This document shows positions 1 through 64,000 of a DNA stretch of 64,000 nucleotides, piece after piece. Under the pieces are notes generated by a model. It was not told the DNA's origin. It ran no database searches and was given only the letters and a program-made list of their open reading frames with translations. Numbering within the stretch: position 1 is the stretch's first letter; every line of letters begins with the position of its first letter. The position numbers were made by a program, and so were the translations under genes. Source of the DNA: Cyrtodaria siliqua (taxonomy: Eukaryota; Mollusca; Bivalvia; Adapedonta; Hiatellidae); assembly GCA_037043455.1 (NCBI GenBank), contig JAWPHD010005116.1, positions 1 through 64,000 on the forward strand, in the 5' to 3' direction.

Positions 1-250
1 TTGTTTTTTTGGATGACAATAGGGTCAGCGTGGGGATTGGTGTACCCTAGAACCTGGTTTAAACCCCAGCGGCTCTTTTTGCCACTGACTGTTCCAAGGC
101 GGTAGACCTAACCTTTTTATATGATGTCATATCTTAATATTTATTTTATCATTTGTAATTATTACTTCTTTCTTTGCGTAGTTTTGGTTGATTGTGTTCT
201 TCCTTGAATGCTACATTTCCCGTTCGACTTTATATCTACTCTCCAGAAAT
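1..250 (+). mobile_element. PLE 3' tail fragment
   Basis: Matches the non-coding 3' tail that follows the PLE reverse-transcriptase ORFs later in this window. It has the same order of blocks: a 'gatgacaatagggt' block, a 'gtaccctagaacc' block, the 'ccactgac.gttccaaggcggtag' block, then the terminal 'ccttgaatgctac..ttcccgttcgactt' block. The 5' side is cut by the window edge. Tail-only copies fit 5' truncation during target-primed reverse transcription. Confidence 0.7.
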
Positions 251-555
251 CCTTACATTTCCTCGTGTTTTTTTGGTAAATGGAGTTCAAATTCATGCAG
301 AATAACAATACCATAGACTAAATGTAAATTATTTTCGCAATTCCATTGTAATCGCAAGATGTGTTGGTAACGGGACTTTACACAACACATAAAATATAAT
401 TATCTTTAACACACATTGGTTGATATACCTTTACTGCATAGTGGAGTTATTACTATACATTAAAACCACTTTGCTGAATGTTTATGAACAATTATCGTGA
501 CATTTCACATGATGTTCAGTTGGTCTAGAATAAACAAAACTTCAGGACAATTTCT

Positions 556-661
556 AAACGTCACATTGGTGAACTAATCACGAAATATTGAAATTGTATT
601 GCTTATCATTTAGAACAAAGACAACTACTGAACTGATTAAAATTACACGTTGTTGGTCGAA
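556..661 (+). repeat. 105-bp direct repeat, copy 1
   Basis: About 105 bp starting 'aaacgtcacattggtg' recur with a few substitutions at 1885-1989, in the same orientation. The two copies bracket about 1.2 kb that contains a tandem repeat. They could be short LTR-like ends or a segmental duplication; no TG/CA ends or target duplication are obvious. Confidence 0.7.
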
Positions 662-1120
662 TGTGACGATATTAAAAATATCGATCGATTTGTTTATCGG
701 AACAGTAAAGTACAGACAGACATGTTATGTTTTAATAAACAAATGTATTTAAGTTAATATGGAAAATAGTTATATAGGAAACTTGAAATAGAAATAAAAG
801 AAATATCGTGGAGTTTTAGACAATCACTCAATACTAATATAAATACTTTCTATTTTGAGTTAACAGACGCAAATGTCAAACACTGTAAAATGTTATATAA
901 TTCAACGTCCTTTCTCATGTTTATTCTGTCTATGTAATATCTAATTGTTGTAGATTATTAATACGGCTGTTGCATTTAGTTGGCAAACCATTAACGGCAT
1001 TTCATATGTAGCATAAGCCCTCACTATTCATGACAAATATAGATAACAGCATCTTATGTACACCTTGCTGCAAACTCCAGATTACTAATATATAGTATGC
1101 ATAGTATCATCAATCATGTA

Positions 1121-1430
1121 TGCATAGGCTATATCACAATACTGTACAGCCCATCTACTGATTGAATCCATCTATATCACGGAATTATCCTATTGATTAT
1201 ATCACTACTCTTCTGTGCATAGGCTATATCACATTACTGTACAGCCCATCTACTGACTGAATCCATCTATATCACGGAATTATCATATTGACTATATCAC
1301 TACACTTCTGTGCATAGGCTATATCACTTCACTGTACAGACTATCAACTGCTTCAGTCTTAATCACAAATATATCACATTGCCTGTATCACCCCTCTTCT
1401 ATGTATTGGCTATATCACTTGACTGCGATC
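1121..1430 (+). repeat. 95-bp tandem repeat, about 3 units
   Basis: Units begin at about 1121, 1215, 1311 and 1402, each with 'tgcataggctatatcac' or a variant, a 'ctgtacag' block, then 'atccatctatatcacggaat'. The first two units are nearly identical; the third and the partial fourth are diverged. Minisatellite between the two 105-bp direct repeats. Confidence 0.85.
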
Positions 1431-1884
1431 TGTAACCTACATCACATACCATCACCACACCATCAACTACATCATCGCCACGAAAAAGGAGAAGACGTTC
1501 CCCTATAAAATAATAAAGCCTTTCTTAATATTCTAAAATTGTGCACTTTTTTATTTGACAAATTTAGTGTAAATGTATAGATAAAATAGCACAATTCCAA
1601 CATTTCACAAACTACTGATAATTTAAATTTACTCACCAAACACCTTCAGTTCTAATACATCATATCTGCATATTCATTTCCTCAAGTTACTGCACCTCTT
1701 AATAGCACAACATATCACCACCAATTCCCAACACACACTGACCACCCAAATATAACACACAATTATTTTTTCAATTGCACAATAGAAAAACCACTCACTC
1801 TTGTTCACTATTGCATGGTCAAAATATATGGCACATTCCTCTTAAAGGTACACTGTCTAATATCACTTAGTGTGAATTTGTTAC

Positions 1885-1989
1885 AAAACGTCACATTGGT
1901 GAACTAATCACGAAATACTGAAATTGTATTGCTTATCCTTTAGAGCAAACAACTACTGAATTGATGGAAATTATACGTTGTTGGTCGAA
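1885..1989 (+). repeat. 105-bp direct repeat, copy 2
   Basis: Second copy of the repeat at 556-661, same orientation, with scattered substitutions and one short deletion. The DNA from 1990 to 2678 is AT-rich with no recognisable gene and is presumed GPCR intron or upstream sequence. Confidence 0.7.
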
Positions 1990-2678
1990 AAAGAAATTTA
2001 TTTTGATCATATACATTCAAAATGGACACCAGAGGTTATATAAACAATTATTCGATATAGGATATATTCGATATCTAATATTAGTCCTTGTTAGTGTTAC
2101 ACTTCAAATTCATTGCACGTATTTTCGCGACACTTCAAAGGGACTATATTTCCTGCAAATACTAATATGTTAAGACTTAACACAGGAAGGTTTTCGAACG
2201 TTACTCCCTGTCAACTGTATCAAGGTATTCGTCATGACATGTTTCTTTTTACAAAATAAAATTTATCATGATTGGACCACAGCGGTCACATGACAATAGG
2301 TATTTACTACATAAACAGACAAAATGTGACCGCTACTTCTTAGAAGTTCCTTTGTTATATATACTGTTACGGGTAAAATGTAACAAGAAAATAATTAAAC
2401 AAGCAACAACTATTTTTAAAATATAGTCAAACATTTATTCAAATACTACAGAGAAAAATATTCTCTTACAGAAAATACATAAAATGGATACAGTATTTTC
2501 GCCGTGCAAAATCAATAAGGAGAGATGTCATAACCATCAAAATAGTATTTTATAATAATCATTACTTCTATTGGGCATACGTTATAATCTAATAAAAAAT
2601 AATTTCATTCCGAATGCACAATGTTTGTTTTCTCCATGGTTTTAAAACTTGATATTAGATAACTTTCATTTGTTTCAG

Positions 2679-2804
2679 TGGCTGTTGTTGTCGCATTTTT
2701 CATAAGCTGGGCTCCGTTCCATGCTCAACGGCTGCTCACCATTTACAACCGAGTTTGGACCCCTCTACTTCTAGACATTCAAAGCACTCTATTTTATATA
2801 TCAG
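2679..2804 (+). CDS. neuropeptide-type GPCR, penultimate coding exon (TM6 and extracellular loop 3)
   Basis: A 126-bp exon bounded by an acceptor (tgtttcag, AG at 2677-2678) and a donor (gtgagt from 2805). It encodes the end of transmembrane helix 6 with the class A signature W-x-P-F-H (residues SWAPFHAQRL), then extracellular loop 3 and the start of TM7. The exon ends one base into a codon, and the exon at 5817 supplies the other two bases, so the frame joins exactly through TM7. The WAPFHAQRL..IY form is typical of the neuromedin-U/pyrokinin/CAPA receptor group, which signals through G proteins at the plasma membrane. That subfamily call is from motif memory only. Upstream exons (N-terminus to TM5) are not in the window. 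Confidence 0.88.
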
Positions 2805-3321
2805 GTGAGTTAATATTGAAATTCCTACATCAAAGAAAAAAAGACTAAACTAAAGTTTAATTAAGAAATGATTCGTTTTGAGAATGGCGAATTCTTGCGC
2901 AAATAATGTGCCTTGATAGGCTAGTAATAATGATTAAGTGCAAGAGATAAATTTGCAGACCACGAAATAGCCATTTTCTAGTGAGGTACATATTGAGGCC
3001 TATTTTAAACGTGAATTTTATTCGAAATTAAACACTCTTTTGTCAACAAGAAAATATGAAGTGAATGACAATATAAGCAATTGACATTAGTTACCAGGTA
3101 TTTGAATGTTAAGCAAACAGCTTTAATGCCGTGATGCTGCGTAGGAGTTTCCGTTAATGAGAACGACCAAATGTAAAACGATTTATGCTGTTTCAAGTAA
3201 ACTGTTTTATGATCATTTGAATCATCGTTTTGTTTTGTTGTCCGACAGGTACCAAGTAATCATATATGCATTAAGCGGCTGTCTAATAAATGTAAGGCAA
3301 AGCGGACCATTACCGTGTCAA

Positions 3322-3548
3322 CCATTACGTGGTCCCGCCTTAATTCCATTATACGATGGGAAAGCTTATTTTAGCAGGATTTTATAACGGATATTTCGAC
3401 AATATAACATGTGTAAAAACATGTGTTACTGAAAAGATGCGATAACCTGTTGAAAATTACCTATTGATCGTTTTAATTTTACAATATGCGAACGTTTTAA
3501 GCCGAAATTAATGTTTTATTTTATACCCCAGCCAACCCCGTTTTCGCT
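3322..3548 (+). repeat. dispersed repeat, inverted partner at 6850-7097
   Basis: Begins 'accattacgtggtcccgcctt' and ends in the 'taccccagccaaccccg' block. The reverse complement recurs at 6850-7097 with about the same length and block order, so the copies flank the GPCR terminal exon in opposite orientation. Confidence 0.75.
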
Positions 3549-3599
3549 TCTTGGAGAAGGGGTTGGATGGGGTATGACAGTTAAGGGAATGTAGCGACA

Positions 3600-4115
3600 C
3601 AGCCAAACAACTCTATTATTGAGAGTTCTGAAAAACTTAGAAAAAGGTGAACAAATTATCAAAATCGGATGATAGACAAAAAAGATATGACCATTGAAAG
3701 GTTGTTCTAAAACGAATATGGGAGCCGCCATTTTTAGAACTATGACATCATAGTTCCATATTACCATATATGGAATATTGATAAATATCATTTAAAACGA
3801 AGAAAATCACTGCAAATGAATGATTTTTTTACTGGTGATATAGATCATTATTGCAATAAGTATTACATATTTTTCATACAGTTAATGTCATTTATTCCCT
3901 ATGAATCAGTATATTTTCATATTTATAAATATTCAATTTATGGTCATTTAGAACCGTGATGTCATAGCTCCCAAAATGGCCGCTTCCATATCCGTTTCAA
4001 CAGAAACTTCAAATGATCATATCTTCTTTGTTTATCATCCGATTTTGATAATTCTTTCATCCTTATTCAAGTATTTCAAAACTCTCAATAATAATGTTTG
4101 GTGTTGTAAAATTCT
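3600..4115. mobile_element. foldback (MITE-like) element
   Basis: The left arm (about 3600-3775) and right arm (about 3950-4115) are imperfect reverse complements over roughly 165 bp. Shared words include 'attattgagagtt', 'tatcaaaatcggatgat', 'gccgccattttt'/'aaaatggccgc' and 'atgacatca'. An AT-rich spacer of about 175 bp lies between them. Arms this long suggest a foldback transposon or two head-to-head copies. No coding capacity. Confidence 0.75.
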
Positions 4116-4779
4116 ACCAACACATGTGCGTTCTACTTATTTTGTGAAGATGACTTGGCAATATTGTTGATATTAACACCATTTTACAGCAAATACCTAC
4201 TGGCTTGGCTTTTCTTTCTAACCCAGCACCAATGTAATTGAAATTGAAAAATATTGTTCCTAAGCATTATTATTTATCTAAATGCAGATACGCACTATCG
4301 AGCTTTGAAATGAAAACCTAAATGGATAACAAAATTAAACAATGGTTAAACAATGGTTATGCTGGCTTGCCTTGCATTTTCTACAAGTCTGAAAATGTTT
4401 CAGTAATTAAAATGAATTAAAGCATAACATATTGTTTGAGAAAGACCGCTTTTATGATTATGGCAAAAAGGCGATTCCGCCAGACAGACGCGTTGTTTCC
4501 TCTTATTCTTAAATGATCCGATAAGAGTTTAAACTGAAGGAAACTATGACGAGACACTGACATGGGAGTTTATGACACATGTTAAGTGTATTATGTGATC
4601 AAAATCTACGCATTTTCTTGGCGTTTAGTTCAGATAAAATATGTCAATTTTCCCATTAGTACGTTCGAAAACTCAGCCACTTAGTCCTAAAAATGTTGAT
4701 ACATTTTCTCCTATTAGCAAATGGCGTGTTCTTGTTATTGATATGCTCTGAACTTACATGATATTCTATTTATCATGCT

Positions 4780-5100
4780 GATCGTTTAAAATCATTTAAT
4801 TTACCTTTTTTCAGCTTTTTTTTCTATTCAAAAATACCAAAAAATCATCAAATATACCCTGACGTCATCGAAAAATTTGCTGAAGTCATGGAAATATGTG
4901 CATCTGACGGGATAGGAAAGCAACTGCCGAGATAAGATTTTATCTCAGGCACCCTCGACATGATAAAAAATATTATCACGGCAGTTACTTTCCTTTCCCG
5001 TCAGGTGCACCTCTTTTGAGGACGTCAGACCCTCTTTTGATGACGTCAAGGTACATTTGATGACGTTTGGGTATAATTTTTGAAGAGAAAAAATGGAGTG
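4780..5100. mobile_element. foldback MITE with TGACGTCA-type words
   Basis: Inner arms 'gcatctgacgggataggaaag' and 'ctttcctttcccgtcaggtgc' face each other across a spacer. Outer arms 'aaatcatttaatttacctttt' and 'aaaaggtaaattaaacga' pair as well. Several 'gacgtca' words, which resemble CRE sites, lie just inside the arms. Confidence 0.75.
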
Positions 5101-5157
5101 CAAAAGGTAAATTAAACGAGTTTGTGCATGATCCCATCCAGTTTATCAGAGAAACAG

Positions 5158-5335
5158 GGTACCTGAGATATAGAGAATATCATGTTAGTGCCTGATCCTA
5201 TCCAGTTTATCAGGTTCGGTACGAAAAAACTGAAGTCCTCGGCTCAGCCTCGGACTTCTTCTTTTTTTCTCAGCCTCACCTGATAAACTGGATAGGATCA
5301 GACACTAATATGATATTCTCTATATCTCAGGTACC
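5158..5335. repeat. 58-bp inverted repeat hairpin
   Basis: The left arm 5158-5215 and right arm 5277-5335 are near-perfect reverse complements, e.g. 'cctgatcctatccagtttatc' against 'gataaactggataggatcag'. The loop itself contains a smaller inverted repeat ('aagtcctcggc' / 'cctcggactt'). Probably a foldback element nested beside the one at 4780-5100. Confidence 0.85.
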
Positions 5336-5451
5336 CTTTTCCTCGGCAGAATTATACAGATTGACATGATAAATAATACGCTCAGTACATTTGAAAACGC
5401 AACACTTGATATTTTTTGAATTTATAGAGATTTAAAAGTTGTTAAAGTTTA

Positions 5452-5522
5452 ATGTGTTTTGGGGTTTACTGTGTTCTGTTTAAACTGCAATTCCTGTTCG
5501 ACTTTTATACTTATTTTTAACT
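5452..5522 (+). mobile_element. PLE 3' tail, terminal piece
   Basis: Contains 'gtgttttggggtttactgtg' and 'cctgttcgacttttatac', the distal block of a PLE tail variant that also occurs at 16740-16812 and 56930-57000. Lies in the GPCR intron. Confidence 0.6.
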
Positions 5523-5816
5523 GAAAGAAGTAGAGCGGGAAATAATATGCAATTGCTTATCACCATATGTTAACTTTTGGGACAAAAATGGCGGCGTTTT
5601 TAGATGCACTAAGTTTATATTGCATGGAGAATAAAACTGGCCATACCAATTATGCTTAGTTTTTAAGCAAGCAACTTAAAAATAACTATATGGGTGACTT
5701 TTTGTAAATCATTGCTTATGCCATAACCCATCTTGAACAATACATTTATATATATACTCAAAGCATATACTATAAAAAGTCACACTTTTGTTTAATTTGT
5801 ATAATTATATTTTCAG

Positions 5817-6304
5817 GTGTACTGTATTTTGTAGGGTCTACAGTCAACCCTATTTTATACAATGTCATGTCCAAACGCTATAGAGAAGCGTTTAAAGAAA
5901 CGATTTGTCACTGTCGGCGCAAGCGAACTACATTTGCCACCGGTAGTAGTTTTCACCATCAGTCGTACTACTTTAACAAGGGAGGACGAACGCCAACACG
6001 GTTAAATAGACAGACCGTATCATTCGAGGAACCAGGTTTGCGATCAGATGAAGAAGCAACCACTGTCAACATTTCATTAAATGGGAACAGTATCTTGAGA
6101 GACTCATTAAAATCTCAACTTATTGACGTGAAAAGTGACTTCGAGCAAAGCACCTTCTGTGAAAAAAAATCGGTTTCTGAAAACAGAAATAAAAGCCCAT
6201 ACTGTAAGACATGTGTAAGTGATAAAAGGGGAGCAACTCAAACACCAATATCTGAGAAACAAATACTTCTTCGTCATACAAGTTCAGCGGAAAGTGCATG
6301 TTAA
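5817..6304 (+). CDS. neuropeptide-type GPCR, terminal exon (TM7 and C-terminal tail)
   Basis: Continues the receptor frame from 2804. It encodes TM7 with the class A signature NPxxY as NPILY, followed by NVMSKRYREAFKET, the amphipathic helix 8 region. A Cys-containing segment (CHCRRKR) after helix 8 is a plausible palmitoylation and G-protein contact region. The remaining ~120 residues are Ser/Thr-rich and hydrophilic, as expected for a regulated cytoplasmic tail. The stop is TAA at 6302-6304. NPxLYNVMS..YR.AF is shared by neuromedin-U, pyrokinin and CAPA receptors, consistent with TM6. The frame is intact and splice sites are canonical, so the gene looks functional. Exact ligand cannot be told from this fragment. 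Confidence 0.9.
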
Positions 6305-6847
6305 TCCCAAGATCAAATATGTTCATGCACGTTGCTTTTTTCTACTTTAATATTTTAAATTTTAAACTAACATGTGTTTTTTTTGAATACCTTTTTAACA
6401 AATAAGATAGTAAACGTTGTAATACAATGAACTTAATGTATGCGTTTTGTTTAAATCAATTTAAATGACGCGTACTAAAAATGTGAGCCACGGTCATGTA
6501 TGATAAATCTTTAAAAATGATCATGAATTTAAGCAATGGTTGCATCAGGGGTGTTTGTTATGTAAAAGTATGACCACCTATATCAGGCACGAACAAATTT
6601 GTCGATAATTAAAGATATAGAAGATAACGGAAGATCAACCTATACGTTAATGAACATATATCTAACTTATACCATTAATTGTGTAAATATATTGTTTCAT
6701 CCAAGTTTATTCCTCTTAAAATTGTTTTAAAGTAATATACGCATGTTATAAGCATAGTTCTATGATAAAATCATTTGAAAATAACTAGAAATTTAGCACC
6801 ATGCATCTCCATGCATTTTCCTCATTAGGTGGTCCAAGTATTAACTT
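6305..6847 (+). other. presumed 3' UTR and AT-rich flank
   Basis: AT-rich, no ORF with protein-like composition. Probably contains the GPCR 3' untranslated region, but I see no single convincing poly(A) signal to set its end. Confidence 0.4.
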
Positions 6848-6849
6848 TC

Positions 6850-7097
6850 ATACCCCATCCAACCCCGTCTCCAAGAAGGGTGTTGCCTGGGGTATGAAAT
6901 AAAACCTTATTTTCGGCTTAAAAAGTTCCCGTTCTGCAAAATTAAACATTTAATAGGTAATTCTAAACAGGTTATCGCAAATCTCCAGTAAAAAATGTTT
7001 TTAAACGTGTTTTATTGTCGAAATATCGGTTATAAAATACTGCTAATATAGGTTTTGCCATCGCTTATTGAAATTAAGGCGGGACCACGTAATGTCT
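6850..7097 (-). repeat. dispersed repeat, inverted partner of 3322-3548
   Basis: Reverse complement of the 3322-3548 repeat: it begins in the 'taccccatccaaccccg' block and ends 'aaggcgggaccacgtaatg'. Divergence is moderate, with several small indels. Confidence 0.75.
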
Positions 7098-7260
7098 TAC
7101 ACGTATTGTATATTGTCAAACGTATCAGGATGTTGTCAAGGGAACAACGTTGTATATATTGTTTTTATAAACACATAACACTTGTATTCAATCCGATTGT
7201 TTGACGTTCATCAATGTGCGCTCGACCATAAATAGAGCATGTCCCGTCTCAAATAGTCAT

Positions 7261-7340
7261 ATGATCGATTATAGAGAAATCCTTCACGGTATGGTAGACA
7301 CGCCTACCATCGAGTAAAGGATTTCGATATAATCGATCAC
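7261..7340. repeat. 80-bp palindrome
   Basis: 'gatcgattatagagaaatcc' faces 'ggatttcgatataatcgatc', with a nested 'ggtatggtag' / 'ctacca' near the centre. A compact foldback with no coding capacity. Confidence 0.8.
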
Positions 7341-7859
7341 AACAGTTAAATAATCTATTTATTTAATTTTTAATCAGATTATGTATGATTTTATCCAGAA
7401 TTGTTTGCTTTATTTAGCGTTATCGGTGGATGACGTCGACTTCACCAACACGTTATTGACGTCATAATTCAACGTCGCAGTTGATTATTTTTGTGTTCGG
7501 AGTAAGTTATTAATATTTAGCGATTATGAATATTCTTTCACTGAGAAACCCAATCTTTCACCCATAAGCATGTAATAATTAAAGATAAACTACATCACAG
7601 GCTTGAAATTATTTCTTTTATAATTTATAACATGATATTACAACAAAAAGTACGTAAATGTTAATGTAACAGGTAAAATATTGTAACTTAATTCTCATTA
7701 CATGTATGTTTATTTATCACATAACATGTGGTATGGGAGTGTAATAACACCATTCAATATTTTCGATATGTGGTATAACATAACGTTAATGACGTCATGG
7801 ACGTCACGTTAAGGTACATTTTCTGACGTAATGTGACGTTATCAGTTATGTAATAAATA

Positions 7860-8005
7860 GAATCTAACATTCGTTCTCATTCATTATTGAATTTATTAAA
7901 CTCGTTAGCAAAAATGATATAATGCTCGGCAAGAGCCTCGCATTATATCATTTGCCAACTCTTTTAATAAATTCAGTAATGAATGAGCACTCATGTAAGA
8001 TCCTC
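7860..8005. repeat. foldback element, ~60-bp arms
   Basis: Left arm words 'cattcattattgaatttatt' and 'atgatataatgc' are mirrored on the right as 'gcattatatcat' and 'aataaattcagtaatgaatg'. The spacer is only 'tcggcaagagcctc'. The preceding ~200 bp (7650-7860) is AT-rich with several 'gacgtca' words and no gene. Confidence 0.8.
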
Positions 8006-8226
8006 TATATATTATATATAACCTGTTCCGCATTAGGCATCGGCTTAAAGTAAACGTTGAACTATTTTATATAATAAAATCACAACCGGATTCTTCTAAA
8101 ACATTAGAACTACTTTATACTTTAGCTAGGGCACATGTATATGTCTATGGTGAGTACAAAGTGAAACTTTAAGGTAATCCGCTGTATAATGACGTGTTTG
8201 TATTTCATAAAATTGTAAATATATTG

Positions 8227-8475
8227 CTCAGTTGCAAAAGAAAGTGGACACTGAGTTTTGTTTAGATTTAATTGTATACATTTTTTATAGAATTAAATTG
8301 ACAAATTCCAAAATAAATATGCCATGTTTGGTCCCAAGGTTGTTATCATTACATTGCCAATATCATGTTGTCATTTGTTTTTCAATAGGTCGAATCATTA
8401 AGGGACTGTCGCTTGATAAAGAGAATAGAGTGTAAAGTAAAATGTTCAAAGTGTCCAGTTTCCTTTGCAACTGAG
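8227..8475. mobile_element. ~250-bp TIR element (MITE)
   Basis: Ends are inverted: 'ctcagttgcaaaagaaagtg' on the left, 'cctttgcaactgag' preceded by 'gtgtccagttt' on the right, giving ~26-bp terminal inverted repeats. Small size and no transposase make it a non-autonomous element. TA-rich flanks suggest a Tc1/mariner-type origin, but the target duplication is not clean. Confidence 0.75.
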
Positions 8476-8479
8476 TATA

Positions 8480-9560
8480 GTTACCAACTAACCACAGTTT
8501 TATGCCAATATTTGTATTATCATAACATAGTAAGCATAAAACGAACAGTGCAATGTTTTTTTCGCAATGATGGTTAGTATTTATAATATTGTATCAAAAC
8601 TAGTTTTGTACACACATTGCCGACTTGTCGCACGAAACTTGTCTGTGCTTTACAAGGGATTTGTACACTCAATAGTATCGTTGGCATTCTATGATATTGT
8701 CTTAAAGTGTGTATATTAAGTCATTTAAATGTATCGTCACATGTAATTGTGTAAGTTCTGTAATTGAAATAGTCTTAAGGACTATGGTAATCACTGAAGG
8801 AGACTGCCAAAGTTCAAATAATACATTTATTTTGTACTGTCAAATTGTTGCATATTTATTAAAGTCAATGGCAAAACATATTTGTTATCATTCAGCTCCA
8901 AACAGTTACTCATATGCAATCAAATGTTAGCAAATGCGTCTACTTGAATGCAGTTCTAATCTACACGAATTTCGTTCGGTAGTGTTACGGACTGGAATAA
9001 TTCCATGATAAATGGAAAATGACACAATATCCAGGAGGAGTAAGAAAGAGAATCCTAATAAATACGACACATTTTTTGAAACACCGGCTTGGACTGTTTA
9101 AAACATACGTGTAAAGATCAATTAAATTGTGTCCGTACCTACGGAATATCATTTGTTACGTAATATCAAATAATTGTTAGTCTTTATTAACACCAAATAT
9201 AAATAAAAAGACATGCAATAAAATAAACACGCTTCAGAATAATGCAGCTTTAGAAAAAATATGTATTTTAAGAGTTGATTATTGCAAAGTAGTATACGGA
9301 ATTTCATTAAGAAGTTTTTTCTTTCCTTATTTCACGATAATACAGGCAACACTTTAAGTTCATACGGGAGTACATAAGGATATTTCGTAAAGTCTGCAAA
9401 ATGAGTGTGTAAAGTTCGAATAGACACTTTATATATTCTTTTAAAAATATCAATTCAATGTACATATTAAATGACAATCAACCAAAACACATAATTCGAT
9501 ATTCATTCAAACTAAGTCTAAAGTATAAGACGGGGAATAGAGAGCTTCAAACTTATGGTC
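8480..9560. other. no gene recognised
   Basis: AT-rich intergenic sequence. Short ORFs here have no protein-like composition and match nothing I recognise. Confidence 0.5.
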
Positions 9561-9564
9561 AACC

Positions 9565-9690
9565 AGAGTAGTCGAACATGAAATGTAACATTTAAAGACC
9601 GCAATCAACCAAAACCAAGCATGAAAACAAACAATAATTACAAGGATAAATAAAATGCAAGGTATATACCATCACAAACTGTAACAAGAT
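9565..9690 (-). mobile_element. PLE 3' tail fragment (minus)
   Basis: Contains the reverse complement of the PLE tail end: 'agtcgaacatgaaatgtaac', then the 'aatcaaccaaaacc' block, then 'acaataattacaaggataaa' and 'catcacaaact'. Confidence 0.6.
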
Positions 9691-9929
9691 GGACCAAGTG
9701 GAGACAACTCACCAAGGGAGAATTACGAATAAATAAAAAAATATTTACAACAAGATGAATATATATATACAAATGAAGACAAATGACAAAATAGAAATAT
9801 CAAAGTTTTAAATCATGTTTAAAATGATGTTCACTGCATTAGATTAAACTGTTCGGTTTTAATCAGACTGAATATCTGATATCTGTATTTATGAGATATG
9901 TATACTATATCACACGCTATCTTATCCCT

Positions 9930-10320
9930 CGAGTTCTTCCGGTACAGTTCCCGGCACTAACACTTCACTCCCGCGTTATATTGCAAACCCGTCTTTATCG
10001 GTTGCTCTTCGTCCCGGTATCACACATATTTCCGGTGACGTAATCCACACGCGACGCCCACTCGCACGATCCTCTCCGGCGATGGCCCAAGTCCCGGTAT
10101 TACAAAACCGGTGACGTTATCTGCGTAGCTATCTGCGTAACCAGGCCCTCTTGCCTAGCGTCTCCGTGGCTACCGTCTGGTCTGTCGCCCAAATGGCGAA
10201 TGCTGTCGTTCCGCGTCCTATGACGGCGTTCCCAACCTACGACCCCGTAGACCACGCTCCCGACAATACGCTCTACATGCTATACGCTCCTAGCGTATAC
10301 GGCTACAAAATATATACCCA
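9930..10320. other. GC- and CpG-rich block of unknown nature
   Basis: Distinctly richer in G+C and CpG than its surroundings. Contains a short imperfect direct repeat, 'tcccggtat..' followed by 'ccggtgacgt', near 10010-10050 and 10090-10120. An open frame at 10151-10357 is low in protein character. It could be an LTR or promoter remnant; no TG/CA ends or gag/pol sequence were found beside it. Confidence 0.4.
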
Positions 10321-11429
10321 GTCTTACAATGTTATCACAACATGTATTTTGCAATAGCGCTAAGGTATCACTATACCTAATACTGATTGCAAAGCAATCT
10401 TTATTCAGAACGCGAATAAACCCGAATTATAAATCTTCTTCGAATATATATTATTCTAAACTTTAACAAAACGTGTGAAACAATTACAGATGTAATTTAT
10501 CGACAATGAAATCTCACATTTCTAAATGTAACGCAAAACTTACAACATAATAATTCAACCATAGAATGAATGAATAATTGGTTTTACATCCCGTTAACAC
10601 ATTATAGGCTATAATGGTACAGCGACCTCAGTGAGATTTAAACTGCACAATAAACAATAGTTTATGCAATAACGTAATGACAGTTAGAATCCTCCGTAGA
10701 AAAGTATCTACAATCTGAATCGCGTTTTCCCTTTACTATCTACAGAACAACTGGCATTATCAATAATGTAAATATATGCCCCAATAATCTTATCAGACAA
10801 TACTTTGCTAAAATATTCTGACGTTTGAAAACGTACTAGAATTAAAGACAACATCCTGCTAACTATCTATAGCTTTTACCGGCAGATATTTACTTAAGAA
10901 CAACAATTTAAATATGACAATAATTTACAACAAATAAAATAGATTTGACTTACCCTTTGCCGTAATGATATTGGCCACTGACTACTCTGGATAATGGCTT
11001 GCGAGCCTGTGACAAGTTCTTACGATTTCGACACCCATATATACAGTCTCTACACGGATACCTGGTGAAACACGCCATCCATGCAAATGTCATGTTACTC
11101 GGACTGCTTGGACTGCACATAGTGTCGTAATAAGAATTCTATACATTCATTAGGCCCGTACTGGTAAATAATGGCAAATTTACTCATAATACACAGCTTG
11201 TAAAATCATAACTTTCTTAATAATTGATGGATTTTGATGAAATAAACGCCAACACAATTTATTCTTTACAAATAGAATGAATCTAATAAAAGATCATTTA
11301 TTAGATATAGGCATCGATTAAAAGTGATACGCTTGGCAAAAATCTACCAAAATTCCTATTCAAAATCAGGGAAAATGAGGCCCCGACAAACACAGTTAAA
11401 AACTCTTAATAAATATGCACTCATTTTGT
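10321..11429. other. no gene recognised
   Basis: AT-rich sequence. I see no coding exon, RNA gene or clear repeat boundary. Confidence 0.5.
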
Positions 11430-11480
11430 TACACAAACATAAAATGGTTGACAATATGTTTACCGCCTTAGAACGGTCAG
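11430..11480 (-). mobile_element. PLE 3' tail fragment (minus)
   Basis: 'cacaaacataaaatggttga', 'caatatgtttaccgcc' and 'ttagaacggtcag' match the reverse complement of the PLE tail block seen intact at 50140-50195. Confidence 0.6.
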
Positions 11481-11702
11481 AGTTGTGTGTTATAATTGTA
11501 GATTCAGTTTTTTAAAAAGGAAAATAATGGTCGTGTAGAAATGATAGACAATGACACCGTACATCCAGACTGTACCACAAAGTAGGTAAAAAGTAAAAAG
11601 TAACTGCCTCTATACCGCTGAGATTATTCGAGACAGTCAGATGCTTGCCAAATGCTATTTTCTTTGGATAGTATTGATGTCGAGAACAGTTTGTCTGTTT
11701 AA

Positions 11703-12395
11703 CCCTTTCGCTGCCGATGGCGACTTTGTCGACTGCTAGGCAGACTGCCGAAGGCGACTTTTGTCGCCCTGGTAAGTCAAATGTTTTGTGCTATTCATAT
11801 GACAATGTTTTCCTAACAACGACACCGGGAATTCCCGCGATTTCAAAACGAGGTTCTTTGTTTGCAAGAAACTAATTTTAACCAAAGGAATTTCGGCATA
11901 TGTGTATGTGAAAACGTAAATAAAAGGACAAATTGTATAGGGATTTCGAGACACAAAATGGCTTCCTCAAAAAAGGGGCAAACGCTTACAGGAGCGCAAG
12001 TTCTGCAAATGATTTGCTACGACAGCGACGGTGAAGGTGGCGATTATGAAACATATTCTGACGAATTTCTTTTGATATTTTACGTATATTCACCTAATTA
12101 AACTGATATGAATGATATAATTATGATATTTTAAAAAAATATATTATATAATTAAATTATATAATGCTTTGAAGTAGAATTTGTATTTTTTATATATTAT
12201 AGAAGTTTATGTATATATCTATGTCCTGTTCAAATTTGAAGTTGATATGTCTTGAAATAACGAAGTTATTGCCGTTTTCCCAAGTACACCCATTCGTTAT
12301 TGCCGTTTTCCCAAGTACACCCAATTATCAGGAATCTCTGTAAAAATATTTGGCACTGGGGAGTACATTTGCCTATTAATTTGGCAGCGAAAGGG
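11703..12395 (+). mobile_element. piggyBac-type element, internally deleted
   Basis: The ends are mirror images: TTAA (11699-11702) then CCCTTTCGCTGCC at the left, GGCAGCGAAAGGG then TTAA (12396-12399) at the right. TTAA target duplication plus inverted repeats starting CCC define the piggyBac superfamily. At 693 bp it is too short for a full transposase (usually ~500-600 aa), so it is a non-autonomous derivative. A subterminal 'gccgttttcccaagtacacc' word occurs twice in tandem at about 12270 and 12300. Confidence 0.88.
11958..12101 (+). pseudogene. piggyBac transposase N-terminal remnant
   Basis: Starts at an ATG inside the piggyBac element and encodes ~47 residues: MASSKKG, then LTGAQVLQMI, then an acidic DSDGEGGDYETYSDE stretch, after which the reading frame runs out. 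piggyBac transposases usually begin with a short acidic region rich in Asp, Glu and Ser, which this resembles. The catalytic DDD core is absent, so the product would be inactive. Confidence 0.5.
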
Positions 12396-12399
12396 TTAA

Positions 12400-13500
12400 G
12401 CAGATACAATCTTGGCAAGCATATGAGGGCATATGAATGGACATCATTCAACCATAAGATGAGTGTTTGTACACACAAACTGTTCATAGTATGATCGGTT
12501 TCTTTGTTTTTCCGATTACAAATGCTGATTGCTGGCAAGCATTACAATTTAACTGTTAACAAACGTAATACCCAAGTTTGATGAAAGTCTTAGATTTCTT
12601 TCTGCTGTCTTGAAATAAACTATTATGGACTCGAACAAACAACACTTACCATATATCTAAAGTTAACAGTTAAACTAACAGTATACAGATAAACATATTT
12701 TTTAAATATCTTTAATTTGACTCCCGACACGATTTGAATTGTTCATTGTATTGCTATGTCAAATTGGTAAATATTGTATGTAGTGACCATATGCCGCTGG
12801 CCATGAAGAGGAAGAAGCAGACTGCATTCATAAATCAATAAGCCATAGGCCCGTGAGATACTACCAATGGATATATACATAGAACAGATGACATAGCAAT
12901 AAACATATTTTCAGAAGTATTTTCATGAACAGTATTCTGTAATAAACGTAATATTGTATTATTTGTATTCCTAATTAATACAAGTAACGGATAAGTTGAT
13001 AATAGTGTGATGTTGCAAAGTATTGCAAAAACATTTCGAACATAATTAATATAACAATCCCAAACTGGTAGTGCCCCACAAATGCAGCAGGATTGGTGAT
13101 TTGGTCAGTCCATACCTTATCCGTACGGCACTGCCACTTGTGTAAGTAACGGCTGTAAATAATATTTATGTTAGCTATATTTGCAAACTAATGACACCAT
13201 TCAAAATAAGTTAATATAAAAGCAACTGTAGTTATAACACTTTAAAGTTGAAAATGCAATTACCTACATATTTACAATTATATACGACTATGTGCCGTGT
13301 TTGGCCGTTTCCAAAGGTCCATTATCATACTCTTTTAAATAACATGCATATATGATAACCAAATATAAGATACAGTTATATTAATTGGATGTCAAATATG
13401 GATTAAGAAGTTTTTCAATATATGGTCAAATAATCTGTTTCTTTACTTAAATTTCTGATGACATTTTCATTTTTGATAGTAAATAGCTGTTTTGGTTTAA
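12400..13500. other. no gene recognised
   Basis: AT-rich. The only shared piece is near 13290-13335, where 'ttggccgtttccaaaggtcc' and 'attatcatactctt' recur at about 34000 and, inverted, at about 58560. Confidence 0.5.
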
Positions 13501-14900
13501 TCATACTTGGTATTGTCCAGAAATATCTTTTATGTGTATTTTACGTAGGTCTCTAAATAAAGAACATTCTAAAGTAAAATGATACTCATCTTCCAGTGTA
13601 TTACACGTAATACATTTTCTGTCGTCAAGGGGGATACTGTGTGGTCTATGCCATCTATGCCATCTACCTGATTCGATTTTTAGGTTATGCGATGAAACAA
13701 TTAACCTAGTCAGTGCAATTCTAAATTTTGGAATATTTACACATTGAAGAAAGAACTGGTAGTTAAAAGATACAATTTCACCAAAAAATAACGCTCTGGA
13801 TGGATTTTCTACACGTGCATGCCAAAGCTGAAAATCATTATAATAAAGGCGTTTATAAAATATAGAGAAAAGTTTCAACATTACCTACACCTTAAGCGGG
13901 CCATACATATTGAACACCCATGGAGCTTATGGACGAGAGTGACCCAAGACACTTTATTTGGGTATTGTTCACTATCATACATTAGCTTGTTATATATACA
14001 TTTACAATACTTAGTATCATTACTTTGTACTTTTAATCCACTATACTATCTAATGCTTGTCAAACTGAATCTACCCAGGACACCGTACACAAAATCATTT
14101 TCGTAAATGCTCCTCATAACAGTTAACATTTTACCTCTTATACCTAGTTTTATTAGTTTTGACCATATGCTATTTCTTTCTACATACTCAAAGCTTCACT
14201 AAAATTTATAAAACTGCAGTAGGTTTTCTTTCCTACATTAACTGTGTGTGTAATTAAACCATGTAAAACAAACATATTATCTGATATGCTCATGCCACTT
14301 CTAAATCCTGCTTGTGCCTGAAAATATACGTTGTTACATTCTGCCCAATTATTTAATCATTTATTTAAAACGCGATGAAATAACTTGCCTAATATACTCA
14401 GTATGGTAATACCCCATATAGTTATCAGTACTATTAATAGAAACCCTTTTATGTAGTGGGATTATATCAAACACTCCGACCAAGACTCGGGGAAAATACC
14501 TGTTTTTAAAATATTATTGAATAAAGCTGACACATATGGTAATAAAATGTCCATGCCAATAATAAAGTCAGTTTGGAGTTGCTCAATTGTTAACAGATTT
14601 AAACTATTGTTCAGATGAAGACAGTGTTATATTTGGGCTCTTTACATGAGATGCTTCCTTAAACATGTTCCAGCATACTTTTGCATTTTTATGTCTGTAT
14701 GAGTATTTTTAGTTTGTTCATTGATATGTTTTCTACGACATTTTTGAACCAGTGATTGTATTCAGAACGATATTTAATTAATATAGCTCTATTTTCATCA
14801 GTTTTAGCGTTTCTAAATTTATTTAAACAATAATGAAATCTATTTCGTTTTTCAAGACAAGATTCTTCAAACTCATTAAAGTGATATAGTGGCTACATCT
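13501..14900 (-). pseudogene. LINE (non-LTR retrotransposon) reverse transcriptase remnant
   Basis: Read on the minus strand, 14880 to 14160 gives in pieces a basic pre-RT segment, then RT words such as LFNNILKTGIFPESWS, GITILSILGKLFHRVLN, QAGFRSGMS and SDNMFVLHGLI. These are fingers and palm motifs 1-3 of jockey/CR1-type RTs. The frame carries several stops and shifts. The C-terminal part (13881-13501) is open for 126 residues and ends with a C-x2-C...E-D-E-Y-H-F...C knuckle followed by FRDLRK, the usual 3' end of these ORF2 proteins. The similar C-terminus at 37580-38428 belongs to another copy. The catalytic YADD-type segment is not visible. Dead element. Confidence 0.8.
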
Positions 14901-15239
14901 GAATCAGTCAGCTAATTCCGATCTGGAAAGCAACTGTGCCAGGGTAAAGTATTGACTACATTACATAGCATGTGTATATAAATAAACTTCTTAATTAGCA
15001 TTTTGGTAGTTGTAGACTTTTATCGTATCATTTATCTGTCGTATAGCTGGAAATAAGCTTAGCGCCTGAAGGCACTCATAGATAGCCACAATACGAACCA
15101 CGACCACTTCTCTGAATGCAGGCGTATCCCTAGTAATAAGGGCGCGAACATATTTGGAATGGTATGAAAATACCACATTGAAGGTTCTGTGTTCACCGTC
15201 ATATGCATACCATCTTCGGGATGGCTAAAACTTCCGTAC
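14901..15239. other. no gene recognised
   Basis: Flank of the LINE, AT-rich, no gene or repeat I can name. Confidence 0.4.
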
Positions 15240-15350
15240 TATTGATATTTTAAGTATTGAGTTCTGCTCAACCCGGGGTTAGAATTCGTAAACGGTATCT
15301 ATCATTTTCAATACCGTTCTTGAACTGTCTCAATCAAACCGCTTTATATT
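15240..15350 (+). repeat. dispersed palindromic repeat, copy 1
   Basis: 'attgagttctgctcaacccg' starts a block with a central imperfect palindrome ('acggtatctatc..' / '..ttcaataccgtt') and ends 'gtctcaatcaaaccg'. Copies occur at 33875-34025 and, inverted, at 58555-58705. Confidence 0.7.
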
Positions 15351-15520
15351 TTAAATGAAAGTATAACATTGCCATGGGTAATCAATAACGTACGGTATAT
15401 GCCAACGGGAATATTATGACCTCACAAATCATCTCCACAGACAATACTGTGCCGATGACAATTATATGTTCCACGAAGCTTGCTGTTAACATTGATATAG
15501 AGTTTAATTAACATTGTTCA

Positions 15521-15637
15521 AGTGATATGGGAAATAATTCCCGAGTGAGAAAGATTCTTGCGACATAGAAACGAGGGCGCTTTCGCACGAGTTTCTATAT
15601 CGCAAGAATATTTCTCACGAGTGAATTATTTTCGTAT
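15521..15637. repeat. ~50-bp-arm hairpin
   Basis: Left 'gtgatatgggaaataattcc' and 'gattcttgcgacatagaaac' are mirrored as 'gtttctatatcgcaagaata' and 'gaattattttcgtatcac'. The spacer is about 16 bp and GC-rich. A compact foldback. Confidence 0.85.
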
Positions 15638-15639
15638 CA

Positions 15640-16675
15640 CAACAAAAATGTTTTGTTTTTTTGTTGTTTTTTGTTTTTTTCAGCTTCTAAAAATAGAAGC
15701 CCATTTATTCTCCCCGTCTAATGGTGAGCAGAGGGTCAGGGAGGACCATCCCTCTGTACACTTTACAACAATTTAATATTATGTTTTCAATGTACATGTA
15801 CTAGTAAAATAATATAATATATATATATAGCTGTATCCTTAACGTATATGTACACATACACAAATCATTCACACTGAACACTCAACAGATTATGAGATAT
15901 ATTTCATGCATTTAGAAATATAAATAAATTTATTTATAGTTGCTCTACAAAATATGATTATCTGCTGGCAAGTGTATAGTATTGTGTTATTAATAAATAT
16001 AATTTCAGTATAATTAAGCTATGGGGAGATGTTATTGAGAAAGAAAAAAAGCGGGGAGGGGTGGGGGCATATCAGCATGAGGTTTTTAACTAATATATAT
16101 TTATTTAAAAAAGAAAAAAAGGTTGCTAGGTTTTCATGTTAAGAAGTTATGAAAGTTTTCCCATGTTTTTAAGAAACAGTCATATTTATTTTCTGTAATT
16201 GCTATTTCTTCATCTGTTTTATAAAAAAGTTGTAGTCTATTATACGACAAAAATGTTAATTAAACTATATAATATATATTCTGCGATGAATTTCTTTCCA
16301 ATCGTCTTTTGACACAAGTATTCCTTCTTCTGTCACTCATTTGGATATCATGACGTCATATTGTGACGTAATATCGTAACGTCTATCGTTTAGTTCATAC
16401 TTTTTGGCTACTGTTCTATCTTGCACACTAGGCGAGATAGCACAGTAGAGGAAGGGATATGTTATAGATTTTCTCTAACTGGGAAATTTCTATAATTCAT
16501 CACATAATATATAATATAAATAATTCTGTATAAATGTAGTACCTGGGGTAGAATCTAAGTTGGTAAAATAACTTCCGGAGTCATATGACATAAAAGTATA
16601 CTTAAAATTGGGAAGCCAGTAAGATCTACAATTAGCATTCCAATTCTAATTTACAAGTAGAAGTCCTATTGTCAA
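15640..16675. other. no gene recognised
   Basis: AT-rich with homopolymer tracts (T runs near 15650, A/G runs near 16045-16120). Around 16340-16385 lie 'gacgtca' and 'gacgtaat' words like those near 7780. No coding signal. Confidence 0.5.
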
Positions 16676-16812
16676 CCCTTTTTTTGTTTGGGAGGTCATA
16701 TGCCTTTATTTCTTACTAACATTATCATTCATGTTTGTCGTTTTGCGTGTTTTGGGGTTTACTGTGTTTTGCGAAAGCTGCTTTTCCTGTTCGACTTTTA
16801 TACTTATTTTTG
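16676..16812 (+). mobile_element. PLE 3' tail fragment
   Basis: 'tgtcaacccttttttt', 'gtcatatgcctttatttctt', 'gtgttttggggtttactgtg' and 'cctgttcgacttttatac' follow the PLE tail order up to its usual 3' end. Confidence 0.7.
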
Positions 16813-17029
16813 TTTATTTGTACAAATCAGCTCCATCGAGTCAAAATGATGTCATTTCATGTATCATCTGATTTGACATGAGGTCATGTGATAAAATATA
16901 TGACATATGTATTACATATTTGACACAGCAATGAACCAATAGAAGTTATATTTAGCATATATTATCGTGTTGACATTGAGAATGAATTGGATAAATTGTA
17001 AAAACAAAATTAATATTCTAAATATTTTC

Positions 17030-17180
17030 AATAGTCAACCAAAAACACGCACAGAAACAAACAATAATTGCAACGATGAATAAAAGGCAAGATATGACAT
17101 CACAAAATAAAGGGTTGGCAATAGGGATATTTGAGACAAACATTAAACGCTACTGCCCTTTGAGGATTTAGGTAGATGTC
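17030..17180 (-). mobile_element. PLE 3' tail fragment (minus)
   Basis: 'agtcaaccaaaaacacgcac', 'acaataattgcaacgatgaa', 'gacatcacaaaataaagggt' and 'tgacaatagg'-like words match the reverse complement of the tail. The piece after it (17128-17180) recurs inverted at about 29735-29785. Confidence 0.65.
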
Positions 17181-17339
17181 ATCATCAGGTGCACAATATC
17201 TTCGGTGATCGCACCATCGAAGAAGAAAGCATATTGGCGAACACTAAGCGTAAAGTGCGTTGCAAAATGATATTGTAGCATGGTCACAGACAATTCTCTT
17301 TGTTCAGACACAGGTGTAAATCGTTTAATTGAAAATAAG

Positions 17340-17400
17340 ACCTGTCAGAATAACTGTGAGAATAACAGTGAGAATAACAGTTAGAATAACTGAAAAACAG
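17340..17400 (+). repeat. short 15-bp tandem repeat
   Basis: Four imperfect copies of 'agaataacagtgag'-like units. A small minisatellite. Confidence 0.7.
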
Positions 17401-17425
17401 CTGTAATGGACATGCTACAAAACAA

Positions 17426-17525
17426 ATAGAGTATGGTTTCATCTCTTTGGTTAATTTAAACACCTCGATGGGCTACGCCCATCTCGATGTTTAAATGAAC
17501 CAACTCAATGAAACCATACTCTATC
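17426..17525. repeat. near-perfect 100-bp palindrome
   Basis: Left 'atagagtatggtttcatctc' and 'cctcgatgggc' are mirrored, through a central 'tac', as 'gcccatctcgatg' and 'aatgaaaccatactctat'. Arms ~48 bp with very few mismatches, immediately before a degraded minus-strand PLE. Confidence 0.85.
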
Positions 17526-17559
17526 TATTACATAACATCATTTGATAAATGTTTTAATA

Positions 17560-18640
17560 CCTTTTATATAGGTTGTATGAAAGAGAACCTCAATCTTACC
17601 CACAGCATTCTAATTAAACGAGACATTGTGTCAACCACCAAACATGCGGTGCGTTGCAAAATGATAGGGTCATAACCGCTTTTGATACACGTTTTAACTA
17701 GTTTAATAACGATTGCATGAAAGTGACCCTGGCCAAGGATCTTAGGAAGTTTGTAAATCACGTCACCATACAAGTCAGATTTGTCGCAGACGACTTCTTA
17801 CATAACTTCTACATATTAAATAAGTAGATCACGTTTGCGACATATGTATTAGGCAAAGTTTTCTCGAAGTGTATAAATTAAATACGGTAGCCCTGAAGAA
17901 GTAGCTTTTTCGTTGTACAAAGATTACGAATATGAAAGTCTTCAGCTCGACTTCAAGCTCTCGAAGAAACGAGTAAATAAGGAAAGACCCAATACAAAAT
18001 TGCTCGGGGCACACCCCCGTCTAAATGAAAATAATAAACAATTCCCATATTGAAATCATCTCTTCTGTAATAGATTTTGCTAATTATTTCTCCAGTTTTA
18101 TAGAGAGATGTAAATCAACATAAAAAACAACAGTTTCATAACGACAGTTTCATATATATTAGCTTTATTAAGTTGTTTAGAGTTGATTCTTTTAATCATA
18201 GTAGAAAAGAAAGGCTTGCCAATGTTCAATATGTCATACAGATACAGAGAGATGTAATATAAGGGTCTGCCGGAGTATTAGGTAAAGCTCCCTTCCATAG
18301 CAATAAAAAAACAAATCTGCGATAAGTGCTGCAACAGAGTTAACAACAATTTTTCTCTTAAAAATGGTAGTTCTGAAAAACGTGTCTTATAGCGAAATAA
18401 GTGTTTCTCAAATTTCTTGACAAGTTCACATGGTGTAATTTTATTAAAGAACGTTTTAATATTGTTACAGGATACAAACGTAGGTTTCTTCTTCAGCAAA
18501 TGTTTTTTTGGATAAGAGCTAAACAGCCTGTCTTTTAAGTTTAAAAGTTTGAAAAAAATCAGCCTCGTCACGAGTCTGAAGAAGCAATTGTTATATTCGT
18601 TAAAATCAAGACACACGATTTCAATGTCAACTTGCAACTT
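17560..18640 (-). pseudogene. Penelope-like element RT remnant
   Basis: The minus strand from ~18570 downwards shows fragments of the PLE protein seen intact at 50521-52728. First comes a segment like CNNIKTFFN (fingers/palm), and at 17773-17640 the conserved C-terminal stretch YGDVIYKL..ILG, then GYDPIILQRTACLVVD. Intervening sequence is frameshifted and the YLDD catalytic motif is not recoverable. A 5'-truncated, old copy; its divergence from the other copies makes it an early insertion. Confidence 0.7.
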
Positions 18641-18659
18641 AAGATAGTTGATTTAAATG

Positions 18660-18940
18660 TTACACCAACGACCCATGGATATATAAATCACATTTTAAAA
18701 GCATTGCATTTGCTTAATCCGCAACATGATTGAGCGACCGTCTTACAGGGCATTAATATAGTGTCTTTGTATATTGATTTGCAATATCATTATAGAAGCA
18801 CGTTACAATTGGAATTGTATTGTTTAGAATGATTTCAATTTCGTTCTTATTCTTTGGGTTTACCTAATATCCTGCAAATCTAGAGTCCGAAACGGATCTT
18901 AAAGTAATGAATATAAACAAAAGAAAATTACCAGGCCTGG
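18660..18940. other. no gene recognised
   Basis: AT-rich spacer between the PLE remnant and the TIR element. Confidence 0.4.
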
Positions 18941-18941
18941 A

Positions 18942-19186
18942 ATTCACCAACCACTCTTCAGACTATTCTTAGACTTGAGCCCAAGTACTGAAATTTCGTT
19001 CATAAATATTTCCATGACCTGCAAAGATAAACAATCGTAAGAAGATGCTATTTATTAGTATGCATCGTATTTATACATAGCAGCTTGTTATGAACGTTTA
19101 TTCTGTAAACTTATAGAAATATTTGTGATTAAAATATGCATACTTGAGCTCAAGTCTAAGAATATTCTCAAGAATGGTTGGTGAAT
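18942..19186. mobile_element. 245-bp TIR element (MITE)
   Basis: Left end 'attcaccaaccactcttcag' and 'attcttagacttgagc' are mirrored by 'gctcaagtctaagaat' and 'aagaatggttggtgaat'. Terminal inverted repeats of ~45 bp with no coding sequence between. Confidence 0.85.
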
Positions 19187-19423
19187 GATATTGTTAAAAT
19201 AATTTCATCTAGATTAAAATGCAGAATTGTTGTATTACATCCTCTGTTCGCGAGTATTACGCCAGTCACAAAAAATCATGGTTATATCTTTGTTTATATA
19301 TACAATTTTCTGTCAATTAGTCACAGTCAGTCTACATATATGTAAGACTACAATAAAGTCAACTACCAGAGGAATTAGCCAACGGTACACTTAAATATGG
19401 TGAAATGATATATATAAAATTGT

Positions 19424-19512
19424 ACTGAACAACAGTTGCAGCCAAAGAGAAAACCAATCTAGGGTACGATCAAAAACCTGAGTGACGAAATATCATGCAT
19501 CTACCTCATGTT
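19424..19512 (+). repeat. segment similar to a coding-like ORF at 33325-33420
   Basis: 'acaacagttgca', 'gagaaaaccaatct', 'gtacgatcaaaaacc' and 'catgcatctacctc' have close counterparts in the same order in the ORF at 33066-33425. A TGA interrupts the frame here. It may be a duplicated exon fragment or an unrecognised repeat. Confidence 0.5.
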
Positions 19513-20188
19513 TTTTTTATTTTCAGTAGGTGCAATCATAGATCCCCAAGAGGTTGTCCAGCTATCACATAAGAGCAAAATGAAGCGGAGTTCCCTGATT
19601 GCTTGTAATTGTGTAAAATATTCAGGAAACCTATCAGACACCTTTATTTCCCGAAGCTTATAGATCAAATCCGCATAACATAAAGGCTGCTATATTCCTA
19701 GTCGCAGAAATGTTGTTTGCTGTTGATTTTTCTGTTGAGATTAGAGCCACGTAAATGCTTTCACCGTAGTTTATCAATGATTTTTTATAATGTTTTTGGC
19801 CGCGCTTTCCATATTGAGTCCTGAATCTTTAAACGTGTTCAATTACACATAATGTGAAACTACATCTTTCTTTGGGAATGGTGTTGTTAAATAAACAGAA
19901 GTCATTGCTAAATATTCGTTTACAGTATTGATATAATAAAGATAAGAATGATAGTTTTGAATGCTTTTCTGCAGGACCTAGAATACACTTAGTTTGAATA
20001 TGCTGGATTACCATCTTGAGATGCCGTAAACAGCAAGATGGCGGCTATGGAATCAGAGAGGAGTAGGGGCGTTTAACACGTACAAGTGTAAACGTAATTC
20101 AATAATTTCAGAATAGTTCTCATTCAAGCAGTAAGTACATGTTTGTCTGTGCTTTTGCGTTTACACCATTTAGTAATAAGTATTTTAT
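19513..20188. other. no gene recognised
   Basis: AT-rich, several short meaningless frames, no clear repeat boundaries. Confidence 0.4.
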
Positions 20189-20747
20189 ACTGAGCAAAAA
20201 TAGAAACGTCCCCAACTTTACCCATAGATTTAGACACAATGAAATTATGTTTTATTTAATCTTATATGCCAATACCTTTGTTAAAGGCCAGCACTGTCAT
20301 GAAAACAATTTTCTTTGAATCAAACTTGTGGGCAAACTTATTCCCCTTGATTTGGTTTAAACAGCATTTTCGGGTCTTGAGTTAAAACAGTTTTGTTATA
20401 TTGAAATAAACAGAGAATGACCTCATCACCACAAAAACAGAGAAAGGACGCTGAAGAAAAGACGCTGATCTTTTCTCTCATTATTGCGCCATACAGCTTT
20501 CAAGAACGAATATTTTCAGTTTACCTCCCGTTATAATACAAATATAGTGATTATGCAATTTGAATAAAACATGTTTTAGCAGCAACCGACACACTTTGGT
20601 TTTTAATGATTATTAATATTGATCAGAATAACTGAGTGATAAGTATAAAATGATGAAAATATATATAGATTGGTGTACAAAGTGTAACAAAGTCATTCCT
20701 ATGCAAATCACAGATTAAAAGAGGGACGTTTCTATTTTTGCTGAGTA
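20189..20747. mobile_element. 559-bp TIR element, Tc1/mariner-type MITE
   Basis: Ends 'actgagcaaaaatagaaacg' followed by 'tccc', and 'gggacgtttctatttttgct' followed by 'gagt'. These are 24-bp inverted repeats next to TA dinucleotides on both sides, fitting TA target duplication. The interior has no transposase. Confidence 0.8.
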
Positions 20748-20791
20748 TATTTGATTTCTTTTACGTGTAATATTTTATAAAAAGAAATATA

Positions 20792-20943
20792 AAAAGATCG
20801 GACAAGAAGGAGGACAGTCAACAACAAAACACAGAAACAAACACGCAAACAGACAAACAAGAAGGCAAAAGCAATAATAAATGCAAACGACATCACAAAC
20901 ACAAAAGGTTTGACAATAGGGCTACCACCTTGGAACGGTCAGT
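20792..20943 (-). mobile_element. PLE 3' tail fragment (minus)
   Basis: 'gatcggacaagaagga', 'caacaaaacacagaaacaaa', 'aatgcaaacgacatcacaaa' and 'ggctaccaccttggaacggt' reproduce the reverse-complemented tail. Confidence 0.75.
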
Positions 20944-21394
20944 CTCATATTCATTTAATAGTTTTGAATGTTGTCAGTCACCCACATGTCATTTAAAATA
21001 CTGGCTAAAATAATGAAAGCAAAAGGCTATTTTTAATAACATAATTCTAAAATGCCCTTTTAGAATGGTCAAATGGAGGATCAAACATGCGGACTCAACT
21101 TATGACGTCATGATGCGTGAAGAACATAAATGTGTATATGTGCAGTTCTATTGGTTGATTCGTGACTCTTTAAGTCGTCGAACAATAGCAAGTGGACTTA
21201 ACCAGCATAACACAGTCGTTGGACGGAAAATATAATGATATTAGGAAGAAGCTGTATTTATATAGTTGAAACATTCGTTGCATTATAACTATATATACAA
21301 CATTCTGCCTGATAGAAGAGAGTGGTAATTTAGTTATACTGGCACCGGTACCGCCGTGTTTACTAATAATTAGCTATACATCTATAAAGGTTGA
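20944..21394. other. no gene recognised
   Basis: Intergenic, AT-rich. Confidence 0.4.
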
Positions 21395-21665
21395 TAGGAA
21401 AGTTGCGAACGGGAAATGTAGCATTTCAGACCAAAACATCTATCGAAACAAACAAAAATTACAAGGATCGATAAGAGGTAAAGTATGTGATATCATACAA
21501 TAGTTGCTAATAGAGCTACCGCCTTAGAACGGCCATGTCAAAAAGGTCGCTGGGGATTTAAAACAGGTTCTACGGTACACCAAACCTCACTCTTACCTTA
21601 TTGTCATCCAAATAAAACGGGCATTTAAAAATAAAGACATCACCGCAAGGCTATATCCTCTGACA
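21395..21665 (-). mobile_element. PLE 3' tail fragment (minus)
   Basis: Runs from the terminal block ('cgaacgggaaatgtagcatt') through 'gagctaccgccttagaacgg' and 'ctacggtacaccaaacctca' to 'aataaagacatcaccgcaag', the same order as the minus copy at 50030-50310. Confidence 0.75.
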
Positions 21666-21761
21666 AATTAGGCAACATTAAAATATACATGTATTATAAG
21701 TATAACGCAAGGTTGCCAAGGATTGCCATATATATATGAATAAAAAAGCAAGTGCTAAATG

Positions 21762-21898
21762 AATGCCCTAAATGGTTTATTCTCTTATTGCTCTGGCTTC
21801 TACCAAGTGATTGAATATCTTCTTTGTGGCTTTCTAGTCTATTGTTCTTTACATTTATATATGCACGAGCATCTTTGTGTTTTATTTATATTGCCTAT
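21762..21898 (+). mobile_element. PLE 3' tail, left half split by Gypsy insertion
   Basis: 'atggtttattctcttattgc', 'tctggcttctaccaagtga', 'ctttgtggctttctagtcta' and 'tatattgcctat' follow the PLE tail exactly up to the Gypsy LTR edge. The tail resumes at 28127. Confidence 0.8.
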
Positions 21899-22024
21899 TG
21901 TCGCAGGATGACCCTAGTGGTTGGGGCTAATTCAGGAAAGAATCAATGGATTAGCGTGTGAAAGACATGTGCTTACAAGAGCTGTTTACGACCAATATGC
22001 TCTACTCGAGATTATTTTATGACA
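21899..22024 (-). repeat. Gypsy 3' LTR, internally deleted (126 bp)
   Basis: Begins TGTCGCAGGATGACCCTAGT and ends ATTATTTTATGACA, matching both ends of the 1016-bp LTR at 27111-28126. Its left ~55 bp join directly to its right ~75 bp ('aagaatcaatg' to 'gattagcgtgtg'), so about 0.9 kb of the LTR centre is missing. TG...CA termini are present. Confidence 0.85.
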
Positions 22025-22329
22025 ATATCTCCCCACTAAAAGAAAGTGCTTCACTTTTTAAAATTGAACAAAATATAGTTAATATTTACACGTTAATAAA
22101 CTATTAATTCTTCCTAGCAAATGAGCGACACAACTTACAAGCTGATCGCTCAATCGCCTGCGTATGTAAACTATTACTACCGCGGAATGCAACCTTCAGC
22201 CAGTACAACGACCGTCTTCCAGAAAACATCCACTGCAGTTATAACCTAACTATAATATATATGTTTCATATTAGTAAAATGGGACGAAAATTCAACATTA
22301 CAATTTCAACACTATTCTACAATTGTACA

Positions 22330-23960
22330 CTACACTGTCGTAACATAAACTGCTATTGTACCCAAGTAGTCTGACCCAATATAATGCTTTCCGCGGTCTA
22401 TTACACCGACACTACTGTTACGAATAACACCACTTCCCGCCACTACAAGAACTCCAACTTTACACATTGCATACATCGCATTACCAGTATACTGTTTGCG
22501 AAATGGAGTAGGGTCTCCCGTTTCCCTAATCGGCTTTGATAACGTGTACTTAAAGCTATACTGCACTACATCTGTTGGTCTCGACGTATAGGACCGAACA
22601 GTACTACACTCAGAGTGTAAACTATCTACGTCTCGTGTCTCTACTACACTAAGCATGCCCGATATGTCTACATCGGCTGCTGTCTGCTTACCTACACTAG
22701 TTGGAAAATACATGGGACTAGTGTCCTCACTACTGCCTTCCTCACTATCCTCAATAACTGCAACATTAGCTACATTTAACACCGCTTGTTGCACATTATC
22801 GGTTCTACTGATATACTCTTTCAGCATATTCGCATGAAAAGTCTTTAACTTTCCGTTTATCTCGATACGATAATCCATGGTGTTCACTATCCCTCTAACG
22901 TAAAACGGACCTTTCCATTGTAATAACAGCTTGTTATTGTCGGTCGGGAGTAACAGCAACACCTTGTCATCTATCTTAAATTTCCTAGATCTAGCTTTCT
23001 GGTCATAGTAACGCTTGTACTTGGTACTTGCCTAACTGACTTTGAGCTATCTTACAAGTCTCCTCTAGTTTCTCCTTTAGATCTAAAACATACTGATATG
23101 TAGTCTTAACCTCATCACTATCTACTTTACCTGCCCACATATCTCTAAGATTCCTCAAAAGGAGAAAATCCTAAACTCTCTTGTGGAACCTCTCTAAATG
23201 CAAACAGCAAAGCATTGAGATACTTGTCCCAATCTTTGGGTCTCTCTGTACACATACGCCGTAACATTTGTTTTAACGTCCCGTTAAATCGTTCGACTAA
23301 CCCGTTACACATAGGGTGATACGGTGTTGTCGTAATTTGACGCAAAGACAATAACCTGGTAACTTCAGCCATAAGTTCTGACGTAAACTATGACCCACAA
23401 TCAGTCAGAATTTCCTCTGGTACACCTAGCCTACTGAACATATCAACTAATGCCTCAGCTACTCTCTCAGTTTCAACTGAGGGCAATGCTACTGCTTCCG
23501 GATACCTAGTTGCATAGTCTACCATGGTTAAAATGTACCTATTTTTCCTATCCGACACTGGACACATTGGTCCAACTATGTCTACGGCTACCCGCTTAAA
23601 TGGTGTATCTATCAGTGGCATCTGACCTAAATGTACTTTGGTCACTCGACCTGTTTGGTACTGTCCTTTGGCATACATCGCAGGACCTACAACACCTAGT
23701 TACATCTCCACTAACGCCTGGCCAATACAATGTTGCCAATACTCTATCTGACGTTTTCTATACGCCTAAATGACCTCCCATAATCGACTCATGAGCTACC
23801 TTAAGCACTGTCTTTCTATACTGGGTAGGTACCATTAATTGGTGAAACTGTCTAACACCACTATTTTCAAATTCACTGTACTATATACTATTCTTATGTA
23901 CAAACTTAGAACTACCGGACCCTTTACACTTCTTAACTACACCATCCTTGGCCTTCCCTT
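22330..23960 (-). pseudogene. Gypsy integrase (broken)
   Basis: Joins viral-type cDNA to host DNA. In coding order: an H2C2 zinc-binding region about 23900-23690 (HESIMGGHLG...CRSCDVCQ, readable across frames); catalytic core from 23678 with VDIVGP (first Asp), ILTDCGS (second Asp), and at 23372-23145 HPMCNGLVERFNG (Glu). A TAG at about 23385 splits the core. The region 23145-22962 is frameshifted. The last ORF (22962-22330) begins with a GPY/F-type segment, LLQWKGPF...DYRIEINGK..TFHANMLKEYI, then runs ~140 residues into a Ser/Thr-rich tail I do not recognise. In intact relatives I would expect RT on one side or the other; it is on neither. Confidence 0.85.
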
Positions 23961-24045
23961 TACAAGGATCTAATAACTCGTCTTGAGTTTGTGCTTCTAT
24001 AAACTCCGCTTTGGATAGGTCACCTACGGCTGCAGGAACCTTTAA

Positions 24046-24486
24046 TTATAAAGCCTTAGCGTGCTTCTGAACCTGCGCTCTAGTCTCTACTGCATTACTT
24101 ATGCTACTCCTAAAATCGGACACTACCGGAAGTACTGAACCTTCTATGTTCCCTATCGATAAATCATACATCGTGTATTTCATACAGAGTGCCTCTGTAG
24201 TCCCCTTAAACAAAGGTGTATCTACATCTATTCCCGCTATTGGCACGTTCTCTACTCGGTTTTGACCACCTCTACCTCTACCGAAATTCCATGGGTTGTT
24301 AATACCTTGGTTCTGACTACCTACATTGTTGTCTACTTTACTATTGTCACTAAAATTGTCTGCGACAGCGGATACTTTCACCGCTTTCCTACACTCATAT
24401 GAAGCATGATTCCCATTACAGTGACGACAACAAATAAAACGTCTACCTATATTGTTACCACTATTGCTACCTCCTATAGCACCCAT
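24046..24486 (-). pseudogene. Gypsy gag knuckle plus protease remnant
   Basis: Residues near the start contain CCRHCNGNHASYECRK, a zinc knuckle of the C-x2-C-x4-H-x4-C nucleocapsid type. A Gly/Asn/Arg-rich linker follows, then a protease-like C-terminal part (AGIDVDTPLFKG..EALCM..YDLSIGNIEG). The aspartic protease active site (D-T/S-G) is missing, so an internal deletion probably removed it. The ORF ends with VETRAQVQKHAKAL. Confidence 0.7.
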
Positions 24487-24501
24487 CGAACTACCTCCAC
24501 C

Positions 24502-25575
24502 TTAATAGCTTCCACTCTGAACTTTCTGTTTATTACTATGATCGTCCCCTTGCCTATCTCTAAAAGTTCTGTCTTTCGACACTGCATTATGAGCTCCACC
24601 TCTAACCTCGGCAAACTGATCTGCTTGTGTTGCCATTTCTTCTACACTAGCTAATTTGTTTTCTTTCAGAAATAAGAACAGATCTCTACTACAAACATTG
24701 ATAGCTGGTGCCGCAACAGGAAATCTTTGAGGCCTTGATAAGTCTGCGCTACCTTCCCTAACTCTAACCACCTATCTAAATATTACTAGACCTACTAACG
24801 AACTGAATAAATGACTCGCCTTTTTCAGGCAAACAAGCTCTAAACTGCTTTCTAAAACCTTCTTCAGTTAACTCAAATCTCTTTAAAAGAGCATCCTTTA
24901 ACTTATCATAGTCAAAAGAATCTGAACTAGGTAATCTAGAAAATACATCTAAGGCCTTACCTCTCAATAACGCACTTAAATGAACTGCCCACATATCCTT
25001 GGTCCATTCCTGTGACTCCGCATAACGTTCAAACCATAACAAGTATCATGTTATCTTTGTCCGCATCAAAGTGTGGTAACTTCGGACCTTTTAACTTCCC
25101 AGAATTACTATCTTTACCTACAGTTTTACTGTCCCCACTATATTTCTTGGCTGCTACCAACTCTAAAACTAACTTATGATATAACGCTGCTTTCTCCATC
25201 TCCATCTCCATCTTAGCCTTAGCTAGTCTGCCATCCGTTTTGAACCTCTCCTGTTCTAACTGCTTTGCTAATCTACTTCCTAATTCTAGCTTCTTCTTAT
25301 CCTCATCTCGCTTCTCTTTAGTTAATCTACCTTCTTCATCTAGCTTCTCTTTAGCTAATCTACTTTCTAATTCTAACTTCTCTGTGTCTAATCTACTTTC
25401 TAATTCTAGCTTCTCCTTATCCGACTCTTGCTTCTCCCTTGCTAATCTACTTTCTAATTCTAGCATCTCTGTAGCTAATCTACTTTCTTCATCTCGCTTC
25501 TCTTTAGCTAATCTACTTACTAATTCTAACCTATCTTTCTCAGTATCTTTTTCCTTAAAGCTGTACAGTCCCTAA
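24502..25575 (-). pseudogene. Gypsy gag, central part (coiled coil and capsid-like region)
   Basis: Three minus-strand frames (25466-25029, 25042-24776, 24771-24502) are pieces of one gag. The upstream piece is a strongly charged heptad-like coiled coil built from repeats of the type LELESRLAKEK. Next comes a capsid-like helical region: LWFERYAESQEWTKDMWA, HLSALLRGKALDVFSRLP, LKDALLKRFELTEEGFR. This layout is common in invertebrate Gypsy gag proteins. Frameshifts at ~25035 and ~24775 break it. Gag would package element RNA in cytoplasmic particles; this copy cannot make a full product. Confidence 0.85.
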
Positions 25576-25688
25576 AAGTCGGTATATAAGGAGAAATCGA
25601 TACGTAAAATTTCACATTTTTATTTAGCGTCCGTACAGGTAACATCGATGAATATACGACTCCAGAATATATGTGATAAAAAAATAAT

Positions 25689-25763
25689 TGCCCGGAACGG
25701 GATTTGAACCACGGCCTTGCACTTGTAAGATTTGAAAGATGTACGCTGAACCTAGACCACTGC
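25689..25763 (-). other. tRNA-like segment (SINE head)
   Basis: On the minus strand there is an A-box-like TGGTCTAGGTTCAGCG and a good B box, GGTTCAAATCCC, with ~45 bp between. The acceptor stem does not pair cleanly, so it is more likely a tRNA-derived pol III promoter than a functional tRNA. Confidence 0.5.
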
Positions 25764-26045
25764 TATTTATTGGTATTTTGTAGCATTTTTAACACTAAAT
25801 AGGCATTACGTAATAACAAGAGCGCGCACACAAACTCATAAAGCGCTAAATAACAAGTCGAGATATGGTTGATTTGAGGCGAAGTATTATTTTCATATTG
25901 ATAAGACAGTATTACACCAGGCAATGTTAATTTACACGTGCGACAATATGGACTGCATATTTATTGATGCATCTTTAGTTGCGTTCAAATATGTTAAGTT
26001 ATTTTGCCTCGTAATATATGGTAGTTAGTATACTATTTTCTCAAG

Positions 26046-26120
26046 TAGCGTTGTAGTTCAGTGGATACAGCACCGGACTTGAAATCAGAAGGTCGTGTGT
26101 TCGAGCCCCGAAAGAAGCTA
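26046..26120 (+). other. tRNA-like segment (SINE head or decayed tRNA)
   Basis: An A-box-like TAGTTCAGTGGATACAGCA and B box GTTCGAGCCCC are present. The ends TAGC...GCTA pair for about five of seven acceptor positions. The anticodon stem (CCGGA / TCAGA) is mismatched and the loop reads CTTGAAA. It lies in a retrotransposon insertion, so a functional tRNA is unlikely. Confidence 0.5.
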
Positions 26121-26277
26121 ACTTTTTTTTCTGTATAAATTATTGTTACCTTTGTATAGGTACGATGTGCACTGGTCGATGTATATACAGTAAATGATTT
26201 CTTGCGCTATATTTGCTCGCTTAAATACCCGATTTCGACATGAGCTGGTGAACATGAAGTTACAAATAAAGACACGC

Positions 26278-26475
26278 CTACAAAGAAGAAATCGATTGAG
26301 ATAGGGACTCTGTAGCTTTAAGTCTAAATTCCCTTTCCCTAGCCTGTTCGTCTCTAACAAATGTTCTAATCTCCTCTCCAGCATACCCTAACTCCTTACC
26401 CATATCCGTAAGTTCCTTTATGGACGTCATGGTTATAGACATTGTGGAATACTCACTACAATAACTACAATACAA
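26278..26475 (-). pseudogene. Gypsy gag N-terminus
   Basis: A 65-residue minus-strand frame. From the internal ATG it reads MTSIKELTDMGKELGYAGEE, then IRTFVRDEQAREREFRLK. A short helix with 'GKELGY.G..I..FV...' followed by a charged helix is the usual start of this gag type. The frame stops where the 0.7-kb insertion begins. Confidence 0.7.
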
Positions 26476-27110
26476 AAGTCACTAATAATTCTACTCTACC
26501 TACTACTAATGGTAAGTCACTGTGTCCTCAGTAAATACCAGGGATCATCATAGGACAAGTTACATACACATTTGTACTAGCGCTAACTACTAACGGTTAT
26601 GTATAGATAGTATCTAGCTTCCACAAAACATATACACTACATAAATTATCTATATTTGATATTGGACATAAACCTCAAACAATCATAGACATGTGTATAG
26701 AATGTACATGTATATTTACTTCTCCCATCAATATAATTAAACTCGAGTGTAACAAAAGAGTAGAACGTCTTGTTCGCCAACCTCATTGGATACTATTGAT
26801 ATATCAAGGGAGGTAAAACAAACACCCAAATTATGGAGCAAAAAGTGCATCAGACCCAATCGTGTAGACCACTGCGACCTCGTGCCAAGGAAATAACGTA
26901 CAAAACAATAGTTGGAACTTACCCTACCCTTGTCATGTCTTGACTTGTCTTCCAAGCTGTGGCCGTGATCGTCTCCAGGCGCCTTGATGGATCAGAGGGT
27001 GGTACACATTTCTAAAATGATAAGTAGAGATTTAGTATATCATAATAAAGATCACTTATTGATTCTTTCCCTCTGTAGTTGCCCAAAATCCAACTACTCC
27101 GAAAACCAGT
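26476..27110 (-). other. Gypsy 5' leader
   Basis: Between the gag start and the 5' LTR. Immediately inside the LTR (minus strand) the sequence reads ACTGGTTTTCGGAGTAG, the expected place for a primer-binding site beginning TGG; the matching tRNA was not identified. A 72-residue frame at 26955-26737 is unrecognised. Confidence 0.5.
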
Positions 27111-28126
27111 TGTCCCAGAATGAGCCTAGTGGTTGGGGCTAACTCAGGAAAGAATCAATGACGGTGAATTCATTTACATAAGTTTAATGCAACTTTTACA
27201 ATATTTTAAATAGATATACAATTATCAAAAAAACAAGCGAATACACAGATGAAATATGAAAAGACTGTTCTCATGAACGTTTAAGACGTTCTTAGTATTA
27301 TAAAAAATACCGAATGTGTCGCATGATTATATAACGACACTAAAGTGTTGTTAGATTTATGACAATGTTGATGTGCACAAGAGTTATGGTCTAGCGCGAT
27401 GAAGGTGATGCGCGGGAGCTCATGAAGATGATGATGCGCGAATGCAATGGGTGATTTTTATCAAATGACTTCTATAAGGGTTGATGACGCGATAGATATG
27501 GTAATTAACCTCCACCGAGGTTGTGAATAAAGTTCCTCCGATGAGGACTGATAACGGGCCCACCTCGTGTCCCGGGGGTTGTCGATACTAGAACCTGGCC
27601 ATGTTCCACCGCTCGTAACGTTATACGTGGAAGCTTAGCTCCACTCCCGAAAGCTTATCTCCACACCGGGAGGCTTATCTGCACCGGACGGGTTAGGCAC
27701 ATTTCGCCGGTTCCAACCTCTTCTCCAACAAAGTAACTTTCAATCAATCCCGGCCAGGACTTGAGAACAATGCATTTTATAACCGACCTTCCGCCAGAAA
27801 CATTATTTCCCACGTTATTCCGTGATACACGTGGCTAAATCCGCAGTATTACATTTTACACGAAAGGACCCTTACACAATTTTGCCTTTTAAGGAGAAAG
27901 ACCTATACTTTTACATGCATTAGCACAAAACTAAACTTATTAAACGGCCCTTTCGGACGCCCTCTGGCGGCCACTTAAAATGTACACGCTTTTCCGTGTT
28001 ACCTGAATATATCATGGGCATTCTGAATTGTTTTCAACTGAACAATGGATTAGCGTGTGTCTGGCATGTGCTTACTAGAGCTGTGTACTACGACCAATAC
28101 GCTCTACTCGTGATTATTTTGTGACA
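27111..28126 (-). repeat. Gypsy 5' LTR, full length (1016 bp)
   Basis: TGTCCCAGAATGAGCCTAGT at one end and TGATTATTTTGTGACA at the other, giving TG...CA ends. The centre is GC-richer (27500-27770) and should hold the promoter and regulatory sites. Both ends match the shortened LTR at 21899-22024. Confidence 0.85.
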
Positions 28127-28245
28127 GCTGACTGGTTGGATAGAGAATATATCATGACGGGGATTTCTTTATTTACACTGTCCCGTTTTATTGGGATGAC
28201 AGTAGGGTAGGTGCGAGGTTTGGTGCACCCTAGAACCTAACATGA
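28127..28245 (+). mobile_element. PLE 3' tail, right half split by Gypsy insertion
   Basis: Resumes the tail interrupted at 21898: 'gctgactggttggatagag', 'catgacggggatttctttat', 'cactgtcccgtttta' and 'ggtttggtgcaccctagaac'. It breaks off before the usual 3' end. Confidence 0.8.
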
Positions 28246-28840
28246 GATGACCGTAAATAACATTTGTACATAAAACTCACAGGTAATTTAGCACCAGTGC
28301 ATATATTTGTATACAGTAGTGCTCAGAACGAAGTTACATAATTTCCAAAAACGTCGGATGCATAGATAATATATACAATCGTTTGTTATGACATCCGAAC
28401 TGTCCATTACATAGAAAACTTATCTAGTGAATCGTTGTCGATTTCTCGGGACTTAAATGCTTCGAATTGTGATGTTAACACTCTGTCTTCCTCAATAACT
28501 TAGCCAATGTGTTGTAATGCAAGCAACCTTATCAGGACATTACAGACAATGACATATCGTGACACTAATTATGTTCCATTTCTATTCACTCTGTAATCCA
28601 TATCCTAGACATCAATACTTCGCATAAATCCAGACATTTCACGCTGCGACACAGCTTCTTAAATGCGCTTGTTGACGAACCGAAGTTGATATATCATGGT
28701 TTTTGATCAACAATAATAACAATGTGTCGTCTTAAGATATTTAAAGAAATAATTCCAAAGTCCAATGCACTTTTGAATACATATTCAATTTAGATGCAAA
28801 GAAAGATAAAAATAGGTCTAAACCAGGTTTTTCTAGGGTG
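28246..28840. other. no gene recognised
   Basis: AT-rich, no coding or repeat signal I can support. Confidence 0.4.
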
Positions 28841-28844
28841 CACC

Positions 28845-29050
28845 AAAGAAATATAAAAAGATCGGACAGGGAAAGCAGCATTCAAGGACGACAGTCAACC
28901 ACAAAACACAAAAAAACACGCAAACAGACAAACGAGAAAGCAAAAGTAATAAAAGAATGCAAACGACATCACAAACACAAAATGGTTGACAATAGGGCTA
29001 CCGCCTTGGAACGTTCAGTGGCAACAAAGGCCACTGGGGGCAAAGTCGAA
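28845..29050 (-). mobile_element. PLE 3' tail fragment (minus)
   Basis: 'gatcggacagggaaagcagc', 'attcaaggacgacagtcaac', 'ggttgacaatagggctaccg' and 'ccttggaacgttcagtggc' reproduce the reverse-complemented tail from its 3' end inward. A second, more diverged piece ('actggttgacaatagaggtt') lies at 29118-29160. Confidence 0.8.
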
Positions 29051-29617
29051 TAGCAATCGCAACATCGACGAAAGGCAGCCAATTTATATTTAAAAGTAAA
29101 GTGTAGGACATCAAAAACCGAACTGGTTGACAATAGAGGTTCCACCTTAGTACCACATGGGCCTCTCGGGTTTTTAATCAATCTTACCAAAATAGCATAT
29201 TTTGGCATTGACCCATGAGGGTTCAGGCACATAAAGCATTGGTCAAGTTAGGCGGATGTCATAAAGGCGGATGTCATAGGGATACGTATGCGCAGAAACA
29301 GCATAGCGCCTTTCAGGTTATAGTCTGAGTAGACACAATAAATTACCTTTATAGCCAAGCTATATTGGTGAAAATCTACTTATTGAGAGAGCTGTCTGGA
29401 AAATAATATAAATAATGATGGTTTGAATGTCCGTTAGGGCGATGATATTGCGTGTAGATATGGTGTACACATGATATATGCAATTGTTTACTGGGAACAT
29501 GTTTATTGTTTTATATCCTAAGAGTTCCGGCTGATGTGGCTTTACTTTTAGGAAATTTAGCAGAGAAATTGAAGGTCAAGTGACAGGAATTTCATTGATA
29601 TGTTTCTGATTTGAAAG

Positions 29618-29665
29618 CGTTCCTTGAATGTTACATTTCCTGTACGACTTTTATATCTACTTTTA
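29618..29665 (+). mobile_element. PLE 3' tail, terminal piece
   Basis: 'ttccttgaatgttacatttc' and 'ctgtacgacttttatatcta' only, the last ~50 bp of the tail. Confidence 0.6.
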
Positions 29666-29799
29666 CTTAAGAGTTAAATGATTACATTTTCGGAGAGAAT
29701 AGAAAAAACTATAAGATTCGCTTCCAATCTAAATCAGGCTACCTACATCCTCAAAAGACAGTAGCGTTTAGGTTTGTCTTAAAATATCTTTTCTTGGCG

Positions 29800-30190
29800 T
29801 ACCTTTAATGGTTTGCTCTCTTGTTAAACTCATTTGTCATTGAGTAATAGCATTCTGGTTTCATGGTATATGATCATCTATGTGTTATATTTATATTGCC
29901 TTTTAATGCTGCTTTTTTGTTTTATGTAATAGCCTGGCGGGAATTTCGTTATTAACATTGTAACGTTTTATTTGGTTGACACTATTGTAAGAGAGATGTT
30001 TTAGAATCTGGTTTAAAACCTTTTGCCTCTGTCTGTTCCAAGGCGGTAGCCCTATTAAAACCCGTTTGTTTTTGTGATGACATATGCATGCTTCTTTTTA
30101 TAATTGTAATTGTTGTTTGTGTAATGCTTGTTTTGTTGGACTGTGTTCTGTCTGGGAAAACTACATTTTCTGCTCGAATTTTATAAATGC
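29800..30190 (+). mobile_element. PLE 3' tail fragment
   Basis: 'gcgtacctttaatggtttgc', 'atattgccttttaatgctgc', 'gcctggcgggaatttcgtta' and 'ctgttccaaggcggtagccc', then a terminal block with 'gactgtgttctgtc' and 'ctgctcgaattttata'. Nearly the whole tail. Confidence 0.75.
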
Positions 30191-30204
30191 GCTCAAAGTA
30201 AGAG

Positions 30205-30420
30205 AAATACTAGCCAACATCTGTTCTAAAATGGCTTAGTAGGCCTTATTGCCTACTGACCGTTCCAAGTCGGTAACCCTGTCTTCACCACCCTTTCTGT
30301 GGTTTTATGTCTCTTTCATTGTATTTTCAAGTCCTTGTTTGCAGTACAGAGCGGACCTACGATGTCCATTGCGTTCGGACGCTGTGGTTTCTATAGGACC
30401 CTATATCTCATTTTTTTATG
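30205..30420 (+). mobile_element. second PLE family 3' tail
   Basis: Matches 55265-55460, the tail behind the second-family PLE at 53807, over ~200 bp: 'ttattgcctactgaccgttc', 'caagtcggtaaccctgtctt', 'gcggacctacgatg' and 'ctataggaccctatatctca'. This shows the family has moved elsewhere. Confidence 0.8.
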
Positions 30421-30424
30421 ATAC

Positions 30425-30600
30425 AAACAATATTTAAAAATATCGAACAGAAAATCTAGCATTTAAGCGGACAATCACAAACACACAGAGAAAACACAAC
30501 AATTATAAACACGATAAAGATGAATAATTTGCAAGATATGACATCACAAACATAAAGGGGTTGACAATAGGGCTTACATGATCCCAATAAACGAGACAGT
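30425..30600 (-). mobile_element. PLE 3' tail fragment (minus)
   Basis: 'cgaacagaaaatctagcatt', 'ggacaatcacaaacacacag', 'gacatcacaaacataaaggg' and 'gttgacaatagggc' are the inverted tail, back to back with the plus-strand tail before it. Confidence 0.7.
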
Positions 30601-30796
30601 GTCAATCAAGATATCGCCGCCAGGTTATACTCTCTAACAAACAAGGATACGTTTGCTTTCCTCATAGTCCATACACTTAGATTTTGTTTGTAAATTCACG
30701 ATAAAAGCAGATATTTGTCTAAATTTATTTTAAAATGTTATTTTTATTATGCGTTATAATTACATTTCCCATTATTGCTGTATACTTTGTTACAGG

Positions 30797-31085
30797 ACAA
30801 AGCATGGCGGGGATTTCTTTGTTTACGCTACATCGTGTAATTGCGATGACAATAGGGTACGGGTGAGGTTTTGTGCACCCTATAACATCACCTCGTTTAA
30901 ATCATAGCGGCCGTTTTCGTCACTGTCCGTTCCAATGCGGTTTCCCTATTGTTAACCTTGTTATGTTTCAGATGTCATATACTTTGCCTTTTATTAATTC
31001 TTGTATTTGTTGTTTGTGTCCATGCTTGTTTTTGGCTGACCGTGGTCCTTGCATGCTACGTTTCATGTCTGTATAACTACTACTG
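30797..31085 (+). mobile_element. PLE 3' tail fragment
   Basis: 'gcatggcggggatttctttg', 'gatgacaatagggtacgg', 'cactgtccgttccaatgcgg' and 'ttgcatgctacgtttcatgt' in tail order to its normal 3' end. Confidence 0.75.
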
Positions 31086-31172
31086 TTGAGGTCAATTGTT
31101 AAAACTGTCTAACCAAGGGAATGACTATTGATCCCAGAAATAAACAATTGATCGAGATGTACCCAAGGTCAA

Positions 31173-32399
31173 TACCCAGCCAGCAATCCTATATCTAGCC
31201 TTCATCGGCCCGATATTTGTTTTATATCGGACAGGTTTCGCAAACGATATCGGCCCGAGATCGGCGTGCCCATCGGCTTCAAGTCGGACAGATATTTTGT
31301 CGGCTACACATCGGTCCAATATCGGTTAGATATCGTTTTAGTTCACTATCCATCATCGGTCAGACATCGGTTAGACATCGATTCAGTTTACTATCCATCA
31401 TCGGTTAGTTATCTATCCGATATGCATCCGATATAGTTTCGACCCGAAATGGGCCCAATATCAAAATGACATCTGTCAGAAAAACATCAAATTCGTTCTG
31501 TTGTCACCATCCAACTAGCACAGTTTGTAGCTAAAGCATCGGATTACCAATCCAAAATATATGTTTCGCAACATAAAAGATTATCGGGCGTTTAATTCGG
31601 TCCGATATTTTTTTATCAACTCGATTTAATGAATACTGACATTTTTTCACTATATATACTACCTTATATATATCTTTCCGTTGGTGCTTATCTCAATTAG
31701 TTCGATCGGAAAAATATTCATTAGCAATAAAAAAACTCTTGTGAATGTAGGTAGCACAATTTTGCAATGTAAAAAAGGACATTTGCGAGGAATATCTGTT
31801 CACATTAACAATAAATATACAATATTCAAAATGACATGTCATTACCTCCATTTATGGATTTGTGGCGTGTTATATCGGACCGACAGCGGCCCGATATATG
31901 GTATCAATTGATACAAACTACGTCGGCCTGACGTTGGCTCGAGATGTAATAATAGACATTAGAAGAAATGTGTTATATTCATTCAGATTAATGCATTAAA
32001 CAATCAATTTAGCATGCCATACAAACAAAAAATTCAAAAATTGGAATATATTGAATTTATCGGCTCTACATCTGCCTGACGTCGGCATATCCAACATTTA
32101 GCCGACATCTGACCGATATCGTTTTAGCAAATCATAAAACGAACACACAAACCCAGTCAGCAAGCCTATATCGAACCGTCTTTTTACCGATATGTTTCCT
32201 TGATAGATAACGGATAGTCATCGGGCCTTGCCGCTCTGTTACAGATATCGGATAGATATCGGTAACAGAGCGGCAGGTCTGCATTACGGCCCGATGTCTA
32301 TGACAGATAACGGATAGACAACGGATAGACATCGGGTCGATCTGCCGACTTTCCGACCAATTACCGATATCTATCCGATATTGCCATGCTGGCTGGGTA
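31173..32399. mobile_element. 1.2-kb TIR element with GATATCGG-like repeats
   Basis: Left end TACCCAGCCAGCA, right end TGCTGGCTGGGTA, perfect over 13 bp. Both subterminal zones (31190-31460 and 32050-32390) are dense with 'atcgg', 'gatatcgg' and 'ccgatat' words in both orientations. An internal near-copy of the end ('acccagtcagcaagc') at ~32150 suggests a nested second copy. No transposase seen. The superfamily is unknown to me. Confidence 0.75.
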
Positions 32400-33060
32400 G
32401 TTCACTGCTGTGGATCCGTAGTCAGTTCCGTTGATGAATAGTTTTATCCAATAACTTACACAGACCTAGATAGTTGTTTTATTATATTGAGTCGTAGAGA
32501 AAAATAAGAAACAATGACAAGAGCAGTATAATTCGTTAGAGCGTTTGGCATAGAAAAGTCACTATTCACATGAAAGTGAGCTATTTACTCGCAAATCTAG
32601 TTTAAACCGGGTTGGACACGTTTTCAAGTCAATATGTCATGTAATTGATTTGCATATGATTACTTTACAGTCAATCAGAAAACGGATTTCGAATGATATA
32701 TAATAGTCTAAACTATTCTACTAATTATATCGATGAATATGATGAGTTGTCATTGCTTTCATCTCTCAAATATCATATACTTAATTCGAAAACAAACACA
32801 AGGATACACAAGGATAAACTGAATTACACTTGTACACCTTAAAATTAGTGTTTTAAAACACACATTTTACATATTGATTGCACTTGGGTAGTTCTGTTTC
32901 CCCTTAAGCATATCTATATACATATTCATTACCTTCTACCTGCCAGCTTAACAAATGTTAACCTTGAGGTAATAACTAATAAATACGCTCTAGCTAGTCT
33001 AGATCTTTATGTTATAACATTAAACGATAACTTAATATCCAGGAAAAGCTTCCTAAAGTA
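32400..33060. other. no gene recognised
   Basis: AT-rich, no coding signal. Confidence 0.4.
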
Positions 33061-33065
33061 ACCGA

Positions 33066-33425
33066 TTGATAAAAAGCACATTTGAGGTATATTCGTGCTC
33101 AAATATCGTAATAATAAGAAAAAAACATTCTGTAAATAAACAGGTAAACCACAGCAATCACAAACAATGGCACAGTAGGTTCGCACTCTATCACAAACCG
33201 AAATATGAGCATACTGACAACGCCAATGAAATACATAACATAAAGAGTGGTGAAGATATGTGTTGTTCTAAAGATATAAACAAAACTAAATTAAAAACAA
33301 CGCAGGATGTAACCATACTTGTACCGAACAATCACAACAGTTGCATGCACGGGGAAAACGAATCTATAGTACGATCAAGAACCCCTTGGGACGAAAGTTC
33401 ATGCATCAACCTCCCTCAGCCGTAA
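33066..33425 (+). CDS. unrecognised coding-like ORF or orphan exon
   Basis: Open for ~119 codons with no good ATG at its start; the first codon is TTG. It may be an exon entered at the AG near 33140 (tgtaaataaacag). The product is hydrophilic, rich in His, Asn, Lys and Ser: HSNHKQWHSRFALYHKPKYE, later SGEDMCCSKD and SIVRSRTPWDESSCINLPQP, then stop. No membrane segment or known motif. A related but interrupted stretch lies at 19424-19512, so it may be a duplicated terminal exon, a processed fragment or part of an unknown element. No neighbour helps assign function. Confidence 0.3.
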   Translation: MIKSTFEVYSCSNIVIIRKKHSVNKQVNHSNHKQWHSRFALYHKPKYEHTDNANEIHNIKSGEDMCCSKDINKTKLKTTQDVTILVPNNHNSCMHGENESIVRSRTPWDESSCINLPQP

Positions 33426-33874
33426 AGTTACATGTTCTCACTGCTTTAAACTCTGATTACTTTGGCGACATGTTGTTGTATGTTTTATATATTTATTTCA
33501 TTTATTACATTAGTCAAAGCGAAAAATGTATGGGATATGATGTTATTACATTTCTTCTAAATATCTTGTCTAAATGCCATTTCTTTCATACGTATTTAAT
33601 TAAATGATATACTGTAGCAGTATGTACCAAAATAGTAATTTATATTTGTCTTAAATGCTCATTTCACTGAAATCTAGATAGGTTTGTCGATGTATACGTT
33701 ATAAGCGGAAAACCCTCACCCTAGCCCCATTGTACCGTTACGCGCTGGTTTGTTGAAGTTATACACTAGTTTGACGTTGGTATTTTTGCTATTTATAACA
33801 CTCATTATCAATAAAGCGGTGCAATTAAAATTTTCAGATATGAAAAAATAAACTTAAAATTGTGTACTATTGAT

Positions 33875-34025
33875 TTTATGAATATTGAGTTCTTCGCAAC
33901 CCGGGGCTAGAGGGCGTGAGCGGTAGCTAGCATATTTCACTACCGCTCATGAACAGTCTCAATCAAACCGAGACTGCAATATTTCGTATGTGTCGTGCTC
34001 GGCCGTTTCCAAAGGTCCATTATCA
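33875..34025 (+). repeat. dispersed palindromic repeat, copy 2
   Basis: 'ttgagttcttcgcaacccgg', then a clean palindrome 'gagcggtagctagca..' / '..ttcactaccgctc', then 'gtctcaatcaaaccgagact' and 'cggccgtttccaaaggtcc'. The fullest copy with 58555-58705 (inverted). Confidence 0.8.
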
Positions 34026-34577
34026 TACTCTTCTTTTAATATACCAATGTCTTAATGTACCAATGAGGTTAGTATAACATTGCTGTTTATAATTCCATAC
34101 TATTTTGAACATCAAGCATAGACCTTTTCAATGGCCACATGTTAAAGAAGGTCACGTTGTGCCATTTTTTCCTACTTGAAATGTTCGTTACCTTATGCCA
34201 GTGGGTATTACAGAGGTCTTTATTCAGATGTGTCTATTCCAGCACCTAAAATACTTTCTCTATGATAAAAACACATAAATAGTTTTTGTAAAAAATGGTT
34301 TGCTATTTAAAATATATACCTATGTTTCAGAAATAAGCATAGAAATTTTAACTTTTTATCTTGTCTTTTACAAAACTTAACAATAGCTATGGAAGCTATG
34401 GAATCCTATCTTGATATTGCTAATACAAGTGCATAGCTGCAATTGTTGTCATCTTAAACATTAAGATGAGTAAAATACAAACTCAGTTATATGCGGCAAT
34501 CAGCATTTTGCAAAATTTTCTATTCTAACGTTGTAGAAGCATCTGCAGCGTCAGATGTCAAATGGTAACAAACCTTT
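34026..34577. other. no gene recognised
   Basis: AT-rich, contains the first of several GTAACAAACCTTTCA-like motifs at 34564. Confidence 0.4.
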
Positions 34578-34646
34578 CAATTTTGACATTGTTAGTTATC
34601 CCCATTTGCATGGGATGGGGATATTCCCCGAGCAACGTCTTATGGG

Positions 34647-35096
34647 GTGTACGTGTATCAACTTATTCGTTTTTCAAGAGCTTGTACTCGAGGTGAAGAC
34701 TTTGATATTCGTAATCTTTGTATAACTAAAAAGCTACTCAATCAGGGTTACCGTTACCATGAACTTCGTAAAACCTTTGCAAACTTTTATTATCGTAACC
34801 CTGATCTTCTTTCCAAATATAATAGGAATTTAAGGACTCTTCCGCGACAAGGACTATCACAACCTGACTTCTATGGTGATGTGATTTATAAACTTCGTAA
34901 GATTCTTGGTCATGATCACTTTCCTAATATCTTTGTTAAAGTTGTTAAAAAATGTATCAAGAGAGGTTATGACCCTATCATTTTGCAACGTACTGCATGC
35001 TTGGTGGTGGACCCTTTTACAGTTCGCCACTATGCTTTCCTCTTTAATTGTACGATGACCGGACAGGCTGTGGACCCTATGATGACACCTACCTAA
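34647..35096 (+). pseudogene. PLE protein, C-terminal 149 residues
   Basis: Contains the post-catalytic C-terminal part of the PLE protein: YQLIRFSRACTRGEDFDIRN, KKLLNQGYRYHELRKTF, PDFYGDVIYKLRKILGHDH, GYDPIILQRTACLVVDPF, ending MMTPT and TAA. The RT catalytic core is absent through truncation. Intact frame and few changes relative to the other copies suggest a fairly recent insertion. No GIY-YIG nuclease follows, unlike canonical Penelope elements. Confidence 0.8.
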
Positions 35097-35122
35097 AGTA
35101 CATTGGGACGGTGGCGTTTGAT
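35079..35122 (+). promoter_or_regulatory. SECIS-like hairpin, copy with mutations
   Basis: Same 44-bp layout as 48314-48357: AUGA at 35079-35082, a helix strand, an A-rich loop overlapping the stop codon, the return strand GGTGGCGT, then TGAT at 35119-35122. One helix pair is lost (ACACC instead of ACGCC) and the small apical stem is disrupted, so this copy is probably inactive. Confidence 0.5.
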
Positions 35123-35610
35123 GTTTGTCTATGATCTTTCTTGGCGTGCCTTTAATGGTTTATTCTTTTATTGCTCTGGCTTCTTCCAAGTCATTGAACA
35201 CCTTCATTGTGACTTTTTAAGCTATTGTCTTTTTGTATTTTATTTACACGAGCATATTTGTGTTTTACTTATATTGCCTATTGATGCTGCCTTGTCGGTT
35301 AGAGATTAGATCATGGCGGGGATTTCTTTATTTACACATTCCTGTTTTAATGGGATTACAGTAGGGTAAGTGTGAGGTTTGGTGCACCCTAGAAGTGGTT
35401 TAAACCCCCAGTGGCCTACTTTGTCACTGACCGTTCCAAGGCGGTAGCCTATTGTCAACCCTTTTGTGTTTGTGATGTCGTTTGCATTTATTATTACTTT
35501 TGCCTTCTTGTTTGTCTGTTTGCGTGTTCGTGTCTGTGTTTTGTCGTTGACTGTCCTCCTTGAATGCTACTTTCCCTGTCCGATCTTTTTATTTTTCTTT
35601 TCCTTTTTGT

Positions 35611-37480
35611 ATCTTCGGGGGAATGCAATCATAATGTTTTATAATTATTTCTATGTAAATATAAGAACTCAAGAAATTAACAGTAACTTTACGCAACAAT
35701 TTTAAAACAATTAACATGCAATAAAATAGATTCTAATTATATCATATTTGTACAATCCGAAGCGTGTAAAGGAAGTCCAAATAATCTATAGATGTCAACT
35801 CTAAACAATAAAACGTCACGCGATAGTTGGAAGAGGTTATCATTCATTATATGCATCAGAGTCCGAGGTTACTGTGAACGTTGTATTACTGTAGAAACAT
35901 TGACAGAGAAAGAAAATAAAACACCTAGCGTAGAAACTGAGTATATGAATTTTTCATAGTTAACGGAATCAAATGAAATTAAAATCAAACCTGACATTTT
36001 TCTTTGAGTGACAAACGTATAGCACATTAATAATTGTTTGCAGCATAATATTTGAATACATGGTATGTAGGGATGATTCTTGAGAAGAATAATGACAAGG
36101 AGAGCTATGCAGAGATAACAAACATGTTCAGCGTCCTAAAATGTTGACACCTTTGGGTTGCTATAAGTGATAATCTGTCCACAATTAAAGAGCCCCAACC
36201 AACAGGGAAGTCTCAGCGAATGTATAAAATGTGTGAAATAGATGAGCAAAACATTGAACATCTGTTTCATATGAAGTCACGATAAACTGTCTGTAGGACT
36301 TGAGACTGGTGTTTATAACGAACCTTTCAGTTGTTTTGTTCAAAATTCTAAATCATTAAATAATTATAGTCATTAAAACAATGTGTTCTTCCATGTGTAA
36401 TTGTCACACTAGAAATATACCATAACTGTGTTGCTGCTATTTGAATAACAATATTCAAAGGATTGTTTTAAAAGTACTAGCTACACCACAGTATTTTATT
36501 CTTTTGTTCATTTGTTTAATCTAATATATATGATCATGTATTACGTTTTCATTCTAATGATTTTGAGTGATATTTTTTAATATATTATAATAACGAACAT
36601 TCAAATAAAATACAGAATATTGATGCTTCAAAAACACTAGCATATAGATATTATATCTGTATTGTCATATAAAAGCACACGCTCATTTGATATGGAAAAC
36701 AACTTTGCCAGATTCAATGAAACGTTCGTTACCGCACATGGTAACACACCTTTCATTTAGCTGTTTGAAAATTTAGTTAGTAAATACTGATCTTAGTTAA
36801 TTCCAATCTATATAGAGTTTCAAAACAACCTACACACACGTATTCATATGACTTTGTTTGTTTGTTTGTTTGTTTGTTTGTATGTTTGTTTGTATGGTGT
36901 TTTATGTCATTTACAACACAAGACCACCCAATATTCCTGGACAGAACCTGTACTGTATTACAAACACGTCTTGGTTATATAATGGAAACACGACTTTAGC
37001 TCTGAAAGATCTTACCCATAACATGACATGTCATAGATTATTAAAACTGATATAAAAAAAGAAAAGAACCATACTGGTAGATAACATATATTTTTGTTGT
37101 TTTGGTAACTACGTACATTGGGGTTTTAATTAACAACGAAAGTAATTATGTTTAGATCCCTTATTAATTCTGTCAACATATTTATTTCCATGAAGATTCG
37201 TTACCAAGAGTAACAAACCTTTCAATATTTTACGCATGATATGACAGTGGGTGGTAACACAAACATTATTATATCTTTCACTGACCTAAATTGGATGTTT
37301 AAGATCAAAAAGAATTTTAAAAATCACTTTACTAATTGCAAAAACATATAATAGCCATCAAACAACATTCATCTATGGAATCGGACATGAAAATAAATTA
37401 ATCTGTTCACACCTCCGTAGTGTAGCATGTCTGATGACTTCATCAGCCAGCTGACGTCATGTGTCAAACGTTAAGACGTT
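35611..37480. other. AT-rich, no gene; contains (TTTG)n
   Basis: No coding signal. A TTTG/TATG microsatellite lies at 36854-36897. GTAACACACCTTTCA-type motifs occur near 36312, 36740 and 37211. Confidence 0.5.
36854..36897 (+). repeat. (TTTG)n microsatellite
   Basis: About ten TTTG units with two TATG interruptions. Confidence 0.95.
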
Positions 37481-37489
37481 TACAATGGG

Positions 37490-38428
37490 TGTCAGTCACA
37501 TGGCAAGGCGCTTAAGGCATTAAACACTCTATTATTTAACTGTAAAAAAATTCGTTTAAAGCCAAAACTACTATGTCAGTTGTTTGATGCGTTCGTTGGT
37601 TCTATTTTAAATTATGCAAGCGAAATCTGGGGGTATACAAGGTCGAAAGTTATAGAGCGAATACATTTAAAATTCTGTAAACGTTTATTGAATGTTAAAA
37701 TGAATACATGTACTGTGGGTGTTTACGGAGAGCTGGGTAGATATCCCTTATATATATCACGATATGCAAGGATAATAAGTTATTGGTGTAAAATTATTAA
37801 TACTGATAATATAATAATAAAAAAAGTATACGAACAAGGGCTAAATGATTGTAATAAAGGATGTAAGAACTGGGTATCAAACGTTAAAACCATGTTAAAT
37901 AATTACGGATTTACCAATATATTTGAGAACAATCATTTTGTAAACTCCAAAGTATTTCCAAATATTTTTAAGCAAAAAGTTATTGATAATTTTATTCAGG
38001 AATGGTTTAGTTCTATAGAAAATAGTACAGTTCTTGAAAACTATAGCTTAGTAAAAATGCAATTTGACTATGAAAACTATCTTGATATATTACCTTGTAA
38101 TTTGAGATTGTTTTATACTAGACTAAGACTTTCTGTTCATCCTCTTAGAATTCAAACTGGGCGTTATGATAGAAATAGAATATCAAAAAATGAAAGATAT
38201 TGCCTTTGTTGTAATTCAGGCGATATAGAAGATGAGTTTCACTTTATATGTATATGTCCATGTTTTGTAGATTTGCGTAAGCAGTATTTGAAAAAGTATT
38301 ATTACCAAAGACCATCAATGTTCAAGTTTTTAGATTTGATTAGCTCTCATAATAAAACTGTATTATATAAAATTTCAAAATATACCAAGGAAGCCTTAGA
38401 AATAAGAAAATCAATTTTAAATGTTTAA
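37490..38428 (+). pseudogene. LINE ORF2 C-terminal domain
   Basis: The frame is open from about 37490 (GKALKALNTLLFNCKKIR) to the stop at 38426-38428, ~310 residues. Recognisable are the thumb-region signature LFDAFVGSILNYASEIWGY and the basic ERIHLKFCKRLLNVK; then a long helical region; then the terminal C-x2-C...D-E-F-H-F...C knuckle (YCLCCNSGDIEDEFHFICIC) and FVDLRKQYLKK. These belong to CR1/jockey-like LINEs. RT and endonuclease are missing, so the copy is dead on arrival, but the frame is undamaged, so insertion is recent. Confidence 0.85.
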
Positions 38429-38641
38429 GCATGTTGTTCATTCTCATTCTATTAAATTTCATAATCTTTAAGGAATATTGTATTACAAATGTGAACTAAA
38501 GTAATATAATTCAACATTTATTTGTAAAAGAAAATCTTTTATATCTATTACGTGACTATATGTTTAATGTATTTGTATGTAATGTTTGTATGATGATGTA
38601 CTATGTACAAATCTTAATAAAATATCTGTTCTGTTCTGTTC
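37490..38641 (+). mobile_element. 5'-truncated LINE
   Basis: Opens abruptly in the post-RT part of a LINE ORF2 and ends in a short 'ctgttctgttctgttc' tail at about 38625-38641, typical of non-LTR elements ending in a simple repeat. The flanking motif-rich DNA continues on the other side. Confidence 0.8.
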
Positions 38642-41600
38642 ACATGTAACTTGTGTACAATTAGCGTTAATTAAATATAGGTAACACATCTTTCATTATG
38701 AACCTTTCATTTTGCCCTTGCCAGCAGAGCTAGTTTTTACCATTAACTGATATATATCGAAGTATTGTGTTTTCTTGTTGACGAAGAAAATGTTAATGTA
38801 TAAACTATGTACTTTTCTAGTTATTATTGGATGGCTTTTAGTAATTGAAGTAACACACCTTTCAGCTTTAACTCTACCCAATGAACACGTCCTGTAAAGT
38901 TGGACATATTTATTTTCCTATATTCTCTCCGAATATAAGTGCATTTTATCTTTAAATAAATGCTTTTTTTTTACAATTATTAAGCTATAATTAAAGTGCA
39001 ATTTATAAAACGACAGTAACAAACCTTTCAAATAGGCACGTTTCGTGAGTTACAGGATTTGTTTACAGGTTCATAGTGAACTTTAATGTTAGTGAAGACA
39101 TATATATTGACTAATTGTTCATACAAATGTAGTGTTTTGCTTCATGACGTCTACTTAGGGTGTGTTAAGTGCCGAAGACACTCATAAAGAATGCAAATCT
39201 TTATTGAGAATGAGGGATAGTTTTTCGATGGTTTTGGTGACGTTTTAAAACTGTAACTTTTTCTTATGTTCTCGTAGTATATTCATTATTTAGACAAGAA
39301 TTAGCCATGTACGTAGCTACTATCTACATATAGACACTAACTGCCAAACAACAGAGAAAGTAACACATATATTTATAAGGTAAACATGTTGTAATCTTCA
39401 TATAATTCATTTGTGTTTCTTTCCTACTAAGATCGTAGCAAACTGTGTAATCTTACAAGGAAACAACGTATAACTAGAAAATATGCCCATGACACACATC
39501 TGCCCCGATTTCATGCTTCCAGTCACATAAAGAGGTTGTAGTTGAAGGTTAATCCATTTATCTATTTTTGATAGGAGCGTAGTGCTCTCATGAAATGATG
39601 TAACCTCTAAAGCTGTAATTGTGCGAGGAATCGACTAAACGAACAAAGTACTAACAGCTGGTCAATGTTATTTACAAATCATAACAAAGCCTGCAGCTGA
39701 TGTTTCGAACTAGAAGTTTCCAAAAATTCAGTCATTTTTAGTCAAATTTCATGTTAATTTTCGTTAAAATCTTGAAAACCAACGAATAGGAAAACATGCA
39801 TATTCCAAATGCTTACCTTCGGACATGGGCATTTCAGACTACTATAACCTTAAAGCATTTGTTTTTTAAATTGTATTACAGTTCTTTTTTATATTTATAT
39901 TTGAAGATCTTTGCTTCAAAACATCATTCTCTACTCTTATTCAAAAATACAGATGCAGCAAAATGAGGAAGCACATAAAGGTTCATTTCATAATGTTTTA
40001 TATCAAAGCAATCATTAGACTTGACATTAAAAAAAACATATTTGACGAAAATGTCAATATATTTGATACAGTTACAAAATGAAAGTGTTACGTTATAAGT
40101 TAAACAACTCTCGCATATGAACATTGGAAGCTATACGGCTTCAATGTAAACATCATATGTAAATTAGCAAATTGCAACAGTTAGGACAAGGTCAATAACA
40201 CTGACATACTTTTGGTATAAAAATGTTTCTCTCATGGTGTCTGTGAAATAGACTTAAACAAAAACTTCAATGTAAAACCTGAAGGTACGTACGGACGTAC
40301 GATCGGACACTTTCGTGGCGGGACACAGTAACATTGTACAAAATACTACATGTGTCTTTAAATTCAACGAAATAACTTCAGAAACAACATGTTCGATACC
40401 AGTGAAAGGGCTAGACGAACTATTTTTGTAAATGTGTATTCGTATGCCTGTCAAGGCTGGCGCTATGTTTGGTAGTGACGTCAAATACAGTAAGGCTACT
40501 CAGAATTATCTAGCGTGTGTTGCCATATCATATATATATATTATAATGAATGAAGTTATAGCTTATGAAGCGCGCAACATTTATTTTATTTCATCAACCA
40601 ATTTTATAACAAAAATATAATCGATTAAGTACTGCTGAAGTCTAAATAAAATATAATTTTACTTTATTTAATTAATCAGTGTATTACTGAATATATGTGT
40701 GTATTCGTATTCAAATGTGTCTCGTCAATAAACATTAATATGTACTTGAGTTACCATGAGCTGAGAACTTTAACAAACATTATTTCAAACAATTAATATA
40801 GAGGCGACCGTTAATTGTTTAGTATATACATTTTTTCATGAAATATGAAATATGTAGGGCAAATGGTTGAACTTAACAAAATAAATTAACCACCGACAGA
40901 ACATGGACGGAGGAATTGAATGGGCAAACGGTTGAGCGACACATTATATACCCTGACAATTTTGGTTAAGATTTTATAAAATGAATACAAAAGTTGGGTT
41001 TTTACCGACTGTGACTTTGAACATAAGGAACAGGTACGCTAAATGTTAATATTTACCTTATAAGAAAACGCTCTAATCTAAAAGAAACCATCACGTCTAC
41101 ATCGAAAAACTGGCGCTTAACTTCAACAAACTCTCGCTTCGATAAATGTTAACATCAGACAAAATATATATTTTGGCTTTCACATTTAGTTTTGAAGCCA
41201 ACTTCTAAAAGAAACATATTGAAATACAATTGTACTGATCCTACAAATGTATTTTGATGAAATATAAGGCAGTTTAGTTTTTATAAACAAGTTCTTACCG
41301 TATAAACCTACTGATAACATCAAATTCAGATTTCCACATCGTAAACTCCATGTGGCCACTTGAAAGTCGCGTGCATTGTGTAAATGTAAAACACAGACAG
41401 ACCGTGTAGTGTTATGGAGAATAAGTGATCATGATACTTTGCCAAATATGGGTTTCCACATCTACAAACCATCATTTGTCTGTCTACAAACTAGCGTGTT
41501 GATATCTACAAACTCAACTTCGATTCGCACTTTACCTACAATGAGTAGTAAGTAGTACTTGAACTTGAATTTGCGATAACAATGTGATTTGTGTGAATTT

Positions 41601-41849
41601 GTGTGAAGTTAAGAAATCCAGTACATGATATTCTGCTTACTATTTACAGAAACCTTCATAGTCTCCAAAAAGGTCACATATTGGGAAACAAGGTCCTTCT
41701 CCAGCACTGGTGAGGTTAAAATAAGCAATGTTCGTTAGCTCTGCAATCAAAGTATTGATATATAATGCAATTGGACGACAATAACTATATTGTTGGAATC
41801 TTTGTCTACTTACAATTTACGACACCTTAAGAAGGGAGTTCGGAGCCTC
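38642..41849. other. AT-rich, no gene recognised
   Basis: 3.2 kb without a supportable gene. GTAACACACCTTTCA-type motifs recur at about 38682, 38850 and 39016. Short frames near 39924-40124 and 40254-40484 have no protein-like pattern. Confidence 0.5.
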
Positions 41850-41997
41850 CATTCTCAACCCTTTTGTGTTTGTGATGTCTTATTTTTGGCCTTTTATTCA
41901 TCTTTTAATTTGTTCTATGTCTCTGTGTGTGTTTGTGGTTGACTGTCGTCCTTGAATGCTGCTTTTCCTGTTCAGTTTTTATATCTACAGTAGACTG
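41850..41997 (+). mobile_element. PLE 3' tail fragment
   Basis: 'ctcaacccttttgtgtttgt', 'gatgtcttatttttggcctt', 'gtggttgactgtcgtccttg' and 'aatgctgcttttcctgttca' follow the tail to its 3' end. Confidence 0.75.
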
Positions 41998-42374
41998 CCG
42001 CGGAAGCAGATTCGATGCGTGATTCGACGACTTTCAAAATTGATCTTATACAGGCAGTAAGTGCATTGTTATCTGCGTGTTCGCGCTTACATCTCATAAT
42101 TTTTTCAATGAACCCGCAAAATCAATAAGACAGGCATTACAATCAATATACGATGGAAGGCGATACTTATGACCTTTAACTGCCTGATCTTCTTATCGTC
42201 AGTGCCATCAATATTGCCAGTGAGTATCTGAGCGGCAATTTAGAATTATGACATTCTCAATCAGTGGGAATAGGTGTCTTGATTTCAAGATCATGAACTA
42301 TTCTATCATGATTCTAGTAGATTTGTAATACTTATAACATATAACGTTTATTTGTAACTGTTTTTGGACTCGAC

Positions 42375-42725
42375 TTATTTATCATCAACACCAGTTGTTA
42401 AATTTTTAATCATCTCTGGAATTTTGTCGATACTAAAATCGTTTATAGTATTTCTTATTCTTCTTAAAGTAACTTGTTTTGTTGCTACATGATCTTCATC
42501 AGTTGGATTAGCGACATTTGTAGTTCTCTTATTATCCATGTTAAGATCAGTTCTTAAAATATTTTTCTGGTGCTTACCCTTGTGAAGATAATTAACTAGG
42601 TGTTTCTGTTTTACATACTCAGAGAGCACAATACCAAACTGTGAAATATTAACACTGCCAGTACTAACTTCCTGTCCAAGGTCATGAAAATATCCCATTA
42701 TAATATAGATTATATTAAATTTCAC
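42375..42725 (-). pseudogene. Polinton-associated ORF with tail-fibre-like segment
   Basis: 116 residues, in the same direction as the ATPase and immediately after it. It contains LNMDNKRTTNVANPTDEDHV followed by ATK, which resembles the 'LNMNNHKITNVADPT..DDAATK' repeat of phage tail-fibre and trimeric adhesin stems. No transmembrane segment. A structural or host-contact role is conceivable but is inference from one motif. The upstream end merges into frame-broken ATPase sequence. Confidence 0.4.
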
Positions 42726-42729
42726 CTGT

Positions 42730-43359
42730 AAAGTTCCGCTTTTCTAACTTCCTAGGCTTGACCAAATACAGAAAGTCATAGTGCTTGTAAGTTGTTTCTT
42801 ATACTGATCTTTACTTACATCTTGTTCTCTAGAAAGCATGTTAATTTCATTTTTACTTGGAGTTGCAAAGAAGATATAATGAGAACAATTTAAGCGGATG
42901 TCTTTAGGAGTTTTGTAGTAAGATTGTGTTTAATAAATTGCACAACAGTTTTATGTATGCCTTGGATAAAATAATTAATAATATCATTTTGATTACGTTC
43001 ACAAACATAATCATCAAAAAACACACTATCTTTTGAGTATCAGAGTCTAGGTCATTCACAGGAATAACTTCGTCATTTGAACATTCTAATATATCTTCTA
43101 AGGAATCTTTATGCTGTTTTGCTATTTTTTCAAGTTTTTGTGACAAGATCTGATACATTGATTGTTTTAAATGTTTAGCAAATAAATAAATATTGTCATA
43201 GTATACTAACGCTTTTAGCAACATGTGAACTATTGTGTTTGTTTTACCGGAACCTGAATTATCACATATAAGCATCCTAAAACAACAGTCTGATCTGAAG
43301 TCGTATACCTGCTTAAAATTACTTTGTTCTACATTTAAATCATAGTTTGGTATTTCCAT
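42730..43359 (-). pseudogene. Polinton packaging ATPase (FtsK/A32-like), frameshifted
   Basis: Starts at an ATG at 43359 (MEIPNYDLN). A Walker A loop is visible as CDNSGSGKTNTI, at about residue 35, where FtsK/HerA-type packaging ATPases have G-x4-GK-T/S. After ~120 residues the frame shifts; in another frame follow a Walker B-like FDDYV, then ERNQNDIINYFIQGIHK, and later PKDIRLNCSHYIFFATPSK, all characteristic of Polinton and virophage ATPases. The family pumps element DNA into capsids. Stops and shifts make this copy inactive. It is divergently oriented to the plus-strand genes, as in many Polintons. Confidence 0.8.
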
Positions 43360-43399
43360 ATAATATATAGCAGATTAATTATTATTATCTAATTATTAT

Positions 43400-43845
43400 G
43401 ATATATATCTAACGTTTATTGCGGAAAAAATAAAAAAAATATTTGGAAAAACATTAGGAACGGAAGAATGTTTTAAAACTGGTCAAGTCAGATATTTTGA
43501 TTTGGTTCAAGTAGTTAAGGATGTACAAAACCCAAAAGAAGCAAATTCACGAAAGAAAACAAAAATACCAGGCAGTCTTTCAACTTTAGAAAAATAGCAA
43601 TGAAATTTATCTTGGAGGATTAAATATAGAACGTAGAAATATCGGTGTTAAATTAAAAACTCTAAAAAAAACTCTAAAAAAACAAATAGGGAAATAACAT
43701 GGCTAAAAACAGACTTGTATAAATAGGAGAAGAATAAAAAAAGGCAACAGCTAATATTGCTTCAATAGAAAAGAGGAATTCAGCTTCTAAAATAAAAGCT
43801 AGACATATTGCTGAACTTAAGTTGAAGAAAAACTTACAGACACCA
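43400..43845 (+). pseudogene. Polinton-associated ORF remnant
   Basis: Readable across several frames: KIFGKTLGTEECFKTGQVRY, then FDLVQVVKDVQNPKE, and later a Lys/Ala-rich helix (NIASIEKRNSASKIKARHIA). A plus-strand protein rich in Lys, with no motif I recognise, cut off by the PLE insertion at ~43845. Confidence 0.35.
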
Positions 43846-43849
43846 TATC

Positions 43850-46332
43850 CACTTGGCCTTAATGACAATATTTATCAAGAAGGAAATATTTCAAAAGACC
43901 TAATATTGACATTTTTTCTATATTTTCTATTCGAAAGCGTAAATCTAGGTCTCACGGTCCTAGGCGTAATGGTCACATCAAACGCAAATCCCGTGTAGTT
44001 ATTTCTGTCGCTGATTTACATACTATTTTTAAACACTCTGGAAAGCACTCTATGCTTTCACGGCTTATCTCTTTGTCCATTTCTTCACTGAAGTTGATCG
44101 ACGAGGAAGCAGACACAAATTTCATTCGTACAGATCCCTTGTATAACACTGCTTCCATAGTTCAAATCTACACATAACATGTTCTCCGACCCCATATTGA
44201 CAAGGAGTCTGATCACGTCAGGCATTTTCTAAAACTACGATATATTAACAAAGAATTGATTTTATTGACATGCCTAGTATTTTTCGAGATGCTCTCATGT
44301 AGTTGATTCTATCCCAAAATATTTCAAAAATTCCGAAAGTCCTGTAATTTGTTATCAGTACAAAACGCTTATTAGAAATTTTATTTTAAACTACAACAAA
44401 ATTGTTTTTGACCTTGATATAGTAAATAACACTCCTAAGGAATGTGAATGTAACACATCAAAATTTTGCTATGCTCCATCACTGATAATGTTGATATTGT
44501 TGATAAACGTATTCGGCATTTGTTTTCGAAAGGTCCTAAATATAGATTACCTTCAACTATTGATTTTAATGCCTGTCGTGCCCAGATCGCCCACTCCATG
44601 GAAGATTTAAGTATAAAATGGTGTCGTAGAGAACATGCGGACCCAAACTCGCTTTCTACTTGGAAAAAGTCAATTCTTAAAATTATAGATACACGTATTA
44701 ACTTTTATAACGCTAACCCCTTTTACTTCCTCCGAGACCTAGGTTTTCCTTTCATAATTTAAAATCGGGAATTCAGGTATTTCATAATAAATTTGTTTTA
44801 GTCCCTGCCTATAAAGCAGCTAAAAATGTAATTACTGTTTGACGCCTACATTACGTCAATGTTTTATCTCTGGAACTCGGCAGCACCAATTCGTATACTC
44901 CAGTACATTCTACTGGGGATGATGTTGTTTCCACACATATCACTCGGTGCACTACTTTCAAGGCTGGGGTAGACGAAAGGCAAACAAAACTGCCTACTAT
45001 GTACTGGATTCCTAAATTACATAAAAATCCATATAAGGCTCCCTTTATTTCGAATTCTAGTGCCTGCACTACAACAAACATCTCCAAACTTTTAACTTCT
45101 TGTCTTATTGCCGTTAAAGATCACGTTAAACGATATTGCGATAAAACTTATGAAAACTATGGGATTAATTTGTTTTGGTCTATCAAAAATTCAGGAGACG
45201 TTCTGGATACAATTTTCAATAAACGTCATGTTTCATCTATAAGCACTTATGATTTCTCTACACTATATACAACTTTACCACATCATCTTATCAAAGACAA
45301 GCTAATTTCTCTTATTAAAACATATCGCTAGAGAAAATGCTACATTTTTGGCCTATAATAATATTAAAGTGTTTTTTTACTGACGGCAGTTTAGACAATT
45401 ATACTATGTATACTTGTTATGAAGTTTGTGAAGCACTCATCTTCCTATTAGATAATATTTTCGTCAGGTATGGAACCAGCGTGTATAGACAAATTGTTGG
45501 TATCCCTATGGGTACGAACTGTGCACCACTTGTCGCAGATTTGTTTTTATTTTGCTATGAAAGAGATTTCATTTTGAGTATTTCACCAGATACCCAGGCA
45601 GATGTTATTGAAGCCTTTAATGATACCTATCGGTATCTGGATGACATATTGAACATTGACAAGCCTTTTTGTCCAACTATGGTTAATACTATTTATCCCA
45701 AAGAACTTCTGCTTAACAAAGCTAATATACCTGATAATAACGCTTTTTTTCTTGATTTAGATCTGTCGATTGAAAATGGTGAAATAATTAGCAAAATCTA
45801 TGACAAGAGAGATGATTTTAATTTTGACATTGTTAATTATCCTCTCTTGGATGGGGATGTTCCTCGAGCAACTTCTTATGGGGTGTATGTGTCTCAACTT
45901 ATTCGTTTTTCAAGAGCTTGTACTCGAGTTGAGGACTTTAGTATTCGTAATCTTTGTATAACTAAAAAGCTACTCAATCAGGGTTACCGTTGCCATAAAC
46001 TTCGTTAAACCTTAGCAAAATTTTATTATCGTAACCCTGATCTTCTTTCCAAATATAAAAGTAATTTAAGGACTCTTCCGCGACAAGGACTATCACAACC
46101 TGACTTCTATGGTGATGTGATTTATAAACTTCGTAATATTCTTGGTCATGATCTCTTTCATACTATCTTTGTTAAACTTGTTAAAAAGTTTATCAAAAGA
46201 GGTTATGACCCTATCATTTTGCAACGTACTGCATGCTTGGTGGTGGACCCTTTTACAGTTCGCCACTATGCTTTCCTATTTCATTGTACGATGACCGGAC
46301 AGGCTGTGGACCCTATGATCACGCCTACCTAA
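43850..46332 (+). pseudogene. PLE reverse transcriptase, decayed; shared in-frame TGA at 44840
   Basis: Pieces in order: LNDNIYQEGNISKD near 43860; a frameshifted N-terminal region to ~44460; IRHLFSKGPKYRLPSTIDF and WCRREHADPNSLSTWKKS (44466-44762); the in-frame TGA before RLHYVNVL; YWIPKLHKNPYKA (RT finger motif) and STYDFSTLYTTLPHHLIKDK (44999-45331); a frameshift; VGIPMGTNCAPLVADLFLF, then YRYLDDILN with the catalytic YxDD (45337-46008); a TAA; the C-terminal VIYKLRNILG...RTACLVVDPF to 46332. PLE RTs are related to telomerase RT and prime on target DNA. Several true lesions show the copy is dead. The TGA at 44840-44842 is special because the sister copy has it too. Confidence 0.8.
44840..44842 (+). 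other. in-frame TGA conserved between PLE copies
   Basis: The codon lies in the context V-TGA-R-L-H-Y-V-N. The minus-strand copy has TGA at the identical position (52014-52012) with the same neighbouring residues. Candidate selenocysteine codon; see the findings. Confidence 0.6.
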
Positions 46333-46911
46333 GGCCAAATGGTATCAATGATCTTTCTTGTCGTGCCCTTAATGGTTTATTCTCTTGTTGCTCTGGCTTC
46401 TGCCGAGTCATTGAGTACCTTCATTGTGGCTTTCTAGGCTATTGTTTTTTGTATTATATATACATGAACATATTTGTGTTTTACTTATATTGCCTATTGA
46501 TGCTGCCTTGTTGGTTAGAGATTAGATCATGGCGGGGATTTCTTTATTTACACTGTCCTGTTTTAATGGGATTACAGTAGGTTAAGTGTGAGGTTTAGTA
46601 CACCCTAGAACCAGTTTAAACCCCCAGTGGCCTTTGTTGCCACTGACCGTTCCAAGGCGGTAGCCGTATTGTCATCCCTTTTGTGTTTGTGATGTCGTTT
46701 GCATTTTTTATTACTTTTGCCTTCTCGTTTGTCTGTCTTGCGTTTTTGTTTTTGTGTTTTGTGGTTGACTGTCGTCCTTGAATGCTGCTTTCCCTGTCCG
46801 ATAGTTTTATCTTTTTTTCTAAGCAGAAGAAATCAAATAAGAAATAGTTATATAATATTTAACTTAACATATCTTAACTTATCTTATGTTTTATCTAACC
46901 TTTATTATACA

Positions 46912-48016
46912 TGTCTTTATTAAAATGGAAAGAATTAGAAGGTAAAACACAAAAAGCAAGCGAACTTGTTAAAGATTTTGAAAATAGAATAATTCAAAAA
47001 AGAATTCAAAAAGAAGCTAGTCGTGATTTTTACACAGACGTATTTAAACCGGTAACTAGCGAAATATAAAGTCAGTCAGAACAGTTAACTAAGCTGTTAG
47101 CTACTTTTCCATAAATAAGTCGACAATTAGCTACTCTTCCTAGAGCCATAGATAGGCGAGGAAGTACAAGAAAAACAAATGTGTCAGGGATTTCCTCAGT
47201 TATTTTATGAAGAGCCAGAAATACTTACCGGTACTCTGGATGCAGGTTTGGGTAAAGCTGTATTATGAGAATATAATTTACCATTATTGTCCGCAGTGAT
47301 TCCAACAAATAATGATACTTTAAAAACAAAGAAACAGATGCTGATAAAGCAATTAGAAAATTATTGCCAAAAAGGGATCTCTTACTAGAACAATAGATAG
47401 CATGGCGACAAGCAAGACGGAAGAAGATGTACTTAGGCAAAATTACGAACAGTCAGAAAAAGTCAAAAACTGTAGATAATTATAGAGATTCACTTCGAGG
47501 TATGCATAAGCAAGCTTCTGTTTTTTCGGGGAACGGATTACATCAAAATAGAAAACCTTACTAAAGTAACTAAAGATAGTCATTATGGTATGTTAATAAA
47601 TTGATTTGCCTGAACTTACTGGTCATCACAAACGTATTGCTAAACAAGGACAAGCAATTATCTGATATCAGAAAGTAGATAGTGATTTTATTGATTTGAT
47701 AACAAAGCGTTACAATAATAACACATCTTGTTCAAAGCTGTCTCAAAATGCTTTCAAGAAACTGACAGAATTATCTGGTTTGCCAATTCCTAAAGTTCTT
47801 CAAAGTTTAAGAATATTTTAGGAGTTTGTGTTGAATATTACAACGGTCCTGATGATTTGATTAATGATCTGGAGTTAGTATGTGGAAGTATCGAATCAGG
47901 ATATAATAGTTCACAGGTAATAAATAAAGGTATTAGTATAATTGATGAATTATTAAAAATATGTAAAATATCATCTGGAGAACGTGAACAATTATTTTCT
48001 AAATATGTTATCTAAC
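46912..48016 (+). pseudogene. Polinton-associated ORF, heavily decayed
   Basis: Starts at an ATG (46911-46913): MSLLKWKELEGKTQKASELV, then KDFENRIIQKRIQKEASRDF and YTDVFKPVTSEI, then a stop. Later fragments include LPELTGHHKRIAKQGQAII, SDFIDLITKRYNNNTSCSKL, and a clean end EYYNGPDDLINDLELVCGSI followed by EREQLFSKYVI and TAA. About 350 codons of one plus-strand gene with many lesions. Opens with a helical, charged segment. I do not recognise the family; context suggests a Polinton structural or accessory protein. Confidence 0.45.
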
Positions 48017-48071
48017 TATAATTATACATGAAAAACACAAAAGAATTAATTGATCACTTGACACGACTTGA

Positions 48072-48725
48072 CTCTTCTGCGACAAGGACTATCACAACCT
48101 GACTTCTATGGTGATGTGATTTATAAACTTAGTAAGATTCTTGGTAATGATCACTTTCATACTTTCTTTGTTAAACTTGTTAACAAGTTTATCAAAAGAG
48201 GTTATAACCCTATCATTTTGCAACGTACTGCATGCCCAGTGGTGGACCCTTTTACAGTTCGCCACTATGCTTTCCTCTTTAATTGTACGATGACCGGACA
48301 GGCTGTGGACCCTATGATGACGCCTACCTAAAGCCCATTGGCACGGTGGCGTTTGATGTTTGTCTATGATCTTTCTTGTCGTGCCCTTAATGGTCTATTC
48401 TCTTGTTGCTCTGTCTTCTGCCAAGTCATTGAGTACCTTCATTGTGGCGTACTACTTATATTGCCTATTGATGCTGCCCTGTTGGTTAGAGATTAGATCA
48501 TGGCGGGAATTTCTTTATTTACACTGTCCTGATTTAATGGGATGACAGTAGGGTAAGTGTGAGGTTTGGTGCACCCTAGAACCGGCTTAAACCCCCAACG
48601 GCCTACTTTTGCATTTATTATTACTTTTGCCTTCTTGTGTGTCTGTTTGCGTGTTTGTTTCTGTGTTTTGTTGTTGACTGTCCTTCTTGAATGCTACTTT
48701 CCCTGTCCGATCTTTTTATATTTCT
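48072..48725 (+). mobile_element. 5'-truncated PLE (last ~85 codons plus tail)
   Basis: Opens with the PLE codons RTITTxLLWxx in frame as LRQGLSQPDFYGDVIYKL, ends its ORF at 48331 with MMTPT and TAA, then carries the tail with a small internal deletion, up to 'ctttccctgtccgatctttt'. It lies inside the small membrane protein gene. Confidence 0.85.
48314..48357 (+). promoter_or_regulatory. SECIS-like hairpin at the PLE ORF end
   Basis: AUGA at 48314-48317; helix pairs G48319-U48353 through C48324-G48348, a bulged U48325, then A48326-U48347 to C48328-G48345, ten pairs in all; a UAAA internal loop (48329-48332); a small GCC/GGC apical stem (48333-48335 with 48340-48342) closed by CAUU; then UGAU at 48354-48357. 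The two UGAU quartets face each other as in the non-Watson-Crick core of eukaryotic SECIS elements, and 12 nt separate AUGA from AA. The layout is that of a type-2 SECIS, which recruits SBP2 and directs UGA decoding as selenocysteine. It overlaps the ORF's TAA stop. Confidence 0.6.
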
Positions 48726-49211
48726 TTGTGATTGCATACAAGCGTAATTATAGACTGTGTGGTATTATAAATACAACGTTACAGATTACCAGTGGAATAA
48801 TTGGTTGTGGTGCTGTTCTAGCATTAGTTCCAACAATTCCTGTTTTCGCGGCTGTAGTTGGTGCAGTTCCTCCAGTAGTTGCTGTGTTATTGAGTAAAAG
48901 AAGAAAAACATACTTTGTTGAAAACACATCATAGGAGTTTTAAATAACGTCTTTCATATGTCCAAACAACTATAGGAAAAGGAAATGACGATGAGGTAAT
49001 CATAATTGCCTTTAATAAAATGTTAGAGATTCAAATAAATGATAACTTTACAGAACCTCTGTACATAAAGAAGTATAGGCTGACTGGCCATTAGATCCAA
49101 TCATAATTCTTTTTCATTTTTTTCCAAATCCTATCTTACTTTTCTCTAGGCTTTTGTTTAAATCGGTTTTACTTCTTTTTTTCAATATCATAAATATTTT
49201 GAAAAATGGAT

Positions 49212-49580
49212 TCAAATTTCTAAAGTCTTTACAAGTTTGTAAAACAAATCTTCAAATCTTAGTCTTTCTACAGGAGATAAATTATATTTCATCAAATGTT
49301 TTTCCAAAGGATATTTTCTATAATAAATATTTTTCTTATGATTGTAATTATAATCTGTAATGAGGTCATACCTATTATGTGTCCCACAGTTATAACCGAT
49401 ACCTTCTTTATCAATAACTTCACATGAACCATTACAATTAACACATGCATAAGAGCGTTTGTAACATAGCTTACTTTCGACGCAATATTGACAGTGTTTC
49501 TTTTCATAAAATAAACCATCTAAACACTCTTCAGGGAGATCAATAATACCTAAAACTTTTCAACAACCTTTGCAATTCAT
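49212..49580 (-). pseudogene. Cys-rich small Polinton ORF with one in-frame TGA
   Basis: ATG at 49580-49578, then NCKGC, an in-frame TGA (49562-49560), then KVLGIIDLPEECLDGLFYEK and KHCQYCVESKLCYKR, YACVNCNGSCEVIDKEG, YNCGTHNRYDLITDYNYNH, and a basic C-terminus, ending TGA at 49214-49212. Four C-x2-C or C-x3-C pairs suggest two zinc-binding knuckles over ~120 codons. A nucleic-acid or protein binding role is possible. Family unknown. The early TGA probably reflects decay, as in the rest of the element. Confidence 0.45.
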
Positions 49581-49639
49581 TACTATAATATAGCATTGAT
49601 TTTTTAAGTAAAACAAAAAAAGCTTAAAGAAAAAATCTT

Positions 49640-49928
49640 ATGTATCATTATAAATGGAGCAAACAATTATAATTTTAAGAAAGATTGCAATAAACAAATT
49701 TCAACAATTGATTTTGAAAATTTAAGTAAATGTGATAAAGAGTTGATAACTCGTGTAAACTTAGATGGGTTAGCTGAAAAGATAATCACTAAAGCACATG
49801 AGCTAAACTTAGCATGGAAAATTAAAATGAGTGATGTAAACAGATTCAACAATTATTGTAAGAAAGCAATCCCATTAAGCCAAGAAAAAAAGCAGTCGTG
49901 TTTCAGGTTTCCTACTCAAAAGAAATAG
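49640..49928 (+). pseudogene. small Polinton-associated ORF
   Basis: Readable as INGANNYNFKKDCNKQIST, then DFENLSKCDKELITRVNLDG, LAEKIITKAHELNLAWKIKM, and NRFNNYCKKAIPLSQEKKQS, ending QKK and TAG at 49926-49928. A hydrophilic, helical product of ~90 residues. An ATG at 49653 is in another frame, so the start is uncertain. No family recognised. It stands just before the minus-strand PLE. Confidence 0.4.
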
Positions 49929-50494
49929 AGTAGGAAGGGCTATTATTTATTTTTTTAATACACGAAGGTAGAAATTACAACCAGAAAACATAATTCTAAA
50001 CTCTAAATTTGACTCAAAGAAGGCTAAAAATATCGGAAAGGGAAAGCAGCATTCAAGGACGACAGTCAACCACAAAACCCAAAAACAAACACGCAAACAG
50101 ACAAACGAAAAGGCAAAAGTAATAAAAAATGCAAACGACATCACAAACACAAAAGGGTTGACAATAGGGCTACCGCCTTGGAACGGTCAGTGGCAAAGTA
50201 GGCCACTAGGGGTTTAAACCGGTTCTAGGGTGCACCAAACCTCACACTTACCCTACTGTCATCCCATTAAAACAGGACATTGTAAATAAAGAAATCGCCG
50301 CCATGATCTAAACTCTAACCAACAAGGCAGCATCAATAGGTAATATAAGAAAAACACAAATATGCTCATGTAAATATAATACAAAAAAACAATAGCCTAG
50401 AAAGCCACAATGAAGGTACGCAATGACTTGGCAGAAGCCAGAGCTGTAAGAGAATACACCATTAAGGGCCCGACAAGAAAGAACATGGACAAAC

Positions 50495-50538
50495 ATCAAA
50501 CGCCACCGTGCCAATGGGCTTTAGGTAAGCGTCATCAT
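50495..50538 (-). promoter_or_regulatory. SECIS-like hairpin (minus-strand PLE)
   Basis: Exactly the 44-bp layout of 48314-48357, read on the minus strand: AUGA at 50538-50535, UAAA loop over the stop codon, GCC/GGC apical stem, return strand GGTGGCGT, UGAU at 50498-50495. One C-to-T change in the helix turns a C-G pair into U-G, so the helix is preserved. Confidence 0.6.
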
Positions 50539-53020
50539 AGGGTCCACAGCCTGTCCGGTCATCGTACAATTAAAGAGGAAAGCATAGTGGCGAACTGTAA
50601 AAGGGTCCACCACCAAGCATGCAGTACGTTGCAAAATGATAGGGTCATAACCTCTTTTGATAAACTTTTTAACAAGTTTAACAAAGATAGTATGAAAGTG
50701 ACCATGACCAAGAATCTTACGAAGTTTATAAATCACATCACCATAGAAGTCAGGTTGTGATAGTCGTTGTCGCAGAAGAGTCCTTAAATTACATTTATAT
50801 TTGGAAAGAAGATCAGGGTTACGATAATAACATTTTGCAAAGGTTTTACGAAGTTTATGGTAACGGTAACGCTGATTGAGTAACTTTTTAGTTATACAAA
50901 GATTACGAATATTAAAGTCCTCAACTCGAGTACAAGCTCTAGAAAAACGAATAAGTTGAGACACATACACCACAAAAGAAGTTGCTCGGGGAACATCCCC
51001 ATCCAAGAGGGGATAATTAGCAATGTCAAAATTAAAATCATCTCTCTTGTCATAGATTTTGCTAATTATTTTACCATTTTCAATCGAGAGATCTAAATCA
51101 AGAAAAGAAGCGTTATTATCAGATATATTTTCTTTATTAAGCCGAAGTTCTTTAGGATAAATATAATGAACCATAGTTGGAAAGAAAGGTTTGTCAATGT
51201 TCAGTATGTCATCCAGATACCGAGAGGTGTCATTAAAAGCTTCAATAACATCTGCCAGGGTATCTGGTGAAAGACTCAACATGAAATCCCTTTCGTAGCA
51301 AAATAAAAACAAATCTGCGACAAGTGGTGCACAGTTCGTACCCATAGGGATACCAACAATTTCTCTATAAACGGTGGTACCATACCTGACGAAAATATTA
51401 TCTAATAGGAAGATGAGTGCTTCACAAACTTCATAGCAAGTCCACATAGTATAATTGTCTAAACTGCCGTTAGTGAAAAACGCTTTAATATTATTACATG
51501 CCAAAAATGTAGTATTTTCTCTAGCAAATGTTTTTTGAATAAGAGAAATTAGCTTGTCTTTAATAAGATGATGTGGTAAGGTTGTATATAGTGTAGAGAA
51601 GTCATAAGTACTTATTGATGAAACTTGACCTTTATTGAAAATGTTATCAAGAACGTCTCCTGAATTTTTTATAGACCAAAATAAATGAATCCCAGAGTTT
51701 TCATAAGTTTCATCACAATATAGTTTAACGTGATCTTTAACGGCAGTAAGACAAGAAGTTAAAAGTTTGGAGATGTTTGTTGTAGTGCAGGCACTAGAAT
51801 TAAAAATAAAGCGAGCCTTATACGGATTTTTATGTAATTTAGGAATCCAGTACATCGTAGGCAGTTTATTTTGCTTATCGCTTACACCAGCCTTGAAAGT
51901 AGTGCACCGAGAGATATGTGCGGAAACAACATCATCCTCAGTAGAATGTACTGGAGTATACGAATTGGTGCTGCCGAGTTCCAGAGATAAAACATTGACG
52001 TAATGTAGGCGTCAAACAATAATTACATTATTAGCTGCTTTATAGGCAGGAACTAAAACAAATTTATTATGAAATTCCTGAATTCCCGATTTGAGATTAC
52101 GAAAGGAAAACCTAGGTCTCGGAGGTAGTAAAGAGGGGTTAGCATTATAAAAGTTAAAACGTGTATCTATAATTTTAAGAATAGACTTTTTCCAAGTAGA
52201 AAGCGAGGTTGGGTCCGCATGTTCTCTACGACACCATTTTATACTAAAATCTTCAATGGAGTGGGCGATCTGGGCACGACAGGCATTAAAATCAATAGTT
52301 GAAGGTAATCTATATTTAGGACCTTTCGAAAACAAATGCCGAATACGTTTATCAACAATATCAAAATTACCAGTGATGACATGACCTGCTGGAGCATAGC
52401 AAAATGTTGATGTGTTGCATTCACATTCCTTAGGAGTATTAAGTACTATATCAAGGTCAGAAACTATTTTGTTGTAGTTGAAAATAACATTTCTAATAGG
52501 CTTTTTATACTTATAACAAATTGCAGGACTTTCGGAATTTTTGAAATATTTTGGGATAGAATCAACTACATGAGTATCCCGAAATATACTAGGCATGTCA
52601 ATGAAATCAATACCTTTATTAATATATATTAGTTTTAGAAAATGCCTGACGTGATGAGACTCCTTGTCAATATGGGGTCGGAGAACATGTTGTGTGTAGC
52701 TTTGAACTATGGAAGCAGTGTTACACAAGGGATCTGTACGAATGAAAATTTTGTCGGCTTCCTCGTCGATCTTTAGTGAAGAAATAGACTAAGAGGTAAG
52801 CCGTTTAAGCATAGAGTGCTTTCCAGACTGTTTAAAAAAAGTATGTAAATCAGCGACAGAAATAATTACACGCGATTTAGGTTTGATGTTACAATTACGC
52901 CTAATACCATGAGTACTAGATTTACGCTTTCGAATAGAAAATATAGAAAAAATGTCAATATTAGGATCTTTAGAAATATTTCCTTCTTGATAAATATTGT
53001 CATTTAAGCCGAGTGGATAA
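50521..53020 (-). pseudogene. PLE reverse transcriptase; one TAG and one shared TGA
   Basis: Retrotransposon RT of the Penelope-like class. Frame from ~53020: PYPLGLNDNIYQEGN, SIRKRKSSTHGIRRN, a TAG at 52791-52789 (the plus copy has TTG), then open to 50521 apart from the TGA at 52014-52012. In order: HVLRPHIDKESHHVRHFLK; a C-x-C stretch TPKECECNTSTFCYAPAG with GHVITGNF; KGPKYRLPSTIDF; WCRREHADPTSL; the TGA; YWIPKLHKNPYKARF; STYDFSTLYTTLPHHLIKDK; VGIPMGTNCAPLVADLFLF; SRYLDDILN (catalytic YxDD); the C-terminal GYDPIILQRTACLVVDPF; end MMTLT. About 735 codons lie between the TAG and the stop. No GIY-YIG nuclease is visible at either end; an N-terminal one could be missing by truncation. Confidence 0.85.
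52012..52014 (-). other. in-frame TGA, candidate selenocysteine codon
   Basis: The sole interruption of the 735-codon frame from 52788 to 50521, in the context NNVIIV-TGA-RLHYVNVL. It is conserved at the same position in the plus copy. From memory, related proteins from other invertebrates carry Cys (or Trp) here, which would fit a Cys-to-Sec exchange; an alignment is needed. Confidence 0.6.
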
Positions 53021-53030
53021 GGTAAAAGAT

Positions 53031-53806
53031 GTAAATATCAATATATATGATTTAAAATTGCTCCAAAATGGACTTTGAACACATGCCATGAAGATGGGAA
53101 AGAAACGTCACAGAGCAGAACAAACATGCATTTGTTTGGAATATTGTTTCAATAAAACATGCAACATACATAAAAGTACAAACCGCTGTCTATCTTGCTA
53201 TTCTAAAACTTGAAATATTAAATTTGTTAAACAAGTTGTTTGAAGCACATTAAAACAAATTATTCGTCATAAAAATCATTTCTATTAAAAACAAATAAAA
53301 CAATGATACATGATATAACATTCTGATCAATTCATTATTTCTCGATATAACATGATATTAAACATAATAACATGACAAAACCAAATATAAATTTCCATAA
53401 ATCCGGATTTCACTCAGGGCCACCAAGAAGTGGCATAGAATGCCATTTTTAATAGAGGAACGTATGCCACAAGAAAGCAGAAATTCATCAACACTGTAAA
53501 ACAAACAATGAAATAAAATTACTTTTTTTTACTTCAATTTTATAAACATTCGTCGTGTGAGCCGAAGAATACATTTGTGCTCATTTTTTATTGTGTTGCT
53601 AGGAAGAATACATACAGAACCGGTGACAATAATATTGTAGAATTTATATTCATCCTTCCCGATAATATCGGCCATCAATTTGTCGGTAGAAAAACAGCTA
53701 ATATAACTCCTGGCCTCTTGGTTGTCGCTTATAGCTACGTTGAAGGCAATACGCGACCAATATATCAAAACTATAAACTTCCTGACTTTCCGCGATTAAG
53801 GAACAT
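53031..53806. other. no gene recognised
   Basis: Between two PLE copies. A 78-residue plus frame at 53577-53813 (NIVEFIFILPDNIGHQFVGR and further) has fair composition but no known motif; it may be Polinton remnant. Confidence 0.35.
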
Positions 53807-55060
53807 ATTGTAAAATATTGCGGAAAGAACTCAGGAATCAATCTGTTTTGGTCTATCAAAAACTCTGGAGAAGTTATGGACAAACTACGGTGTAAGCATG
53901 TTCATGCATCTTCTCTAACCACCTACGCTTTTCTACTTTGTATACTACACTACTACATAATCTTATCAAAGGAAAATTGCTTCAGCTTATTCAGAAGACA
54001 TTTGCTAGAGAAGGTACAACTTTTCTAGCTTGTTAATAATGGCTTTCTTTACTAACGCCCCCATTGATAAGTATAATTTGTGGACTTGTACTGATGTTTG
54101 TAGAGCCTTATCTTTTCTTCTGGATAACATCTTTATAAGATACGGTAAAACTATTTACCGCCAGGTTGTTGGTATTCCTGTGGGTACTAACTGTGCGCCA
54201 CTTGTTGCAGATTTGTTTTTGTACTGCTACGAAAGAGATTTTATGTTGAGTTTGTCACCTGCTAGCCAGGGTGAGATTATTGATGCCTTTAATAATACTT
54301 CTCGGTATCTTGATGACATACTCAATATTGATAATCCGTTTTTTTGCTCATATGGTTACTGACATTTATCCACCAGAGCTCATGTTGAATAAAGCCAACA
54401 GTTCGGATACAGTAGCAGCATTTCTCGATCTTCATCTCTCGATTTCAAATGATTGTATTCATACTAAAATCTATGATAAGAGAGATGATTTCATTTTAAC
54501 ATCGTTAATTATCCACACCTGGATGGAGATGAACCTCGTGCTACCTCATACGGGGTATCTCCCAGCTCATTCGATTTGCTAGAGCGTGTAATGATGTTAT
54601 AGACTTCAATGATCTAAATCAAGTTATTACAAGTAAACATCTTCAGCATGGTTTTCGTTATCACAAACTACGTAGATCTTTCTCTAAATTCTACCGCCGC
54701 AACGAGGGCCTGCTGGAAAAGTACAACACCAACCATAAAACACTTCTGAGACTAGGCATATCACAACCCTCATTTTATGGAGATGTGGTCTATAAACTTC
54801 GAAAGTTAAAGGGGTCTGACGGGTTTCCTGACCGCTTTACAAATGTAATCAGGAAGTTCATCAGAAAAGGACATAACCCTTTGGTTTTACAGCGCACTGC
54901 ATGATTACCTCTACAGTCAGTCATTACGCTTCACTTTTCGCTTGTGACTGGACTACCTCTTGGGACTCTATGATTGCTCCTACTGAAACCCCAACTAAGG
55001 GAGGTGGTTGCATGAGCTTTCGTCCCTCGTGTCGTACCCTAGATTGGTTTTCGCTTTAGC
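53807..55060 (+). pseudogene. PLE reverse transcriptase, second family, decayed
   Basis: Pieces: GINLFWSIKNSGEVMDKLR near 53840; a frameshifted finger region; DVCRALSFLLDNIFIRYGKT, VGIPVGTNCAPLVADLFLY, SRYLDDILNIDNPFF with the catalytic YxDD (54030-54362); YPPELMLNKANSSDTVAAFL, LHLSISND, KIYDKRDDF (to 54582); then KLRKLKGSDGF and FIRKGHNPLVLQRTA near 54790-54900. The protein is ~60-70 percent like the first family by eye. The end of the frame differs (SMIAPTETPTKGG onward). Multiple frameshifts make it inactive. Confidence 0.8.
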
Positions 55061-55460
55061 TGCAACTACTATGGTTGTTCAGTACGATTCTGGATACATC
55101 CTGAGATGCTTATTATTTCGTATGTGGTTCTTTAGTTAGTTTCTCTGGATGTGGACTTTATTGTTAGAGAATTCCTTTTGATGGGATGTAGTTTTGTTTA
55201 CACTGTCTTGTCTACTTGGGCGCTGAAGACAGGATAATAGCGAGGATTGTGCTCATATAAAATCGATTCAAGCTAACCAGTAGGCATTATTGCCTACTTA
55301 CCGTTCCAAGTCGGTAACCCTGTCTTCACCACCCTTTCTTTTGTTTTTTGTCTCTTTCATTGTATTATCAAGTCCCTGGTAGCAGTGCAGTGCGGACCTA
55401 CGATGACATTGCGTTCGGATGCTGTGGTTTCTATAGGACCCTATATCTCATTTTTTCAGC
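53807..55460 (+). mobile_element. second-family PLE, 5'-truncated
   Basis: RT-coding remnant to ~55060 followed by a ~400-bp tail that differs from the first family except for a short 'ccttattgcctac..ccgttcc' core. The same tail occurs alone at 30205-30420. A distinct, older-looking PLE lineage. Confidence 0.8.
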
Positions 55461-55790
55461 GGCAGCCATTGCCAGGTAAAACCAAGCGTAAACATCCGAG
55501 ATACACCAATCGCAGTATTTCCGTTGGACTAAAGCATTGACGAACACAGAACGAAAACAATATCGTCATCATCACGGCACAAGAGATCGAGATCGTTTTT
55601 TTTTTTTTTTCCTTTTAATCCTTTTCATTTAAGAAACCAGGAAAAACGTTAGGGTCGGGACAAAATGTAGGGTCGGTCGGGAATCTGAAACACGACTGTC
55701 TTTTTTCTTGGCCTTAGAAGCTAGAAACTGTATAGATAAGGGAACTTTATTTCACAGTATAACACATATCAGATCGCGGAATTGATATTA
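55461..55790. other. no gene recognised
   Basis: Spacer with a T homopolymer near 55596-55610. Confidence 0.4.
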
Positions 55791-55796
55791 TAATTT

Positions 55797-56015
55797 ATGC
55801 TGGTTAGATTAAATATAGGCTTAAAGACAAAATATCTATGTAATATTATAGTGTTAGAGAAATTAAAAAAATCCCCAAAACAATATAGTAAAGTTGTTCA
55901 AGTTGTTATTGTAGATGAAAAAGACCCACATGCCCAACTTTGGCAAACAAAAATATTAGTTTCAAAACGTCTTAAAACTCAATTAGTACGAACAAACGGT
56001 TTAAGAATAACTTGA
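55797..56015 (+). pseudogene. small Polinton-associated ORF
   Basis: 72 residues from ATG (55798), MLVRLNIGLKTKYLC, a Lys-rich middle, VVQVVIVDEKDPHAQLWQTK, VSKRLKTQLVRTNGLRIT, stop. It lies just upstream of the polymerase in the same direction, with ~110 bp between them. No known domain. Confidence 0.35.
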
Positions 56016-56696
56016 TTCGAAAATTACTTTTTTAAAAACATCGTCTGGAGATAAAGACAGAGGCATTATAGTTTCATACAAAATACCTTATTTTACTTTC
56101 AAAGACTTATTAATTACAAACATCAATGAAATTAAATAAAGCAGCGGATGAAATTTTAAATATTATTGGAAATTGGCTTCAACTGGGGGGTGGTTGGGAA
56201 ATCGAATCTATCGATGCACATTATGTAAATCTGGTAAAGTATAAGCCGTTACAAGGTAGGTAGTTCCTGTTTAAAATTACCAAAAGAACTTTGTAATTCT
56301 AGAAAAGGTTTGATTAACACAAAAAATAGAAAAAAATGAGTGCTTCAGATGGTGTGACTTAGCTTATAAATTTCTTGTTAAAACACATCCTGAGAAAGTA
56401 TCAAATTATAAAAAGCATATTGGAGATCTAAATTACACAGGAATTACATTTCCTATACTGCAAAACAGATTTCAAATATAGAATATCAAAATAATATACG
56501 TTTTAATATATTTGGGTTTAAAAATAAGCAAGTATATCCTTCGGACATATACAAAGATAAAGGAGAAAATTCTTGTGACATGCGTTTTATTAGTGAGAGA
56601 GAAAAAAATCATAATGTATGGATAAAGGATTTTAACAGATTAATGTTTAATCAAACACAGTATGAACATAAAAAATGGTTTTGCAAAACATGCTTG

Positions 56697-57010
56697 TGTT
56701 TACTTATATTGACTATTAATGCTTCCTTGTTGGTTAGGGAATAGTTCATGGAGGGGATTTCTTTATTTACACTGTCCCGTTTAACTGGAATGACAGTAGG
56801 GTAAGTATGGGGCTTGGTGCACCCTAGAACCTTTTTGCCACTGACCGTTCCAAGGTGGTAGCCCTTCTGTCAACCTTTTTTGTGTTTGTGATTCATATGC
56901 CTTTAGTATTTCTATTGCCATTCTTGTTTGTCTTTTTGCGTCTTTTTGGGTTTACTGTTTTCCGTGAAAGCTACATTTCCTGTTCGACTTTTATGCTTAC
57001 TTTTACGGTG
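56697..57010 (+). mobile_element. PLE 3' tail inside the polymerase zinc finger
   Basis: 'tttacttatattgactatta', 'catggaggggatttctttat', 'aatgacagtagggtaag', 'actgaccgttccaaggtggt' and 'cctgttcgacttttatgc'. The word GTGT stands at both edges (before 56701 and after 57008), a possible 4-bp target duplication. Confidence 0.8.
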
Positions 57011-58284
57011 TATCCCAACAGAAAAAAGTTTTAAAACAACATGAACGTGATTGCCTTTCACTTAACGGTAAACAAGCACTAAACATGCCAGAAAAAAATG
57101 AGAATGTTCAGTTTAAAAACTATGATAGACAATTAATGGTGCCCTTTATTATATATGCTGACTTTGAAGCAATAACTGACGACATTTCTTTAGCTCTTGG
57201 TAATCCTAAATTATTATACACAGAAGCATATCAAAAGCTTACTGATAGTGGTTACGGGTATAAAGTCGTTTATTGTTATGATGGTACATATTCTAAACCA
57301 GTTGTGATGTTTATAAGTTTATAGAAACATGGTAGTAGAAGAAAAATATTATAGGAAAACTATGTTGCAACATTTAAAAAAAAGATTTAACAATGACAGA
57401 ATCACAAGAAAAAGAATTTAGGATATCTAAAAAAAATGTCATATTTGTAATAAGAATTATGTGAACGGAGACAAGATGGTTAGAGAACATTGTCACATAA
57501 GTGGAACGTTTAGAGGAAGTGCTCATGAATCGTCTAATCTTAATTTCAGATTGACTAGAAAAATACCTGTTGTATTTCATAACTTAGGAGGTAATGATTC
57601 GCGTTTTATAATGCATCACATTGGAAAGTTTAAAAAGAAATATATGTTATACCAAATAACATGGTAAAGTATATGGCTTTTATGTTAGGAAAATATTTGG
57701 TCTTTATTTATAGTTTTCAATTTATGTCTCAATCACTTGATAATTTAGTAAAAACATCCCATCATGTACATATCTGTCACAAGCGTATCCTGGCGAAAAG
57801 TTAGAGTTAGTAAAAAGAAAAGTTTTTTATCCTTATGATTACATGTATAGTTTTAAACTCTTTAAAGAAACTAAATTACCGGACAAAGATAGCTTTTATT
57901 CTAAGTTAAATGATGAACATATTTCAGATGTAGATTATGATCATGCTAAACAAATATGTAAAGCATTTAATATTAAAGCATAGGAGAATATCATGACCTA
58001 AATATTAAAACTGATGTTCTGTTACTTGCAGACGTTTTTGAAAACTTTAGAAAGATGTGTTTTGAGTATTACAAATTAAAGCCTTGCCACTGCTTTAGTA
58101 GACCCATATTAGCTTGGGATGCATGATGCATATCTTAGGATGACTGGAGTTCAGCTTGATTTAATAACCGATATTAATCAAATCTTTTCATAGAAAAAGG
58201 ACTAAGACATGTAAGAGGTGGAATTAGTTATACTTCAAATAGATGTTCAAAGGCTAACAATAAATATTTGAAAAATTATGACGG

Positions 58285-59105
58285 TGGAAAAAAAAGATTG
58301 AACAAGAAAAGTCACAGTTACGTGACAAATGCCCCAACAGTGTCCTTGTTCCAGAAAATGTGGTCTTCAAGTTGAAGGTGTGATTTGGACAAAGTGAATT
58401 GAGGGAAATGAAAGTGGAACATTCCTTAACTGACTGACAAAGGAGTTGAGTAGAGTGTAATAGTTTCAGGTCTAGTTTGAAGAGAACAAGAAGAAAGGGC
58501 GCGTTTAGGTAGAAAGGAAAACCAAGACTGAACTTCAATGTATGAAAAAGAGTATGATAATGGACCTTTGGAAACGGCCGAGCACGACACATACGAAATA
58601 TTGCAGTCTCGGTTTGATTGAAACTGTTCATGAGCGGTAGTGAAATATGCTAGCTACCGTTCACGCCCTCTAGCCCCGGGTTGAGCAGAACTCAATATTC
58701 ATAAAAATCAACAGTACAGATTTTTAACCATCCCGGAGATGGCAAGTATATGGCGGGAGATATAGCAATATTTGTATCTTTATTTCACCCCCTATATCCA
58801 GCGGCGTATGGTCCCAGGATCTAATAAAATTGTATGCCCCGAAGAACGAAATTTCGTCCGGACACGAAAGTGGGTACCAGTTTTTGACCTATGAAATGCA
58901 AGTGTGACCTTGACCTTTGAGGTACGGACATGGGTTATGCGCGCGACACATCGTCTTGTTATCAGGTTATGGTGATCACTTGTACCAAGTTAATTAAAAA
59001 TCCATGCAGGGTTATGAAGGAACAGTCCGGACACGAACTGCGGACTGACGGACGGATGGTGCTATTACTATACCGAAAGGGTTTCGGTTTCGGGGGCATA
59101 AAAAG
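58285..59105. mobile_element. 0.8-kb repeat insertion in the DNA polymerase
   Basis: Separates ISYTSNRCSKANNKYLKNYD from ECNLNYPENLHDSHIDYP. It contains the inverted dispersed palindromic repeat at 58555-58705 and a second repeat at 58770-59100 with 'tgaccttgacctttgaggta' and a 'ctgacggacggatgg' stretch. The latter type of sequence is common in bivalve genomes (from memory). Confidence 0.65.
58555..58705 (-). repeat. dispersed palindromic repeat, copy 3
   Basis: Reverse complement of 33875-34025, including 'ggacctttggaaacggccg', the palindrome around 'gagcggtagtgaaat' / 'ctagctaccgttc', and 'ccgggttgagcagaactcaa'. Confidence 0.8.
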
Positions 59106-60210
59106 GAAAACCAAACTATATTGCTGAGTGTAATCTTAATTATCCTGAAAACCTGCATGACTCGCACATTGACTACCCTCTTTCTCCTGAGAAATTAAAT
59201 ATAAAAGATGAGTGGTTGTCAGATTATTGTAAGACTTTAAAGGAAACCTTAATTTAGGATCTAGTAAAGTTAACAAACTTGTCACAACACTAAAGTATAA
59301 AACGAAATATGTTTTGCATTACAGAAACTTGAAAATGTATGAAAAATTGGGATTAAAGGTAACACAAATACATAGAATTCTACAGTTTGATGTATCAGAG
59401 TTGCTAAAAGTATACATATACTTTAACACTGCTAAAAGAACTGTCGGTAAAAATGCTTTTGAAAAATATTTCTTTAAACTAATGAACAATTCAGTTTTTG
59501 GAAAGACTATGGAAAATTTGAGAAAGAGAGTTAACGTTAAACTGGAGATGGTTCCTTTAAAATATGCAGCAGGGCTTCATTTATTTCTTGTAAAATATTA
59601 AATGAAAGAAAAATATTTTAAATCGTCCTGGTTTTGTCATGTTTGTTGATATGTGTATTTTAGACTTGTCAAAATAATTGATGTATGATTTCCGTTACAA
59701 CTACATTACAAATAATTTTGGTAAGAAATTTACATTTTTGTTTACTAATGCTGATTCTTTGTGCTATGAAATTAAAACAAAAGATGTGTATGCAGATCTT
59801 TATAAGGATAACGATTTTTTGATAATAGTGAGTATGATCCGAAGAATAGATTTCATTTCAACGACAATAAAAAGGTTACTGGTAAAATAAAAGATGAAAC
59901 TTGTGGAATACCCTTTGTTGAATTTGTTGGACTACGAAGTAAACTATATTCATACATATTAGATAATGAGATTGGTACAAAGACATGTAAGGGTATTAAA
60001 AAGGATGTTGTTAAAAAATATGTAACGCCCAATAACTATAAGAAAGTTTTACTTACAGCAACAGAAAATTATAACAAAATGAAAGTTATAGATCAAAACA
60101 ACATGAACTAAACAGTTATGTAATAAACAAGACAATTCAGCTTATGATGATAAGAGGTAAATATTAGATAATGGGCAAGATACACCAAGTAAATTCCGTG
60201 ATAGAATATG

Positions 60211-61130
60211 ATATGTATAGTGATGATGACGACAAATGTCCGGTTACGTCTGACTTCGTTTACTGATTTCAAATGTTTTGATTATTAGTTATTTACAAAA
60301 GGTGACGGTGGATTAAAATATTATTTTTATCGAATTGATAAACCAGATTGGTGAATAGTATAGATAATATCGGTATAAGGGGAGTTTTCCCGAGCGGTGT
60401 TTAAAACAATTAATTTACAATGTGTTAAAGTCTTCCAACGGCAAGCATATCATCGTTAATTAAACTGACTGTAAGATGTTTTTATCAGGGTTTTTTAACG
60501 ATGGTGTGCTTGGGTTGAGGGCCGTGGTTTTCACATTTTAAATGCGTAGATGTTGAGGCCCCGCGTTGGGAAATTGTCTTGGTACCGCTACTATCTATAC
60601 TACTTATCACAACATTGATTTTTAAATATATTGACCGCTATTTATCGAAGCCGTATATTGGAAAATACATGTCTGAAACGTCACGTAATACAGTCGGAAA
60701 CATAATATCGACCGAAGCCTCAGGTTGACCGTTTTTAACTTTCACCTACAGTGGAAAGCAATATTTATATAATATACATTTAGTTGCCGCTGACTGTCTT
60801 TGAGTAACATTTAATGGCGGTGATATGAGTTATGTCTTGTTTTTATAGGTATTATTATACAATATCCTCAAATTAATGGATTTTTTGACGACTAGACAGC
60901 TTTAGGGCAATAATAATGAGATTTCTTAAAGTCTGTCAGAATGTTTTTTTCTTTTATTCATGATGTACTTCGGAAAGTGTTTGCGTTATAACGAATAGGA
61001 TCGTGTTACGACTTAAAATGACTTTCTTTCAAAATCCATGCGTAAGCAATGTCAGAAAATAAAGCACACCATCGGGCATTGCTATTTTAAGCTTTAGTAA
61101 AGGCATTTACATTGTATAAAACGTCAAGGT
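60211..61130. other. no gene recognised
   Basis: Beyond the polymerase end. No terminal inverted repeat matching the region before 42375 could be seen. Confidence 0.4.
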
Positions 61131-61199
61131 TTACTGTGTTTTGTAAATCCAATATAGTATGGGATCTTGTTTAACAAACAATAGTTGAATGACATTGAA

Positions 61200-62365
61200 G
61201 CTTTACTGGTAGATGTTTATAGCTATATCAGCCTTGGAAACTTCTGAGGCTTTATGGATATAGGACCAGCACTATATGTAAACAAAGATGGCTGCTGGCG
61301 GCCATGTTTGATATAAAATCAGGTCAGTCATATTAGTAAAGGTTCCACATCAATACCTCTTATGGTTTTTGAGTTAGTATTGGCCACATAGATTTAAAAT
61401 ATATTTATAGCTATGGCTGCCATCTTCAATTACCGGCCGATCTGGATTTTGCTTAGGACCAACTAGACATCAGGAGCAACTTTCCTGTAAAGTTTCATGC
61501 ACATCTATCAAGTAAATTCAGAGGAGTAATAGCCATACGTTATTCCAGTATATTTATATGTAAACAAAGATGGCCTCAGCTGGCCATGTTAGTTATTGAA
61601 TTGAAATGCATTTTGTTTAGGACTACCTGCTAGTAATATTAATAAGGTTCCAAATCAATACCACTTATGGTTTTTAAACGTGGTCTCCACAAACTTGTAT
61701 TTTTAAAATCTAGTTTTAGCTGCGGCAGCCATCTGAAACTTTTGGGAAACCTGACATTTTACGTAGTACCAGCTAGACATCAAGAACAACATTACTGTAA
61801 AGTTTCATGACAAATTATTAAGTAGTTCCTGAGGAGTAGTCGCCGCAGGTATTTCCTATATAACTCTATGTAATCAAAGACGGCCGCTGGCAGCCATGTT
61901 TATCATCGAATTGAAATCAATTTAGGTTAAGTCCAACTACATGTCATGCCAGTCATTTTAATGAAGTTTCAAATCAATACCACTTATGTTTTTTTGAAAA
62001 GTAGACGTCACAAACTTATATTTTAAAATATATTTTAAAATCTATTTTAGCCGTGGCAGTCTTCTTGTCTTTCCGGTCGAACTGAATTTATACTAGGATC
62101 AATTAGACATCACGAGCCACATAATACATCATTTTGGCATGCTAATCATTTCAGAAAAATCTCATATCAATATCGCTTATAGTTTTCAAGAAGTACTCAC
62201 TACAAACTTGTTTTTTGTAGCTTTTGGTGACATCTTGTTTGCTAGGATCAACTAGACATCATGGGCAACATTTCTGTAAAGTTTCATTAAACTCCATTCA
62301 GTATTGTCAGAGGAGTAGTCGCTACAAAGAAAAGTTTATGGGCGGACGGACGGACGAACCGACAG
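61200..62365 (+). repeat. ~300-bp tandem repeat, 3-4 diverged units
   Basis: Units begin 'atgtaaacaaagatggc' or a variant at about 61278, 61558 and 61869. Each contains 'gctgc.gccatgtt', 'tcaataccacttatggtttt', 'actagacatca' and 'taaagtttcatg' in the same order, ~290-310 bp apart. The last unit ends in 'gggcggacggacggacgaac'. Diverged tandem array. Confidence 0.85.
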
Positions 62366-62590
62366 ACGGACTACGGACAAAGCTTCACGGCATAAGCACA
62401 GCTGATCTTTAATATGTAGAGCTAAAACAATGCTGCAGTAGGCAGCTAAAAGCCATTTCATTTGTTCATACACATATGTTATCAACTGTTTACTTAAATG
62501 GACATGTTCGTGAACAATTTCTTTGAATCGAAAACAATTGGAACGTGGATTACTTTAATGCATGTGTATGTGTTTTACTATATAATATTC

Positions 62591-62640
62591 TTGTTGTTTT
62601 TGTTGTTGTTGTTGTTGTTGTTGTTGCTGTTGTTGTCGTC
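62591..62640 (+). repeat. (TTG)n microsatellite
   Basis: About 15 TTG units with a single GCT interruption and a TTGTCG end. Confidence 0.95.
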
Positions 62641-62717
62641 GATCATGATTTATTTCCGCATTTTATGGTGTAAAAATTATAAAAATGGTTAAATTAAAAT
62701 CTTCTATATAATTATAT

Positions 62718-63497
62718 AATGTAGCAATACGAAGACTAGGGGCGATATGTATATCAGACAAACAATGTAGCAATAAGTAGGCTATTTACGATCTGTATCT
62801 CAGACATACAATGTAGCACATAAGCAGACTATGGGCGGTCTGTATATCAGCCATGCAATGTAGCAATAACAAGACAATGGCCGATCTGTATATCAGACAA
62901 ACAATGTAGCAATGAGCAGACTATGGGCGATCTGTATATCAGACGAACAATGTAGCAATAAGAAGACAATGGTTGATCTGTATAACAGAGATATAATGTA
63001 GCAATAAGAAGCCTTTGTGAGATATGTATATCAGACATACAATGTAGCAATAAGAAGACAATTGGCGGCCTGTTTATCAGACATATAATGTAGCATAAGA
63101 ATACTATGGGCGATCTGTATATCAGACAAACAATGTAGCAATAAAAAGACTATGGGCGATCTGTATATCTGACATACAATGTAGCAATAAGAATACAATG
63201 GGCGATCTGTATATCAGACAAACAATGTAGCAATAATTAGGCTATTTACGATATGTATATCTGATATACAATGTAGCAATAAGAAAACTATGAGCGATCT
63301 GTATAACAGACATACAATGTAGCAACTATGGGAGATATGTATATCAGACATACAATTTAGCACTAAGACGAATATGGGCGATCTGTTTATCAGATATGCA
63401 ATGTAGCAATAAGAAGACTATGGGCGATCTGTATATCAGACATACAATGTAGCAATAAGACGACAACGGGCGATCTGTATATCAGACATACAATTTA
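62718..63497 (+). repeat. 46-bp tandem array, ~17 units
   Basis: The unit reads roughly 'acaatgtagcaataagaaga' + 'ctatgggcgatctgtatatc' + 'agacat', 46 bp, with point changes and occasional deletions between units. No spacer diversity and no long conserved palindrome. Confidence 0.95.
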
Positions 63498-64000
63498 CGA
63501 GGGGCGTTCTTTATATAATGCAACTATGGTCCTAAAATTTAATTATGGTCCATTGTTGTAGTTATTGATACGGATTATGTTAAAATGAACATTCCCCCAT
63601 TAATTTATCAAGTTTCAGATACTTCCATCCAATAAAAAATGTGTTTTAAGGGCATTTTTGTAAGACATGTAAATGATACTGAACACGCCAAAAACGGAAT
63701 GTTGTCAGTGCGACAAAATGTAGCTTAAATTTTATCATAAAAAAGCAAAGAGCCACTTCAGGCTTTAACATTTTTGGAGCGGTTTAACTAAAATTGTTGA
63801 TTTTATATTAAATCTTTAGAGTAGCCTTTCAATTCTTACCTATGTATTTAAAACCATTTTCCGTCATATCTTCAAACTGATTTTGACTATAATTTTTATT
63901 GGAATTTGATATTTTCATGACTTTTATATTTGCAAGAAAACGGCATTTCTTGCCTTGGACTATATCGATGTTTTGTATTGGAAACATCGTTTACGTAATG
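63494..64000 (+). mobile_element. possible mariner-like element, left end
   Basis: Directly after the 46-bp array comes 'ttacgaggggcgttctttat', which resembles the 'tacgagggg.rttc' terminal repeat of some mariner elements. The rest to the window edge is AT-rich with no clear transposase frame. The other end is outside the window. Confidence 0.35.

Follow-up and report, generated by a model that had tools for sequence, protein, structure and literature searches.

A form-2 SECIS hairpin overlapping the stop codon of Naiad-type Penelope-like retrotransposons predicted to encode selenoproteins in the bivalve Cyrtodaria siliqua

The window analysed here, a stretch of 64,000 nucleotides from the genome of the bivalve Cyrtodaria siliqua (assembly GCA_037043455.1, contig JAWPHD010005116.1, positions 1 to 64,000, forward strand), contains copies of a retroelement belonging to two families, referred to as A and E. 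The focal copy, copy C (48070-48728, + strand; family A; 86-88% identical to copy A by blastn), is 5' truncated and retains the end of the C-terminal ORF, a SECIS hairpin and the 3' UTR. Copy A (50015-53023, - strand; family A) lacks the endonuclease part and carries a TAG upstream of its long frame. This open frame (50521-52788, - strand) spans 755 amino acids, with a CxC motif (ECEC) and a reverse transcriptase (RT) giving telomerase fold matches, and it includes one in-frame TGA (52012-52014, - strand), the proposed selenocysteine (Sec) codon, which corresponds to U259 of P0001, the copy-A protein. The same TGA is found at 44840-44842 (+ strand) in copy B (43842-46818, + strand; family A), from which the 3' half of the hairpin has been lost. 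Copy D (34575-35600, + strand), also of family A, is 5' truncated, whereas copy E (53753-55361, + strand), identified by tblastn, blastn and its relatives in the genome, represents the second, divergent family and has a broken frame. Further remains are a decayed SECIS of another family-E copy (19482-19547, - strand; 42.5 bits with the covariance model R1 described below), a decayed fragment of yet another related copy (41585-42177, - strand; tblastn 2e-13) whose translation shows TGA at the first Cys of the CxC motif (PTD-U-EC), and a decayed element piece at 17630-18535. The copies in the window are truncated or broken and carry frameshifts and stops.

Several other features were observed in the window. 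An ORF at 42904-43374 (- strand) resembles a Pox_A32-like ATPase (24 bits) and another at 56800-57324 (+ strand) reads by eye like a protein-primed DNA polymerase B; both are possibly remnants of Polinton/Maverick elements. Pieces of a Gypsy-like LTR retroelement lie at 22330-25571 (- strand), with an SH3_Tf2-1 match under the cut-off and integrase-like and gag-like frames recognised by eye. A frame at 5708-6304 (+ strand) resembles by eye the terminal exon of a seven-helix receptor (NPILYNVMSKRYREAF) and has no Pfam match, and a tandem array with a 46-bp period occupies 62714-63547. Two long palindromes, at 5173-5322 and 17410-17538, gave a microRNA-like score under the cut-off, and our guess is that they are probably foldback transposons.

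A preliminary description made from the sequence alone had labelled the element a PLE. It is indeed Penelope-like, but the order of its domains, with the endonuclease N-terminal, is of the Naiad type and not that of canonical Penelope. The N-terminal GIY-YIG-like endonuclease is recognised by order and motif and is weak by Pfam score: PF01541 matched the N-terminal part of the genomic locus L028 with 20.1 bits (E 8e-4), under the cut-off of 22.6, and no PF01541 match was obtained with the full-length L028 protein as query, no GIY-YIG match with the family-E stretch, and no Pfam match at all, GIY-YIG included, with P0001. The database relative P0243 is listed with PF01541, its endonuclease being N-terminal to the RT and aligning in the same order as in the element. 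A CxC motif is located between the endonuclease and the RT, reading ECEC in family A and UDC in family E. The twelve best PDB fold matches of the RT model (mean pLDDT 63.6) are all telomerase, with TM-scores of 0.2-0.3 and a best E-value of 7e-4, only one match being at or below 0.001. An N-terminal endonuclease followed by CxC and a telomerase-like RT is what we take to be the plan of Naiad Penelope-like elements.

The segment at 48314-48357 (AUGAUGACGCCUACCUAAAGCCCAUUGGCACGGUGGCGUUUGAU) had been described as a type-2 SECIS-like hairpin. The segment does have an AUGA on the 5' side, a UGAU on the 3' side, an AAA loop 12 nt past the AUGA and a 3-bp apical stem closed by a CAUU loop, and the form-2 core (AUGA/UGA quartet and, about 12 nt beyond it, an A-rich loop) is seen in the sequence as well as in the Rfam alignment; the 3-bp apical mini-stem occurs in both families. 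A helix of ten pairs with one bulge had also been proposed, of which the bulged U was borne out, but RNAfold gives nine pairs instead of ten. The fold of this segment (-15.1 kcal/mol) was equalled by 4 of 200 shuffled sequences (z -2.29), so that folding energy alone is modest evidence for the hairpin. A scan of the 64-kb window against 4227 Rfam families rendered a SECIS_1 match at 48306-48366 (+ strand) with 36.0 bits against a curated cut-off of 35 (E 0.0016, referring to that scan), the sole Rfam match in the window at the gathering threshold. At E-values up to 10, three additional SECIS_1 matches appeared in the window: at 50486-50546 (- strand; 32.2 bits) in copy A, where a C-to-U change preserves a U-G pair, as had been described for the minus copy; at 54962-55026 (+ strand; 27.0 bits) in copy E, a second-family SECIS absent from the preliminary description; and at 35071-35131 (+ strand; 25.3 bits) in copy D, whose hairpin is partly decayed, again as described. 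All four matches coincide with the 3' ends of element copies of a single kind. The observation of the hairpin is therefore confirmed, and its interpretation as a SECIS is supported, the Sec function being predicted.

The window lies in an assembly of 2.88 Gb, whose cox1 is 80% identical to that of Panopea and 74-75% to those of Novaculina, Ensis and Solen, in keeping with a bivalve host close to geoducks and razor clams. Searches of this assembly rendered at least 59 matches to the copy-A protein, at least 93% identical, and at least 150 matches to copy E. The SECIS_1 cut-off was reached by 16 of the 20 family-A loci given and missed by the other 4, while for 20 family-E loci 9 were over the cut-off, 8 scored 28.5-31.8 bits and 3 had no match at E-values up to 1. 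The low covariance-model score that had been named as counter-evidence was thus not found, scores being over the cut-off at the focal site and in many, not all, of its relatives. MAFFT placed all the gaps between families A and E in one place, misaligning the 3' arm, and for this reason a covariance model of one family was used against the other. The model R1, built from 12 family-E sequences with their structure, matched all of the 29 loci of family A to which it was applied, with scores of 18.7-35.6 bits and E-values from 3e-8 to 0.012, and in the window it also matched copies A, C and D but not B, whereas R2, built from the same sequences without structure, gave matches at E-values up to 10 in only 6 of these 29 loci, one of them at a second copy, with a best score of 15.9 bits. 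Within family E, R1 found the SECIS in 29 of 30 loci, 11 of which had also helped to build it, L054 alone being without a match.

Compensatory changes were apparent between the two families. In an alignment of both (A4), which is biased towards the structure because it was fitted to it, 96.2% of the cells are paired, against 26-50% when the partners are slid, and six pairs show changes in both partners, where shuffles average 1.8 and 2 of 500 of them reach six. A comparison by hand of L018 (family A) with L040 (family E) showed both partners changed in four pairs and a single partner in two, pairing being kept in each; one apical pair appears broken in this table because L018 folds in a register shifted by one. 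The four double-sided changes, all outside the apex, have a joint chance of about 0.004 when the broken pair is left out, and the version with the focal copy gives 0.0006, counting an apical pair that is not to be relied on. Primary identity between the families is 46/60 in the hairpin, 81/120 in the coding flank and 31/40 in the next 40 nt downstream. What sets the hairpin apart is therefore its pairing and not its letters, which are conserved above the coding flank and no more than the 40 nt that follow. Neutral drift of the helix, the other outcome named in advance as refuting, is not what these data indicate: both families keep the pairs with changes on both sides, and the model with structure far outperforms that with sequence only.

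The hairpin had been said to lie at the end of the same ORF that contains the shared TGA, and the genome copies bear this out. At least one in-frame TGA was present in all 59 family-A matches listed. In a sample of 30 family-A loci, copy A among them, codon 259 is TGA in 30/30, and in the endonuclease region (NVD-U-RTSHVIYVLT-U-NAPLCGIQYVGQT) both U codons are TGA in each of the 18 loci with the 5' probe aligned (codon counts refer to loci whose probe aligned). Family E was tallied likewise, on those of 33 given sequences with an aligned probe: TGA occupies the first Cys of the CxC motif in 8/8, site 259 in 9 of 10 loci (the exception, L046, has TCA) and site 346, a Cys position, in 17 of 19, with one AGA and one gap; both endonuclease UGAs also occur in the single family-E copy read further 5'. 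By these tallies, UGA is used at three sites in family A and at five in family E, the latter including all three of the family-A sites. The family-A probe reads TGT at site 346 in L033, from a match outside the family-E copy of that locus (bases 101-221), and in L052 its alignment ends at the codon of site 346, which also reads TGT. Since copies share ancestry, locus counts within a family are not independent, and the contrast between A and E counts as one comparison per pair.

Relatives in databases carry Cys at these positions. Among the 120 relatives listed, of 1140 found, site 259 is covered by 28, with Cys in 19 and Trp in 9, and 116 of the 120 carry Cys at site 346, a UGA site in family E only. 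Cys also occupies site 259 and the two endonuclease sites in a pair of distant relatives (27-28% identity), one of which is listed with the GIY-YIG domain, N-terminal to its RT. In-frame UGA codons thus align with Cys, as is characteristic of selenoproteins. Of the 120 listed relatives, 89 begin at or after query position 261, and 22 of these exactly at 261. Starts two codons past the UGA site are what gene callers would give if a UGA were present there, and this may be the case, short contigs possibly explaining some of them; selenoproteins of this kind would be split at each UGA by gene prediction. The nine relatives with Trp at 259 have Trp also at the CxC site in four cases and Cys in two, the other three not reaching it. 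Trp at two Cys/Sec sites probably reflects TGA translated with genetic code 4, TGG being also possible. The relatives P0003, P0004, P0006 and P0010, in which W is printed at two such sites simultaneously, illustrate a trap for protein databases. Two other relatives, P0099 and P0069, are element fragments labelled as bacterial (Thiodiazotropha, Campylobacter), most likely animal DNA contaminating bacterial assemblies. Two scans of viral contigs found no relatives.

Selection on the protein was estimated separately upstream and downstream of the UGA. Comparison of copy A with the family-E locus L046 (718 codons) gives a dS of 2.34 and a dN/dS of 0.11; the part downstream of the UGA has a dN/dS of 0.12, and in the upstream part, where dS is saturated, pN/pS is 0.31. 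Because L046 has TCA at site 259, the comparison was repeated with four TGA-bearing E copies. Downstream of the UGA, dN/dS was 0.10 for L048, 0.11 for L043 and 0.11 for L040, and for L037, with dS saturated, pN was 0.26 and pS 0.77. Upstream, L048 (252 codons) gave pN 0.23 and pS 0.79 and L043 (110 codons) pN 0.26 and pS 0.78, pS being saturated in both, while L037 and L040 had too few codons for this comparison; in the three E copies with at least 110 upstream codons, pN ranged from 0.23 to 0.26 and pS, saturated, from 0.77 to 0.79. Over the whole stretch, dS between the families is 2.3-2.4 or saturated and dN/dS, where computable, 0.10-0.11, including E copies that keep the UGA. These values indicate that the protein has been conserved both before and after the UGA while silent sites drifted almost to randomness, and that the UGA has persisted in most copies of both families. 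Within family A, copy A compared with four other loci gave dN/dS of 0.18-0.89, a range that would be expected of copies that are young and in part decaying.

The overlap of the hairpin with the stop codon, pointed out in the preliminary description for the TAA at 48329-48331 of copy C, extends to the whole family-A sample: residue 755 is followed by TAA in 30/30 loci, each time within the SECIS loop. The family-A frame ends in ..DP-M-M-T-P-T-stop or close variants (VM or LM for MM), and the SECIS straddles this end, so that its 5' arm also encodes the C-terminus, while the UAA falls within the A-rich apical loop. In family E the frame ends in ..T-L-UGA in the 11 of 30 loci in which it is unbroken to the end, this UGA being part of the AUGA core of the SECIS (54971-54973 in copy E). 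A C-terminal motif similar to MMxPT is found in 27 of the 120 listed database relatives; Met-Met plus three codons and a stop corresponds to the spacing of the SECIS loop, which suggests that the same overlap may be present in other species. This overlap is unusual and may be new. No paper on selenoprotein retroelements or on SECIS elements overlapping a stop was present among the literature matches listed, whose coverage leaves out most subscription papers, so that the overlap may have been reported there. A tested precedent for a SECIS in a coding region is that of fowlpox virus GPX4 (Mix, Lobanov and Gladyshev 2007; PMC8310308, PMC6769590). Both systems have a eukaryotic SECIS within translated sequence, whereas in the clam element, a retrotransposon and not a virus, coding sequence extends into the 5' arm only, with the stop placed inside the SECIS. 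With the stop built into the SECIS, in two registers in the two families, it is conceivable, though we hold it rather doubtful, that each ribosome finishing translation melts the hairpin, coupling termination to Sec decoding upstream. If so, the element would speculatively have a self-limiting expression switch, in which decoding by the following ribosomes is limited, and the UGA of the SECIS core would double as terminator in family E. With such a SECIS in place, Cys codons could also ratchet to UGA, leading to the three sites of family A and the five of family E.

The host genome contains components of the Sec machinery. A tRNA-Sec was detected with 79.7 bits, seven loci being over the cut-off, compared with 14 of 14 control genomes matching at a loose E-value and 5 over the cut-off; the anticodon is TCA in the four loci examined. 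Ten weaker tRNA-Sec loci accompany the seven, the gene being multicopy or having pseudogenes. The fourth domain of eEFSec was found with 123 bits, and none of the control genomes had a match. A scan of the whole genome with RF00031 rendered no matches and is uninformative, because the controls likewise returned none. In the mechanism that we envisage, a single protein consisting of an N-terminal GIY-YIG-like endonuclease, a CxC linker and a telomerase-like RT would be translated with its in-frame UGAs read as Sec. The SECIS would recruit the host SECIS-binding protein, eEFSec would deliver Sec-tRNA at UGAs located, in family A, roughly 1.5 to 2.8 kb upstream, and the full-length enzyme would mobilise the element. 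We infer that Sec is really inserted and that copies may be, or may recently have been, mobile through this insertion.

On the sequence evidence taken together, we consider it very probable that the hairpin is a true eukaryotic SECIS of form 2, carried by a Naiad-type Penelope-like retrotransposon whose in-frame UGAs would be read as Sec. It could instead be a chance hairpin over a pseudogene, the TGA being a nonsense mutation inherited from a dead master copy and the likeness to a SECIS either accidental or a by-product of conserved C-terminal codons. The frameshifts and stops of the window copies, the absence of the 3' half of the hairpin in copy B, a folding z-score of only -2.29 and a primary sequence kept no better than the following 40 nt are all compatible with such a situation. 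It is however largely contradicted by the same TGA codon being kept in two families between which synonymous sites are close to saturation and dN/dS is about 0.1, and it would leave unaccounted for both the recurrence of UGAs at sites that are Cys in relatives and the 3' arm, which lies outside the frame and yet pairs with the changed 5' letters; we regard it as very unlikely.

It can also be the case that the UGA is recoded without Sec, by plain stop readthrough or by a suppressor inserting Trp, Cys or another residue, with some other role for the hairpin. The Trp at site 259 in 9 of 28 listed relatives, which could be encoded by TGG, would fit this, but four of these nine also have Trp at the CxC site, as would follow from translation of TGA with code 4. 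The use of UGA at five separate Cys sites, a form-2 SECIS at the end of the frame, and a genome with tRNA-Sec and eEFSec also speak against recoding of this sort, to which we give just as little credence. Least probable of all, to the point of being negligible, is that the hairpin comes from a host selenoprotein gene captured by the element or adjacent to it. The SECIS could be an ancient acquisition from a host gene, but for the present-day copies a captured or adjacent host gene is refuted by the fixed place of the hairpin within the element, since it occupies the same position, on the element's own stop, in dispersed copies (29/29 A loci and 29/30 E loci).

If the element does depend on Sec as predicted, its spread would be tied to the selenium metabolism of the host. 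Two families in one genome, with three common and two extra UGA sites and a SECIS placed on the stop, provide a system to test the evolution of multi-Sec decoding, whether Cys-to-UGA change is a one-way ratchet, and whether a SECIS can work while it is translated and terminated upon.

Canonical Penelope and Poseidon elements encode a GIY-YIG endonuclease and an RT, with the endonuclease C-terminal, according to PMC11167929, which also cites Craig, Yushenova, Rodriguez and Arkhipova (2021, Mol Biol Evol 38:5005). The clam element has both domains in common with them, but its endonuclease is N-terminal. Assignment to canonical Penelope/Poseidon was rejected, as no C-terminal endonuclease is present and just nine residues follow FNCTMTGQ before the frame stops at the SECIS.

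Among host proteins, multi-Sec selenoproteins of the SELENOP type have several UGAs decoded from a 3' SECIS. Decoding of several UGAs in this way is predicted for the clam element as well, while SELENOP differs from it in being a secreted host protein with its SECIS in the 3' UTR. Closest to the present case are the Naiads that Craig et al. reportedly described in 2021, which are said to resemble this element in having an N-terminal endonuclease, a CxC linker, a telomerase-like RT, several in-frame UGAs and a bivalve host. Naiads of spiders and clams reportedly evolved independently to encode selenoproteins with multiple selenocysteines, and the kind of element found here is therefore already known. 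To that kind, the window adds a second family in the same genome, a contrast of three against five predicted Sec sites, paired changes in the hairpin, and a SECIS that contains the stop codon.
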